Shown here in pieces: positions 1 through 64,000 of a stretch of 64,000 nt of DNA. Each line of letters starts with the position of its first letter. Position 1 is the stretch's first letter. Location: the NCBI GenBank assembly GCA_010671905.1, contig JAAHII010000001.1, positions 1,922,001-1,986,000 on the forward strand, in the 5' to 3' direction. Made by a program: the position numbers and the translations under genes. Under the pieces are notes generated by a model. That model was given only the letters and a program-made list of their open reading frames with translations. It made no database searches and had not been told where the DNA came from. The DNA comes from Leptolyngbya sp. SIOISBB (GTDB lineage Bacteria > Cyanobacteriota > Cyanobacteriia > Phormidesmidales > Phormidesmidaceae).

Positions 1-2
1 CA

Positions 3-2972
3 GACGTGGTTATGGGTCACAGCGTTGGGGAATACGTCGCCGCTTGCCTAGCGGGGGTCTTTAGTTTGGAAGATGGCCTCAAGCTCATCGCTGAACGCGG
101 GCGGCTCATGCAGGCACTCCCGAAAACGGGTGGCATGGTGGCCGTCATGGCTGGTGAAGAGCAGGTGCGGACTTGGGCTGAAGTGGCCGCTGGCGACTGC
201 ACCATTGCCGCCATTAATGGACCGCAAAACGTTGTGGTGTCGGGAACCACGATCGCGCTCGCGGCGCTCTGCGAAACCCTTAATCAACAGGGCATTAAAG
301 CCACTCCGCTGACGGTGTCCCATGCCTTTCACTCCCCCCTCATGGCACCGATGGTGGCGGACTTTAAGGCGGTGGCCGAGACCGTCACCTATCACCGGCC
401 GCAGCTTGATGTGGTGTCTAATCTCACGGGGCAGCGGGTCAAGGGGGCAGAGATGGCCACGCCTGACTATTGGTGTAATCACATTTTGCAGCCTGTACGA
501 TTCGCCGATGGCCTGCAAACTCTGCAGTCAAACGGCCGCTGGATTTTCCTAGAAGCGGGACCGCAGCCGGTGCTGTCGGGGATGGCCTACCACTGCTTGA
601 CCGCCGAGGCGAGGGAACGGATTGTGCTACTGCCCAGCCTGCGACCCGGGCAATCCGATTGGGGGATGCTGCTGTCCAGTCTGGCGCAGGCTTATGGGTG
701 GGGTGCCTCGATCAACTGGGAGGGAGTGCATCGCGGCTTTGAGTATCATCGGCTGCCGCTGCCAACTTACCCCTTTCAGCGTCAGTGGTATGGCGTCGAT
801 ACGCCGACCGCCCAATCAGACAGTACCCCTTCTAGCCCGGTCTTAAGTGCGATTGAGCACGGCGATATCCAGCAGCTTCAGAGGTTGCTATCACAAGGAG
901 AGCGCTTGACCGAGGAGCAGGACGCCCTGCTGCCAACCGTGCTTGAAGCTTTGGTTAAGACACATCGTCAAATGACGTCATCCCAGCCTGTACTGGATGA
1001 TTGGCTGTATCAAGTCGAGTGGCAGCTGCGATCGCGGACCCAGTCATCAGCACAGCCGTCACCGACTCGTGAACCAGCTGGGAACTGGCTCATCTTCGCG
1101 GCAGCCGACGGTATGGGGGCGGCCTTCGAGGCATCCTTAACCGCTGCGCCAACCGTCTGGACCATTACCTCGGGGGAGCATTATAAGCAGCTGGGCGATC
1201 GCCACTGGCAAATTAATCCCTCTCAACCCGAGCAGTATCGCACCCTGCTGACCGACATTGGTCAGGCCAGCCCAGCCCCCATCACCGGGATTCTGCACCT
1301 CTGGAGCTTGGCGATCCCGACGGTTGAGACCTTGAGCACCGATACCTTATCGCAAACTCAGACCTGGGGCTGTCAGAGTGCGTTGTATCTCGTTCAGGCA
1401 TTAAGTGAGTGCACGCCAGAGAGTCGACCACGAATCTGGTGGCTGACGCAAGGGGCGATCGGGGTTGATCAAACGCTGCCCCAGGTGGCCCAAGCCCCGC
1501 TATGGGGCCTAGCCCAGGTCATTGGTCTGGAATATCCCCAATACTGGGGGGGATTATGTGATTTGCCACCCCAAGCCGCGATCGCCGACGCCCCAGCCTT
1601 GTTAACGGAAATTCTCGACAGTCAGGGGGAAGACCACATCGTCTTGCGGGCGGGTGAGCCTAGCAACGGGAGCACCGCCAGTCCATCACTCAAGCGCTAC
1701 GTCGCCCGGCTGGTGCTCCACCCTTTCCAGCCGATGCCAGCGCCCCAACTGCGACCGGATGCGACCTACCTAGTGACCGGTGGGCTCGGTTCTCTGGGTT
1801 TACAGGTGGCGCAGCGATTGGCCCAGTTGGGGGCCAAACATCTCGTTTTGACGGGGCGACGGGCCCCCTCCGAGCAAGCTCAGTCACGCATTAGCCAGCT
1901 TGAACAACAGCAGGTAACCGTGCATGTCGCCCAGGCAGATATCGCCCTTTTGGATGATATGACTGCTGTGATGGCACACATCAAATCAACGATGCCGCCG
2001 CTAGCAGGCATCGTTCAAGCCGCTGGGGTGTCAACCACAATTCCGCTCGCCGATTTAGATTGGCAGGCCGCAACCGCAGTGATGCGACCCAAGCTCGAGG
2101 GCACGTGGAATCTGCATACGCTGACGGCAGACATGGACCTCGACTTCTTCGTCATGTTCTCCTCCATTGCCTCGGTCTGGGGCTCTAGGGGCTTAGGGCA
2201 CTACGCCGCTGCCAATCAGTTTCTCGATAGCTTAGCTGACTATCGTCACCAGCAAGGCTTACCCGCTACGGCGATCAACTGGGGACCTTGGGCCGAGGGC
2301 GGGATGGTGGCGGAGAGCTCTCGCGATTGGTTGAGTCAACGGGGGCTAGAAGCGGTTTCTCCAGCCCGGGGCTTGGCCGCTTTGGAATGGCTGCTGGCGA
2401 ATCCGATGCCACAGCTAACGGTGGCTGGAGTCGACTGGTCACAATTCCGTCGGCTGTATGAAGCCAGCGGTGCTCGTCCGCTCGTCGAAGGATTAGGTCG
2501 CACCTCCCCCCCATCCCGCCTGTTAGCAAAGCGAGAACGCGATGCTGTCTGGCAGGAATTGGAGACACTGCCATCCGAAGAGCGGTTAGAGCAACTGATC
2601 GAGCATTTACAGGCTGAGATTGGTCGAGTTCTCGGCATTCATGACCCGACAAAATTGCCCCGGCCTCAGCAGGGCTTTTTTGACATGGGGATGGATTCGC
2701 TGATGGCTGTCGAGCTGAAGAGTCGCTTAGAAAAGAGCTTAGCCACGGAACTACCCGCCACGCTATTGATCGAAGCGCCGACGCTGAATGCCCTGGGGCA
2801 ATATCTCACGACCCAGATCTTGCAATGGACCGAGGCCGCAGAGCCAGAACCACCACCGCCTGCCGACGCCGACAGCGGGTTAGCTGAGATGGCACAACTC
2901 AGCGAGGCTGAGGTCGACACGCTGTTAGCGCAAGAGCTCGGCGAATTAGAAAGTTTGCTGACGGAGGACTAA
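3..2972 (+). CDS. Modular type I PKS subunit, 5'-truncated by window edge (AT-KR-ACP visible)
   Basis: The frame is open from the window edge, so the KS and the start of the AT lie upstream. The first visible motif is the AT nucleophile elbow GHSVG. The AT carries HAFH, the family signature for malonyl-CoA. After the AT linker (YPFQRQWY, about residue 260) there is no DH or ER. A KR follows with the NADPH motif TGGLGSLG (about residue 586). It has no LDD motif and has Trp exactly eight residues before the catalytic Tyr (TGG at 2178, TAC at 2202), which is the A-type signature and predicts an L-hydroxyl. An ACP with GMDSL lies near residue 895. The acidic C-terminal tail looks like a docking segment for the next subunit. 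Inferred role: one extension and ketoreduction that leaves a hydroxyl. Confidence 0.93.
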   Translation, partial: DVVMGHSVGEYVAACLAGVFSLEDGLKLIAERGRLMQALPKTGGMVAVMAGEEQVRTWAEVAAGDCTIAAINGPQNVVVSGTTIALAALCETLNQQGIKATPLTVSHAFHSPLMAPMVADFKAVAETVTYHRPQLDVVSNLTGQRVKGAEMATPDYWCNHILQPVRFADGLQTLQSNGRWIFLEAGPQPVLSGMAYHCLTAEARERIVLLPSLRPGQSDWGMLLSSLAQAYGWGASINWEGVHRGFEYHRLPLPTYPFQRQWYGVDTPTAQSDSTPSSPVLSAIEHGDIQQLQRLLSQGERLTEEQDALLPTVLEALVKTHRQMTSSQPVLDDWLYQVEWQLRSRTQSSAQPSPTREPAGNWLIFAAADGMGAAFEASLTAAPTVWTITSGEHYKQLGDRHWQINPSQPEQYRTLLTDIGQASPAPITGILHLWSLAIPTVETLSTDTLSQTQTWGCQSALYLVQALSECTPESRPRIWWLTQGAIGVDQTLPQVAQAPLWGLAQVIGLEYPQYWGGLCDLPPQAAIADAPALLTEILDSQGEDHIVLRAGEPSNGSTASPSLKRYVARLVLHPFQPMPAPQLRPDATYLVTGGLGSLGLQVAQRLAQLGAKHLVLTGRRAPSEQAQSRISQLEQQQVTVHVAQADIALLDDMTAVMAHIKSTMPPLAGIVQAAGVSTTIPLADLDWQAATAVMRPKLEGTWNLHTLTADMDLDFFVMFSSIASVWGSRGLGHYAAANQFLDSLADYRHQQGLPATAINWGPWAEGGMVAESSRDWLSQRGLEAVSPARGLAALEWLLANPMPQLTVAGVDWSQFRRLYEASGARPLVEGLGRTSPPSRLLAKRERDAVWQELETLPSEERLEQLIEHLQAEIGRVLGIHDPTKLPRPQQGFFDMGMDSLMAVELKSRLEKSLATELPATLLIEAPTLNALGQYLTTQILQWTEAAEPEPPPPADADSGLAEMAQLSEAEVDTLLAQELGELESLLTED
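2963..2967 (+). promoter_or_regulatory. Shine-Dalgarno of second PKS subunit
   Basis: GGAGG lies in the last codons of the upstream PKS gene, 8 nt before the ATG at 2976. The two genes are separated by only 3 nt, so translation is probably coupled. Confidence 0.6.
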
Positions 2973-2975
2973 GCG

Positions 2976-5900
2976 ATGCCCCACCCCCAGACTGCATCGA
3001 CGGATAAGGATCAACTCTCATCTGCCAAACGGTTGTTGCTGGCCGTTAAAGATGCCCGCTCTAAATTAGAGGCCGTGGAACGCGCTAAGCGTGAACCGAT
3101 CGCCATTGTGGGTATGGGCTGTCGCTTGCCTGGTGGCGTTAAGACGCCCCAGGAGTACTGGGACTTACTCGCCAATCAAAGCGATGCCATTACTGAGGTA
3201 CCGGGCGATCGCTGGAATATCGATGCCTATTACGACCCTGATCCTGAAGTGCCGGACAAAATGTCTACCCGCTACGGCGGGTTTATGGACTCTGTCGACA
3301 CTTTTGATGCGGCGTTCTTTGGGATTTCGCCACGGGAAGCCCTCAGTATGGATCCGCAGCAGCGGCTGCTGCTAGAGGTCGCTTGGGAGGCGTTAGAAAA
3401 TGCAGCCTGTATTCCGGAAACCCTGAGAGGGAGCCGAACGGGGGTGTTTACCGGTGTCACCATTAATGACTATGGCTCTCGCCTGGTGCAATCTGGCAAG
3501 GTAGACAGCTACTTTAGCTCGGGCAACGCCCTGAATGCAGTTGCCGGTCGAGTGGCCTACACCCTGGGATTACAAGGGCCTTGTATGACGGTGGATACAG
3601 CCTGCTCGTCATCGTTGGTCTCGATTCATCTGGCTTGTCAAAGTCTGCGCCATGGCGAGTGTGATGCCGCTCTAGCCGGGGGCGTCAACATTATCCTGTC
3701 GCCGGAGCCGACGGTGGCGTTGTCCAAGGCGAGAATGATGTCTCCCGACGGGCGCTGTAAGACTTTCGATGCCAATGCGGATGGCTTTGTCAGGGGGGAA
3801 GGGTGTGGCGTCCTAGTGCTGAAGCGATTGTCTGATGCGATCGCCGCTGGCGATCCCATTCGGGCGCTGATTCGTGGCTCCGCCGTTAACCAAGACGGTC
3901 CCAGCAGTGGGTTCACAGTGCCCAATCGAGCCGCCCAAGAGGCGTTGATTCAGCAGGCCCTGACCGCCGCCAAGCTCGCTCCTGCCGCCGTTGACTATGT
4001 TGAAGCCCATGGCACCGGGACCTCCCTGGGCGACCCAATTGAGGTTAAGGCGCTGGCCGCCGCACTCGGAGCAGAGCGTTCGCAGGAGCATCCAATCCTC
4101 ATCGGTTCCGTCAAGACCAATATTGGTCACTTGGAATCAGCAGCGGGCGTCGCCGGCATCATGAAAGTTGTGCTTGCTTTAGAGCACGAGCAAATTCCCG
4201 CCCACCTGCATCTGCAAGAGCCTAACCCCTATATTCCCTGGACGGATTTGCCGGTTCAGGTCACCACCCAGCCGAACCCGTGGCCCCGTCATGACCAGCC
4301 CCGCATTGCGGGTGTTAGCTCCTTTGGCGCTAGCGGCACCAACGCCCATGTGCTGCTTGAAGAAGCACCGCTACCGCCGCCGCTTGAGGGTACGCAAGCG
4401 CACCCCACTGACCTCATGACGCTCTCTGCTAAAACGCCTGCTGCCCTACAGTCCCAAGCAGAGCAGTATCGGCAGTACCTGGTGACCATTGACCCTTCCC
4501 AGTTCCCAGCCGTGTGTCGTACGACCCAGACTGGCCGCAGTCATTTTAGTCATCGTTTAGCGGTGTCGGCGACGTCGGTGTCAGAGGCTCAAGCCCGCTT
4601 AACGGCATTTCTTCAGGATGAAGAAAGTCAGGAGGTTCAGGTCACTCAGACGGGGAGTGGGTCGAAAAAGGTGGCCTTCCTGTTCACCGGTCAGGGCTCT
4701 CAGTACTCCGGGATGGGCGAACAGCTATATCAAACTCAGCCAGTCTTTCGAGACGCTCTCAATACTTGTCAGACCATTCTCCAGCCACTGCTCAACGCTT
4801 CGCTGTTGGACATCTTGTTTGACCCGGCTCAGGCCGCAACGCTCAATCAAACTGCCTATACTCAGCCAGCGCTCTTTGCCTTGGAATACTCGCTCGCTCA
4901 ACTTTGGCAAGCGTGGGGCATACGGCCAGCGGTGGTGATGGGGCATAGCGTGGGTGAATATGTCGCGGCGTGTATCGCCGATGTCTTCAGCTTAGAAGAG
5001 GGTCTGCAGTTGATTGCGGCTCGGGGGCGGCTGATGCAGGCGTTGCCATCCGGCGGCGCAATGGTCTCGATCTTGGCTACTGAGGAAACCGTGCAGACGT
5101 ATATCGCGCCCTGGGCTGAGCAGGTTGCGATCGCCGCCATTAATGGCCCCACCAGTATTGTCATCTCTGGTGTCAGGGCAGCCATCCAGGAGATCACGGC
5201 CAAGTTAGCGCAAGCTGATATCAAGTTCAAGCCGCTAACGGTGTCCCACGCCTTCCATTCTCCTTTGATGGAGCCGATGCTGGCAGCGTTTCGCCAGGTC
5301 GCCCAAAACATTGACTATCGGGCACCGCGCATGAAGCTGATTGCCAACGTCACTGGGCAGTTAGCAACTGACGAGGTGACAACTGCTGACTACTGGTGTC
5401 AACACGTTCGCCAGCCGGTCAGGTTTGCGGCGGGCATGCAGACCCTGCATCAGCTGGGGCCATACATGTTCTTAGAAGTTGGCCCTAAGCCGATTCTGCT
5501 CGGAATGGGCCGACAGTGTGTGACCGATACCGCTGATCAGCTCTGGATACCGAGTCTGCGACCGCCCCAAGGCGAGTGTCAAACCCTGCTGACGGCCCTA
5601 GGACAACTTTATTGTCAGGGGGCCGACATCAACTGGGCCACATTTGCCCGCGAGCTGCCTGCTCAACCGATAACGCTGCCGACCTATCCATTCCAGCGAC
5701 AGCGCTACTGGGTGTCAGCCGACACGGGGGCATCCTCCAGCCAGCGGTCTCTTCACAGTGCAGGGCCATCAATCCATCCGCTGTTAGGCGCTCGGCTTCG
5801 TCTCGCGGGGGCGACTGAGCAACGGTTTGAGAGCGAGGTCGGCCCGACGGCACAGAGTTATCTCATCGACCATCAGATTTATCAGCAGATTATCGTTCCG

Positions 5901-8900
5901 GCGACCGCATACGTCGAGTTAGGACTGGCAGCCGCCCAATCGGCACAGTTGGCGTGGCCGCTGCAGTTGAGTGATCTATCCATCCAGCAGCCGCTGATGT
6001 TATCGACGGCAGCCGAGACCAAACTGGTGCAGGTAGTGCTGCGCCCTGGTGAGGGGACGCCTGACTCGGCCACACCTGGCGCGTTTAGTGTTGAGGTGTT
6101 CAGTCAGGACGATCCGGACGCATCCAACGGGCAACCAACCTGGACTCGCCATGCCCTGGGCACGGTGGCCGCTGCCGCTGAGCCGGACTCTCCAGCTACG
6201 AGAGTGGACATCCCGCAATTGCTCGCTCAATACCCCGACGCGATCGCTGTCCCTGAGTACTATCAAGCGATGCAGGCTCGGGGGATGGAATATGGTCCGG
6301 GCTTTCAGGGCATTCGATCACTCTGGCGAGGCGAGTCGGGCAGTCTCGGACAAATTCGATTACCTGAGGGGGTTGCCGCCTCTGGCTATTGCATGCATCC
6401 GGCTCTACTCGATGCTTGTTTTCAAATCCTGGGTGTGGTGCTTGAGCAGGAGGAAGATAGCTTTGCCGATGCGTTCTTGCCAGTCGCGATCGAGTCGCTT
6501 GTGCTCTATCGTCCTCTGCCTGCTCAGGTCTGGAGTCAAGTGGCGGTCGCAGCGGCACCGAATCAGCAGCAGTTATCGGCAACCATTACGCTGCTCGAAG
6601 ACTCTGGAGCGGTGATCGCACAGTTGCAGGGGCTCATTCTCAAGCGGGTGCCGCAGCAGGTTTTCCAAGGACTCCTCCAACCCAATCTTGAAGACTGGTT
6701 GTACCGATTGGACTGGCAGCCGCTAGCACTGCCCACCACAACGGTTGAGCCGAGCCAGGGACGGTGGTTAATCTTTTGCGATCGCACCGGCATGGGCGAG
6801 GCACTAGCGCAGCAGCTAGAGGCCGCTGGAGTCAGTTGTATACGAGCGACGGTGGGGGCAGATTATCGCCGACTCAGTGAGCATCACGTCGAGATTGATC
6901 CGTTACAGGCCGATCACTTCCGCCAGCTGGTTGAAATCTGCCAAGACACGGATCAACCTTGGGCGGGGATTGCCCATTGTTGGGGGCTGCCGACCCCAGC
7001 GACAGTCGCCCAGACTGCGACCCCTGACTCCGTCATGGCGCTGGAGCCGATCAACCAACTGCAGGCAGAGGCCTGCGGCAGTGTGCTGCATTTAATCCAA
7101 GCGCTCACCGCCGCTAGCCTATCGGCACCGCCGCGACTGTGGTTGATGACTCGCGGTACCCAGTCCGTTGCTGATGGGGACCTCACTCAACCCCAGTCGG
7201 GTTCACTGTGGGGGATGAGCCGGGTGATCGCCTTTGAGCACCCCGAACTCAGGTGTACCTGTGTGGATCTCGATGCTGCCACAGCGCCGTCAAATCTTGA
7301 TTTTCTGACGTCCGCAATCTTCCACCCCGATGTCCAAGAGAATCAGCTGGCTTACCGACAGGGACAGCGATTCGGGGCGCGACTGGTGCGCTATCGGGCG
7401 CCAGCGCTCAGCCGCCGTGAAGATCGGGTCGAGATTCCCGCTGAACCCTATCAGGTGCGGCTCCGTGAATATGGCCTGCTGGAAAGTCTCCATTGTCTTC
7501 CCATCCCTCGACGGTCTCCCGGCCCGGACGAAGTGGAAATTCAGGTGCGGGCCGTCGGCCTTAACTTTCGGGACGTGCTCAATGCTCTAGGTATGCTGCG
7601 GGAGTATACCGCCGCCATGGGCGTCACTGAGGCGAGCGAGTTGCCCTTTGGAGGAGAGTGTTCAGGGGTGGTCACAGCAGTGGGTGCCAATGTCGGCCAT
7701 ATCGCTGCCGGCGATGCCGTCATGGCTGCGCAGACGATTGGTAGCCTCAGTTCGCACGCGATCGTTCCGGGGGCTTTTGTGGTGAAGAAGCCTGAGACGC
7801 TCAGCTACGACGAGGCGGCGACAGTGCCAACTGCTTTTCTGACCGCCTATTATGGGCTCCACTATCGGGCGCAGTTGCGGGCTGGCGAACGCGTGCTCAT
7901 TCACTCGGCGGCGGGAGGCGTTGGCCAGGCTGCTGTCCGGGTCGCTCAGTGGTTAGGCGCGACAGTTTTGGGCACTGCCAGCCAGGGCAAATGGCAGCGG
8001 TTGCAGGACGCTGGCGTTGAGCACGTTTTCAACTCTCGGACCACGGATTTTGCCGATGAACTTGCGGTCCAGACAGATCATCAGGGCGTGGCCGTGGCCC
8101 TGAATAGCCTCAACGGTGACTTCATCTCTAAGACCCTTGATTGTTTGCAACCGGATGGACGCTTTGTGGAAATTGGCAAGCTGGGCATCTGGGACGCTGA
8201 TCAGATGGCCGAGTATCGTCCGGATGTCGATTATCATCCCTTTGACTTGCTAGACATTTCCCTCGCAACGCCAGCGCTAATTGGCACTCTGTTGCAGGAG
8301 CTCATGGACCTCTTTAGCCAAGGCGACCTAGAGCCTATTCCGTTTACCCGCTTCGCCGCTGAAGATATGGTCGATGCCTTCCGCTACATGGCTCAGGCCA
8401 AGCATGTCGGTAAGGTCGTGATCTCGATGGGGACTCAACCGGTCACCGCTGCCGACACCGCTGGTGATGCGACCTCAGTCCTCCCGGATATCCAAGCCGA
8501 TGCGACCTACTTAATTACGGGCGGCTTGGGCGCACTGGGGCTCACTGTTGCTGAGTGGTTGGTGCAGCAGGGGGCGACGCAGCTGGTTTTGACCGGACGG
8601 CGATCGCCCAAGCCCACCGCCCAAGCCGCGCTCGCCCAATTAGAGGCGCAAGGCGCTCAGATCTCTGTGCAAGCAACCGATATGGGTCAGGCCGCTTCGG
8701 TATCGACTCTAATGCAGCACATTGCCACCTTACAGCTACCCCTCAAGGGCGTCTTCCATGCAGCGGGCGTGCTGGATGACGGCATGATGATCGGACAAAC
8801 CTGGGACCGGTTTGAACAGGTGATGGCACCGAAGGTAACCGGCACCTGGCTGCTCCATCAGCACACTGAGCAGTTGCCACTGGACTATTTTGTCTGCTTT

Positions 8901-9707
8901 TCCTCGGTGGCGGCACTGACAGGCTCGCCAGGCCAGGCGAACTATGCCGCAGCCAACGCCTTTATGGATACCCTGGCGACCTACCGTCGCCAGCGGGGAC
9001 TGGCAGGACTCTCCATTAACTGGGGACCGTGGTCCCAAAGTGGCATGGCTGCGGCGCTCAAGAGCCGTGATCAGGCGCGCTGGGCCGCCCAGGGGGTGAG
9101 CCTGATTGAACCGGAGCAGGGATTAACGTTGCTGGGGCAGCTGATGGCCTCATCGCCTAGCGCCCAGGTCGCGGTATTGCCCGTCGATTGGTCTCGCTAT
9201 TTAGCTCAACTGCCGCCGGGCCTGAACTTTGGCATGTTATCCACCCTGAGCGAGTCCACCGGGGGAGAGGCCCAGCCCCCATGGTTACGTATTGAGCTAG
9301 AAAAAGCACCGGCTGAAGAGCGTCACCACTTGCTCACCGAGCAGCTGCAGCAGATTATCGCCAAGGTTCTGGGGCTCGACGATTCAGACCTCGTGCAACC
9401 TCGCGAGCGGCTGTTTGACTTGGGCCTCGATTCGCTGATGGCAGTCGAACTTAAGGGCCGCCTGGAATCAGGGTTAGGCTGCGCCCTCCGCTCCACCCTG
9501 ATGTTTGACTATCCGACGCTTGAAGCCCTGGTGGATTATCTGACCACTGAGGTGCTGTTCCCAGAAGCTACAGCGGTCGCCCCAACCGTTCCCCAGCCAG
9601 AGGCTGCTCAAGACGCGATCGAGAATCTGGAAGCGTTATCGGAAGACGAGGCCGAAGCGTTACTACTGGCCGAACTCGATAAAGTGACCGGCTCTATGAC
9701 GAATTGA
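2976..9707 (+). CDS. Modular type I PKS, fully reducing module (KS-AT-DH-ER-KR-ACP)
   Basis: 2243 residues. A helical N-terminal docking segment (about 10-40) precedes the KS, whose DTACSSS Cys is residue 210; HGTGT and a GH-containing motif are intact. The AT has GHSVG (Ser 658) and HAFH, a malonyl signature. The DH has His 966 in [10 protein letters not shown], a variant of HxxxGxxxxP with Gln for Gly, and a downstream D-x-x-x-Q motif in LLDACFQ, so it may still work. The ER has an NADPH motif AAGGVGQAA near 1644. The KR has TGGLGALG near 1848 and LDD, a B-type signature. The ACP Ser is about residue 2153 in GLDSL. The C-terminus is a Leu/Glu-rich docking tail. Predicted action: one malonyl extension reduced to a methylene. 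Confidence 0.95.
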
Positions 9708-9713
9708 TCTTGT

Positions 9714-12700
9714 ATGAATACGCCTATGAACTCGCCCAACGACTTATCGCCAACGAAGCGCGCCCTGTTAGCCCTGAAGGAAATGCAGGCTAAATTAGAG
9801 GCCGTGGAGCGCGCCAAGCATGAGCCGATCGCCATCATCGGGATGGGATGTCGGTTGCCCGGTGGCGTTGTCGATCCAGAGACTTATTGGGACTTATTGG
9901 CAAACGAGATCGATGCGGTGACTGAGGTACCGAGCGATCGCTGGGATGTTGATGCCTACTACGATCCTGATCCAGATGCACCGGGTAAAATCTATAGCCG
10001 CTATGGCAGCTTCATCGACAATATCGATCAATTTGACCCAGCGTTTTTCAGCATTTCTCCCCGTGAAGCATCAACGATGGATCCGCAGCAACGCCTGTTG
10101 TTGGAAGTCTCCTGGGAGGCGCTGGAACAGGCGAACCAAGTACCTGAACAGTTGTTCAACAGCCCCACAGGGGTATTTGTTGGCATCTGTACGAGCGACT
10201 ACACCAAGGTGGCGTTAGAAGCTGACGAGGCGGAAACGATTGATGCCTACTTTGCCACCGGCAACACCCACAGCGTCGCGTCGGGGCGGCTGTCTTACAC
10301 CTTTGGCTTTACCGGACCAAGTGTGGCAGTTGATACGGCCTGTTCCTCCTCGCTGGTAGCAGTGCATCTGGCTTGCCAGAGTCTACGTCAGGGCGAATGC
10401 CATCTCGCCCTCGCTGCGGGGGTGAACTTGCTGCTATCGCCCCAAACCACGCTGACCTTCTCAAAAGCGAAAATGATGGCCCCTGATGGTCGCTGCAAAA
10501 CCTTTGATGCGGCGGCCAATGGCTATGTTCGAGGCGAGGGATGCGGTGTTGTGGTGCTCAAACGCCTGCGGGATGCCCAGGCCGATGGCGATCAGATTCT
10601 GGCGGTGATTCGCGGCACAGCGGTCAATCAAGATGGTCCCAGTGGTGGCTTGACGGTCCCCAATGGTCCATCTCAAGAGAAGGTGTTGCGTCAAGCCCTC
10701 AAAGACGGTGCGGTGCATCCAGCCGACGTCAGTTACATTGAAGCCCATGGCACGGGAACGTCGCTGGGCGACCCGATCGAGGTAGAAGCCCTAGGGGCCG
10801 TCTTTGGTCGCGATCGCCCCCCTGAGACCCCCCTTCACATTGGTTCAGTGAAGACCAACATCGGCCATTTAGAGGGGGCCGCCGGGGTCGCTGGCATGAT
10901 CAAGGTGATCTTGTCGCTGAACCACGAGCTGATTCCGCCCCATCTCCATTTTCGCGAGCCCAATCCCTATATCAACTGGGCTCAGTTACCCATTCAGATC
11001 ACCCAGGCGGCCCTGCCTTGGCGGCGGAGTGAAAAACCGCGGTTAGCTGGGGTCAGCTCTTTTGGCTTTAGCGGCACTAATGCCCACGTTGTCCTTGAAG
11101 AAGCGCCAGCGGTTGCCGTTAGCCAGGAACCCAAGGTATCGCCTGAGCGATCGCACCACCTGCTTACCCTGTCAGCAAAATCGGCTGCCGCCCTCGAACA
11201 GCAGGCCCAGCATTACCAAGCCTATCTATCGGGGAAAGCGATTCCTCCGTTTGCCGCGATTTGCCACGCGACCCAGACTCAGCGGTCAACCTTTGATCAT
11301 CGCCTGAGCCTAGTGACCGCTTCAGCGTCAGAGGCCGCTGAGCAGCTGGCGACATTCGTCACCCACCCTGACGAATCACGAGTGTCTATCGCTCGCACGT
11401 CAGGCACCACGGCACCCGCGATCGCTTTCCTGTTCACGGGGCAGGGGTCACAATATGCCGGTATGGGGCGTGAACTATATGAGACGCAGCCAGTCTTCCG
11501 GTCGACGCTAGAGACCTGTGCAACACTTCTGGAGCCCGTGCTCGGTGGCTCGCTGATCGATTTGCTCTACGGTGATAGTGCCGATGATGCGACCCTCAGC
11601 CAAACCGCCTATACTCAGCCAGCACTCTTTGCGGTGGAATATGCCTTGGCACAGCTCTGGCAATCCTGGGGCGTGCGGCCAACGGTCTTGATGGGCCACA
11701 GCGTTGGGGAATATGTAGCGGCCTGTCTGGCCGGGGTTTTCAGTCTGGCAGATGGCTTAAGGCTGATCGCCGCGCGGGGTCGCTTGATTCAGGCGCTCCC
11801 CGCTGGGGGCGGCATGGTATCCGTGCTGGCCTCTCCCGCCCAGGTGCGCGACTTGATCAAGCCGGATTCTAGGGTGAACCTAGCTGCCATCAACGGCCCC
11901 ACGAGCGTCGTTGTTTCCGGACCGCAGTCTGAACTGGACGGTCTCACCGAGACCTTGACAGCGGCTGGGTTCAAGACAAAGCCCTTGGCGGTCTCCCACG
12001 CCTTCCACTCAGGGTTGATGGAGCCGATGTTGGCCGAATTCCAGCAGGTGGCCAGCACAGTCCAAATGCAGCCGCCGAAGCTGAAGCTGATTTCGAATGT
12101 CACTGGACAGCTGGCTGACAGCGACATTGCCACAGTGGATTACTGGTGTCGCCACATTCGCCAGCCGGTCAAGTTTGCCGCGGGTATGCGATCGCTGCAC
12201 CAGCTCGGATACAGCACCTTTTTAGAAGTGGGTCCGCAGCCCATTCTGCTCGGGATGGGGCGGCAGTGCCTCCCCGCGACAGAAAGCCAGCAATGGTTGC
12301 CTAGTCTGCGACCGCCACTGGCCGAGTGGCAGACCCTCTTGGCCAGTGTAGGGCAACTCCATTTGCAAGGGGCCGCCATTGACTGGGGGGCAGTCGATGG
12401 CGATCATGACTGGCCTCGAGTGACGCTACCCACCTATCCCTTCCAGCGACAGCGCTACTGGGTAGAGCCGCCGATCACTCCCCCCCAAACCGCACCGATC
12501 ATCAGCCACCATTCAGCCGAGTCAGGAGCGCATCCCCTACTTGGCAGTCCTCTGCGATCGGCGCTCAAAGTCCGTCAATTTGAAAAGTTGTTACGGGCCG
12601 ATTCACCTGCGTTTCTCATCGATCACCAGGTGACAGAGTCAATCGTGCTGCCTGGCACCGCCTATTGTGAAATGGCGTTAGCCGCTGGGGCGGCGGTGAA

Positions 12701-15700
12701 TGACGGTACACCGATGACCCTGACATCGGTGTTGATTCAGCAACCGCTGGTGCTGGCGACTGACGTCGGTACGGTGGTGCAGTGTGTGCTCACACCCGAT
12801 GCCGGATCGGCATACCAAGTCGAAATCTTTAGCCTGCCAGAAACGGCATTAACCGCATCCTCTGATCCGCTTGATCAAGTTTGGACACTCCACGCTTCAG
12901 GAAAACTCACGCCCACCAGCAAGGCCGCCGATACGGCCCTTGAATCTCGCCCCGACCGGCCCCCCGATTTCTCTGAAAAAGACACTCTATATCAGCAATT
13001 TCGTCAGCAGGGACTGAACTACGGCCCTGCTTTCCAGGGTATCGAGCAAATCTGGCGCACTGACCAGGAGGTGGTTGGCAAGATTCAGCTGCCTGAGTTT
13101 TTGGGGGCAGATGCTGACCCATACACCTTCCACCCAGCCCTTTTGGATGCCTGCTTCCAAATTTTAGGCGCGGCTGAGGGTGTGACGACCTCGGAGGCAC
13201 TGTATCTGCCAGTCTCTCTCGAAGCCCTGCAGCTTTATCAGCCGGTCAAACCGAGCCTCTGGTGTCGGACTCAGAATTTGCGCCTGGAAGCCAATCATCA
13301 GATGCTCCACACTGATCTGGTGATCTTTGATGACGACGGCGTGGTCATGGCCAAAGTCAGTGGACTTGCCCTACGACGAGTCAACCGCCTGACGCTCATG
13401 CGCAGCCTCCAACCGGACTTGGAGAGCTGGCTCTATCGCCTTGACTGGAAAGCGTTAGACACTCCCATCGTCACTGACACGACGAATCTGGCAGGCAACT
13501 GGCTGATCTTGGCGACCGAGAGTGAATCTGACCAAGCCCTGATCAAGCAGTTCGAAGCCGCCGGCGCAAGCTGTTTACAGGTGTTACGCGGCACCCGCTA
13601 TCGACAGTTGAAGGAGAATCGAGTCGAGCTCAATCCCGTCCAGCCTGCAGAGTTTGACCAGTTAGTGGCGGAGCATCTCAATGGCGATCACGTCTACCGA
13701 GGGATTCTCCACCTGTGGGGGGCGGCGCCGTCTTTGGAGTTAACTGGGGAGCAAGTCGAGCGATCGCAATCGGATCTTTGCGGCAGCGTTTTGCATCTAG
13801 TGCAGGCGCTGCAAAAAGCGGGGACCACTCCGGTGCCGCAGCTCTGGCTGGTCACTCGGGGGGCTCACGCGATCGCGGAAACCGCCGCAACGCAGCCCCA
13901 GACCAGCAGTCTCTGGGGCCTCGGACGCGTGCTCATGGTAGAGCATCCGGACTTCAACTGCCACTGTCTCGATCTCGACCCTGAGCCAACTACGCCAATC
14001 AGCCAGACCCTGTTGGCCGAAATCGTCGCGAGCGATGCTGAAGCCCAAGCCGCCTATCGTCATGGCCAGCGATATGGCGCTAGATTGGTCCGCTATCGCG
14101 CGCCGTCGTTGACCGCATCTCTCACCCTCACCGTGCCCCAGGAACCTTACCAGGTCAGAATTCGCGAGTATGGCATTCTAGAGAACTTGCAACTAGTGCC
14201 GACCGAGCGACAGGCGCCTGAGCCCGATGAAGTTGAGATTGCCGTGCGGGCGGTTGGCCTCAATTTCCGCGATGTCCTCAATGCATTGGGAATGCTGCAA
14301 TCGTTTACCGAGGAGATGGGCGTTACCGATACCGCCGAGGTGCCCTTCGGAGGGGAATGTGCAGGCGTGATTACTGCGGTCGGGGCCAATGTGCCGCACC
14401 TGGCTGTGGGCGATAGTGTCATTGCGGCGCAGGCGCTCGGCAGTCTGGGTAGCCATGTGAGAGTAGCTGCCAACTTTGTGGTCCCGAAGCCAGCTGAGCT
14501 GAGCTACGAAGCGGCCGCGACTATTCCCACCGCCTTTTTAACTGCCTATCATGGCCTGTATCACCAGGCCCAACTCCAAGCGGGCGAGCGGATTTTGATC
14601 CATGCCGCCGCCGGGGGAGTGGGGCAAGCGGCGGTACAAATCTCTCAGTGGCTCGGAGCCGATGTCTGGGGCACCGCCAGTGAGCCCAAGTGGCCTCGAC
14701 TTGAGGCCATGGGCGTCACGCAGATATTCAATTCTCGGACCCTTGACTTTGCCGATCAAATTCCGTCGCTGACTGGTGATCAAGATATTGACGTTGTCCT
14801 CAATAGCCTCAACGGCGACTTCATTCCGAAAACGCTATCGGTTTTGGGAGAAAGCGGTCGGTTTGTCGAAATCGGGAAGCTCGGCATCTGGACACCGGCA
14901 CAAATGGCGGAGACGCGCCCTGACGTCACGTACTTACCTTTTGACCTGCTGAATATTTCGTTGGCAACCCCGGAACGCATCGGTCAGTGGCTGCAGGAAC
15001 TCATGCCTCTGTTTGCCAAAGATCAGCTGTCTCCCCTACCGCACGAAATATTTTCGATTGAGCACCTGGTTGACGCTTTCCGATACATGGCCCAAGCCAA
15101 ACATGTCGGCAAGGTTGTCATCTCAATGTCATCAACCACTCAGGTAGCCAGCGATCGCCCTCAAGACGCCAGCGTCGGGGTTCACATCAATGGCGATAGC
15201 ACCTACTTGGTCACTGGTGGCTTTGGAGCGCTGGGGCAACACGTTGCCAGATGGCTGGCACAGCAAGGCGCTAAATCAATCGTGCTCACCGGACGTCGTG
15301 TACCTGAGCAGGCAACAATTATAGCGGAACTGGCAGCGCTGGAGGTTGCCGTGCACCCGATGGCAGCCGACATCGGCGATGAGCCAGCGGTGGCTGACTT
15401 AATGCGCACCATTGAGACCACCCTGCCACCGCTAAAAGGAATTTTTCACGCAGCGGGGGTTTTGAGCGATGCCATGATCACCGGGCAAACCTGGGCACAG
15501 TTTGAGCCGGTGATGAAACCGAAGGTGACGGGCACCTGGCTGCTGCACGAGCATACCCAACATCAGGCATTAGATTGCTTTGTGTGCTTCTCATCGGTGG
15601 CGTCCGTGGTGGGCTCACCGGGGCAGGCGAACTACGCCGCTGCAAATGCCTTTATGGATGCCCTCGTTGCTTATCGGCAAGGGCAAGGGCTGCCGGGCCT

Positions 15701-16400
15701 ATCGATCAACTGGGGACCATGGTCTCAGAGTGGCATGGCGGCCGCGTTGCAGAGCCGCGACCAGTCCCGCTGGGCTGCTCAGGGAGTGGGCCTGATTAAG
15801 CCACAGCAGGGGACGAGGGTGCTGGGTCAGTTATTGACTGAGACTGACAAGGCCCAAGTGCTCGTCTTGCCAGTTGACTGGTCCCGATATCTAGCGCAAA
15901 TGCCCCCAGGGATGGTGCCCCCCTTACTAGAATCGTTTGCCGCCGACTACTTGGCCACAGGTGACGGGGCCGCCGCTTTCTTGCAGGAGCTGCAGGCCGC
16001 AGCGTTTAGCCAGCGCAAGCCGATGCTACTCGACCATGTGCGCTCAAGCTTAGCCAAAGTTCTGGGTCTGTCGACATCGGAGGGCTTAGACCCTCAGCAG
16101 GGATTGGCTGATTTAGGTATGGACTCACTGATGGCAGTGGAGTTACGCAACCGCCTACAGACGAGCTTAGGGTGTGCAGTGCCACCCACAGCGGTCTTAG
16201 ACCACCCCACCATTGCGGCCCTAGTGGATTACTTAGCAGGGGTTTTAGCGATCGCGGCGGATGCTTCGATGCCAGATCAGGAGTTTCCGGAGGACGAGCA
16301 GTTGGACACAGATGAAGACTCAGAGCCCCCAACAGAGCAGCTCTCGGATAGCGAAGCGGAAGCATTGCTCCTAGAAAAACTTGACAGCATGAGGTATTGA
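9714..16400 (+). CDS. Modular type I PKS, fully reducing module (KS-AT-DH-ER-KR-ACP)
   Basis: 2228 residues with the same layout as the preceding subunit, starting 6 nt after it. The N-terminal docking helix is very similar in both. KS Cys 210 lies in DTACSSS and HGTGT is intact. AT Ser 663 lies in GHSVG, with HAFHS as the malonyl signature. DH His 971 lies in [11 protein letters not shown]. The ER has [10 protein letters not shown] near 1630. The KR has TGGFGALG near 1833 and LSD in place of LDD, still closest to B-type. ACP Ser 2138 lies in GMDSL. The C-terminal tail is acidic and ends in a Leu-rich docking helix. Predicted action: a second fully reduced malonyl extension. No clear Shine-Dalgarno precedes the ATG. 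Confidence 0.95.
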
Positions 16401-16404
16401 GCAG

Positions 16405-19362
16405 ATGAGTCAGAACGTGCAACAAGAGACCCCCGAATCTCCGATCAAGCGTGCGCTGCGGGCTGTCGAAGATATGCAGGCCAAGCTCCAAGCGGTGACC
16501 GCTGCCCAGCGAGAGCCGATCGCCATTATTGGTATGGGGTGTCGGTTTCCCGGCGAGGCCAATTCTCCCGAGACTTTCTGGCAGCTGTTAGAACAGGGAA
16601 TTGACGCCGTTGGTGAAATTCCTGCCGATCGCTGGGATGCCGATGCCTACTACGACCCCGATCCAGACGCGCCGGGAAAAATGTATGCCCGTGAGGCGGG
16701 CTTCCTGTCTCAGGTCGATGGCTTTGATGCCCCCTTTTTCGGTATTTCTGCCCGGGAAGCGACGAGCCTTGATCCCCAGCAACGGCTGCTCTTGGAGGTG
16801 AGTTGGGAGGCTCTGGAGCATGCTAACCAGGCGGCTCGGGCATTCAACAGCACCACTGGCGTCTTTGTCGGCATTTGTAGCAATGACTATAACAAGATGA
16901 TTTGGGAAGCGGGCGGTGGCGCTAGTGTCGATGCCTTTTGCGCGACCGGCAATGCGCTCAGTCTGGCCGCCGGACGCATTTCCTATGCCCTCGGACTGAA
17001 GGGACCCAGTTTATCAGTGGATACCGCCTGTTCCTCTTCCTTGGTCGCGGTGCATCTGGCCTGCCAGCATCTACGCAGCGGTGAATGTGACTTGGCGATC
17101 GCCAGCGGCGTCAATCTTATCTTGGCTCCCGAGACCAGCATTGCCTTCTCGAAAGCGCGGATGCTCGACCCCTCTGGTCGCTGCAAAACCTTCGATGCCA
17201 ACTCCAGCGGTTACGCTCGCGGCGAGGGCGGCGGGGCGGTCGTCCTCAAGCGCCTATCTGATGCTGAACAAGACGGCGATCATATTTTGGCGATCATTCA
17301 AGGCTCCGCAATTAGCCACAACGGGCGCAGTAGCAGTTTGGTGGCCCCCAACGGCTCGTCTCAGCAGGCAGTCATTCGTCAGGCTGTAGACAAGTCAGGC
17401 ATCGACCCGCACCAAGTTGGCTACGTTGAGGTTCAAGGAACGGGAACCGCTGTGGGCCAGTCCTTGGAAGTCGGGGCGCTGACCACTGTCTTCAGAGCTG
17501 ACGCTAATGCCAAAACGCCGCCCCTCTATGTAGGTACGGTCAAAACGAATATGGGTCACTCTGAGGGGGCTTCCGGCATGGCCAGCCTCATGAAAGTCGT
17601 TCTGGCTCTACAACATCAAACGATTCCTCCTCATCTGCACTTTCAAGCGCCGAACCCTTATATCGATTGGGAGACGACGCCGGTTCGTGTCCCAACTGAA
17701 CCCGTCCCCTGGTCGGCGGGGGCTGCCGTGAGAACTGCCGGTATCAATAGTTTCGGTTTCAGCGGCACCAATGCCCATGTCATTTTGACGGAACCGCCTA
17801 CCCCCTCAGCCCCGCCTCCGGCTCAAATGGAGCGTCCCCTGCACTTGATGACGCTCTCGGCCAAGCATCCCACCTCACTGCAACGTCTGGCTGAACAGTT
17901 CCAGGAGTATCTAGAGGCCGATCCTGACGCGGCAATCGCCGATGTATGCTTTTCGGCCAATACTGGACGGTCACATTTCCAGCATCGACTCGCGATCGCC
18001 GCTGCGTCCACTCAGGAACTGAGCCAGCAGTTAGCTGCCTTCACCCAGCAGCAGTCTTCTCCCACCCTCTGGTTGGGCAATGTCAGTCACCCGCCCAAGG
18101 TCGCCATCGCTTTCCCCGGTCAAAGCGTTGCCCCCAATACCGGCCGCAAGCTTTACGAGACTCAGCCGGTCTTCCGTAAAGCGATTAACCGTTGCAGTGA
18201 GCTGCTGTCAGCGCACTTGCCGATGCCCTTAGCCCAAGCGTTATATCCAAATACCACGGCTCGTGCAACCCCAGAGAACGCCCCAGCTGACGCTCTGGGA
18301 CCAGCGCTCTCGTTTGCCCTGGAGTATGCTCTCTATCGACTCTGGCGATCGTGGGGGCTCGAACCCTCTATCCTTGTGGGTAGCGGGACTGGTGAAATCG
18401 TCGCCGCTTGTGCCGCCGGTGTCTTTCCCCTAGAAGCTGCCCTTAAACGAGCGATCGACACTGACTTTATCTTTGACGCGTTGTCGTCACCCAGATATCC
18501 CATCTGGTCTCTCGCAGCCGGACAGTGGATTACTGAACGCGTCGCGCAAGCATCATATTGGCGTAGCCAGCCAGCCCCAGCTGAGCCTCAAAACGCCTCA
18601 GCTGCCCTGGCTCAGCAAGAGATTGCGGCGGTATTGGTCATGGGTCCCCATCCGATCGTGGCTGAATCGCCATCTGACCACCCACTGTGGTTTGCCAGTC
18701 TGCAGGCGAGCGCCCCCTGGCAAACTTTACTGTCAAGCCTGGCGACGCTTTACACCATCGGTGTTGAGGTTGACTGGGTGGGCTTTGACCAGCCTTATGC
18801 CCGGCGATCGCTGCCCTTGCCCACGTATGTCTGGCGACATCAGCGCTATTGGTTTGATGCTAATGGATTTGGGCCACCCCCTCAGACCACTCCAGCCCGC
18901 CCGCTGGTACCGGCAGATACCGACACCACGAGTCTCATTGAAGCGCTCACGGCCACCGGCGACCTCTCGGAAGCTGAGCGAGCACTCTTACCCAAATTAC
19001 TGTCATTGCTGACACAGCGAGCGACTGACGAATCAGCATCGACATCCTCAGTCCCGGCAGCCAGTGCAGACGAGGCCACCACCACCTTCAAGACGTTAAC
19101 GGCAACCGATATCCAATCCTGGCTGGTCAATCGCATTGCCATGGAATTGGGCGTCGGCCCTGAAGAAATCGATCCCCAAGCTGAATTTGATAGCTACGGG
19201 CTCGATTCAGTGCTGGCGATCAGCATTGCCAGTGCCGGCAAACAATATTTAGGGGTCGAAGTCACCCCCCTCATGTTGATTCAGCACGCCACGATTACCA
19301 CCCTATCCAATCATCTGGTCGCTGAGTTTGAGGCCTCTAACACCGAGGTTTTTGAACTGTAA
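16405..19362 (+). CDS. Degenerate PKS module: KS lacking the HGTGT His, dead short AT, and ACP
   Basis: 985 residues. The N-terminal docking helix matches the other subunits, so it should join the assembly line. The KS Cys 209 is kept (DTACSSS) and His 385 is kept, but HGTGT reads QGTGT (CAA at 17434-17436, residue 344), and the usual VNQDG reads ISHNG. The AT elbow GHSVG reads GSGTG (GGG at 18385-18387), so both the His and the nucleophilic Ser are gone. About 100 residues that normally follow, including the HAFH segment, are missing. The ACP is intact (DSYGLDS, Ser about 935). GAGG sits 10 nt before the ATG. Inference: a non-extending module that accepts or parks the finished chain and passes it to the TubC-domain protein encoded next. 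Confidence 0.9.
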   Translation: MSQNVQQETPESPIKRALRAVEDMQAKLQAVTAAQREPIAIIGMGCRFPGEANSPETFWQLLEQGIDAVGEIPADRWDADAYYDPDPDAPGKMYAREAGFLSQVDGFDAPFFGISAREATSLDPQQRLLLEVSWEALEHANQAARAFNSTTGVFVGICSNDYNKMIWEAGGGASVDAFCATGNALSLAAGRISYALGLKGPSLSVDTACSSSLVAVHLACQHLRSGECDLAIASGVNLILAPETSIAFSKARMLDPSGRCKTFDANSSGYARGEGGGAVVLKRLSDAEQDGDHILAIIQGSAISHNGRSSSLVAPNGSSQQAVIRQAVDKSGIDPHQVGYVEVQGTGTAVGQSLEVGALTTVFRADANAKTPPLYVGTVKTNMGHSEGASGMASLMKVVLALQHQTIPPHLHFQAPNPYIDWETTPVRVPTEPVPWSAGAAVRTAGINSFGFSGTNAHVILTEPPTPSAPPPAQMERPLHLMTLSAKHPTSLQRLAEQFQEYLEADPDAAIADVCFSANTGRSHFQHRLAIAAASTQELSQQLAAFTQQQSSPTLWLGNVSHPPKVAIAFPGQSVAPNTGRKLYETQPVFRKAINRCSELLSAHLPMPLAQALYPNTTARATPENAPADALGPALSFALEYALYRLWRSWGLEPSILVGSGTGEIVAACAAGVFPLEAALKRAIDTDFIFDALSSPRYPIWSLAAGQWITERVAQASYWRSQPAPAEPQNASAALAQQEIAAVLVMGPHPIVAESPSDHPLWFASLQASAPWQTLLSSLATLYTIGVEVDWVGFDQPYARRSLPLPTYVWRHQRYWFDANGFGPPPQTTPARPLVPADTDTTSLIEALTATGDLSEAERALLPKLLSLLTQRATDESASTSSVPAASADEATTTFKTLTATDIQSWLVNRIAMELGVGPEEIDPQAEFDSYGLDSVLAISIASAGKQYLGVEVTPLMLIQHATITTLSNHLVAEFEASNTEVFEL

Positions 19363-19406
19363 CGGAACGACTGCTGACGCAAAAATGGCCAACCATTCCA
19401 GTCTTT

Positions 19407-19412
19407 AGGAGG
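19407..19412 (+). promoter_or_regulatory. Strong Shine-Dalgarno of TubC-domain protein
   Basis: A perfect AGGAGG lies 10 nt before the ATG at 19423. It fixes this start and implies efficient, independent translation of the protein encoded after the PKS subunits. Confidence 0.75.
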
Positions 19413-19422
19413 CACTCACACC

Positions 19423-21291
19423 ATGAATGTATCTGGGTTAATTGATCAATTGACTGAACAAGGTGTTCAAGTCTGGGCCGATGACAACGGCAAACTGAAG
19501 ATTCAATCTCCCAAAGGAGTCATGACTAGCGAGCTGCAATCAGAATTAGTGGCTCGTAAGGCAGAAATTCTAGAATTCCTGCTTAATCCCAGTCCCCCCT
19601 CCTCCAACACCTGTGGGAGCGCAAACCACGGTCTCAGCATGCTCACTCTTGGCAGATTGATCGGCGGCTATGGCAGAGGTGAGAGCTTTACGCCTCCGGT
19701 GATTGACCCCACTGTGATGGCACAACAGCTCAAAGTCACTTTTCGCCCACTTCCGGCAAATTACAAGAACGAAACCATCATCAAATTTCGCCAAGACTTA
19801 GAAGATAAATTGACCGCTAGCGGTGTGACGGTCGTGCCCTGGGAAGCCGCCACACAGGAGTCAGAGTATGAAATGACGCTGCCCATTATCAATCGCCAAC
19901 GCACCGTTAAATCAACAGCGGTTAAAGCCGCCATTAACGCCATGATTGATGTCGAGCGGCATCCCTCACTGCTGGGGAAGCTGAAAGTTTGCGTTGCCGA
20001 AAATCTTTACCAGTTTTACTCCCGTTTTTGGCTCAAGGATCGCAAGCTATCGGTATCTAAAATTGCTCAGTTTATTAGTTGGGCTGAAGAGAATATTCAC
20101 GATCTGCAAGACCCTACGAATACTCAGGTCATTGTCTTGACCGAGTTAGACGAAAAATTCATTAATCCTGAATTGAGCTATCAGAAAAAGATCCCCATTG
20201 GCGTTAATACGCTAGTGAGAACGTTCTCAGAAATTGTCGTGGGAGTTTCGGAATCACGCCTATCCATTCTCAATATGAATCTTTCTGATTCGGTGTTTCC
20301 GACAGCCTTGGCTGATGGCTTTGTGGCCCAATCGCTCATTCCTAAGATCTTTGTCCCGATCATGCCGCTATCGCTGTCGCGGTTCGAAATCGGCACCTAC
20401 AATCCTGAAAAATCTGACTACGCAGCACAGCTCGTCAAATTCGGTAATGCACTAGCGTCAACGGGGCTACTACCCGACGGGTTCAAAATTGATGATGTGG
20501 TAAAGCGGCAATCGCACCGCGATATTGTTGATTGGATGGCGAAAGGTCGCACGGGGGTCTCTTACGGATTTGTCGCCTATGCTGAGCCCCCTCAATATGT
20601 GGGTGATTTGGAAGTCTCTGAATCAACTTGGACGACCCTCAAATCAGTGGCTGGTTTTGATGCTGATGAACTCCGTCAAAATTCTGCAGGCCGTTGGTAT
20701 TTACGGCTGCGATCGCTGACTGGTTGGAAATATCAGCAAGTTCCCGATATCTGGCTGGTCAGTTCCCGTTCCGGCTCTAACAAAACTAAGTTACATCTAG
20801 CCACAGACATTGTCAGACTCGGGCTCACCGGTAACCTCCAACTACAACTACCCGAGGGGGTCGATCCCAATGTGACCGATGTCAAACCTTCCTACGACCT
20901 TTACGTCATGGTATCGCTGGCTTTAGGGGCTGCTTTGTTTGCCCCCAAGCTGATTGAAAAGGGCATGCCCATGGTGCATTTCCACGGTTATCCCGCCAAA
21001 GAGTGGTTTGCCGCTGACCGCGAATACTGTGCGGGCGTCGAGAATCCCTCTGTGCCCTGTGGCACTTATGAGTCTGGAGCCTTCAACTTTCTCAGCATTC
21101 AGCGTCTGGTTGAGCAACACGGTTCCGACATTCGCTTGGCCAGCTTAGTCGAGCCTGACCACGGCACTAATGTAGTGGCCGATGACATGGACTATCTTCT
21201 GCAACGGCTAGTGCAAGGGGTCGGCCAGAAAAAGATTGAATTGGGAGGTCGACATTATCCATCCCTAAAAGCCATGACTGCCGCCAGTTGA
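19423..21291 (+). CDS. TubC-type docking domain fused to an unrecognised about 560-residue body
   Basis: 622 residues. Residues about 1-50 match the TubC N-terminal docking fold in pattern (LIDQLTEQGVQVWADD, then PKGVMTSEL, then KAEILEFL), which normally sits at the start of NRPS/PKS subunits and binds the tail of the upstream megasynthase. The rest is not a KS, C, A, TE or reductase domain that I can recognise. It has no membrane segment or signal peptide. Possible conserved points are HFHGYPAKEWF (about 525), the Cys pair in REYCAGVENPSVPCGTYESG, and VEPDHGTNVVADDMDYL near the C-terminus. Because it follows a non-extending module with no thioesterase in sight, it is a candidate for chain release, tailoring or an on-line modification. 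That role is inference only. Confidence 0.85.
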   Translation: MNVSGLIDQLTEQGVQVWADDNGKLKIQSPKGVMTSELQSELVARKAEILEFLLNPSPPSSNTCGSANHGLSMLTLGRLIGGYGRGESFTPPVIDPTVMAQQLKVTFRPLPANYKNETIIKFRQDLEDKLTASGVTVVPWEAATQESEYEMTLPIINRQRTVKSTAVKAAINAMIDVERHPSLLGKLKVCVAENLYQFYSRFWLKDRKLSVSKIAQFISWAEENIHDLQDPTNTQVIVLTELDEKFINPELSYQKKIPIGVNTLVRTFSEIVVGVSESRLSILNMNLSDSVFPTALADGFVAQSLIPKIFVPIMPLSLSRFEIGTYNPEKSDYAAQLVKFGNALASTGLLPDGFKIDDVVKRQSHRDIVDWMAKGRTGVSYGFVAYAEPPQYVGDLEVSESTWTTLKSVAGFDADELRQNSAGRWYLRLRSLTGWKYQQVPDIWLVSSRSGSNKTKLHLATDIVRLGLTGNLQLQLPEGVDPNVTDVKPSYDLYVMVSLALGAALFAPKLIEKGMPMVHFHGYPAKEWFAADREYCAGVENPSVPCGTYESGAFNFLSIQRLVEQHGSDIRLASLVEPDHGTNVVADDMDYLLQRLVQGVGQKKIELGGRHYPSLKAMTAAS

Positions 21292-21357
21292 GCTGCATCT
21301 TGAACGACCTTTTTTAGACCCATTGGGGTCAAGATTCCACTGTTGTACGGGTCTCTT

Positions 21358-22224
21358 ATGACTATGCTTGCAGGAAAAGTAGTGTTATTGACGGGAGCAT
21401 CCCGGGGCATTGGTCGGGTAATTGCCCAGAAACTGGCGGAGGAGCAAGCGATCGTAGTTGGGGTTGCTCGTTCCCAGCATGGCCTCGAAGCACTCTGTCA
21501 AACAATCCAAGATGCGGGCGGTAAAGCTACGGGCATTGCTTGGGATTTATCGGACATTCACTTACTGTCAGATTTGATTGCCCAGGTAGAAGCGCAAGTG
21601 GGCGCTGTAGACATTCTGATCAATAATGCTGGCCTCGAGATTTATCGTGCCTTTCAAGATTATTCTGCGGCTGAGCTTCAGGCTGTGCTCAATGTGAATT
21701 TGTTAGCGGCCATGGAACTGGCGCGTTTGGTGTTGCCCGGTATGATTCAGCGGCAGTCCGGACACCTAGTCAATATTGCTTCTAACGCCGCCAAAAAAGG
21801 GCATCCATTTGACAGCGTTTACTCTGCCAGTAAGGCTGGTTTGCTGATGTGGGGCGATGCCGTTAGACAAGAACTACGCCACACTGACGTGGCCATTTCG
21901 ACCCTTTGTCCCGGCTATGTCGAGCAATGCGGCATGTTGGTTGATACCGGTGTCCCGGCACCTCAGTTAGCTGGCACATCAACACCGGAAGCCGTCGCCG
22001 CCGCAGTCATTCACGCAATTCAGTACAACCAAGCCGAGATTGTCATCAACAAGGATGTGGTTTCAGCCCACATAACCAAACTGATGTTCGCGCTGTGCCA
22101 GTTTTCGCCTCGCTTAGGAGATGCTATCTACCGAGCAATTGGCATTCCCCAACTCAATCAAAGGAGAATTGAACATCGGCGGCAATCCCCGCGATCACCT
22201 CAGCCAGAGTTCGTCAAGGATTAA
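21358..22224 (+). CDS. Short-chain dehydrogenase/reductase
   Basis: About 288 residues from the ATG at 21358; an in-frame TTG at 21343 is a weaker alternative. Classical SDR marks are present: the TGASRGIG dinucleotide motif near the N-terminus, NNAG, Ser in NIASNAA, and YSASKAG with the catalytic Tyr and Lys. The C-terminal extension (about 250-288) is basic and probably flexible. SDRs reduce ketones or oxidise alcohols with NAD(P)H. Its position between the TubC-domain gene and the sulfotransferase suggests a tailoring step on the polyketide. The substrate cannot be read from the sequence. Confidence 0.85.
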   Translation: MTMLAGKVVLLTGASRGIGRVIAQKLAEEQAIVVGVARSQHGLEALCQTIQDAGGKATGIAWDLSDIHLLSDLIAQVEAQVGAVDILINNAGLEIYRAFQDYSAAELQAVLNVNLLAAMELARLVLPGMIQRQSGHLVNIASNAAKKGHPFDSVYSASKAGLLMWGDAVRQELRHTDVAISTLCPGYVEQCGMLVDTGVPAPQLAGTSTPEAVAAAVIHAIQYNQAEIVINKDVVSAHITKLMFALCQFSPRLGDAIYRAIGIPQLNQRRIEHRRQSPRSPQPEFVKD

Positions 22225-22394
22225 CATGAGCGTCACTTACAACTACTAATACTAATTCAGGGAGAAAACCTGATGTCGGTGACTAGCAGTTCATGCCGCG
22301 CTGACGTCAGCAAATCAAGCGTAGATCAATCCCATCACACGTTTCGAGATGTACCCATAAAACTCAATTTTCCGCCCCTTAGTTTCTATCTGCC

Positions 22395-23538
22395 ATGACG
22401 AAAGCCGCCCAAAAATCCCGTGCGAAAAAAGCCCAGCACCAGCTCTCTGGCAGCACATTGAGCAACTGGCTCTCCTTATTGATACGGCATGGTGGTGTCA
22501 ATGTATCCTATCTGCCCAGAGCCATGAGCGTTACAGGAATGGTGTTGGCAAATGCCCCCATTCGCTTCCTAGAAAGCATTCGATATGGCAAAGCCATCGA
22601 GCGCACTCAAATTGACGAAGCTCCCATTTTTATTCTGGGTCATTGGCGCAGTGGTACCACACACCTCCATCGCCTCATGGTGCAGGACGATCGTTGGGGA
22701 TATGTTTCTAGCCTGCAAGCATTTGTGCCCGAGACGTTTTTAACTCTGAACCAAATGCTCGCCTCAAACTTGCGAGATTTTTGGCCTGAAGTCAGACCCA
22801 TGGATAATGTCTCTTACTCGCCAAGCGTTCCAGAAGAAGAAGATTATTCATTGGCATGTGTCTCACCGTTCTCGTTTTATTGTTGCTGGTATTTTCCCCA
22901 ACAAATGGAGACAATTTTCAGCAAGTCAGTCTTGCTAAATGATCTCTCAGAAACTGAAAGAAAACATTGGCAGCGCAGTTATCTTAAAATCCTGAAGAAA
23001 GCAACATTCTTTTCTGAGGGGAAGCAATTAGTGATCAAAAACCCGTCCAACACTGCGCGTATTGCTGAACTATTGAAACTCTTCCCGAATGCCAAATTCA
23101 TTCATATCTATAGAAACCCATACGATGTTTATACATCAACCATGAGGGTTTTTACAAGAAGCTAGTGCCTTTGTATGCTTTTACAGTCTTTTTGATGAGT
23201 CAAGTTTTGAAGGTCACATCTTCAGCTTTTATCGTCAGCTGATGGATACCCTTTTCAGTACGGTTGATTTGATTCCACCAAGCAATTTCGTGGAAGTTCG
23301 TTATGAAGACTTAGAACACTCCGAAATAACCTGCTTGAAGTACATCTATGAGCAGCTTTCTTTGCCAGGATTTGAGAAGATACAAAATAAGTTTCAAGAC
23401 TATATTGTAGAACAAGCTGGATATCAAAAGAACCAATATAGTTTGGATGAGGCCACTAAAGAGCGAGTGTATTTGCAGTGGCAAAATGCTGTTGATCGAT
23501 GGATGGCGCTGCCTAAAATAGATCAGACAGTAGTGTGA
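22395..23538 (+). pseudogene. Sulfotransferase split by two -1 frameshifts
   Basis: The first part (22395-23165) has the PAPS-binding loop in GHWRSGTTHLHRLM and a second PAPS region in KFIHIYRNPYDV, typical of Sulfotransfer_3-type enzymes. It ends early at TAG 23163. The second part continues from about 23179 (an internal ATG at 23242) with FVEVRYEDLEHSE, the usual C-terminal motif. Two single-T additions restore one protein: one in the T run at 23149-23153 (giving VFYKKLVPLYAF) and one in the T run at 23179-23182 (giving FYSLFDESSFEGH). Both lesions lie in T homopolymers, so they could be real mutations or read errors. If intact, the enzyme would add sulfate to a hydroxyl of the product. Confidence 0.85.
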
Positions 23539-23550
23539 ATCTCAAAAATC

Positions 23551-24873
23551 ATGCAGGAATCAAATGATGTTATGAGTTCCCTTTTAAGTAGACTTTCTTC
23601 TAATCGCCTGCGAATCTATTGGTTGCTCTATACCACCGGATTTTTAGGACTTTTTTTGATTAATGGTGCGCTGACATCAGTTATTCTTTATCGTTACGAT
23701 CCCGGTAGTAATAGTGATGGGTTAGCAATCTTAGTACCCACGGCCATTGTCGGGACAGCCTTGTTTGCTGGCCGTATTCTGGGGGCATTTTCACAACCAG
23801 TCGCAGGTCATATTTCAGATAATTCTAGTTGGAAGTGGGGCAAGCGGCGACCTTTTATTGCCATGAGTACCTGGCCAATGGTTGCAAGCTTTGCTTTGTT
23901 ATTTAATCCTTTAATCACTGAGAGTAGTGAGGGAAAAAACCTTTATCTAATAAGCTTGATTAGCCTATTTTATTTGGCTTTCTCATTGTATCAAGTCACG
24001 TATTTGGCTTGGTTACCCGAGTTGGCTTCACAAGATACGCAACGGCTGACATTGTCTGGCTGGCTAGCGATCGCCAGCTTGCTCGGCATCATTTTGGGCG
24101 GGGCCGGCACACCTTGGCTAGTGGAAAATTACGGATTCACCCCAATGACGATCATTATCGGTTTGGTGAGTTTGGGCACGCTGCTGTTGCCACTGCTGGT
24201 GTCTGAAACCGTCGATAGGCAGCCTCGACCAAACCTCTCCCTATTCGTCGCCCTGAAAGCAAGTTGGGAGAATCCGAGCTTTCGCCCCTATGTGCTGGCC
24301 GTTTCATCAGCTTGGGTCTCGATGTCAATTTTGTCGGTGTCTCCTACTTTTTTTGCGATCGCGTTATTTCATCAAGATATTGGCTTTGGCGGTCTAGTCA
24401 CCCTCCTCATTTTGGGAGGAGCGGCAATCGGCATGCTGGGCATCAAGCCACTGGTGAAAAAGTTCGGCAAGAAGAAAGCCCTGCAGTTGTCCATGATATG
24501 GCTGGGCATTGGCACGATGCTCCTATCAGTCATTCCCATCTGGCTAGGCAAATCTTTTCTACCTCTATATCTGGTCTTAATGCCCATCGGCTGTATGGGG
24601 TTGGGAGGTTTTTTCATCTTACCCAATGCCATGATTTCCGATGTGATTGCCTGTGATGTCAAACTCGATCATTCAGCCCAGGCAATTTACTTTGGTGGGC
24701 GTGGTCTGTTCATGGAACTCAGTATTGGTCTCGGTGTGTTGCTCGCTGGCTGGTTGTTAAGCCTCGGCAAAACGGCAACACAGCCTCTCGGTGTACAGCT
24801 GTCCTTGGTAGCTGCCGGGTTCTTTGCGTTTGCCTCAGCGAAGCTACTCGTGGCCTATCCCATTGCTAAGTAG
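23551..24873 (+). CDS. MFS transporter of the glycoside-pentoside-hexuronide type
   Basis: 440 residues with about 11-12 hydrophobic segments. The loop DNSSWKWGKRRPFI after the second or third helix is the characteristic cytoplasmic motif of GPH:cation symporters and MelB-like MFS proteins. It starts 12 nt after the sulfotransferase remnant and is followed by the FkbH fusion, so it is probably part of the same transcription unit. Likely role: export of the glycosylated product, or import of a sugar-like precursor. Direction and substrate are inference. Confidence 0.85.
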   Translation: MQESNDVMSSLLSRLSSNRLRIYWLLYTTGFLGLFLINGALTSVILYRYDPGSNSDGLAILVPTAIVGTALFAGRILGAFSQPVAGHISDNSSWKWGKRRPFIAMSTWPMVASFALLFNPLITESSEGKNLYLISLISLFYLAFSLYQVTYLAWLPELASQDTQRLTLSGWLAIASLLGIILGGAGTPWLVENYGFTPMTIIIGLVSLGTLLLPLLVSETVDRQPRPNLSLFVALKASWENPSFRPYVLAVSSAWVSMSILSVSPTFFAIALFHQDIGFGGLVTLLILGGAAIGMLGIKPLVKKFGKKKALQLSMIWLGIGTMLLSVIPIWLGKSFLPLYLVLMPIGCMGLGGFFILPNAMISDVIACDVKLDHSAQAIYFGGRGLFMELSIGLGVLLAGWLLSLGKTATQPLGVQLSLVAAGFFAFASAKLLVAYPIAK

Positions 24874-24929
24874 CTGAGATTGCCAGATGTCTTTTATCTA
24901 AATGTCCTGGTCGAACCTGGAGCCCCCTT

Positions 24930-27900
24930 ATGAAAATCCTAATCAAACTGACGGCACTCACCATTGACACCATCACTTGGTTCTATCCTTTTGGCTTGGC
25001 GATGGCAGCGAGTGTGCTCGCCACGCTTTTGATTGATCAGTTTTTTTCGACCAGCAGTATTGTTTGGGTGGTGGCCACGCTCCCCTTGTTTTACCTGTTA
25101 TGGCTGTTCTTATTTATTAGTTTGGGCATCATTGGGGCTACCCTCATCTTCATCGGTTTTCAAAAGCCAGCCTCCTTAAATATCAACCTTGACTTCGCCA
25201 CTCTGCAAGATCTCCGCAGCTTCATTGCTGGGGCAAAAATCACCACGATGTATAGGATGCAGTCCTTCTCCACAAGACTGCCTATCCTGAATTACTCCTT
25301 GTTTTCCCCGATTATCCTTCGTTGGCTCAATGTCCTGGTCTCTCGGGCCTATGCGCCCTCTGTACACATCGGCAAAAACTCTCTGGTGTTGACTCGTTTT
25401 GAGGATCCCGACTTAACCCATGTCGGTCGTGATGTGGTGATCGGTGCTCACTGTCAGCTAGTTTGCCACGCTCTCAATACCTCACAGGGTTATTTTAAGT
25501 ACTCCTCAGCACCTATCTACGTTGGCGATAGTGTCACCATTGGCGGCAACTCTCGAATTGGCATGGGGGTCAAGATTGATCGCGGAGCGGTTGTTGAAGT
25601 GAGCAGTAACGTGCTGCCATTTACCCGGATTGCGCCGTATGAAGTGTGGGGTGGCAACCCAGCCCAGCTTTTGCGAAGGTTGGATGAATCCCCGGTTTCC
25701 TCGTCGGTGACGACTGCCCCGCCAGCGATCGCGGCCTTCCCTCCTCAGCCCAGCACGGCTGCCGCGCCCTCGACTGTCACCGCTGAGTTGAACCGCATCA
25801 TTGCCAAAGCCTTGCGCATGCCGGTCGAGCAAGTGACAGATGACCTCAACAGCGGTAACTGTGCTGATTGGGATTCGCTGGCCAAGATGGCGATCGCTGC
25901 AGCCCTATTTGACCAATTCGAGTTACGCCTTGCCCCCCATGAAATTGCGACGCTGAATTCCCGCCTAGAGATTCAACGACTCCTTGACGAGCGAAGGCCA
26001 ACTGCTCCGGCCACCGCTTCTGATGCGATTACTTCATCCGCCGTTGCCTCTGTCAACCCGCCCCCCCCCTCTGAACTGGATACCATCATTGCCAAGGCTT
26101 TGCGCATGCCGGTCGAGCAGATAACGGATGACCTCAATAGCGCGAACTGCGCTGATTGGGATTCGTTGGCCAAGATGGCGATCGCCGCCGCCCTGTTTGA
26201 TCAATTTGGGGTACGTCTTACTCCGACCGAAATTGCTCAGCTAAATTCGCGTCCGGCGATTCAAACGCTTCTGCATCAGGCAATTCAACCAGAAGAGCGG
26301 CAACTTCTGGAGAAGGCATTCATGCCACCGCCGGCTCAAACATCACCAGATTTGCTTCACGACCCGGAGCTGTTGCCATTAGGAGATATCGCTGAAAATA
26401 CTCGCCTCCTGGCTCAGCACTTGAGTCGGATCTCGGACCCTGCAGCTAAGCAAATTCACCTTTCTGCCACGTTTACAGTGGAGCCTTTATCCTCAGCTTT
26501 AGAGCTTTGGTGCCAAGCCTTTAAGGTGCCTGTAGCAGTGGCATCTGTGGGCTTTAACCAAGTTGAAGAAAGCCTGTTATCGCCATCTAGCCCATTTCGG
26601 TCAAATCCCCAGGGGTTGAATATCGTGTTGGTGCGACCGGAAGATCTGATCAGCGATGCCGATTCGCAAGGTCAAATCAGAGGGCAGCAAATTATTGAGG
26701 CTATTCGTCACTATGCTAAACAGCATCCAGGGCTGGTGGTTGCCAACTTACCGCCAGCCACGTCGGTCTTTTTCCGGGTTTCTTCAGCTCAAGTTTTGGC
26801 CCTGAGAAACTGGTGGCAATCGCAACTAGTAACAGTGTCGGGCATTCGCCTGCTAGATTTTGCTGGCGTTGTCGAAAACCTTGGCCTTCAGCAATCGCGG
26901 GATACCGCGATGGAAGTGGTCACGCGGGCACCGTATGCCCAAACGGTCTACCAGCACCTGGGGGTGGCGATCGCTCGCCTTGTGCGTCAGACTTACATGC
27001 CCGCGAAAAAAGTAATTGCTTTAGATTGTGATAATACGCTTTGGGGGGGAGTCATTGGCGAAGACGGTCTCAATGGCATCGCCTTAGGGGATGATCATCC
27101 AGGACGTAGCTTTAAGCTTTTCCAACAAGCGCTGCTAGATATCAAAGCCAGAGGCGTTTTGTTAGTTCTAGTCAGCAAAAACGAAGCCGACGATGTCTGG
27201 CAAGTTTTCGATCAGCATCCTGATATGCTGCTCAAGCGCAGCGATATTGCGGCCCACCGTATTAACTGGCAGCCTAAGTCCAACAATCTGCGATCGCTCG
27301 CCCAAGAGCTGAACCTCGGTATCGATGCCTTTGTGTTTGCCGACGATTCCCCGAATGAGCGATTAGAAGTGAGCACCAACGCACCCGCAGTTACGGTCAT
27401 GCCGATGCCCAGTGACCCGACGCAGTATGTCGAAATACTGGGCAAGCTATGGTGTTTTGAGGCTGGCAGCGTTACCGCTGAAGACGCCAAGCGGACCGCA
27501 TACATGCAGCAAGAGCAACAGCGTCAACAACTACAGTCCGATGAAATCAGCCTAGATCGCTACTTAGAAGCGTTACAACTCAAAATCAATATTCGCCCAG
27601 CGAGTGATGCCGAACTGCCCCGGGTGGCTCAGCTGACCCAAAAAACCAACCAGTTTAATCTCTCTCTGATTCGCCGTTCACTGACTGAGATTCAGACCCT
27701 GCCCCAGGATCATTCAATTTGGGTACTGGATGTCACCGATCGCTTTGGTGATTATGGGCTGGTTGGGATTGCGATCGTTAAACCTGACAGCAACCAGTTG
27801 CTTCTCGATACATTCTTGATGAGCTGCCGAGCTCTCGGGCGAGGAGTCGAAACAGCCTTCATCGCTAGGCTTTTTGACGAGGCTAGACAAAAGCATCTGA

Positions 27901-28061
27901 CTCATGTGTCAGCACCTTTTGTGTCTGGCCCCCGCAATGCTCAAGTCAAAACCTTCTTACTCGACATGGGCTTCCAAGCTGACTCGTCAGACCAGCTCGT
28001 CGCGCCAGTAGACGCATCACCCGCTTTTCCGTCACACATCGCCGCTCATGCCTCCGCGTGA
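24930..28061 (+). CDS. Membrane-anchored hexapeptide-repeat / tandem ACP / FkbH fusion
   Basis: 1043 residues. Residues about 10-80 contain two or three hydrophobic helices. Residues about 140-250 form a left-handed beta-helix hexapeptide domain ending in VWGGNPAQLLRR, as in acyl/acetyltransferases. Two nearly identical carrier domains follow (about 287-352 and 384-449), each with DWDSL (Ser 316 and Ser 412). Residues about 465-1030 are a full FkbH-type protein: a preceding SGNH-like region, the HAD motif ALDCDNTLWGG (Asp 699, Asp 701), FADDSPNE, and a GNAT-like C-terminus. FkbH enzymes are known to load a glyceryl unit from 1,3-bisphosphoglycerate onto an ACP. Here the ACPs are in cis and tied to the membrane and an acyltransferase-like domain. 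Inferred role: supply or transfer of a glyceryl or related unit. Confidence 0.88.
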   Translation: MKILIKLTALTIDTITWFYPFGLAMAASVLATLLIDQFFSTSSIVWVVATLPLFYLLWLFLFISLGIIGATLIFIGFQKPASLNINLDFATLQDLRSFIAGAKITTMYRMQSFSTRLPILNYSLFSPIILRWLNVLVSRAYAPSVHIGKNSLVLTRFEDPDLTHVGRDVVIGAHCQLVCHALNTSQGYFKYSSAPIYVGDSVTIGGNSRIGMGVKIDRGAVVEVSSNVLPFTRIAPYEVWGGNPAQLLRRLDESPVSSSVTTAPPAIAAFPPQPSTAAAPSTVTAELNRIIAKALRMPVEQVTDDLNSGNCADWDSLAKMAIAAALFDQFELRLAPHEIATLNSRLEIQRLLDERRPTAPATASDAITSSAVASVNPPPPSELDTIIAKALRMPVEQITDDLNSANCADWDSLAKMAIAAALFDQFGVRLTPTEIAQLNSRPAIQTLLHQAIQPEERQLLEKAFMPPPAQTSPDLLHDPELLPLGDIAENTRLLAQHLSRISDPAAKQIHLSATFTVEPLSSALELWCQAFKVPVAVASVGFNQVEESLLSPSSPFRSNPQGLNIVLVRPEDLISDADSQGQIRGQQIIEAIRHYAKQHPGLVVANLPPATSVFFRVSSAQVLALRNWWQSQLVTVSGIRLLDFAGVVENLGLQQSRDTAMEVVTRAPYAQTVYQHLGVAIARLVRQTYMPAKKVIALDCDNTLWGGVIGEDGLNGIALGDDHPGRSFKLFQQALLDIKARGVLLVLVSKNEADDVWQVFDQHPDMLLKRSDIAAHRINWQPKSNNLRSLAQELNLGIDAFVFADDSPNERLEVSTNAPAVTVMPMPSDPTQYVEILGKLWCFEAGSVTAEDAKRTAYMQQEQQRQQLQSDEISLDRYLEALQLKINIRPASDAELPRVAQLTQKTNQFNLSLIRRSLTEIQTLPQDHSIWVLDVTDRFGDYGLVGIAIVKPDSNQLLLDTFLMSCRALGRGVETAFIARLFDEARQKHLTHVSAPFVSGPRNAQVKTFLLDMGFQADSSDQLVAPVDASPAFPSHIAAHASA
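25788..26276 (+). repeat. Tandem duplication encoding two near-identical acyl carrier domains
   Basis: Two units of about 200 nt (25788-25985 and 26079-26276) encode carrier domains that share stretches such as NCADWDSLAKM and AIAAALFDQF, with only about a dozen substitutions by eye. A Pro/Ala/Ser-rich linker of about 30 residues separates them. The similarity suggests a recent internal duplication. Confidence 0.8.
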
Positions 28062-28102
28062 GTTGTCGCCCCCTGACTATTTGCCTCAAGTCCCTCAAAC
28101 AT

Positions 28103-28107
28103 GGAGG
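28103..28107 (+). promoter_or_regulatory. Shine-Dalgarno deciding the VOC protein start
   Basis: GGAGG sits 5 nt before the ATG at 28113, while the in-frame ATG at 28101 overlaps this element. The downstream ATG is therefore the better start. Confidence 0.65.
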
Positions 28108-28112
28108 TCGCT

Positions 28113-28508
28113 ATGCAGTTTCATCATGTTGGCTGTGCAGTCGATTGCATTGAAGATTACTTAGCACTCTACAGAGACACCCTGGGGTTTACCAAAGTCT
28201 CCGAAATTTTCTTGATCACAGAGCAAAAGGTACGTGTTTGCTTTGTAGAAGTCGGCTCTGAGAGCTACGTTGAGCTGATTGAGGCGGTTGATGATAATTC
28301 CCCAATTGAAAAACTCAAGCGGCAAGGATATTACCACGTTTGTTTTTTGACGCAAGATTTAGACCAAAAACTCGAAGATTTACAGTCTCAAGGTTTCTTG
28401 CTAATCACGACGTTCCATTCTGAAGCCTTTCAAGGTCGTCGCTGTAGCTTTTTGATCAATCCTTTTGGGCATCTTATCGAGCTGGCTGAGGCATCGCCTC
28501 GGTTCTAG
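28113..28508 (+). CDS. VOC-family protein (methylmalonyl-CoA epimerase/glyoxalase-like)
   Basis: 131 residues from the ATG at 28113, chosen by its Shine-Dalgarno. The opening FHHVGCAVDCIEDYLALYRD and the second half YYHVCFLTQDL ending in FGHLIELAEA match the paired beta-alpha-beta-beta-beta units of VOC metal enzymes. Candidate ligands are the His near the N-terminus, the His of YHVCF and the Glu of LIELAE, in epimerase-like order. It follows the FkbH fusion by about 50 nt. It may act on a CoA- or ACP-bound intermediate such as the glyceryl-derived unit. The substrate is not evident. Confidence 0.8.
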   Translation: MQFHHVGCAVDCIEDYLALYRDTLGFTKVSEIFLITEQKVRVCFVEVGSESYVELIEAVDDNSPIEKLKRQGYYHVCFLTQDLDQKLEDLQSQGFLLITTFHSEAFQGRRCSFLINPFGHLIELAEASPRF

Positions 28509-28659
28509 GAGCTGTCATCATTGAGCGATCAAATCCTAACAGTGAGAGGGCAACGGGCACATGACGCTGACGGCTCTTTGCAATGGCCAGATCCATATCT
28601 TTTGAACATGAGGTTGGGCACCCCAGCCAGTTGGCCAGCTTAGTAACGGAGAAGCGTTA

Positions 28660-30006
28660 GTGTCCATCAGTGGTCAGGCTATTCTTAGGCCCTGCAAAGC
28701 CCTCAACATCGGTATTCTATGCCCTGCGGTCCTGGGTCATATTAACCCCATGTGTAGCTTAGGTCAGGAGTTGCAAAGGCGCGGTCACCAGGTTAGCTTG
28801 TTTGGCATTCCTGAAATTCAAGCAAAAATTGATAAGGCAAATCTACACTTTTTCGAAATTGGCTCTGAAGCATATCCCTATGACGGTCGGAATTCTGTCT
28901 ATTCACCCTTGGGAAAGCTCAGCGGTATAGCAGGCCTGAAGTTTGCTGTCGAGACCTCTGAACAGATGACCAAGATACTGTTCCGAGAAGCACCTAATGC
29001 GATAAAAAGAGCCGGTATTGATTTACTTCTAGTTGATCAGTTGACTGCCGCTGGCGGAACAATTGCTAACTATCTCAACATCCCGTTTATTACCATTTGC
29101 AACACGTTAACTTTGCATCAAGAAGCGAGTATCCCTCCCAGTGTGACCGACTGGTCTACCAATGACCTTTGGTGCGCCAAACTTCGCAATCAATTGGCTT
29201 ATCAGTTTCTAAACCATCTCACCCGCACAGTTTGGCAAATGATTTGTCAACAACGACACGCATGGAGACTATGGCCATATCGCCACCGTGAAGATGCTTA
29301 TTCACAGCTCGCTCAAATTTGCCAAATTCCTAAGGCACTCGACTTTCCCTACAGCCAGTTGCCGCCATGGTTTCATTATGTGGGGCCTCTCAACACCGCC
29401 GTTTCTACTGAAGATATCGAAGCATTTCCGTTTGGAAAACTGAGCCGTAAACCCTTGATTTATGCCAATCTGGGCACACTCCAAAATCGAAACAAAGACA
29501 TTTTTCAGCACATTGCAGACGCATGCTTAGAGATAGATGCTCAGCTAGTGATCTCTATGGGGAATCCCAAAGCGGATCTGTCCACAATGCACTTTTCAGG
29601 AACACCGATGGTGTTTGCATTTCCTCCCCATCGAGAACTGATTAGTCGATCTCATCTGGTAATTACCCATGCTGGGAGCACAGCTGTGACCTGCCTTAGT
29701 GCGGGCGTACCAATGGTGGCCATCCCTATCTCAATGGATCAGCCTGGTATGGCAGCCCGTCTTGCCCGAGCTGGCGCGGCTGAAATTATTCCTTTAGCCA
29801 AACTAGATATCCCTTATCTCAGGCGAGCGATTCAAACAGTACTTGATCAAGACACCTATCGGCATAATGCCATCAGGCTCTCTAACGATATCAAAGCATC
29901 TGGAGGAGTTTGTCTCGCAGCTGATATTGTTGAACAAGTGGCCGCAAATAACGCCCCCGCTTTGAATGAATTGAATGGCAAAAATCAGGATCTTAAGAAG
30001 TTCTGA
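28660..30006 (+). CDS. UGT/MGT-type glycosyltransferase, copy 1
   Basis: 448 residues from GTG 28660, preceded by a GGAG element. The N-terminal acceptor half opens with ILCPAVLGHINPM. The C-terminal donor half has HAGSTAVTCLSAGVPMVAIP followed by MDQPGMAARL, the GT-B nucleotide-sugar signature of macrolide and carotenoid glucosyltransferases. It is clearly paralogous to the gene at 33466 (shared LDFP..LPPWFHYVGPL and DQLTAAGGTIA). Likely role: transfer of a sugar from a nucleotide donor to a hydroxyl of the polyketide. It faces the convergent beta-propeller gene across about 210 nt that hold no gene. Confidence 0.9.
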   Translation: MSISGQAILRPCKALNIGILCPAVLGHINPMCSLGQELQRRGHQVSLFGIPEIQAKIDKANLHFFEIGSEAYPYDGRNSVYSPLGKLSGIAGLKFAVETSEQMTKILFREAPNAIKRAGIDLLLVDQLTAAGGTIANYLNIPFITICNTLTLHQEASIPPSVTDWSTNDLWCAKLRNQLAYQFLNHLTRTVWQMICQQRHAWRLWPYRHREDAYSQLAQICQIPKALDFPYSQLPPWFHYVGPLNTAVSTEDIEAFPFGKLSRKPLIYANLGTLQNRNKDIFQHIADACLEIDAQLVISMGNPKADLSTMHFSGTPMVFAFPPHRELISRSHLVITHAGSTAVTCLSAGVPMVAIPISMDQPGMAARLARAGAAEIIPLAKLDIPYLRRAIQTVLDQDTYRHNAIRLSNDIKASGGVCLAADIVEQVAANNAPALNELNGKNQDLKKF

Positions 30007-30217
30007 TGGGTGATTACTTAAAGCCCGCAGATTGAATTTCTGGCCGAAATTGTCTACTCCCAACTGATCAATTACCTTGTACCTAAAATCTTTCAAGACG
30101 TTGCTGGTTTCGGGGATGAATCATTGGGAAGAAGTTACAGCCACCCTGATTTTCAGAGATCTATATCCTTCCTCATTTCAGCAACGCCCCTTTCAAAGGG
30201 TAGAAGATGGAAAAGTA

Positions 30218-31933
30218 TTATTCAGGACGAATTCTCACTAAACCGGTAGAAGATGCAAAGAAAGTCGTTCGGTCATCATTGATGGTTACCTGATTTCCTT
30301 GATCGAGGTATTCTGGGCCATCGCCCAAAGGAATTTCTAGCTCAATATCCCCGGTGTCCCAATTCAGTCCCCAGAAGTGATAAATACAGTCCCGACGACC
30401 TGTTCCATAAACTAAGTTCGATCCCTTGCTATATGTCGGGACATTATTAAAGTTGACGTTGTCAGTTGCCCACACCAAGTCTAGTGTCCTACGTTGAGGA
30501 TTCCAGCGAAGCTTCTGCACCCCTTTGACCGGATCGCACCCAGGCTTGAAGCCGTTGTACTGGGCGATCGCAATGTCATAACCGTGGACTGTCGGTGAAT
30601 TCTCCGCGGTAAAGCCATCTCCATCGGGAGTTGAATGGGGCAGGTCGGTAACCGCCGCGATTCGACGATCATATCCAGGAATGCCTCTCCAATCAGCGGG
30701 AATAGTATCTCTCCAGAATGCCACCATGTGATTGGCAGGCGTGTGACCGTCAGCGACTAAAACCAGTTTGTCATCCCGTCCCGTCCCCATCAGCGAAGGC
30801 GTTGTGCCGCTGCCTGTACAAGTATCTCCACCGATAACTGCAAATAATTCTTGAACGACATTGCGGTTGATATCGCCACATCCAGGACCACGAAAGTCAT
30901 AAGGCACAGACCAGCCAATACTGAGTGCTTGATTTCGCCAGTTTACCTTGAGCATGCGATCGGTCGTGACAATATAAACACCGCCGGCTTCATCCAAAGC
31001 CATGCCATTGTGAAAGTTAATTTCTCCATCCTCTTGGGGAATCTGAAGCGATTTATAGGTATTGAAATCGTCACTAACGGCACCAAAGTATCCTTCAGTA
31101 GTCAAAAAGACAAGCCAGCCATCGTAAGCAAGATTGATGTTGGCAGTTCTACCCGGAATATCGCGGGGAAGATCAAATGTATCTTCCAGAATAATGTCTG
31201 AACGCCAGTCATTGGGGTCTGCTTCAGCAAATTTGTAAATCTTCCGCTGCCAGGGATCTGGCACAATAATTTTGTTGCCCGGTAAAACAATCAAATTCCA
31301 GTGATTTGATAACCGATTTCGGTCAATTCGATAGCTGTCAATCAACTCAAAGGAGTCTTGATTAGCCGTGGCTTTGAAAACATGGGTGACGGTAGCGCCC
31401 CAAACAACTCGAGATCCATCTGGATAGGCTTCTGAAAGTTGAGTCCAAGGTGAAGTCCCGTCAATATCGGTATTCAACACATCCACATCAAACGAGTCTT
31501 GAGGTTCAAGCCCCCTCAACGGTGTTGAAGCTTGGGCATAAGTGTTGCGATGAAAAATAGGCCAGGGAGAATTGGCCAGATAAGGATTTACCGGTATCTC
31601 TAACGGTCCTAAGACGCTTTGAGTTAATTGAACTTCGTCTTGAATCCTCGTTTCTGAATCGGACAAAGTTGACGCAGCCGCTTGCACTTGGCTATGCGTG
31701 AAGCGCTCTGGCGATCCATTGGATATCTCGGCAACTGGATTACAGCCATGCAGGATGACCATGGTAATCAGACCAACCATAACCCAACTGCCATGCCTGA
31801 AGCTGTTCACCGATTTACGATCACTCGCTTGAATGACTTGCATAAAATGATGAACGTATTTCGCCAGCGTGTATCGAAGATGGTTAACCCAGATGCAAAA
31901 TGACTTTAAGAAATTGTGCCAATTCTGATGCAT
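30218..31933 (-). CDS. Putative lipoprotein with beta-propeller-like repeats, function unknown
   Basis: 571 residues. A hydrophobic stretch at about 49-62 ends in VILHGC (Cys 64), an imperfect lipobox. The ATG at 31843 (residue 31) would place that Cys at 34, a more usual lipoprotein length, so the start is uncertain. The body is rich in beta-strand blocks with recurring small and aromatic residues (HWNLIVLPGNKIIVPD, AYDGWLVFLTTEGYFGAV, GGVYIVTTDRMLKV), like a quinoprotein or SMP-30-type propeller. It has paired Cys residues (GPGCGDIN, GGDTCTGSGT). It lies between two glycosyltransferase paralogues on the opposite strand. It could be an extracytoplasmic binding protein or oxidoreductase; I do not assign a reaction. 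Confidence 0.8.
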   Translation of the reverse strand: MHQNWHNFLKSFCIWVNHLRYTLAKYVHHFMQVIQASDRKSVNSFRHGSWVMVGLITMVILHGCNPVAEISNGSPERFTHSQVQAAASTLSDSETRIQDEVQLTQSVLGPLEIPVNPYLANSPWPIFHRNTYAQASTPLRGLEPQDSFDVDVLNTDIDGTSPWTQLSEAYPDGSRVVWGATVTHVFKATANQDSFELIDSYRIDRNRLSNHWNLIVLPGNKIIVPDPWQRKIYKFAEADPNDWRSDIILEDTFDLPRDIPGRTANINLAYDGWLVFLTTEGYFGAVSDDFNTYKSLQIPQEDGEINFHNGMALDEAGGVYIVTTDRMLKVNWRNQALSIGWSVPYDFRGPGCGDINRNVVQELFAVIGGDTCTGSGTTPSLMGTGRDDKLVLVADGHTPANHMVAFWRDTIPADWRGIPGYDRRIAAVTDLPHSTPDGDGFTAENSPTVHGYDIAIAQYNGFKPGCDPVKGVQKLRWNPQRRTLDLVWATDNVNFNNVPTYSKGSNLVYGTGRRDCIYHFWGLNWDTGDIELEIPLGDGPEYLDQGNQVTINDDRTTFFASSTGLVRIRPE

Positions 31934-32197
31934 CGAAGTTGCCTTACTCGTCAGCCTAAATCAGGTTCATGATCTCTAACACTCTAGGACTTCACCCACT
32001 TAAATTAGTTCCCTTATTATGGAAGGCTTACAAACATGTTCGCCGACTTGTCAACCTCCCACAGATGCAGCAGATGATGGCATCCTAAAACTGGCCCGAT
32101 GGCGAAGAGACCCAAGGCTTGGGCTCTGGTGTAGCTGCGCTCATCGATATGCTCCTCACAGTCCCAAGCGTATCGCAATTAGATAGCAAGCCAAACC

Positions 32198-32343
32198 GGC
32201 GTTGCTGAATTACGGTATGAATTCGCCCCCCAGCCCCCAATTCTGGGGGAGCCGGATTTCTAAAAGTCCCCCAGAATTGGGGGATTTAAGGGGGCAAGAT
32301 CACTGACAACTCGGATAGATTCATCTTTCGATTCAGCAATGCC
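32198..32343. mobile_element. MITE-like element, 146 bp, with 8-bp target duplication
   Basis: The left end GGCGTTGCTGAAT and the reverse complement of the right end, GGCATTGCTGAAT, are 13-bp inverted repeats with one mismatch; weaker similarity extends inward (ATGAAT). The element is flanked on both sides by the 8-bp direct repeat GCCAAACC (32190-32197 and 32344-32351). Inside is a second inverted repeat around CCCCCAATTCTGGGGGA. It encodes nothing, so it needs a transposase in trans. GGC ends with an 8-bp duplication are compatible with IS1595-type transposases, a remnant of which lies at 43.8 kb; that link is inference. Confidence 0.85.
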
Positions 32344-32907
32344 GCCAAACCTATTGCAGGTCAAACCTATTGCTTTTTGCCCTCAGAGGATGTTTAACAA
32401 ATCGGTTGGCCGGGAAAAAGCTCACTGAGATTATGCTGAACATATCCACTGTCAGTGATTCAGAGCACATGAGCAAAGTGTATCCGATAGCCGACCAGTT
32501 CCCGATACAGCGTTACTCAGGCTGGTGAGGCACGAATTCAGATCTGAGGTTTAATGATAGCAATGGTTTCAGGGTTTGGTCTGTACCTCACGGGTGCGGG
32601 AACCGCTGTAACCTGTAAGGGTCCCCGCATGATCAGTTTGGGGCAATTCTCAACGCGGTGTTCATATGTGCTCTGCGAAGGCGGCACTTGGCGAGACTTG
32701 CTCAGTGACCTTCCTCTTGGCAAACGGTCTATACCTACTTCTGACGCGGGCTATAGCTCTTGGTCTCTCCACGACGAACTCTACGTTCTTAGTCGCTTGG
32801 TGGTAGGCCGGGCAGTCCTTAAGTTGTAAAGATGAGCATAAACCGAAGAAATCAATGAAATAGTCAGTATTTTGACTTTTGATTGTGGTGGATACTTGGA
32901 GGCTTGC

Positions 32908-32945
32908 AAACTGCCAGTAATTAGCCAACTAATTACTGGCAGTTT
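32908..32945. repeat. Perfect 16-bp inverted repeat with 6-nt loop
   Basis: AAACTGCCAGTAATTA and its exact complement are separated by GCCAAC. The stem could be a transcription terminator (TTT at its end, but no long U tract) or the end of a decayed insertion element. ACTGGCAGTT recurs at about 33178. Confidence 0.7.
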
Positions 32946-33465
32946 GGTTCAGGAATCCTTGCCCGTTTGGAACCACCCCAGTTTCTGGGACAACGACAAG
33001 TTTTCCGCACCAGCTTCCCGCGCTGATGTCTGGCATCATTGAAGTGCGGTTGGTCTAACCACTGCTTTTACCAGTGTCACAGCCACTAGAAGCACTCCCT
33101 AACTCAGACTCTGGTAGTTGGCTTTGATATCACTCTTACCCAGCTTGTTGGGACATTTTAGGAGAGCTAGGAACTACTGGCAGTTCACTACACAGAGATA
33201 ATGACTCGCCAGGTCACGACTTTAGTTTTGTCTGTTAGTACTCGCCTTGACCTCACGGAAAATGACGGCAGCTATAGATTTCTGAATTTTTTTGAGAATA
33301 GAGTTAATTTCGGAAAGGGAAGTAGTACTATTTTCCCTAATTTACCTATAGGACACTCACAGCGAAATAGTCAAAGTCATCCGTCTCTGGCAAACTAGCC
33401 AGGCTATTAGTCTTCACTTCAATTTATAAGTTCTAGTCTCTCTATCAGCTTATTTATCTAGAAAC

Positions 33466-34776
33466 ATGACCCGCATTGGTATTCTGTGCCCTGCGGCATT
33501 GGGCCATTTGAATCCTATGGGTAACCTGGGAAATGAGCTGCAGCACCGAGGGCATGAAGTAACCCTATTTGGGATTCCTGATATTAAAGAAAAGATTGCT
33601 CGTGCTCAACTGGGCTTTCACGAAATTGGTGCCCAATCTTATCCGTATGGAAGTCTGAAATCTATCTATGAGCAGCACGGCCAAAGCATTGGTCTAGCAG
33701 GACTTAAATTCTCAATTAAAGCATTTCGAAAGGGCGCAGAAATGCTATTCAAAGAAGCCCCCGATGCAATTGTTGAAGCGGGCATTGAACTCCTTTTGAT
33801 TGATCAATTAACGGCTGCCGGTGGAACAATTGCAGACTACCTCAACCTGCCGTTTATTACCGTCTGTAATGCTTTGCCGATTAATCGTGAACCAGGCTTA
33901 CCACCCAACTATACCCAATGGGGGTATCAGGATATTTGGTGGGCTAAATTGCGTAATCAAGCAGGCTACCGATTCTTAGACTATTTAACCCTTTCCATCC
34001 AGAAGCTGATTCGAAAACAGCGGCAACAATGGCAGTTACCAGCCTACAGACATTGGAATGATTCGGGCTCAACCCTGGCGCAACTTTGCCAAGTGCCAGC
34101 GGTTTTAGATTTCCCGCGGAAAACCCTCCCTCCCTGGTTTCATTATGTCGGTCCTCTTCGAAGTCCTTCAGGCATTGAGCCAGCTAATGCTAAAGCACAA
34201 AATCTTGCCCTTAAAGACTTGGAAGATAAGCCGTTGATCTATGCCAGTTTAGGGACCGTGCAGAGCCAAAACTGGCAGATTTTTCGCGTGATTGCAGAAG
34301 CCTGTTTAGGGATGGATAGGCAACTCGTAATTGATTTGGGTAACCCTGACGCCGATCCAGCCCAAGCCGATTTTCCAGGAGCTGTTGTGTTATCCTTTGC
34401 TCCCCATAAACACCTGATTGGTCGCGCCAGTTTAGTCATCACCCATGGGGGGAGTACCGTCATTGATTGTTTTCAGGCCGGAGTTCCCGTCGTGGTCATC
34501 CCCATTACCAATGACCAGCCTGGCATGGCTGCTCGAGTGGCCTCTACAGGAGCTGGTAACGTGGTTCCGCTGCATCGTTTGGATGCTCCTACCTTAAGAA
34601 CCGCGATTGAAGCGATCGCCAGCCATGCACACTACCGAGATAGCGCCGCAAACCTGGCATCTGCAATCCATGCAGCAGGAGGGGTTCGCTATGCGGCAGA
34701 TATTGTTGAGCAGGTAGACGCGACTGGAGCCGCAGTTTTAGCCTCTGCAGACATTTGCCCAAAAATCCAGGTGTAG
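33466..34776 (+). CDS. UGT/MGT-type glycosyltransferase, copy 2
   Basis: 436 residues from ATG 33466. Paralogue of the gene at 28660: same opening GILCPAALGHLNPM, same LLLIDQLTAAGGTIADYLNL, same LPPWFHYVGPL, and the donor-site block HGGSTVIDCFQAGVPVVVIP with NDQPGMAARV. GT-B fold enzymes of this kind glucosylate small lipophilic acceptors. Two related copies near one PKS cluster suggest two successive sugar additions, or a duplication now split by the inserted beta-propeller gene and mobile DNA. It ends close to the convergent adenylation-enzyme remnant. Confidence 0.9.
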   Translation: MTRIGILCPAALGHLNPMGNLGNELQHRGHEVTLFGIPDIKEKIARAQLGFHEIGAQSYPYGSLKSIYEQHGQSIGLAGLKFSIKAFRKGAEMLFKEAPDAIVEAGIELLLIDQLTAAGGTIADYLNLPFITVCNALPINREPGLPPNYTQWGYQDIWWAKLRNQAGYRFLDYLTLSIQKLIRKQRQQWQLPAYRHWNDSGSTLAQLCQVPAVLDFPRKTLPPWFHYVGPLRSPSGIEPANAKAQNLALKDLEDKPLIYASLGTVQSQNWQIFRVIAEACLGMDRQLVIDLGNPDADPAQADFPGAVVLSFAPHKHLIGRASLVITHGGSTVIDCFQAGVPVVVIPITNDQPGMAARVASTGAGNVVPLHRLDAPTLRTAIEAIASHAHYRDSAANLASAIHAAGGVRYAADIVEQVDATGAAVLASADICPKIQV

Positions 34777-34830
34777 TATGCCCCCAAGCAACTCACCACG
34801 ATTGCCTGAGTTGTCTCTGTTAACGTCATC

Positions 34831-35450
34831 TCAAGAACTCGGTAATGGGTTAATTCCTCTTTGCTTGATGTTGTCTTCTGCCGACTGAGAAAGTTTAGGC
34901 CAAGGGAGGAAATTCAGTCTGAGAATCCGCTTACTGGGGGCAGCATCTGAGGCACTATGAATACTTTTATGTTCTTCACGGAAGCTTGGTTGCAAGCGCC
35001 CTAAAGCTTCCACCAGAGAGTCATAAATTTGATCAAATTTGTCCTTATCAAGGTCAACACCTTTTAGGACTTCTAGATCCAGAAACAAGTACTGTCTACC
35101 AGCTTCGTAGTGCACTTTGGCACAATAGAAACCAGTTAGAACTTGATTCAGTTCCTCACTACGCACTGCCTCGTCCAGCATATATTCTTCGATATTATCT
35201 GCACCAAGGATGAGGCATCGATCAGTTCTACCGGTCAAGGCAATTAAGCCATGGGGAAGTAATCTACTAGCTGATTTTAAGATTTCAATCCAGGGTAAAT
35301 CTTCGGCGTGAAGCTTCTTGTAAGAAACGATGTTTCGCCTTAACTCTGGCCAATTGTAAAAAGCGACTCGATCATAAAACTGGTAGCGTACTATCGGTAT
35401 TCCTTGACGTGAGTTCGACGAACAAAAATAGGTAATAAAAAAGCAGATGA
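34831..35450 (-). pseudogene. C-terminal remnant of an adenylate-forming (PaaK/CapK-like) enzyme
   Basis: The open frame encodes a C-terminal part only. The region before LTGRTDRC at 35238 is also coding in the same frame (SSNSRQGIPIVRYQFYDRV, then LHAEDLPWIEILKSASRLLP), so the short ORF starting at TTG 35238 is not a true gene start. IPIVRY and LTGRTDRCLILGADNIEEYM resemble the hinge and C-terminal subdomain of phenylacetate-CoA-ligase/CapK-like enzymes. The ATP-binding N-terminal two-thirds is absent. It abuts a truncated oxygenase at about 35450, which looks like a deletion junction. Family assignment is moderate. Confidence 0.6.
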
Positions 35451-35453
35451 AAA

Positions 35454-35657
35454 TTAGCCAAAATCTTGTGCCTGTTGGACGGCACTAAAACCTTTGAATA
35501 GAAGATGTCCTGTTTCTAGCAGTCGATTTTCTAAGAACTCTCGGCAATCTCTCAACCAATTTAATGTTGCTGCGAGAGATGCCCTTTGGAGGTGATCGGG
35601 AGCATATACGATCGCCGAAGAGGTTTCATAGTTTGATTGAAGGGTGCTTACCTTCAT
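35454..35657 (-). pseudogene. N-terminal remnant of a TauD/clavaminate-synthase-like oxygenase
   Basis: 67 residues ending in WLRDCREFLENRLLETGHLL then FKGFSAVQQAQDFG. This resembles the N-terminal helix and LLFRGF strand of Fe(II)/2-oxoglutarate dioxygenases of the TauD/SyrP group. The HxD...H iron site, which lies further on, is missing. Its ATG overlaps the stop of the PKS gene (ATGA at 35654-35657), so it was translated in series with it. The break coincides with the adenylation-enzyme fragment. Confidence 0.6.
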
Positions 35658-38600
35658 TGTTCTAATTCCTGCTTGAGTTCATAGGTAATGAATTGGAGAT
35701 AGCGAGTTAAGGAGCGATAGTCTTTAAAGTGAATCAGCGATTCATAGGATAACTGAGGGCCAATACGGAAAGTGATTTTGCTCCCCACCTTGCTCAGTTG
35801 TTCCCTGGAAACGAAAGTGGCCAATGCTGTCATCCCGCCAAGTTTGGTTAGTAATTGAAACAGCCGACTATTTTGCCCATCAAAATAAATGGGGACTACC
35901 GTTGCTCGGCTTTTGGTAACAACCTGGGCGGCAAAGGGTTGCCAGGAGCGATCGACGGCATGCTTGCCAGACCACTGACGAGACAGAGAAACCAGTCCAG
36001 AGGGGAAGATAATCAAAGCGCCGCCTTGTTGGACGTACTCAATGGCTGTGTTCATGGTGTTCATATCTTCCTCTGTGATTTCTCCTTTGAGGAGGTTTTG
36101 CACATCTAAGGGCAGTAGAAACTTCTCCCGTGCTGGAAATCGATTTGCTTTACCAAAAGGAGCTGACAATATTTTGAAATCAGCACGACGCAGGGAAACT
36201 AGATATTCGGTGATTGCCCCGTCGATATAGCCAAAGGGATGATTGGCGACTATGACTGTTGGACCTGCCTGGGGAATGTGGCTCAAAGCAGATTCATTGA
36301 AATCAAGTTCCAGGTTGAGGCGTCGTATGCAAGACTGCTGTAGTGTCTCATCGGCTTGTTTTTGAGAGCAGTATTCCTGAATGATCTGTTCCATCCCCTC
36401 AATGCCACTGATCTGACGGACAGCATCTCTAATCAGGCGCTCGGGTGTGGTCAGGTCGTCATCGTCCCGTTCATAAATCAGCTCCCTCAACTTAAAAATC
36501 AGGGAATATTGGTTGTCTGAAGAAGGTTGAAGGTTTGCCGCCGCTGTAGACCGACTAGGAATCACTGGTTTAACTGAATTAGGACTTGGGGAGGGCGGTG
36601 TAGCTGGAGTCGCGGCCGCACTGATCGATGGCAGCGACATGGCTGCTAAAACGAGTTGCAGTAAATCATTGATTGTGAGGCTCTTGCCCAGTTGGACAAC
36701 CGGTAAATTGACCGTCAATTCTTTAGAAAGCCAGTTGCGTAGCTCTACGGTCATCAATGAGTCAAGACCATAGATTTCCAGCGGTTGGTTGGGTTCTAAC
36801 TCTGTTGCGGACTCCATACCCAACATGTTGCTGATGTTTTCAGTCAACGATCGCTGCAGGAAAGTTGGCTGGTCTTCGTTGGGTAACGTTAATAGCGTTT
36901 GCTTGAGGGTTTGGCGCTTCTGTGATGGCAGGGTTGGTGAATTGGTTAGGACGCTGGTTGGCCTTAACGCTGGTGTTAAGTTGACTGGCGCTGGCGGCTG
37001 AACGCGGAAGTTTGGTGGAGCTGACGGAGCTACATTCACCGCCAGTTTGGGTAACTCCTCCGGTAGACTCTGCAACAGCAACTGAGTTAGGTCGATGACG
37101 GTGATGGTCTTGGTGAGTTTAACAACCGGCACCTTGACCTCGAGTTCTTTCAGCAGCCAGTTACGCAACTCAACTGTCATCAGTGAATCAAGACCATATT
37201 GTTCCAGCGGTTGGTTTGGTTCCAACTCCGTATCCTGATCGAGACCCAGCAGTTGGCTGATCCCTTTGACGAGTTCACTTTGTAGCGTCGCGGCCCGTTG
37301 CTCAAGCGTCACTGATCCTAGGGTTGGGAGAAGAGTCCGTGCGGGTAAGGATTGTGGGTGAGCTGGGGCAAAAGACGGCTTACCTGACCCAGAAGATAAG
37401 CCAGTTAAGCTTTGAGTGCTGGTCTGAGGAGCTTGCAGGGCCTCAGATACCAAATTCTCAAAATATCTGGGTACGCGATCGCCACTAAATCGCTTCTGGA
37501 ACTCTTGCCAATCGAGGGGAAAGATCCCAACTTGGGAAACATCTCTGGTCATTAAGTGCTCCAGGCAATCTAGTCCTGCTGCCGGTGTAAGCATCTGTAA
37601 CCGTTGCAAATTCGCCCGTTGCGATCGAATCTCTTTGGCCATGCCCGTATTGGCCCAGGCCCCCCAGTTCACAGTGAGGCTGGGCAGCCCCAGTTGATTT
37701 CGATAGTCTGCCATCCGGTCTAAAAAGAGATTGCCTGCAGCATAGGGGCCCCGCGCGGCGGGGCCCAGTAATGAGGTCACTGAAGAGAACATGACAAAAC
37801 TATCCAGCTCAGCATCGAGCGTTAGCCTGTGCAAATTCCAGGTTCCTTGCACTTTTGCCGCCAACCCTTTCTGGAAACGCGCCCAATTCTGGCCCAATAA
37901 CAACCCGTCCTCTAGGGCTCCGGCAGCATGAAAAATCCCTCTGAGCGGGGGCATGCTGGCTCGAATCTCTTCTATAGCCTGGGAGAGCTCTGTCTGGGAA
38001 GCGACATCCGTTTGTAAAATCTCAATCTGGACGCCCTGTTGTGCCAATTGTTGCAGAACGGTGTTTGCCTTCTCAGCCGCTGCCGAACCATCACTCAACT
38101 GAGTCGGCCCCCGTCGGCTCAATAGGGCTAAATGACGGGCTCCACGCTCTGCCAGGCGTTGGGTGAGCTGAAAGCCGATACCCCCCAGTCCACCAGTCAG
38201 CAGGTACGTTCCGTCTGGGTCGATTTGGCCGGGGGGGCGAATCTGGCGGAAGGTGAGGACCAGTTTGCCAATGTGGCCCCCCCGCTGCATCAGCCGGAAT
38301 CCCTCGGTCGCCTTTTGAATGGGGAAGGCTTTGTATAAAACCTGGAGCTCGCCTTGGGCAAATAGATCCAGCAAGGCCTGGAACATCGATTGCACCAGCG
38401 CCGGTTCATGATCGCGATAATCACCGAGATAATAGGGAATGTAGCTAATATCAGGCTTCACTTGGGCGAGTTGAGCGTCACTCCAGAGTTCGGCTTTGCC
38501 TAATTCAATAAATTTGCCGCCAGGACGCAACACAGACAGGCCTTTTACAATGAACTCTCCAGTTAGGGAATTCAATACCAGGTCAATGCCTTCCTCAGCG

Positions 38601-40057
38601 GTAAGCGTGCGAATCGCGGCGGCAAAGTCGGTGGTTCTGGAGTTCATCACATGGGGCACACCCAGAGATCGCAACAAGGCCCGTTTTTCCTCTGACCCTG
38701 CCGTGGCAAAGATCTCGACTCCTGCCCGCTGGGCCAACTGGATGGCCGCTAACCCAACTCCGCCTGCACCCGCATGAATTAACACCCGATCGCCGGCTTT
38801 AATTTTGCCAATTTCATACAGCGTTTGATAAGCCGTCAAAAAGGTGATGGGAATAGCAGCGCCTTGTTCAAAGCTCAGGCTGTCTGGTAGTTCGGCAATA
38901 ACTTGATGGTGGGCTAGTACATAGCGACGAAACGTCCCTGTGGCGAGTCCCAGTACTTTTTTACCGATCCAAGCTGGGTCTACACCTTGACCAACCCGGA
39001 CTACCCGTCCGGCAAACTCGCCACCAAGCGGTCCTTGCTTCCCTTTGTATGTGCCTAATGCATTCAGTACATCGCGGAAATTCAGTCCTGCGGCAACCAC
39101 CTCAACCTCAACTTGGCCAGGTTCAGGCGCGGGCCGCTCCTGAGGCACTAACTGGAGCGTGTTCAATAGTCCTCGAGTTTCAATATCTAGCTGAAAAGCC
39201 TCTGCTTCTGGGCAGTCTAGCCCCGTCGGTGTAGCAGCATTGAGGGTTAAACGACTTAATCTAGGAACCCAGCGTTGCCCTTGACAGTAAGCGACTTCTT
39301 CTTCGTCAGACGGCTGTTGTAATTCGGCCCACAAAATTGCACCAGCGCCAGCTTGATTGAACGGATCGAGGTCAATTTGTCGACAATTCAGCTCCGGATG
39401 CTCCGAGCGGATAACCCGTCCTAGGCCCCAAAGAGGAGCGCCAGAAAGCTCAAACGCTCTCGGCAGATCGACTACAGGCCGCTGACATCCTCCAGTCATT
39501 AACCAAAGCTCGCAGGGCCAGGGCCGATCTCGCTGTGCCAAGGCCTGAACCAGATGCAACGTGCTGGCGCAACTGTCTGTCACCTGAGCCGTGAGAGCGG
39601 TCGTCGAAGCGATCGTGCTTGTCAGCTTACCCGTCTGAGTCAGCAGTCCCAGATGTAGTATCCGCTTCAAAGCAGGAGCGCCAGAGGAGGCTATCTCTTG
39701 CAGTAAGGTCTGAAAGTCTGTATGGCTATTGACAGCAATCTCGTATTCACGAGTAGAGCGCTGTTCAAAGGTCGAGCCGAGTCTGACCTGTACTATCGCT
39801 TCTGCTTGGCCGCAGAGGGTAGCGGCAATGGCGTCGGCCCAACTGTGTTCTGTTGCTGGCAGCAGCAGCAGGGTCAGTCCGTCTAAGTGACTGACCTGGG
39901 ATTCTTGGGTAATTGCGGCTACTGACGGTAGCGGTTGCGGCTGCCATCGAGTTTCATAGGCATCTTGGGCTAGCAGTTGCCGCTGCTGCTCCACATCCGA
40001 GAGCCGGTCAAATGTGATCCGATAGAGCCCCCAATATAGAAGCAATTGGCGTGCCAT
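35654..40057 (-). CDS. PKS module, C-terminal part: ER-KR-ACP-ACP-acyltransferase
   Basis: 1467 residues. In order: the KR structural subdomain start, an ER (GECSG-like region as GGEFAG, NADPH motif HAGAGGVGLAA), a KR (TGGLGGIG, LED near LDD so B-type-like, SSV and YAAGN), two ACPs (each YGLDSLMTVELRNW), a Pro/Ser-rich linker, and a C-terminal domain with ANHPFGYIDG and IIFPSGLVS. The last domain resembles PlsC/hemolysin-type lysophospholipid acyltransferases. A PKS ending in an LPLAT domain suggests release by acyl transfer to a hydroxyl or amine, possibly on a lipid; this is inference. The start lies inside the preceding ORF and the two are best read as one gene broken by a frameshift. The gene is followed by the oxygenase remnant with an ATGA overlap. 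Confidence 0.88.
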   Translation of the reverse strand: MARQLLLYWGLYRITFDRLSDVEQQRQLLAQDAYETRWQPQPLPSVAAITQESQVSHLDGLTLLLLPATEHSWADAIAATLCGQAEAIVQVRLGSTFEQRSTREYEIAVNSHTDFQTLLQEIASSGAPALKRILHLGLLTQTGKLTSTIASTTALTAQVTDSCASTLHLVQALAQRDRPWPCELWLMTGGCQRPVVDLPRAFELSGAPLWGLGRVIRSEHPELNCRQIDLDPFNQAGAGAILWAELQQPSDEEEVAYCQGQRWVPRLSRLTLNAATPTGLDCPEAEAFQLDIETRGLLNTLQLVPQERPAPEPGQVEVEVVAAGLNFRDVLNALGTYKGKQGPLGGEFAGRVVRVGQGVDPAWIGKKVLGLATGTFRRYVLAHHQVIAELPDSLSFEQGAAIPITFLTAYQTLYEIGKIKAGDRVLIHAGAGGVGLAAIQLAQRAGVEIFATAGSEEKRALLRSLGVPHVMNSRTTDFAAAIRTLTAEEGIDLVLNSLTGEFIVKGLSVLRPGGKFIELGKAELWSDAQLAQVKPDISYIPYYLGDYRDHEPALVQSMFQALLDLFAQGELQVLYKAFPIQKATEGFRLMQRGGHIGKLVLTFRQIRPPGQIDPDGTYLLTGGLGGIGFQLTQRLAERGARHLALLSRRGPTQLSDGSAAAEKANTVLQQLAQQGVQIEILQTDVASQTELSQAIEEIRASMPPLRGIFHAAGALEDGLLLGQNWARFQKGLAAKVQGTWNLHRLTLDAELDSFVMFSSVTSLLGPAARGPYAAGNLFLDRMADYRNQLGLPSLTVNWGAWANTGMAKEIRSQRANLQRLQMLTPAAGLDCLEHLMTRDVSQVGIFPLDWQEFQKRFSGDRVPRYFENLVSEALQAPQTSTQSLTGLSSGSGKPSFAPAHPQSLPARTLLPTLGSVTLEQRAATLQSELVKGISQLLGLDQDTELEPNQPLEQYGLDSLMTVELRNWLLKELEVKVPVVKLTKTITVIDLTQLLLQSLPEELPKLAVNVAPSAPPNFRVQPPAPVNLTPALRPTSVLTNSPTLPSQKRQTLKQTLLTLPNEDQPTFLQRSLTENISNMLGMESATELEPNQPLEIYGLDSLMTVELRNWLSKELTVNLPVVQLGKSLTINDLLQLVLAAMSLPSISAAATPATPPSPSPNSVKPVIPSRSTAAANLQPSSDNQYSLIFKLRELIYERDDDDLTTPERLIRDAVRQISGIEGMEQIIQEYCSQKQADETLQQSCIRRLNLELDFNESALSHIPQAGPTVIVANHPFGYIDGAITEYLVSLRRADFKILSAPFGKANRFPAREKFLLPLDVQNLLKGEITEEDMNTMNTAIEYVQQGGALIIFPSGLVSLSRQWSGKHAVDRSWQPFAAQVVTKSRATVVPIYFDGQNSRLFQLLTKLGGMTALATFVSREQLSKVGSKITFRIGPQLSYESLIHFKDYRSLTRYLQFITYELKQELEQ

Positions 40058-43000
40058 TCAGATCATAGATAAAAATATCGACAGGAGGATTGCGATCACC
40101 GGCTTGAACAGCGTCGGACTTTCGGACGTAGCACCAAATCTGATCGCCTGCTTTGCCGTAAATCTCAACGCTTTCATAAAAGAAAGGTACCTTTGAGACG
40201 GCATGTATATTGCTGCCATCTGCCCACCGCGATACTTGTGAGCAGCCGTCTAGTAGAACCGGATGCAAGAAGTAGTTAACCGCATCAGCTCGCAGGTTAG
40301 ATGGAAGACAGATTCGCCCCAAAGCTTCGGTTTGGGATGCTGTTACCCAAAGCTCTTGCACACCTTGAAAACTCGGTCCATACTTCAGTCCAGTCTGTTC
40401 CATTTCGGCATAAATGGACTGGCGATCGAGGGTCTCCTGAAATCGCGGTCGCATTTCCTCCAGCAGAGGGACTGACGGATGCGATTTTTTCTCAAAAATG
40501 ATCTCTCCAGTCGCGTGTTGAATCCAATTTGGACTGGATGTTGTCGATGCGAAATCAGTGCTAGCAATGGCAAACTCGATCCGGTCTTCTTGGGGTGTCA
40601 GCAGCATTTGCACCGGCCTCGGCAACTCCGTAGACAAGGCGATCGGTACTTTGAGATGCAAATTTGAGACCGTGAAGGATAACTCAGGAGCCAGCTGGGA
40701 GCCAGCGGCGATCGCCATTTCGACATAGACTGCGCCGGGCATGATCACGGCATCATCGACTTGATGATCTACGAAGTAAGGAGGCGTCTGCGCACTGAGA
40801 TGATTTTGGAAATACGTCTGACCATTCAGCTCTACCTGTCCTCGGTAACCCAGCAGGGGATGAACTGGCGACTCTGTGAGGGCGATCGCAGCAGCTGGTT
40901 GAGACGTCAAACTGGTTGCCGGGTAAGCAAATTCTGACCAGTAGCGCTTGCGCTGAAAGGGATAAGTGGGCAGATCAATCATGGGAAAAGATTGATCCGG
41001 ATACAGCGCTCGCCAGTCTGGATCGATTCCCTGACTGTATAGATGGACCAGGCTTTCTGCCATCATCTGAGTATCGTTAAACCCTGGTCTCAGAGACATC
41101 AACCAGGTAGCCGAAGAATCGGGTAAACAGCGCTGCCCCAGGTTGATCAGCGTGGGTCGGGGACCAATTTCCACAAACAGTTGGGTGCCCGCTGCTTCTA
41201 AGGTGTGCATCGATGTCTCAAACTGCACCGCTTGACGGGTATGGGCCAGCCAGTAGTCTGGTTGGCCCATGGCTTGGGCGGTCATCTGCTGCCCCGTCAG
41301 GTTAGAGACGAGAGGAATGTGTAATGAGCCAAAGTCAACCTGCTCAAGAGCTTGGCGCAGGGGCTCCAGCATGGGTTCCAGGAGGGCCGAATGAAACCCA
41401 TGGGAAACTGGGAGGCGGCGCACCGTCATCTCTTGCTGTTCCAGGATGGGCAGAATTCCCTGTAGGGTTTCCTCATCTCCAGACAGCACGGTTTGATCAG
41501 GGGCATTGATGGCGGCTACAGAAATTGTTTCAGGTAGGCGCCCCCCTAGCACCGCTTCGATGGTTGCTGGGGGGGCCGCAACTGCCGCCATGCCACCACC
41601 GGCCGGTAATGCTTGCATCAGTTGCCCACGGGTGGCGATCAAGGCCAGCCCCTGCTCCAGGCTAAACAGCCCAGATACACAGGCCGCCACATACTCACCA
41701 ACACTGTGACCCAAGACGATATCTGGGGTCACCCCCCAAGACCTCCAGGTCTGATAGAGGGCATATTCCAGGGCAAAAATGGCCGGTTGGGCAAGGGCCG
41801 TTTGTTGGAGTTGGTGTTCAGCATCGGGGTAATTAGAGCCGTCAATCAACTCCAAGAGCGATTCGCCGAGATGGGACCTCAGGAGGCGATCACACATCTC
41901 CATGGTCTCTCTAAAGACGGCGTTGCTAGCTAGCAATTGTTGCCCCATCTGCACCGATTGCGACCCCTGCCCGGTGAATAAAAAGGCAACTTTAGGTGGC
42001 TGTTGGCTAGAAGTCGCTTCTGGGGGGTCTGCAACGGCGATGAAACTGGATAAGGATTGTTGCAATTGCTCAACGGTGTGCCCTGTAAAGCCCTGGCGAT
42101 AACGGAAATGGGTTCGCCGGGTATTGGCCGTTTGGCAAATCATCTCTAACGGCACCTGACTGACGCTCAGGTACTCCTGATAGCGCTGGACTTGAGCAAT
42201 CAAGGCCGGAGCACTGGGGGCCGATAGACACAGCATGGGAGCTGGGACGGTTTGTTCCGGGAGCGATCGCTCCCTTCGTTCAGCTTCTTCCAGCACGAGA
42301 TGGGCATTCGTTCCACTAAACCCAAAAGAATTGATCGCGGCATAGCGCTTCGAGCCTGGAGTTGTCCAGGGCATGGTCGAAGTAGGCACCAACATGTTGG
42401 CCGCTTCGGCGGGAATGGTCGGATTCAGCCGCTGAAAATGCAGATTGGCCGGAATTTCCCGATGCTGTAGCGCCAGCACTGTTTTGATGACTGAGGCAAT
42501 ACCACTAGCCGCCTCACAGTGACCGATATTGGTCTTGACCGACCCAACTGGGAGCTGGTTACCATGGGCTTGATGACTCTGACCAAACACCTCCCAGATC
42601 GAACTAAATTCCACCGGGTCACCAACTGGCGTGCCGGTACCATGGGCTTCCACATAAGTGATATCGGTTGGCGACAGCTCAGTGTTCGCCAAGACTTGTC
42701 GCATTAATGTCGCTTGAGCCTGGGCATCGGGAGCGGTGATGCTACTGCTATTACCGTCCTGATTAACACCAGTGCCGCGCACCACAGCCAGAATTTGACT
42801 GCCATCTTGCAGGGCATCCTCCAACCGCTTCAGCACCAGCATGCCACAGCCTTCTGACCGCACAAATCCATTCGCTTGCTCATCAAACGCCTTACAGCGC
42901 CCAGCAGGAGATTGGGTCCCCAATTTGGAAGCCAAAATAAACACCCCAGGATCCAGCAACACATTCACTCCCCCCACCAGGGCCGCATCGGCTTCACGGG

Positions 43001-43574
43001 TATTGAGCGCCTGACAGGCCAAATGTAATGCGACTAGGGACGATGAGCAGGCCGTGTCTACCACCATGGCCGGCCCCTGAAAATCAAACGTGTAGGCCAC
43101 TCTCCCCGCTAATAAGCTGGGCCGCCCTCCTGTGTAGGAATAGCCGTTAAAGGTGTCGCATAGTTCAAGCTTGGTTCTGAGTTTAAAGTAGTCGGTTGAA
43201 CAGGCTCCAATAAACACACCCGTGCGGCTTCCCCGTAGCTGTTCGGGCACGATACCAGCATGTTCAAGTGCCTCCCAGGAAACCTCCAGCAGCAGCCGCT
43301 GTTGCGGATCAAGCTCGGTAGCCTCACGGGGACTAATGCGGAAGAATTGGGCATCAAATTGATCGACCTGATCTAAAAAGCCCCCCCAGCGAGTGACCAT
43401 TTTCCCAGGCGTCTCAGTATCTGTACTGTAGAAGCGGTCAGCTTGCCAACGGTTGGCGGGAATTTCAGAAATCGCATCAACCTGACGGGACAGCAGTTGC
43501 CAAAAGCTCTCTGGAGAGTCAACCCCACCCGGAAAACGACACCCAATCCCTACGATAGCGAGAGAATTCCTCAT
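40008..43574 (-). CDS. PKS module, N-terminal part: KS-AT-DH
   Basis: 1188 residues. The KS begins at residue 4 (LAIVGIGCRFPGG) with no N-terminal docking helix, unlike the + strand subunits. KS Cys 176 lies in DTACSSS; HGTGT and NIGH are intact. The AT has [11 protein letters not shown] and HGFH, closest to malonyl-type HAFH. The DH has HQVDDAVIMPG and LLDGCSQ. The frame stops just after the DH (ASILGALSDHI), in the C5 run at 40028-40032 (+ strand). Removing one base joins it to the next ORF as IASILGLYRITFDRL, giving KS-AT-DH-ER-KR-ACP-ACP-LPLAT. The product would be a self-contained reducing module, perhaps used iteratively and not as part of the + strand line. Confidence 0.92.
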   Translation of the reverse strand: MRNSLAIVGIGCRFPGGVDSPESFWQLLSRQVDAISEIPANRWQADRFYSTDTETPGKMVTRWGGFLDQVDQFDAQFFRISPREATELDPQQRLLLEVSWEALEHAGIVPEQLRGSRTGVFIGACSTDYFKLRTKLELCDTFNGYSYTGGRPSLLAGRVAYTFDFQGPAMVVDTACSSSLVALHLACQALNTREADAALVGGVNVLLDPGVFILASKLGTQSPAGRCKAFDEQANGFVRSEGCGMLVLKRLEDALQDGSQILAVVRGTGVNQDGNSSSITAPDAQAQATLMRQVLANTELSPTDITYVEAHGTGTPVGDPVEFSSIWEVFGQSHQAHGNQLPVGSVKTNIGHCEAASGIASVIKTVLALQHREIPANLHFQRLNPTIPAEAANMLVPTSTMPWTTPGSKRYAAINSFGFSGTNAHLVLEEAERRERSLPEQTVPAPMLCLSAPSAPALIAQVQRYQEYLSVSQVPLEMICQTANTRRTHFRYRQGFTGHTVEQLQQSLSSFIAVADPPEATSSQQPPKVAFLFTGQGSQSVQMGQQLLASNAVFRETMEMCDRLLRSHLGESLLELIDGSNYPDAEHQLQQTALAQPAIFALEYALYQTWRSWGVTPDIVLGHSVGEYVAACVSGLFSLEQGLALIATRGQLMQALPAGGGMAAVAAPPATIEAVLGGRLPETISVAAINAPDQTVLSGDEETLQGILPILEQQEMTVRRLPVSHGFHSALLEPMLEPLRQALEQVDFGSLHIPLVSNLTGQQMTAQAMGQPDYWLAHTRQAVQFETSMHTLEAAGTQLFVEIGPRPTLINLGQRCLPDSSATWLMSLRPGFNDTQMMAESLVHLYSQGIDPDWRALYPDQSFPMIDLPTYPFQRKRYWSEFAYPATSLTSQPAAAIALTESPVHPLLGYRGQVELNGQTYFQNHLSAQTPPYFVDHQVDDAVIMPGAVYVEMAIAAGSQLAPELSFTVSNLHLKVPIALSTELPRPVQMLLTPQEDRIEFAIASTDFASTTSSPNWIQHATGEIIFEKKSHPSVPLLEEMRPRFQETLDRQSIYAEMEQTGLKYGPSFQGVQELWVTASQTEALGRICLPSNLRADAVNYFLHPVLLDGCSQVSRWADGSNIHAVSKVPFFYESVEIYGKAGDQIWCYVRKSDAVQAGDRNPPVDIFIYDLNGTPIASILGALSDHI

Positions 43575-43735
43575 AATCTTAAGCCCCTAATTAGTTAGTA
43601 AAAAATATTTCGTTACAAAAAATCGCCCGAAGAAAAAGGTTTCTTGAAATTGAATCAGAATCTATCTTTCCTAAGAGGATTTTTGATAAATCATGAAGTT
43701 AGTAAAAAAGCTCACTCGCCTAAGCTAAAGATACT

Positions 43736-43765
43736 GGCTCAATAGCTGTTGGCTCAATAGCTGTT
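43736..43765. repeat. 15-bp tandem direct repeat, two copies
   Basis: GGCTCAATAGCTGTT occurs twice without spacing, about 160 nt upstream of the minus-strand PKS start. It could be a regulator site or a slippage product. Confidence 0.5.
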
Positions 43766-43838
43766 TTAGGGAGTTGGTGCAAGCGATAGTCCGGATTGGA
43801 GTGGCTACGATACCGCATGAGACGAGTTGCCACTGCCC

Positions 43839-44425
43839 ATGGAAGACGCCAAATGCTACGCAACCATGCGCCACTTACGCTGGCCTGAAGGCAACCTGAC
43901 TGTCCCCACTGTCAGAGCCCAACGGTGATCAAACGCGGCAAAGATGATATGCATCCCCATCGCCAACGATATACCGGCCAAGCCTGTAAGCATCAGTTTG
44001 ATGATTTAACTGGCACCGTACTCATGGGACATCACCAACCGTTGCGGGTCTGGATTGGCTGTCTGTATCTGATGGGGTTGAATCTTTCGAAGCAGCAGAT
44101 TGCTCAAGAGCTTGATTGGCACAAATGATGATGTCCACACCATGACGAAACAACTGCGCCAAGCGATTCTTGAAAAGCAACCGGAGGTTCAGCTCTCAGG
44201 CACCGTTGAGTGTGATGAGGTGTACATCACTGCGGGTCACAAAGGACACCTGGAAGCCTTACACAAAAAGGGCCTCAAGGTCGGCGGCGGAAGCTCAAAG
44301 GGCTTCGGGGTCGGGGCACCCTCGCAACGGAAAAGCCGCCGGTCTTTGGGATAATTCAACGGGGCGGCGACGTGGTGATTCGCCTCCTGGAGAATGTACA
44401 ACAGAAGACGATTCAACCGAAACTC
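43839..44425 (+). pseudogene. IS1595/ISXO2-type transposase, 5' part, multiply frameshifted
   Basis: Reading across frames gives HLRWPEGNLT, then CPHCQSPTVIKRGKDD (zinc ribbon), CKHQFDDLTGT, WIGCLYLMGLNLS, DDVHTMTKQLRQ and LSGTVECDEVYITAGHKGH (first catalytic Asp region), then GTLATEKPPVFGIIQRGGD and RLLENVQQKTIQP. Frameshifts lie near 43900, 44125 and 44310. The 3' part, with the remaining catalytic residues, is replaced by a different transposase sequence at about 44425. Confidence 0.8.
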
Positions 44426-44912
44426 ACCGTGCGATTAATCCAAGTGCGCTTTGGTCGCACTTGGTATCACTACCTCACCTCCGTCACCGACCCCCCAGCA
44501 ATTACCACTCTTTGTCGTGGCTGACCTCTATCGCTGGCACTGGTGCCTTGAGGAAGCCTTTTCCACCGTCAAGCGCTTGCTGGAACTCCGTTATCTCCGA
44601 ACTGGTTCGCTCAACGGTATCCAACTGCAAATCTAGGCCACTTGGCTCTTTTATGCCGTTCTGGTAGACCTGGCTGATGCCGTCGCCGATGAAGTGGGCG
44701 TGCCGTTTCAACAGGTGTCGCTGGAAATGCTCTATCGAGGTCTCTATCACTTCACCGTGGCTCACCACAAGGGCCTGACAGACCATCCCGTGAACTACTT
44801 CGCCGCCCCTGAGAATCAAGACCTCGGCGTCATCAAACGGCTTCGGAAACGGAGACAAATCGAGTTTGTCTCCGTTTCCGAAGCCGACTTGACTTTTGAG
44901 CCTTGGGCTTAA
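44426..44912 (+). pseudogene. IS4-type transposase, 3' part
   Basis: The open stretch reads VRFGRTWYHYLTSVTDPQQL, then VVADLYRWHWCLEEAFSTVK and TGSLNGIQLQI. TAG at 44634-44636 breaks the frame before ATWLFYAVLVDLADAVADEV. YR..W..EEAF..VKRLL is the C-terminal YREK-like region of IS4-family DDE transposases. The N-terminal two-thirds is missing. The fragment is fused in the same direction to the IS1595-type piece, so this is a mosaic of two decayed elements. Confidence 0.75.
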
Positions 44913-45139
44913 CCTTTCACAGATGCCTCATAGGCAATCGATGATAACCCATAGCTAATCTCGGTAGACCCCAAACTGAGAAGACAGCTAAAGAGAAAGC
45001 ATTGACATCAAGGACGCTCTCACAAGGATGAGTATCCAGTCAGAATTGAGCAAATTTAGATCGGAAATGGATCGAAGACTTTTTATAGATCCTGAAATAC
45101 CTTCTAAATAAAGGCTTTAGAGTTTAGACATCTACCATC

Positions 45140-45178
45140 GCACCGCAGAGGTCAGGAGTTCGAATCTCCTATTCTCCA
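45140..45178 (+). other. 3' fragment of a tRNA gene (possible attachment site)
   Basis: The sequence contains a good T-arm: AGGAG, loop TTCGAAT, CTCCT (45154-45170). It is preceded by a variable loop AGGTC and followed by ATTCTCC plus A as the acceptor 3' strand and discriminator. No matching 5' acceptor strand GGAGAAT, D-arm or paired anticodon arm is visible upstream. A 3' tRNA end without its gene is what integration of a mobile element into a tRNA leaves behind. It lies beside the transposase remnants, at the edge of the biosynthetic region. Confidence 0.65.
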
Positions 45179-45810
45179 TTCTCCTAAAGTCTGTTTATCA
45201 AGGGTTGTATCGCTCATCAATAAAGTGATTCAGGGCTTTTCCGAGTGCCTGAGGCCAGGAGTGGTTGGTCGTGATTCAGAGAAGTGTGGGATAGGTGGCA
45301 ATATCATCCCAAGACCAAGGATGTGTTGTAAGCGAGAACACGGAATCCATCAACTAATGCGGCAGCTGAGATATGTTGGGTGCTTTGGTAATTGAGCGTA
45401 GCAGCGATCGCCGCTTCTACGAAACTTTCTTTGAAGATGCACAGCAGCTAGCCCAAACCCTTGATCTGATTCTCACCAGCCAGGCATCCACGGATCCGAA
45501 TGCTGAGAGGATTCCGGCAGCAGGTTTCCCCATGAAAAGTTTGGAGAAGTATCTGGAGCCACTGGGGCGGGTTGGTGGGGTGGCGATCGCTTTTTGCCGC
45601 AACTCGAGAGGGTAGCTGGTGGTCAAGGGAGGTGTCGGGTAGATTGATGTATTTGTTAATCCTGTCCTGACAACCTGTTGACAAGCAATAGGCACATGAC
45701 ACTCCCGTAGCAGCACTTCGCGTTGCTGTGTAACCTTATTTTGCCAAGACGCGGAAGGAGAAATAGGGGCTGGGTAATCTGAAGCTAGAACTGGTTGAGG
45801 AGGCCAAACC
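45179..45810. other. Intergenic, no supported gene
   Basis: About 630 nt between the tRNA fragment and the monooxygenase gene. The longest frames (around 45373-45615) show no recognisable domain. HIP1-type GCGATCGC octamers are present. Nothing else could be supported. Confidence 0.5.
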
Positions 45811-46104
45811 ATGATCGTGACCTGCGTGCATGTCTACGTGACCCCGGACCATGTGGAAGACTTTATTGCCGTCACCCGCGTGAATCACGAGAACTCTATT
45901 CAAGAGCCAGAGAATGAGCGCTTTGACGTGTTGCAAGATCCCAAAGATCCTACGCATTTCTTGCTGTATGAGGCGTATCAAACCACTGTCGGAGCTGCTG
46001 CTCACAAAACCACTGAGCATTATTTAACCTGGCGAGAAACCGTAGCACCCTGGATGGCCCAACCTCGCCAGGGAATTTCGTATACCGTTATCGCCCCCGA
46101 GTAA
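45811..46104 (+). CDS. Antibiotic-biosynthesis-monooxygenase-fold protein (LsrG/YgiN-like)
   Basis: 97 residues, a single ABM dimeric ferredoxin-like domain. It opens with MIVTCVHVYVTPDHVEDFI and has NHENSIQEPENERFDVLQ and HYLTWRETVAPWMAQPR, the pattern of quinol-type monooxygenases and autoinducer-2 isomerase-like proteins. It lies 5 nt before an iron-type alcohol dehydrogenase, so the two are probably cotranscribed. The pair may act on a small quinone- or aldehyde-type metabolite. Pathway unknown. Confidence 0.88.
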   Translation: MIVTCVHVYVTPDHVEDFIAVTRVNHENSIQEPENERFDVLQDPKDPTHFLLYEAYQTTVGAAAHKTTEHYLTWRETVAPWMAQPRQGISYTVIAPE

Positions 46105-46109
46105 TTGCC

Positions 46110-47297
46110 ATGTTGCCGATACCTGCCTTTAGCTTTGCCAGAGTGCCACCGATTCATTTTGGTACAGGCAAAATTGCTCAGCTACCGACCCTCATTCAAC
46201 AGCAGGGTGGGCGTTGTGTGTTGATTGTGATGGGACAGCGATCGCTACAGGCCAGTGGTCAACTCGAACTGATCCAAACATTACTCCGCGATGCCGAATT
46301 ACACACTCATTGGATAGCATGCCAGGAAGAACCCACAACTCAGTTTATTGATGCTACCTGCAAGCAATACCGAGGACAGAGCGTTGACGCGGTAGTCGCC
46401 ATTGGTGGGGGAAGCGTGGTGGATGCTGGCAAAGCACTGTCTGCCATGTTGCCCCACGATAACTCCATCTTTGATCATTTAGAAGGCGTCGGCAAAGGAT
46501 TGCCCCATAGCGGTATCAAGCTGCCATTTATCGCCGTGCCCACGACCTCGGGCACGGGGGGAGAAGTGACCAAAAATGCGGTCATCAGCGAAGTCGGCGA
46601 GGCTGGTTATAAAAAATCCCTACGCCATGACAATTTGGTGCCCGATGCCGTCATTATCGATGGCAATCTGTTGGTAACGTGCCCCCGCTCAGTCACGGCG
46701 GCCTGTGGTTTAGATGCCTTTACCCAGCTCGTGGAACCCTTTCTGTCGCCCACGGCAACGCCGCTGACAGATGCGATTGCTTGGAGTGGACTCAAAGCAT
46801 TTCAAGCCAACTTTCTGGCTGCTTGTAGTGAAGGCGCTCAAGATCCCCAAGTGCGAGAGGGGATGGCCTATGCCTCGTTGATGTCTGGAATCGCCCTGGC
46901 CAATGCTGGACTGGGCATTGTTCACGGTTTGGCTTCACCACTAGGAGGATATTTCCCGATTCCCCACGGAGTCGCTTGCGGCACCTTGGTAGCAGTGGCG
47001 ATGACCACCAATTGGCAGGCGTTAAAGGCGCGATCACCCAACAGTCCTGCGATCGCAAAGCTCGTTCGCCTGGGTCAACTCCTCAGCGGTGCACCTGGAC
47101 ACAATGATGACTGGTATGGCGAAGCTTGCGGTGAGCTGCTGCATCAATGGACCGACCAGCTCGCAATTCCTCGTTTGAGCAGCTATGGCATTACGGCCGG
47201 ACATTTAGACAAAATCCTCGACGGCACTCGCAATCGTAATAACCCCGTTGCCCTCAGCCGTGAGGAAATTCAAGCCATGCTGGAAAGCCGCTTATGA
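46110..47297 (+). CDS. Iron-containing alcohol dehydrogenase
   Basis: 395 residues. The NAD(P)-binding GGGSVVDAGKA and PTTSGTGGEVTKNAV motifs, plus the metal-site segments GLDAFTQLVEP and GIVHGLASPLGGYFPIPHGV, define the group III Fe-ADH family. In the first metal segment the usual D-x-x-x-H reads D-x-x-x-Q, so only two of the three usual His ligands are visible; this variant may alter metal choice. It probably reduces an aldehyde or oxidises an alcohol. It is coupled to the upstream ABM protein. Confidence 0.9.
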   Translation: MLPIPAFSFARVPPIHFGTGKIAQLPTLIQQQGGRCVLIVMGQRSLQASGQLELIQTLLRDAELHTHWIACQEEPTTQFIDATCKQYRGQSVDAVVAIGGGSVVDAGKALSAMLPHDNSIFDHLEGVGKGLPHSGIKLPFIAVPTTSGTGGEVTKNAVISEVGEAGYKKSLRHDNLVPDAVIIDGNLLVTCPRSVTAACGLDAFTQLVEPFLSPTATPLTDAIAWSGLKAFQANFLAACSEGAQDPQVREGMAYASLMSGIALANAGLGIVHGLASPLGGYFPIPHGVACGTLVAVAMTTNWQALKARSPNSPAIAKLVRLGQLLSGAPGHNDDWYGEACGELLHQWTDQLAIPRLSSYGITAGHLDKILDGTRNRNNPVALSREEIQAMLESRL

Positions 47298-47363
47298 CCT
47301 TGGAATGTATCGATCCTCTCCCGCGATTGGGATCACTAACGCTTTATTTTGGGTTTTGTCACT

Positions 47364-48488
47364 ATGTATCTTCCTTCTCCCACAATTACAAATATTGCTG
47401 AGGCGATCGCTGAACTGGGCCCACAGCCCCATGAGGTGGTGTTGATTTTAATGGGGGAATCCGCCTCCGTAAATATTGATGGGTTGATCATCCATCTCAA
47501 GGGTTTGAATGTGAATTTTGTTGGTGGGGTTTTTCCTGCCGTGATGTCATCGGAAACTCACAGCGAAGCCGGTGTTGTTTTGAAAGTTTTGCCTGCCGCG
47601 ACACCTCCTCATTTAATTCGAGGTCTTGATCAGGCGATTGAGTTACCCGACTTAGATGCAGAGCTGACATTGGCAGATGACACTCAACTGACGACCCTAG
47701 TGCTGATAGATGGTCTGACCCACCAAATCGGTACCTTTTTAGCAGAGCTCTATGATCATCTGGGTAATGCGGTTCGCTACTTAGGAGGGGGAGCGGGGTC
47801 CTTGAGCCTACAGCAGCAGCCCTGCATTTTTACTGCTGAAGGCTGCTTCCAAGATGCCGCCATTCTTCTGTTCACACCACTGGAAAGCAGGCTAGGGGTC
47901 CGCCATGGATGGCAACGGCTGCAGGGCCCCATGCCCGCCACCCAAACTCAACACAACACAATTGTGGAACTCAATTGGCAGAATGCTTTTGATGTTTATC
48001 AAGGAGTGGTCGAAGCCGATAGCCAGCAATCCCTGACCCCAGAAAACTTTTTTGATATTGCCAAAGGCTACCCCTTTGGTCTGTTCAAAGAAGGGCAAGA
48101 AGACATTGTCCGTGACCCAATTCTTGTCAACGAAAAGCAGGAGTTAGTCTGCGTTGGGGAAGTCCCGGAAAACGCGCTGCTGTATATTCTGCGGGGTGAG
48201 CCTGAGTCCCTAGTGGATTCGGCTCGTCAAGCGGCAAGTGAGGCCCTGCAAGGAGCGTCCAATCGCTTGCAAGATGTCTTGGTAGTGGACTGTATTTCTC
48301 GGGTGTTGTTTTTGGGCGATCGCTTTCCAGAAGAGCTGCAGGCTCTGCAGGAAAATGTGAGCGATTTGCCCGACAAAATTGCGTTTGAAGGGGTGCTGAC
48401 TTTAGGCGAAATTTCCTCCTATGGCGAAGGATTTTTGGAATTTTTCAACAAGACGATTGTGGTAGGAGCCCTTTACCAAACACCATGA
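47364..48488 (+). CDS. FIST domain sensor protein
   Basis: About 374 residues from ATG 47364 (in-frame TTG at 47349 rejected). It contains FIST N ([30 protein letters not shown]) and FIST C ([40 protein letters not shown]) blocks. FIST proteins are thought to bind small ligands and feed sensory kinases. Its stop codon overlaps the start of the hybrid kinase by the ATGA at 48485, so the two are translated in series and probably function as a sensor pair. It has no membrane segment, so sensing is cytoplasmic. Confidence 0.9.
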
Positions 48489-50680
48489 ATTCAGGGGAAT
48501 CAACACAAGCTCTCATTCAAGATTTGACCCTATTGTATGAGCTCGCACTCAACACCGGCAAATCGCTGAACTTGAAGGAAAACTGTAGCAGCTTTCTCAA
48601 GCACCTCATGGCCCGCAAAAGCCTGAATTATGCCGCTGTATGGATTCACCAATCGCGCTTAGTAGAACCGGGTGAGCAGGTGCAGTTGGTATATGCCAAT
48701 CCCAAGTTTCATGCTCAGGCCAAGATCCTGTCCTCGACCCATCCGATGCTACAGTTATTGCAACAGGATCAGGATTTCTATGAAATTGTGATGGCGGCTG
48801 ATGATAGCGATCGCTTCCAGCAAATCACGGTAGAAAAACGCCTCCAATCCGGGACCTTTGTGCTTTTCAAGCTCCGCCAATGGGGTCTTTTAAAACTCTA
48901 TTACTCGGGTTCTTCCCCTCTCTTTTCAGAAACGCAAATTAAGCAACTGCGTAATGTAGTTGATAAGTTTGCTCTGTCATTAGAAGGCTGTCTGGCCCAC
49001 GATCGAGCTAGTCAGGAAATCGAATTTCGCAAACAAGTGGAAACCGAGTTGCTGCAAGCCAAAGAAGCGGCGGAAGCGGCGACCCAGGCCAAAAGCGAAT
49101 TTCTGGCCACCATGAGTCACGAAATTCGAACCCCCATGAATGGGGTGATTGGCATGACCGGACTGTTGCTCGATACCCATCTGACTCCCCAGCAGCATAA
49201 CTACACAGACATTATTCGCAACAGCGGCGAAGCGCTGCTCACCATCATCAACGATATTCTCGACTATTCAAAAATTGAATCGGGTTGCTTGGAGCTGGAA
49301 ATTCAGCCCTTCAAACTGCGGCAATGTCTTGAAGAAGCTTTTGACCTAGTTTTCAACAAAGCGAGTGAAAAAGGCTTAGAACTCGCTTATCAATTAGCTC
49401 CAGACGTCCCTGGCAGTATTTTGGGTGACGTGACACGACTACGCCAGGTGTTGGTCAACCTGCTGGGGAATGCAGTGAAATTCACTGAATCGGGGGAAAT
49501 TATCGGCACAGTATCCGTGATCCAAACTGATGAAAAGGCAACCCGCGATCGCTCCCACGTTACTCTCCAATTTGCGGTGAAAGATACCGGTATTGGCATT
49601 CCCGACAATCGGCTCTCGCGATTGTTTGAATCCTTTTCGCAGGTCGACTCTTCGATCACCCGCCGCTATGGAGGCACGGGGCTGGGGCTCGCTATTTGCA
49701 AACAGTTATGCACGATGATGGGCGGTGAGATTTGGGTGGAAAGCACCCCTGAGCAGGGATCAACGTTTTACTTCACGATTCAAACTCAAGCCGTTACTGA
49801 TGTTGATGACCTAGAACCGCTATCGGTGGAAGTTGATTGTCTCACCGGTAAGCATCTACTAATTGTGGATGACAATCCGACGAGTTGCGAAATTCTTATG
49901 GCCCAGGCCACGAACTGGGGCATGGAGGTGCAAACCTTTATCTCACCTAAAGCGGCGCTCTCCGCATTGACCCAGCAAGCATTTGATGTGGCAATTCTTG
50001 ATTTGCAAATGCCAGAAATGGATGGCATTACGTTGGGACAGATGATTCAACAACAGAAAACGAATTATCCGCTACCGCTCATCATGGCCACGGCTTCCGC
50101 TGGTCCAGAAAAAGAGCAAGAAGCAATCGCAGCGGGATTTGTAGCCTTCTTGAACAAGCCTGTCAAGCAGTCGCACCTACTACAAGTGCTGACTCGGGCC
50201 GTTAGCCGACAGCACCCCCAAAGCCCAATTCGAGTCACTCCTAAGCGCCATGCTTCATCCATTGACACTCAATTAGCTCAGCGGTATCCCCTTAAAATCT
50301 TGGTCGCCGAGGATAACCTGGTGAATCAAAAGTTGGCTCTGCATTTGCTGAAGCGGATGGGCTATCGGGCCGATATTGTGAGCAACGGCGAAGAAGTGCT
50401 GCAAGCCTTACACCGTCAGTCCTATGATGTGGTATTGATGGATTTGCAAATGCCGGAGATGGACGGACTCACGGCCACTCAAGAAATTTGTCAACGTTAT
50501 ACAGCCGCTGATCGTCCTCATATTATTGCGATGACCGCCAACGCCATGGAAGGCGATCGCGAGCGGTGTCTGGATGCGGGCATGAATGATTACGTGAGCA
50601 AACCCATACGTTTGCCCGAATTGACGGCGGCTTTACAACGCGCCAGTATGAATGCTGTTCCAGATGCGGCGACATCCTAA
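48485..50680 (+). CDS. Hybrid sensor histidine kinase with two receivers
   Basis: 731 residues. A GAF-like N-terminus (about 15-165) is followed by a coiled-coil, then HisKA with [12 protein letters not shown] (His 212), HATPase ([24 protein letters not shown]), receiver 1 ([21 protein letters not shown]) and receiver 2 ([20 protein letters not shown]). Both receivers keep the phosphoacceptor Asp. There is no transmembrane segment and no Hpt domain, so a separate Hpt is required, possibly from the neighbouring kinase or the REC-Hpt protein. It is paired with the FIST protein by gene overlap and converges with the next kinase at their stop codons. Confidence 0.95.
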
Positions 50681-53562
50681 ACGGAGATGAGCTGCTTTAA
50701 CGCCTCGACTGACCGGACGTACACATCATTGAGCGTCTCAGATAGTTCCTTAGCGGGGGCAGTAGTGCCAGCTTTGCCCCAAGTTTCTAGCTGTTTGCAC
50801 AGTTCAGAGAGGCGTATCGCCCCGAGGGTTGCACTCGAAGACTTGAGGGTATGGGCGGCAAAATCCAACTGCTGTGGATCCTCTTCAGCGATCGCGGTTT
50901 GAATGCTGCTCAGTAACCCAGGAGCTTCTTCCAGGTAGCTATCGAGCAGGACAGCCATGGTTTCGGCATCAAAACCGTAACTGTCTAGAGTTTCTTGATC
51001 AATGAGTGGACAGGTTTCTTCAGAAATCATAGGAGTAGATGGGAATGAACTGCGAGTTTGGGAAGCGTTGGCGGTTTCTGAGGGGGAGACTGCCTCAGGG
51101 ATATGAACGGGGCATTGTTCTAAGATTTTGACCAGTTCGGCGATGCGGATGGGTTTGCTCATATAAGCATCCATGCCGGCGGCCAAACAAGCCTCGCGAT
51201 CGCCCTGCATGGCGTTAGCGGTTACTGCCACAATCCAAGGGTGTTGCTGGGGCCAGATCCGACAAATTTCTTGAGTGGCCGTGAGTCCGTCCATCTCCGG
51301 CATTTGCAAATCCATCAAAATCAAGTCGTAGCTTTGGCGATGAAGGGCTTCAATCACTTCTAAACCGTTGCCTACGGCGTCTGCTCGATAGCCCATCCGC
51401 TGTAACAAATTGAGGGCCAGCTTCTGATTAACCGCGTTATCTTCGGCGAGCAGAATGTGTAAGGGATAGCGTTTGGCGAACTCTGGATCAAGCTTCCTAG
51501 CCGGGGGATTCGTGGTTTGAGGTGAAGCCATCGCTTGAGGAGTTAGCACTTGTACTAGTGCATCATGCAAGTAGGACTGGCGGATGGGCTTTTTCAAGAC
51601 AATTGTGTTGGGGATTTGGCTGGCCGCGGTTAAGTCTTGAGGTGTCACGGTCGATAGCAAAATGAGCGGCAACTGGTCATATGGCGATGTTTTTCGGATC
51701 AAGTCCACGAATTTACCGCTGTCTTCTGCAGTTAATGTGGTGCTGAGGATGATTGCATCTAGAGATGGCGAACGGCTGAGCTGCTGTTGAGTGGGAGCGA
51801 TCGCGGCTGTCGTTTGTACCGCCATGCCCCACTGTTGGCACTGTTCAATTAAGAGCTGACACGTCTGAGCGTGATCTTCCACAACCAATAACTGCTTGCC
51901 ATGCAAGAGTTCTTCAGGCAGAGGGGTGATGGCGCTCAACTGTAGAGAACAGGCATCTGCCTGGATGGTGAAAGAAAAGGTCGAGCCTTTCCCCACTTCA
52001 CTATCAACCCAGATCTCGCCGCCCATCAGTTGACAAAGCTGCTTGCTAATGGCCAAACCGAGACCCGTGCCACCGTATTGCCGAGAAGTGGAAGAATCAA
52101 CTTGACTAAAGGACTTAAATAATCGTTCTCGGCGATCAGCCGGAATACCGATACCAGTATCCTTCACGGCAAATTTAAGTTTGTGAGTCTGGCAAGCCTC
52201 TTTTCGGCAAGGTTTGGTATCACACTCGGGGTTCCAACGTTCTGCCTCAATGACGGTAGTGGTGACGTTCACACATACATCGCCAGCCGGAGTGAACTTG
52301 ACAGCATTGCTCAGCAGATTCACCAAAATTTGTCGCAACCGTGTGACATCGCCATTAATGACAACCGGTACGGCCTCATCCATGTGGCAAGTCAGACTTA
52401 CCCCTTTCTCCATAGCTTTGGAAGCCAGCAGTTCTAAAACTTCTTCAAGGCAAGTCCGCAGGTTAAAGGCCTGACTTTCTAGCTCCAGCTTGCCGGACTC
52501 AATTTTAGAAAAGTCTAAAATGTCATTGATAATCGTCAGCAACCCTTCGCCGCTGCTGCGAATGGTTTCGGCATAGTCTTGTTGTTGAGCGGTGAGAGGC
52601 GTTTCCAGCAGTAAGCTGGTCATCCCAATGACGCCGTTCATCGGGGTGCGGATTTCGTGGCTCATATTGGCCAAAAACTCGCCCTTGGCATGGGTTGCGG
52701 CTAAGGCCTCGTCTCTAGCATACGCCAGCTCATTAGCAGTTTGTTGGAGTTGCTGCTCAGCGGCTTGTCGTTCGATGATGCGCTGCTTCAGCCCATCCAG
52801 GGTGGCCTGTAATTGCTGCGCCATGGTGTTGAGGGCATTATTAAGTTGCCCAATTTCGTCCTGGCGATCGGTGAGCACCCGCTGCTCCAAATTACCCGCT
52901 GCCAGGGCTTGTGCCCATTCAATCACCGCTTGCAGGGGACGATTTACCTGCCGGTTGAACAGAACGAGGGTCAAACTGGCCATGAGCAAGCTGACGGTCA
53001 CCGACGCAAATAAGATAGTCAAACTGGCCCGATAGAGCTCTTGCCGGAGATTTTGAGTGGAGTATCCGAGCCACACTTCACCAAGTTGCCGCCCATCCGA
53101 CATGATGGGAGCACGAATTTCACGAATCGAATTTTCTGCCCGCACCCGCTCCAACAGTTCAAGCGGTGGTAAAGGGGGACTATCTGGGGGTTGGGCTTCA
53201 AGTAGAAGGGGATGATCACGCTCAAGCGATCGCGTCAAGGCCTGTTGCTGCTGATCCACCACAAGAGTATAAATAATGTCTTCGTCCTCCGTGGCCTGCT
53301 GAATCAAGGTTTCGATCGCGAGGAAATCAAAGGTTAGAACCGCTTCTGGTGCCACTCCGCTAATAAAGCGGGCATCGGTTTCAGCTTTTTGTTCCAGAAA
53401 ATTGAGTTGTCGAAGATATCGCCACTCAATTTGCACTAAACCGAACACCAATTGAATTGCCAGCAAAAAGACACTCGCAACCCCGAGATATCTAAATGCA
53501 ATACTTTGTCGCCGCTGGGGCCAAAATCTACGCGTAGGTTTGGAGTCGTTTACAGTGGCCAT
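50677..53562 (-). CDS. Membrane hybrid histidine kinase with pseudo-receiver, receiver and Hpt
   Basis: 961 residues. Two transmembrane segments (about 23-46 and 180-205) flank a periplasmic sensor of about 135 residues, then HAMP, coiled-coil, HisKA ([12 protein letters not shown]), HATPase, two receivers and a C-terminal Hpt ([14 protein letters not shown]). Receiver 1 reads [14 protein letters not shown] where receivers normally have L-D-x-x-M-P, so its phosphoacceptor Asp is replaced by Ser. Receiver 2 is intact ([11 protein letters not shown]). The PhnD-like binding protein encoded just upstream is a likely input, as in binding-protein-coupled sensors. Confidence 0.95.
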
Positions 53563-53630
53563 AATCGTCTGAGCAAGTAACGCGTTGAAGCAGTCATTAA
53601 TTCACGGGAAATAGTCAACACTAAGGCCCC

Positions 53631-54614
53631 CTAGATTGAAGAGGGGGTATCCCAGCTTTTGAGTTGCAGGTTTTCAATTAAAACTTCAATCGAGCTGTAA
53701 TCGGCAGTGGGCACAAATTCTTCTATCTTGGCTGCTTGTAAAGCTGGATGTTCAGGTGGTATCGCCATAAGGGCCGCTTTGACTGCTTCCGCCAACTCTG
53801 GATCGGTCTCTTCAAGAGCTGCGATCGGCCACTCCGGATAGAGCGCAGTCGTATGCTCATAAAGAAAATCGTCGTCTCGTGGATCAAGCACTCGAATCTC
53901 TTCGGCACTATCTAACATGCCTCGGGAAATCATTTTTTCTAATTGCCCCGTACGGATAAAGCCCGCATCTAATGAATCGTTCAAAACGGCGAAAACAATG
54001 TTGTCTTGTGATTTGTTCTCTTCAAACTGCCCAAAGTCACTGAATGGATCGATGCCGTTTTCCAATAAATGCTGAATCTGAAAGATGCATCCTGCTGCGG
54101 CTGTTTGAAAATTCACACAGGCTACATGCTTATCCTTCAAATCAGTGAGCGTTTGGATATCACTATCGTCACGAACAATAATTAAAGCACCAAATTCCGG
54201 ACCAGTTTTAGGGCGGGAATGGGTCGCTAAAAATTGAGTATCATACAGACGTTGAATTTGAACTGCCGCTAAAGGGTTGTTCGTAGTAAAGTCAAGGGCT
54301 CCGGCTTCTACCTCTTCAAACTGGCTAACTTGGGTCAGTGGAACCAGCTCAAATGAACGTCCGGTTTTTTCAGACAAATAGTCCATGAGAGGGGCATAGC
54401 GTTCGTTGACTGAAACTGCGCTATCAATGGCCAGGACGCCGAATTTCACAGTCTCCCCGGTCGGTGCTGACAAGGCAACCGTAGTGGACTCTTCATCTAA
54501 CGGTTCTAGAGTGGTGATTGTTGCTGAGGGCTGACCGCATGCAGTATTCGCAAGGGCGATGCCCAACCCAAAAGATAAGGCAATTATATTTTTCTGGTAG
54601 TAGGAACTAGTCAT
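53631..54614 (-). CDS. PhnD-like phosphonate/phosphite-type substrate-binding lipoprotein
   Basis: About 327 residues from ATG 54614. A short signal sequence ends in NTAC (lipobox-like). The mature part has KFGVLAIDSAVSVNERYAPL, DFTTNNPLAAVQI, VACVNFQTAAAGCIFQ and DSLDAGFIRTGQLEKM, the pattern of the PhnD/SsuA-like periplasmic binding superfamily. No ABC permease or ATPase is nearby. About 70 nt downstream is the membrane kinase, so it probably acts as a periplasmic sensor subunit and not in transport. Ligand unknown. Confidence 0.9.
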   Translation of the reverse strand: MTSSYYQKNIIALSFGLGIALANTACGQPSATITTLEPLDEESTTVALSAPTGETVKFGVLAIDSAVSVNERYAPLMDYLSEKTGRSFELVPLTQVSQFEEVEAGALDFTTNNPLAAVQIQRLYDTQFLATHSRPKTGPEFGALIIVRDDSDIQTLTDLKDKHVACVNFQTAAAGCIFQIQHLLENGIDPFSDFGQFEENKSQDNIVFAVLNDSLDAGFIRTGQLEKMISRGMLDSAEEIRVLDPRDDDFLYEHTTALYPEWPIAALEETDPELAEAVKAALMAIPPEHPALQAAKIEEFVPTADYSSIEVLIENLQLKSWDTPSSI

Positions 54615-55066
54615 AAACACCAATAGCTAGAAAAACAACGATACTTCCATTTATACGGTGGTGATGCTCGGCTTTATTATTCCCGCTCCCTGCTTTACAG
54701 CCCCAATTTTTGCCACAATCAACCTAATGTCAAAGTGGAAAGGGCATGTTCCAGACATATTTGTTCACAGAGGCATTAGCAGCATTATGAATGCCGTTGA
54801 AGATAAAGAACGTAATGGCCTGGGAGACAATACCTTGCCGTTTCAGACAGAAGTTATGCGCGATCGCCGAAAGTTAATCACAACGCAAACATCAAGTCAT
54901 ACAAGCACTCATCGCAATAGAACAATGCACTCTACAACTGGCTTGTCATTGAAGAAAAGAGGCTATATACAATTGTGTTATGGCCCATAGTGATCCCTTG
55001 TGGCTTAGGCGTCGCTTTATTGATGGCTTTAGCAACCCTAAAGAATCCTTGCCACATCTCGACGAT
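54615..55066. other. Intergenic, probable promoter region of the PhnD-like gene
   Basis: About 450 nt between the REC-Hpt stop and the PhnD-like start. A 110-codon frame on the + strand (54658-54990) has no domain and unusual composition and is not accepted. The region probably carries the promoter for the binding protein and kinase. No clear operator repeats are seen. Confidence 0.5.
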
Positions 55067-55906
55067 TCACGAATTGCGCAGGGCTGTAACCCAGGTTCGC
55101 AAGGCGATTGCAGTTTCACCGTAGGTGTTTTGTAGGTGCGATGCCGTTGCAGCGGCATCCGGGAAGGTGCCAGCTTTACCGTGATCTTCTAACTGGTGGC
55201 CCAAGTCAGATAGGGCAGTGGCCCCCAAATTAGCACAACTAGATCGCAGGCGATGCCCCCACTGGCGCAGAACTTCTGGTTCTTGCTGGGCGATCGCCGT
55301 CTGAATGCTGTTAAGGTTGCTGGGGAGATCCGCTAAAAAGTCTTCCACTAGGTCAGCCAGAATAGTCGGTGCCGCCTCCCCAGCGAGAGTGCGGATGCCT
55401 TCAAGTACGGCAGTATCCAACAGAGGTGAGTCGTTATTTGGCAATAAGGTCACTTTGGGATTGGCTTTCATACCAGTTGGAGTGATCGCGCTAAAGTGCT
55501 CTTCTGCCGCCATTAAGGCTGCTTTCAGGGCTTGTACTTGAATCGGTTTAGTCAAAAAGGCTTGCATACCTGCCGCTAAACAGTCATCGCGGTCACCTTG
55601 AGTAACTGCAGCCGTTAGGGCAATGATGTAAGGCCACTGTTCTGAGTCATACTGCTGGTGAATTTGCTGGGTTGCTTGAATGCCACCGATTTCCGGCATT
55701 TGCATATCCATCAAAATGACCTGGTAAGGGCATGTTGCCAAAGCTTCTAGGACAGCCTTGCCATTAACCACAACATCAGCTTGATAGCCACACTTTTTCA
55801 ACAACAGTAGGGCCACCTTTTGATTAACCGGATGGTCTTCTGCCAGCAGGATTTTGAGTGACGAAGGCGCAACGGATGTTGAAGTAGAGGGGAGATGGGA
55901 GGTCAT
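55067..55906 (-). CDS. Response receiver fused to Hpt domain
   Basis: 279 residues. The N-terminal receiver has LLAEDHPVNQK and LMDMQMPEIGG with the phosphoacceptor Asp, and an LTKPI Lys. The C-terminal Hpt (about 175-275) has WGHRLRSSCANLGA with the phosphorylatable His. Such proteins relay phosphate between hybrid kinases and final regulators. It starts 9 nt after the NACHT ATPase gene on the same strand, so the two form an operon. It could supply the Hpt step missing in the FIST-linked kinase. Confidence 0.92.
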   Translation of the reverse strand: MTSHLPSTSTSVAPSSLKILLAEDHPVNQKVALLLLKKCGYQADVVVNGKAVLEALATCPYQVILMDMQMPEIGGIQATQQIHQQYDSEQWPYIIALTAAVTQGDRDDCLAAGMQAFLTKPIQVQALKAALMAAEEHFSAITPTGMKANPKVTLLPNNDSPLLDTAVLEGIRTLAGEAAPTILADLVEDFLADLPSNLNSIQTAIAQQEPEVLRQWGHRLRSSCANLGATALSDLGHQLEDHGKAGTFPDAAATASHLQNTYGETAIALRTWVTALRNS

Positions 55907-55915
55907 AAACCAGGT

Positions 55916-58264
55916 TTAATCATTCGTAGGGACTAGCAAGCGTTCCCAGGAGGTTTTGGCAAACTCCTGGGTGGTATGGCTTTCATGACAGCAATCCACC
56001 CAGAGAAGATGCAGCTGATAATACTCCTGGAGTAAGCGACGCTGAGGTGCCGACAGTTGACGGAAGTGACCGATTTGTCGGTGTTCCATGAGTAGAGCTT
56101 GAAACTGCGCTAGCCAATCGTCACCGCGATCGCCCCACCAATGGTCTAAAGGCTCTTGATCATCATCCCAATCAGGCAGTTGTTCCTTGAGAGCTGTGAA
56201 AGCCTTTTGAAAGGCAGGATATAGCGAATATTTTTGGTCGAGTTGCAGAGCAAATACCAAGTTCAATGTGGCATCAAGGTCAGGAGACTGGCGCAAACCT
56301 AAGGCAATTTCAAAGCTCCGGGCTAGGGCTAAATCAAGCGCGAGCTCTGATTCTAAGCTCTGTCCGATCGCCGGATCGAGGGCGGTGGCTAACCGTAAGT
56401 CGCGATCGCTAAAGAGGGTTAAGTAAAAGGCTCGAACAGCGGCGGGGTGATAGTCACTTTGGATTGAGACTGCCTTGTCAGCGATCGCCTCCAGCACGGC
56501 TCGGCAATCCGGCTCTACCATCACCAGACCTTGTATGGCCTCGTACATGCCAGCCAGCAGTGAATCGGCAACGGACATCATGTTCGCACTGAGGCGCAAT
56601 ACTTCTTGCCAGTTGGGTTCTAGGGTGTGGGCCGCCAAGTTGGCGACTGTAGCGTCGAGAGCCTCGGGGGAGGTTTGGTACAAAATCTTGCGAGCGGTCA
56701 GATACTCTTGAAACGTCAGGTGAGAAAATGAGTAGATATCTTTAGCCCGTTCCACAATGAGGCCGTGCTGCAATTGGATGGCTTGCAAAATCGCCTCACT
56801 GTCTCGATAGCGGGTTTCTAAGTCAGTCTCTGGAGGACAATCGTTGGCATGTTGCCAATAGCCGGTGATGATATCTAGCAGTTCAGCTTTTTCAAAGAAG
56901 TATTGACCACGCTCAAATGTTGTCGCCGCGATCGTCCCCAGCAACTTTAGCTTTTCGGCAATGAGTAACTGGCGGTAATAGTCATCCCGTTGAATACCTC
57001 TGGCCGAGTCCCACCGTTGCAGAAGAATGTCGAGACCGGCTTGGTATAGCTTGGTTCGCTGTTTGGGAAAGTCTGAGCGCCCTAGAAAAACTGAGCAGAG
57101 TAAACTCAGTAGAATCGGTGTCGCGACTAATTCCTTCAAAGGTTGATGATCTTCACTGTCCAGCGCATCCAAAAAATTTTGGGTTTTATCTCGGGCCATT
57201 GTTGATTCTGGCAGATTTGCCTGAAACCATCGCTCAACGAAGGTTTGTACTTGCTCGCGACTAAAGTCATCCACCTCTGCATCAGAAAAGCCCGGTAAAT
57301 AGGGCAGCTGATTCGAGAGTCGACAGGTAATCAGACAAGGATTATCTGGGTATGTCTGGGTCAAATTTTGAATATCCTGTAGCACCCTACTGAGCTGGGC
57401 CGTGGGCACTTCATCTAAGCCGTCTAACAGCAGTAGCAACCGGCCTTGACTCAGCAAGTTCTGGAGTTGGGTGTCAGTGAGTCCGACTCCGGTCACGAGG
57501 GTGGAGAGCATTCCCAACAACCGTGACGATGAACCTTCTGCCTTAGTCAAAGGCTGGGTTGATAGCGTATGACGCAATTGCATAAATAAAGGTACACAGT
57601 CTGGCCGAAACTGCCCCTCAATGCATTGATTGGCAACGTGCTTCAGAAAGGTAGTTTTGCCAGAACCCGGTTTGCCCACAAGCATGACCCGCGCAGTTTG
57701 TTCAATGACTGCCATGGCATCCACGGCTTCCGGGTGGGCATGGGCTAATTGCAACCGTTGGGCACTGGCCGTTGGCTGTAATTCATCCAGATCTAGCCAT
57801 TGCTGATGCCGCAGATGGGGCACGATGCGAATGGGCGTGTACAGCGATTCCAGTGATAGCGGTCGCCCTAGATCAAGAGAAGATTGTAAGACACCGCACT
57901 GACTGGTAATGATGGGCTGTAAATGGGTGCGAAACTGTTGCACCCACTGATCGCTTTTATTGGAGGTAACCACCTCTCCTGGTACCGTAGGCGCTGACGC
58001 AGCCGTTGCCGGTTCTAGAGGCTCATCAATGGCCACTGTTGAGGGTAGGTCAGCAATCTCCTGCCAATCTAAATTGAGGCGAAAGCATAAGTCCACAAAA
58101 ATGTAACGCTCGACTGGTCGACCGGTTAAGAATTTCCAGACAGATTGCCGGGTGTTCAACCCCACTTCGAAGGCTAGCTGTTCTTGAGTCCACTGAGTGC
58201 GCTCAAAGGCTTGCCGGGCTTTTTGTTGGCCCTGTGAGGATGCTTTTAGCGATCGCTTACCCAT
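55916..58264 (-). CDS. NACHT-domain STAND NTPase with N-terminal HTH-like region
   Basis: About 782 residues from ATG 58264 (MGKRSLKAS), which matches the usual start of cyanobacterial NACHT proteins; a frame open to 58450 is not homologous. Residues about 10-75 form an HTH-like module (QTQEQLAFEVGL-type, VWKFLTGRPVERYIFV). The NACHT core has Walker A GKPGSGKTTF and Walker B LLLLLDGLDEVP, then EYLTARKIL in the winged-helix region. The C-terminus is helical without clear repeats. STAND ATPases oligomerise on sensing a ligand; some act in phage defence, others in signalling. Its operon with a REC-Hpt protein favours signalling. Confidence 0.9.
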   Translation of the reverse strand: MGKRSLKASSQGQQKARQAFERTQWTQEQLAFEVGLNTRQSVWKFLTGRPVERYIFVDLCFRLNLDWQEIADLPSTVAIDEPLEPATAASAPTVPGEVVTSNKSDQWVQQFRTHLQPIITSQCGVLQSSLDLGRPLSLESLYTPIRIVPHLRHQQWLDLDELQPTASAQRLQLAHAHPEAVDAMAVIEQTARVMLVGKPGSGKTTFLKHVANQCIEGQFRPDCVPLFMQLRHTLSTQPLTKAEGSSSRLLGMLSTLVTGVGLTDTQLQNLLSQGRLLLLLDGLDEVPTAQLSRVLQDIQNLTQTYPDNPCLITCRLSNQLPYLPGFSDAEVDDFSREQVQTFVERWFQANLPESTMARDKTQNFLDALDSEDHQPLKELVATPILLSLLCSVFLGRSDFPKQRTKLYQAGLDILLQRWDSARGIQRDDYYRQLLIAEKLKLLGTIAATTFERGQYFFEKAELLDIITGYWQHANDCPPETDLETRYRDSEAILQAIQLQHGLIVERAKDIYSFSHLTFQEYLTARKILYQTSPEALDATVANLAAHTLEPNWQEVLRLSANMMSVADSLLAGMYEAIQGLVMVEPDCRAVLEAIADKAVSIQSDYHPAAVRAFYLTLFSDRDLRLATALDPAIGQSLESELALDLALARSFEIALGLRQSPDLDATLNLVFALQLDQKYSLYPAFQKAFTALKEQLPDWDDDQEPLDHWWGDRGDDWLAQFQALLMEHRQIGHFRQLSAPQRRLLQEYYQLHLLWVDCCHESHTTQEFAKTSWERLLVPTND

Positions 58265-58502
58265 ATAAACGTGACAATTCGAACCCAGTCGTAATTTTTC
58301 ACCCAGGCTGAGTCGGGTTTCGGGCAAAGGGGCTGACCAGCCAATATCTTTGAGCCAGAGTTTACTTCTGGAACCCTCCCTGCTCCCACCTTTCCAGGTG
58401 GTGATTTGAGAATACCCGTCGAAGGTTGGCCCCTCGCAGAATTTAAGCAACGAAACTTATACGGAAGTTATACAGAGCTCAAACAAGAACGCCAACAGGC
58501 CC

Positions 58503-59417
58503 TTGGCAGACTTTGAATATACCGACTCAACCTTATCCTTCCTGCAAAGTTGCTCACGTGCTATGGCCATCCTTAATGATCGCTCATTGCTTCAACTCTT
58601 TGTGTCAGGTGACGCAAGCTTAGAGGCCAATACCAACCTCAGAGTTGAGCCTCTCAATCACCTCAGACAACTTTTTACGACTCGAGGAATGTTGCTGGCA
58701 ACAGCTGACGATCAGGCATTACCGCCTTATGTTCATTTGCGGGCTGCCACTAAATACATCGATGCATTGCACGAAACACTTTTAGGCCACGATTTTGTCC
58801 CTATCAATTTGGCCGAGAATAATAAAATTGTGCGCTATGAATATCACCCTGCACCTAATGAATATCGTCATGCTTGGGGTGTCGCTAACCACCTCTGGAG
58901 AAAGTGGTGGAAAAGACCTGAGCGCTCCAGGAATCACCAATCCGACGATACCGGTTTCATGGTTCTCCATGGGGGGGATTGGCACACCATTCAAGAGATT
59001 GTGCTGAATCGCTCTGCGCTGTATATCACCAGCTCACAAGGTGAAAGCGTCTTGCAGGGAAATGATCAGACAATTTGGCTAGAGCGATATGAGGAAGCCG
59101 AGGCAGCGGTCTTCCCTAGCGCTCATAATTCGGCCAGGCGATCATCTCAGATGACCGATGTAGTCAGCCCTCAGCCAGCTCAATTGACAACTAAAGGCAG
59201 TTCTACAAAGCCCATTTGTCCAACCCTTGTCCCGGTCGTCAGACACAGCGAGGGCAAATATTACATAAAGACCGCTATCGGTGAAGTCGTTGTCGCAGGG
59301 GGAATGCTTCATTGCGGCGTTTGCAAAAAAAACTGTGAGCAAAGACCAGTCACCCGCCAGCCTGGGCCGAGGGCAAAGCCATCGAAGGCCACTCCGATGA
59401 AAAGCAACAGTCGTTAG
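58503..59417 (+). CDS. Hypothetical protein with C-terminal Cys motif
   Basis: 304 residues if begun at TTG 58503; an ATG at 58563 gives about 284. No family recognised. The N-terminal half is helical and mixed (LVRVEPLNHLRQLF-type, YVHLRAATKYIDALHETLL). A central block has HGGDWHTIQEIVLNRSALYI and QTIWLERYEEAEAAV. The C-terminal region has LHCGVCKKNC, which could bind zinc, followed by a basic Pro-rich tail. It is divergent from the NACHT gene. No function is proposed. Confidence 0.6.
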   Translation: MADFEYTDSTLSFLQSCSRAMAILNDRSLLQLFVSGDASLEANTNLRVEPLNHLRQLFTTRGMLLATADDQALPPYVHLRAATKYIDALHETLLGHDFVPINLAENNKIVRYEYHPAPNEYRHAWGVANHLWRKWWKRPERSRNHQSDDTGFMVLHGGDWHTIQEIVLNRSALYITSSQGESVLQGNDQTIWLERYEEAEAAVFPSAHNSARRSSQMTDVVSPQPAQLTTKGSSTKPICPTLVPVVRHSEGKYYIKTAIGEVVVAGGMLHCGVCKKNCEQRPVTRQPGPRAKPSKATPMKSNSR

Positions 59418-59662
59418 CCGTTAGCAATGCTTGTATCAGGGCAGTAGACCTCTTGCACGAATTGAGACCATAGTTTCCGACGAGTGCATGTAGGTCTGTC
59501 TGATGTGGTACGAAGACCTCGTTGAGCTGCCGCCCTCTCAATTCAATTGAAGACATCTCGACTACTGACCAGCCCTTCTATTTTCGCCAAGGTCAGGGCA
59601 CCCAAACTCATTCCGAATGACTAACTCAAAGCCGCTAAATCGGACTTCAGACGACTGTCAGA

Positions 59663-60214
59663 ATGACCTTGCTGCCAGCCTTAATTGATCAACTAAATTC
59701 CAATCCCTTTTCGAAGATGCTATCTCAACGACCTTTATTCCTCAGTGAACAGTTTTACTTGACCTATCGATTTGATAATGGTTACTTATTGCGCGGTACT
59801 TTGAAAGGAGAACACTGTGGCTTCCGTCCGGAGACGATTCTGAGTCTGTATGACTTTAGTATTGGATATTGCCAGCCCGATGGCCGAGTTTTACTGCGAT
59901 TTGATAATGGTTTCGGACAATTTGACTTAACGACCGCACAGGCATTGTTAACTGGTACCCACACTGCTAGCGGGTCATTATTTACGCTGAACTACCGCAC
60001 GGCCGAAGTCTCAATTTATAATGCTATAAACCAGCACTGGCTAACCACAACCTGGTCGCCGGATAATTGGCAGGTGCAAGCTTGCGTGGCAACCCAGGGG
60101 GCCACGGGTATTATTGGTTCACAGCTTAACAGCGCTCGGCGTAGCTTGACTGATGATCGCATCAGGGCACTTACACTCTCTAGCCATTCACTTCCTCTAG
60201 CCATTCACTTCTGA
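59663..60214 (+). CDS. Hypothetical beta-rich protein
   Basis: 183 residues. No family recognised. It is predicted beta-rich by eye, with two similar RFDNGY/RFDNGF segments (YRFDNGYLLRGTLKG and LLRFDNGFGQFDLT) about 60 residues apart. It has no signal peptide. Its end overlaps the convergent response regulator by 10 nt. No function is proposed. Confidence 0.6.
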   Translation: MTLLPALIDQLNSNPFSKMLSQRPLFLSEQFYLTYRFDNGYLLRGTLKGEHCGFRPETILSLYDFSIGYCQPDGRVLLRFDNGFGQFDLTTAQALLTGTHTASGSLFTLNYRTAEVSIYNAINQHWLTTTWSPDNWQVQACVATQGATGIIGSQLNSARRSLTDDRIRALTLSSHSLPLAIHF

Positions 60215-61122
60215 GTGATGCCTCGGGCGATCGCCAGCAAGCGAGATAGATCCCGTCCACGCGAGATCGTCCCCACTGCCCAAGGTTCTGGATGATCTCG
60301 ACCAAATAGTAGCCAACCCAAGACGGTTTCTTCCCAAACTAAGGACACCATCAACAAAGCCGGCAGATGCAGTCGCTTCGCCAATACGCCCATCTCCGCT
60401 GTCATTTCCTCAGATTGTTCCTCCACTGCCGGGAACTGCCACAGCGCCTCAGTCTTTGCGGGCAAAGATTGGATCTGGGCAATCGTCTCATTATCAGGGG
60501 TTGGCAGTATTGTGATGGCTTCCCCAGCCAACTGCCACTGCGTTACTTGCTCGGCAAAATACAGCCCCACCTGTTGAATTTGAAAGCACCCTTGCCAAAG
60601 CTGAATTGTGCTCGTCAATAATTGATCAATCGGCAGGCGTTTGTGCACCCCATCTATAGTCTCTCGCTGCAGCGTTTCCCACGCTTGAGATTCATTGAGT
60701 TGTTGCTGAATGCCTTGGGTCTGCTGAATCGCTTGATGGCTCTGCAATAGGCGTTTGACCCGTTGCCGTAACACCGCCCAATGAATTGGCTTGGTAATGT
60801 AGTCGGTCGCGCCAACGGCAAATGCTCGGTCAATGGACTCTTGATCGTCCAACACGGTTACCATCAGAATGGGAATCTCGCTCTGAAACTTGGTACGGAG
60901 TTGTTGGCAGCAGTCAAATCCATCGAGTTCAGGCATTACGGCGTCTAGCAAGACGAGGTCGGGCTGTAGACGGCGAAAATCTTGTAGTACTTGTTCTCCG
61001 TTACCGACCTGCACGTTCTCATACCCAGCTTGAGTCAAGGCCAAGGCTAGTAATTTTCTTAAGGCGCGATCGTCATCAGCAATCAGAATCAGCGGGGTAG
61101 GTCGAGCAATCGGAATATTCAC
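60205..61122 (-). CDS. Response regulator with C-terminal GAF-like region
   Basis: About 305 residues from GTG 61122 (VNIPIARPTPLILIADDDRA); a frame open to 61203 adds 27 residues with no homology. The receiver has IADDDRA, LVLLDAVMPELDG with the phosphoacceptor Asp, and ITKPI. After a helical linker the C-terminal part (LLTSTIQLWQGCFQIQQVGLYF ... WLLFGRD) looks like a degenerate GAF or GAF-like sensor. No DNA-binding or enzymatic output is visible, so it may work through protein contacts. It is near the cellulose-related genes. Confidence 0.88.
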   Translation of the reverse strand: MNIPIARPTPLILIADDDRALRKLLALALTQAGYENVQVGNGEQVLQDFRRLQPDLVLLDAVMPELDGFDCCQQLRTKFQSEIPILMVTVLDDQESIDRAFAVGATDYITKPIHWAVLRQRVKRLLQSHQAIQQTQGIQQQLNESQAWETLQRETIDGVHKRLPIDQLLTSTIQLWQGCFQIQQVGLYFAEQVTQWQLAGEAITILPTPDNETIAQIQSLPAKTEALWQFPAVEEQSEEMTAEMGVLAKRLHLPALLMVSLVWEETVLGWLLFGRDHPEPWAVGTISRGRDLSRLLAIARGITQK

Positions 61123-61231
61123 AAACTTGCAAGAGTCAGCTGTTGCCCCAATTCTATAAGGTTCTACTGCTAATGTTTCCAGCCGGGGATCGGAGCATCC
61201 CAATCCAGAGAAAACGAATAGCAGAGCATGG

Positions 61232-62491
61232 CTAAAAACTCATTCGCAGGGTTCCGGAGACTGCCCGGTTATTAAAGGCACTCCCCCCTGATTGACTGAT
61301 GACATTGTTAAAGCCGTAGCCTAAATCGATCTCTGTGGATTCTGAAACTTTCATCGTGCATTGCGTGCCATAACTATAAGCCGGTGTCCATTCTCCAGCG
61401 AGGCGCTGTTGGCCCCATGAGGCAGACAGGCGACAATCTAACCAATCCAAGATTTCTCCTTGCCAGACGACTTCCCCGTTAATAACCAAGAAGTCTTGCG
61501 GCGAGAAATAGCCGGAGGCGCTTTCTAAGTCTTGTCGATAGCGCCAGTTGAACATATTGGCGGCGATCGCAAACTCTCCCAGGCGATGTTCAAAACGGCT
61601 AAACGACTGCTGCTCTCGGTTCCCGTCGTTATAACGCCCCCAGCGCACCAAAGAGAAAAAACTCGTGCTTGGATCAATTTGCCAATACAGGTTGGGACCA
61701 TATCGCCAGGCGGTGATTTGCTCATTCAGAGTCGTCGCATTGAACTTATAAGGACCCTGTTCCACAAAGAACGATAAGTTGGCCTGTTGCCCCAGAGGCA
61801 CCGACGTATTGACTTGAAAGTTAAGACTCAGCGGCAAATTGTCAAAGATATCGATGCCCCCGCCAACGGTTGTGGTGAAATCTCCCATTTCGCGGGTCCA
61901 CGCCACTTTAAGAGGAATGTTGGTAACTGAATCCACATCGGGCTGGGTGTAATTATTGAAACCAGTGGTGAAAGCTAAGCGATCGCCATTCGGTAATACC
62001 CCAGAAACAGTCGGTTCAATTACCTGATTACTCTGATCGAAATTACTAAATTCATCAGCAAATTCGACAGTTAGATCTTCAATTTGCCAAAACGGCATAA
62101 TCGGACCATCATCAGTTTCTATAGGCGTTTCAATAGCTTCAGGGGGAGTCAGTTCTGGCGGTGGTGGCGGAATATAAAGCCCTGGATTGAGGTTTTCAGG
62201 GGCGGCAATTAGTGTTTCAGAAGATTGAATTTGAACAGGGGCTGGATCTAGGCTTTCTAAGCTCAAGGCTTCCCAGCCTTCTGTAGAAGGCTCTAACCAG
62301 TGCCAAATCAGCCTCTCTGCAGCAGTGGCTGGCTTACTGAAACTGCCTTTTTCTGCGGCTTCTACCCTGGCAATGACCATTACCAAGGGCAAGCACACAC
62401 CTGGAACAAAAACTCCAAGGAAGAACAGCTCTTTAAGTAATTGAAAGCCGTATAATTGCTGATTCTTTATTTTGGTGAAAATGCTAATCAA
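61232..62491 (-). CDS. Outer-membrane beta-barrel protein next to cellulose synthase
   Basis: 419 residues. A hydrophobic segment (about 20-45) ending near RVEAAE is a signal peptide. A Pro-rich linker (about 105-125) is followed by a beta-barrel of alternating strands (LSLNFQVNTSVPLGQQANLSFF, and others) ending in LRMSF; the final Phe is the outer-membrane insertion signal. It resembles the C-terminal pore of BcsC/HmsA-type exopolysaccharide secretion proteins, though it lacks TPRs. It diverges from the cellulose-synthase-like gene across about 240 nt that hold the shared promoter region, supporting a role in polysaccharide export. Confidence 0.78.
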   Translation of the reverse strand: MISIFTKIKNQQLYGFQLLKELFFLGVFVPGVCLPLVMVIARVEAAEKGSFSKPATAAERLIWHWLEPSTEGWEALSLESLDPAPVQIQSSETLIAAPENLNPGLYIPPPPPELTPPEAIETPIETDDGPIMPFWQIEDLTVEFADEFSNFDQSNQVIEPTVSGVLPNGDRLAFTTGFNNYTQPDVDSVTNIPLKVAWTREMGDFTTTVGGGIDIFDNLPLSLNFQVNTSVPLGQQANLSFFVEQGPYKFNATTLNEQITAWRYGPNLYWQIDPSTSFFSLVRWGRYNDGNREQQSFSRFEHRLGEFAIAANMFNWRYRQDLESASGYFSPQDFLVINGEVVWQGEILDWLDCRLSASWGQQRLAGEWTPAYSYGTQCTMKVSESTEIDLGYGFNNVISQSGGSAFNNRAVSGTLRMSF

Positions 62492-62729
62492 GGCTTTCCA
62501 GTTTGACTTGATATTTTTTCTTTGCAGAACTTTATTTGACTTGATGCCCTCAAGTCCTCGTATTACTGGGAAAAGATAGCAGTTCTTTCAGTTTAATGAT
62601 GATGAACCTCAAAAATATCCGGCTCGAACTGACTAGGCTCGAACTGAATAATAAGAGTCAACTACTAAGAATGAGACTTTAGATTACTTATCTTAGAGGT
62701 TTGCTCTCGTCTGCATCGATTTTAGCGAT

Positions 62730-64000
62730 ATGAGCATCTCAAACAGTCTTCAGCCATTCAGCAACATTACCCTGCATCTTCGCGATCGCACGCTCCTGTT
62801 TCGATATCTCGCGCTGACTAACTTGATTGTTGGGGGGTGGTATCTGTATTGGCGTTGGACCGCTTCACTCAACACCGATGCGCTTTGGTTTGCGATTCCC
62901 CTAGCGGCAGCTGAAGCCTATATGTATATCGGCGGTGCCCTATTTCTCCTGAGTTTGTGGCGACCGATTATTCGTGAGGTGCACGACCTCGATCAGTTGA
63001 CCCCAGCCTTGGCGGAGAAGGATTATCCCTCAGTCGACGTCTTTATCACCTGCTACAACGAACCCAGCAGTATGGTGGAGGCCACGGCGGGAGCGGCACT
63101 GCAATTTGATTATCCCGTCGATAAATTAAAAGTCTACATTTTGGATGATGGGAACTCGCCGGATATGCGGGCTATGGCGGAGCGCCTGTGCTTGCATGAT
63201 TTGCGATCGCCTAATTTACAACAGGCTGCCGACCAACTGAATCGCGATCGTTATGCGTTGAGTAGCCGGCTAGAGCAACTACAGCTCCTTAAACCTGAGC
63301 TCACATCCCTCGAAAATGTGCTTTCCTCACACCGCCAACAGGTTCCTAGCAATTCTCAAGAGATTGCCCAACTTTTATCCTGGTTCGACGGCATCAAGCC
63401 ACCGCATTTAGCGAACGACCTTTGGTTTGCCTGCCAGACCTTACTGGGCGAAGGCTTTGATAACGCTGTTTGCCACGCTCACCACAATTTGCCCGCAGAG
63501 ACACTTATTGATTTGGAAGTGTCGATATTGAACGAAGTGGTCGTCATCAGAATCTGGGATCAGGGCGCCCCCTTTGACTTTGAAGGACGGATACAAACCT
63601 TATCGTCCACGGTAGATATAAATGCCGAGAGGGGACGAGGGCTAACCATTTTGGAACAATTAGCCGACCATTTGTCCTACGTGCGGACTCCAGAAGGGCG
63701 CAACTGCCTAACTCTGATCAAAGCAATTGCGCCAAATACGGCTCAAGCTGATGCTAATCCGAGCCAAGGTGGACAATTTCAAGGTTTCCTGCAGAGCATG
63801 CGTCAGCTGCTGTGGCTCAGCTGTCCCAAAACCTCCAGCACTACTGAGTATTTAGACGACACTATCGATCACATCAGGCAGCAAGTTGATATCAAAACTG
63901 CTGCCATGACGGATCTGGCCCGGTGTCGCTATATTGCCCGCGAAAAGCCAAAAGGCAAGCCTCACCACGCCAAAGCTGGCAACATCAACCACGCCATTTT
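62730..64000 (+). CDS. Cellulose-synthase-like GT2 with inserted anti-sigma-type HATPase, 3'-truncated
   Basis: The frame from ATG 62730 is open to the window end (423 codons seen). Two membrane helices (about 25-85) come first. The GT2 domain follows: DVFITCYNEP (about 103) and YILDDGNS (Asp 139 and Asp 140). Normal BcsA proteins pass from DDG...MAERL straight to GCRYIAR; here about 240 residues are inserted. These hold a coiled-coil and then an HATPase_c_2/RsbW-like fold: the N box in GEGFDNAVCHAH (Glu 241, Asn 245), the G1 box WDQGAPF (Asp 277), the G2 box ERGRGLTIL, and a final NCLTLIKAI strand. GT2 sequence resumes at CRYIAREKPKGKPHHAKAGN. The ATP-binding motifs look intact. Inferred: polysaccharide synthesis controlled by a nucleotide-binding switch inside the catalytic domain. 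Confidence 0.85.
   Translation, partial: MSISNSLQPFSNITLHLRDRTLLFRYLALTNLIVGGWYLYWRWTASLNTDALWFAIPLAAAEAYMYIGGALFLLSLWRPIIREVHDLDQLTPALAEKDYPSVDVFITCYNEPSSMVEATAGAALQFDYPVDKLKVYILDDGNSPDMRAMAERLCLHDLRSPNLQQAADQLNRDRYALSSRLEQLQLLKPELTSLENVLSSHRQQVPSNSQEIAQLLSWFDGIKPPHLANDLWFACQTLLGEGFDNAVCHAHHNLPAETLIDLEVSILNEVVVIRIWDQGAPFDFEGRIQTLSSTVDINAERGRGLTILEQLADHLSYVRTPEGRNCLTLIKAIAPNTAQADANPSQGGQFQGFLQSMRQLLWLSCPKTSSTTEYLDDTIDHIRQQVDIKTAAMTDLARCRYIAREKPKGKPHHAKAGNINHAI

Follow-up and report, generated by a model that had tools for sequence, protein, structure and literature searches.

Gene content of the F1 locus

The window, that is, the whole stretch of 64,000 nucleotides of Leptolyngbya sp. SIOISBB DNA that was analysed, contains an ORF at positions 19423-21291 that stays open for 622 codons on the plus strand, the minus strand being stop-rich there. 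The encoded protein, here denoted F1, consists of a TubC_N docking domain, a middle region and a domain predicted to adopt the class II aldolase fold (Table 1). An earlier note on this DNA had described a TubC-type docking domain at the N-terminus, a strong Shine-Dalgarno sequence and a preceding non-extending KS-AT-ACP module, and all these features were confirmed, the module having a QGTGT motif in the KS and no GHSxG motif in the AT. The placement of F1 as the last protein in the line was correct in part: F1 does end the PKS line, but an SDR oxidoreductase gene begins on the same strand 51 nt later.

Table 1. Features of the F1 locus (coordinates in the window)
Feature	Coordinates	Strand	Basis or remark
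Upstream extension modules: KR; DH-ER-KR; DH-ER-KR	6..16400	+	
Terminal non-extending module, KS*-degenerate AT-ACP	16405..19362	+	KS Cys kept, HGTGT changed to QGTGT
Tail EASNTEVFEL at the C-terminus of the terminal module, proposed partner peptide of TubC_N	19330..19359	+	
Shine-Dalgarno AGGAGG of F1	19407..19412	+	10 nt 5' of ATG
F1: TubC_N, middle region and predicted class II aldolase-fold domain, 622 aa	19423..21291	+	
TubC_N beta-hairpin docking domain, residues 4-53 of F1	19432..19581	+	PF18563
Conserved region, residues ~85-326 of F1	19675..20400	+	Homologue alignment
Predicted class II aldolase-fold domain, residues ~327-622 of F1	20401..21288	+	VIA-align and Foldseek on predicted models
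Asp492 of the invariant PSYD, at the place of FucA Glu73	20896..20898	+	49/49; first turn of helix 491-506; motif and secondary-structure match
His519-x-His521, proposed metal ligands	20977..20985	+	49/49; strand 515-524
His580 of EPDHG, proposed third metal ligand	21160..21162	+	49/49
SDR oxidoreductase, proposed ketone reductase	21343..22224	+	adh_short E 4.2e-52; starts 51 nt after F1

A FAAL, a CylC-like gene and two more modules precede the window (L126, G000:C1:1902001-1922000), and with these 20 kb of upstream sequence the line reads FAAL, CylC-like, KR, DH-ER-KR, KR, DH-ER-KR, DH-ER-KR, KS*, F1, SDR. Comparison of 13 clusters yielded a common layout of FAAL, in some cases an ACP, CylC-like gene, 1-5 extension modules, KS*, F1 and an SDR or related oxidoreductase, followed by glycosyltransferases, methyltransferases or a sulfotransferase. 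The FAAL and the CylC-like gene, the latter called from a sub-cut-off AurF match, are present in 13/13 clusters, and a beta-propeller protein that we take, on its SBBP repeats, to be CylK-like occurs in 11/13; no CylK-like ORF was found in 60 kb around the window cluster or in the 20-kb G481 stretch. In the window and in two other loci (G338 and L063), DH-ER-KR is the final extending module; in several clusters it is KR-only, and several Nostoc clusters have a single KR module. In none of the 13 clusters compared did the line end in a recognisable thioesterase or reductase domain.

Several other features of the window were observed downstream of the SDR gene. The sulfotransferase gene looks split, with plus-strand ORFs of 256 and 98 aa (22395-23165 and 23242-23538) compared with a single one of 376-377 aa in L001 and L063. 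A 1043-aa protein encoded on the same strand (24930-28061) combines a hexapeptide-type acyltransferase, a carrier and an FkbH domain (glyceryl-carrier type, TIGR01686 E 4.5e-95) and has no family partner in the other loci compared. On the minus strand (30218-31933), there is a gene for a 571-aa protein without Pfam or NCBIfam matches, relatives of which flank similar clusters in L063 (24099-25535) and L002 (10090-11610). An Rfam search gave no match.

Distribution and phylogeny of F1

A search of the genome collection detected relatives of F1 at 19 loci outside the window genome, 18 of them with cyanobacterial titles. F1 was found in 32 of the 386 genomes in a sample of the phylum and in 28 of the 53 genomes of the genus of G229, which includes a Nostoc plasmid record; given these counts, the locus is more than a chance arrangement. 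Within the window's own family, the F1 body is present in 5/63 genomes, and the remaining matches are docking domains alone. Two full-length matches came from a plasmid search (Gloeothece PCC 7822 and Nostoc UHCC 0926), and a search of viral contigs returned nothing informative. Because the search beyond Cyanobacteria used exact peptide words only, we make no claim that F1 is restricted to this phylum. A contig assigned to a Candidatus Gracilibacteria MAG (L019, record JAAUUT010000066.1) bears an F1 gene of cyanobacterial type, and its label is probably a binning error.

From 58 loci, we obtained 55 sequences of at least 500 aa, with the fragments L018, L019 and L125 excluded, and collapsing these at 99% identity left 49 homologues; in L002 and L015, the N-terminal reading frame is broken. 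The F1 body is strongly conserved, with 51-78% identity among homologues. The maximum-likelihood tree of the 49 homologues splits into two clades with full support, 19 in a KS* context (17 intact modules, 1 broken module, 1 contig edge) and 30 in which F1 follows a stand-alone ACP of ~100 aa beside a PfaD/PUFA-type synthase. The expectation in the earlier note that every homologue would be preceded by a KS-AT-ACP whose KS has QGTGT was thus not upheld, as an intact module of this kind precedes 17 of the 49, and a discrete ACP precedes 30.

In the discrete-ACP clade, PfaD is encoded at most five genes upstream in 29/30 loci, KS/CLF-type PUFA-synthase genes are present in 22/30, and a PapA-like acyltransferase is encoded upstream in 24/30. 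A thioester reductase-like gene (f28) lies upstream in 4/30, with NAD_binding_4 in L014, and one ORF separates the ACP from the F1 gene in L096, L101, L105 and L107. This second, PfaD/PUFA-type cluster (L014, L095-L124) occurs in Nostocales and a few others. The SDR gene is directly downstream of F1 in 17/19 loci of the KS* clade, the exceptions being a contig end and an intervening glycosyltransferase-like gene, but in just 7/30 of the discrete-ACP clade, which weakens a reading of F1 and the SDR as a universal two-enzyme unit. Genes for PipX, SepF and YggS-like and ProC-like proteins, located downstream of F1 at 11 discrete-ACP loci, were considered as parts of the system and rejected as housekeeping.

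Docking domain and upstream partner

The docking domain is matched by PF18563 over residues 4-53 of F1 (E 6.4e-16, 58.6 bits against a curated cut-off of 26), and the same family is found in 16/18 members of the F1 alignment A1, the two other rows being without the N-terminus. In structure comparison, this domain matches the docking domain of AerJ (8aqq) with Z 9.3 and 1.7 Å over 56 residues. A sequence search of the PDB with F1 gave significant matches to the docking domains of AerJ, TubC, EpoB and Kj12, and a profile built from 18 F1 homologues retrieved docking domains alone at a meaningful E-value.

The module preceding F1 in the KS* clade has decayed in a consistent manner. The catalytic Cys and the third His (NxGH) of the KS are kept in 17/17 terminal modules, and the His of HGTGT is replaced by Q in 15 and by N in 2. 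The catalytic His of the AT is absent in 17/17, the Ser is also lost in 14 and kept only in L063, and in L092 and L010 the whole AT is missing. In the extension modules of the compared clusters, HGTGT and GHSVGE are present. With the HGTGT His lost and the AT dead, the terminal KS* probably just hands the chain to its ACP. Across the terminal modules, the loss of the AT can be seen in successive stages, from the Ser being kept (L063) to the AT being absent (L005/L092, L010).

An acidic tail resembling EASxxEIFEI is common to 48/49 upstream ACPs, with 43 identified by script and 5 by eye, and was not visible in one. As this pattern was defined after the tails had been seen, its weight rests on the controls, which were not de-duplicated: the tail was found in 0/8 ACPs paired with the CylC-like gene and in 0/25 PKS subunits that hand over to another PKS subunit. 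The presence of the same tail in both clades indicates that the partner of F1 is an ACP with that tail rather than a PKS as such. Judged by these sequences, the N-terminal domain of F1 presumably docks physically on the ACP tail, in line with the recruitment to a carrier that the earlier note had envisaged.

Predicted fold of the F1 body

Apart from TubC_N, F1 matched no Pfam-A family at E 0.1 and no NCBIfam family at the same threshold, and the best match among PHROGs reached just E 0.075. A thioesterase, condensation, reductase or KS domain hidden in the body was considered and rejected, with neither a family match nor a structure match of this kind, so the description of the ~560-residue body as containing no known synthase, thioesterase or condensation domain was borne out by the Pfam-A, NCBIfam and structure searches.

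We compared two AlphaFold models of middling confidence, both built on close homologues, with known structures: model 1 covers the whole of F1 (pLDDT 73.4, pTM 0.70) and model 2 residues 92-622 (pLDDT 70.5, pTM 0.67). Residues 327-622 of model 1 aligned with FucA (1e4b) at Z 13.2 and 3.4 Å over 174 residues, and model 2 aligned with RhuA (2uyv) at Z 13.2 and 3.1 Å over 183 residues (VIA-align). The 50 matches listed for model 2 all belong to the class II aldolase superfamily or to relatives of the fold such as adducin (8iah/8iai). Foldseek recovered 1pvt (E 2.8e-6) and 1gt7 (E 3.0e-4) with model 2 and no match at E <= 0.001 with model 1, and in a viral structure library the best row was a class II aldolase (E 4.1e-3). 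Profile methods did not reproduce this result: Aldolase_II (PF00596) was matched neither by F1 nor by the alignment of its homologues, and hhalign of the F1 family against it, with a low-diversity query and a template containing two wrong-frame rows, was not significant (Prob <= 0.3). Together, the models predict that residues ~327-622 of F1 form a domain with the fold of class II (fuculose/rhamnulose-phosphate) aldolases. Thus, of the earlier description of the body as being of unknown family, the lack of a Pfam or NCBIfam match stands, whereas its C-terminal half is predicted to have a familiar fold.

Residues ~85-326, which were modelled within the whole of F1 and within 92-622, gave no confident structure match; the matches of the N-terminal part were too weak (Z 8.2 for lysine decarboxylase 9e0o; E of at least 0.14 for the Dbf4/BRCT rows). 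As these residues were modelled only inside longer chains, we do not claim that they have no known fold.

Candidate active site

Across the 49 non-redundant homologues, H519, H521 and H580 are the only His that never vary, and D492, R376, R449 and K454 are invariant as well (49/49). We propose that the three His correspond to the HxH...H metal-ligand pattern of class II aldolases, an assignment made by motif, spacing and secondary structure rather than by superposed coordinates. A manual count puts the second and third His 59 residues apart in F1; in L065, a FucA-like protein of cyanobacterial origin, the distance is 61. F1 would accordingly be a metal-binding protein.

According to two papers (PMC11841055, PMC5216522), Glu73 is the base in FucA, with Asn29, Thr43, Gly44, Ser71 and Ser72 binding phosphate, and POD is an iron oxygenase on the class II aldolase fold in which Fe is held by the same three His and Glu73, Ser71 and Ser72 of FucA are described as missing. 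By motif and secondary structure, the PSSE of FucA corresponds to the invariant PSYD in the F1 family, so that the Ser and an acid are kept, with Asp replacing Glu. This retention leans towards enolisation chemistry, without settling the matter.

Proposed function of F1 and alternatives

Taken together, these observations make it very probable that F1 is an ACP-docked enzyme with an aldolase fold that acts on the terminal chain, and we consider it reasonably likely that it is responsible for both head-group formation and chain release. In the mechanism that we favour, the TubC-type domain would hold on, by its acidic C-terminal tail, to the last ACP, to which the terminal KS* would pass the finished acyl chain without decarboxylation of an extender, the AT being dead. 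The aldolase-fold domain would then work on the acyl thioester at a three-His metal site, where, most likely, a metal-bound enediolate would form from a small hydroxy-carbonyl or sugar-phosphate donor. Attack of the enediolate on the acyl-S-ACP would release the chain by C-C bond formation, and cleavage of the adduct would leave a net gain of one carbon. The product would be a hydroxymethyl ketone, from which the SDR encoded next door could form a 1,2-diol by reduction, and this diol might then be glycosylated or sulfated. The substrate, the donor and the reaction are those that we infer from the evidence above. No member of the class II aldolase superfamily is known to us to add a single net carbon to its substrate, and our trust in this particular C-C bond-forming chemistry falls just short of balance; the explanation as a whole, an ACP-docked, metal-dependent chain-finishing enzyme with the mechanism as proposed, seems to us evenly poised. 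A new kind of release or tailoring enzyme, as the earlier note had suggested, is the best reading here too.

The main rival of this mechanism takes F1 to be a non-haem iron oxygenase like NovR, POD (pyruvic oxime dioxygenase) and TqaM, such that the terminal module extends the chain once and the beta-keto thioester is oxidatively decarboxylated to a hydroxymethyl ketone (+2-1 carbons). Oxygenases on this fold are among the structure matches of F1 (Z ~10-11.5), POD binds Fe through the same three His (PMC11841055 and PMC5216522), and the carbon count would arrive at the same C21 1,2-diol, fitting the idea of a larger PKS product that is cleaved (PMC10849952). This route, however, needs the dead module to extend, although in 17/17 cases Q or N replaces its decarboxylation His and the catalytic pair of the AT is incomplete, the AT is absent altogether in L092 and L010, and the discrete-ACP clade is without any such module. 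Moreover, F1 keeps an acid where POD, as described in PMC11841055, is without the Glu73 of FucA, and we regard an oxygenase as rather unlikely. The classic reaction of the aldolase fold would be a retro-aldol release, in which a beta-hydroxyacyl-ACP is cleaved to an aldehyde that the SDR reduces; the KR-only last modules of several clusters would leave the required beta-hydroxyl, but the window, G338 and L063 end in DH-ER-KR, so that by colinearity there is none. Such a reaction would also shorten the chain, whereas that of nostochloroside exceeds palmitate plus four carbons (PMC10849952). We consider a retro-aldol release improbable.

F1 might also tailor the ACP-bound chain without releasing it, in the manner of an epimerase or dehydratase (compare AraD and MtnB, another member of the class II aldolase superfamily), with release left to the SDR or another gene. 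The superfamily includes epimerases, dehydratases and decarboxylases (1jdi, 2z7b and 6vop among the structure matches of F1), and f28, the thioester reductase-like gene of 4/30 discrete-ACP loci, is in keeping with such a division of labour. Against it, as far as the domains that end the 13 lines are concerned and less so for stand-alone releasing genes, neither a thioesterase nor a reductase was seen there, and on balance this possibility appears unlikely. That the fold can lose catalysis is illustrated by the adducins (8iah/8iai), and F1 could in principle be a dead aldolase fold tethering the SDR or a glycosyltransferase to the last ACP; the invariance of the three ligand His, Asp492 and several Arg/Lys in 49/49 homologues makes this very improbable.

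A possible link to nostochlorosides

Nostochlorosides are made by the ngl cluster of Nostoc punctiforme, which is described as encoding FAAL, CylC, CylK, a glycosyltransferase, PKS domains that include KR, DH and ER, and a KS* inactivated by mutation (PMC10849952). The chain of nostochloroside A is a C21 unit derived from palmitate, in which Cl sits at C12 (palmitate C7), C6 (palmitate C1) bears an OH and the sugar is attached to a vicinal diol; its authors see little precedence for a pathway that adds five carbons, suggest the cleavage of a larger product and leave the odd C21 chain and the diol unexplained (PMC10849952). The window cluster has in common with ngl the FAAL, CylC or a CylC-like gene, KS* and a PKS with KR/DH/ER, and unlike ngl it contains five extension modules, a sulfotransferase and an FkbH-type protein and no CylK-like ORF. 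By analogy, the clusters with F1 resemble the nostochloroside cluster, which suggests a link between F1 and these compounds.

If ngl has a KR followed by a DH-ER-KR module, as in G338, its KS* would hold a 5-hydroxy-C20 chain, and the addition of one carbon at the carboxyl end with reduction of the old carbonyl would give a C21 1,2-diol with OH at C6. The sum of C21H43ClO3 and methylhexose C7H14O6, less H2O, is C28H55ClO8, the reported formula; here, we assume that the diol, which the source text calls 'vicinal', is at C1-C2. We propose, on this analogy, that F1 and the adjacent SDR may supply the odd carbon and the diol of nostochlorosides. In several Nostoc clusters with a single KR module, the products must differ from nostochloroside.

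Assembly lines are known to off-load their products by hydrolysis, cyclisation, reduction, condensation and PLP-dependent decarboxylative condensation, and a release enzyme with an aldolase fold would, if confirmed, add another route. F1 is a named suspect for how palmitate gains five carbons and a vicinal diol, and it may explain odd-length cyanobacterial glycolipids. Two unrelated types of synthase, sharing one carrier tail, are followed by F1, which suggests that it could be a portable diol cap for lipids. Tentatively, and with more doubt than conviction, we put forward a new mode of chain release in which release and head-group building would be one C-C bond-forming step that, together with the SDR, would yield odd-carbon 1,2-diol lipids (nostochlorosides and relatives), with one portable ACP tail serving modular PKS and PUFA/heterocyst-glycolipid-type synthases alike.

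Comparison with known systems

TubC docking and the class II aldolase fold are both already known, and the new part, as far as the literature searched is concerned, is their combination and role in F1. Our search for an F1-like protein found no description within its scope, which excluded subscription papers and preprints.

Like F1, proteins with TubC-type docking domains, including the free-standing AerJ halogenase, carry TubC_N at the N-terminus and are preceded by a carrier whose C-terminus is a short conserved peptide. AerJ, identified as a halogenase by the title of entry 8aqq, provides a precedent for a docking domain on a non-synthase enzyme; in F1, the cargo is neither a halogenase nor an NRPS/PKS domain but a protein predicted to have an aldolase fold. 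POD, NovR and TqaM have the fold and the three-His site that are proposed for F1, and NovR and TqaM serve natural-product pathways, but we know of no docking domain in any of them. POD is described as being without Glu73, Ser71 and Ser72 of FucA (PMC11841055, PMC5216522), whereas the F1 family has the invariant PSYD. With FucA and RhuA of the PF00596 superfamily, F1 shares the predicted fold of residues 327-622, the HxH...H pattern and, at the places assigned to Glu73 and Ser71, an acid and a Ser. It differs from them in having no match to PF00596 or its profile, ~250 extra residues, Asp in place of Glu, a lipid/polyketide cluster setting and, as its N-terminal domain suggests, docking to an ACP.
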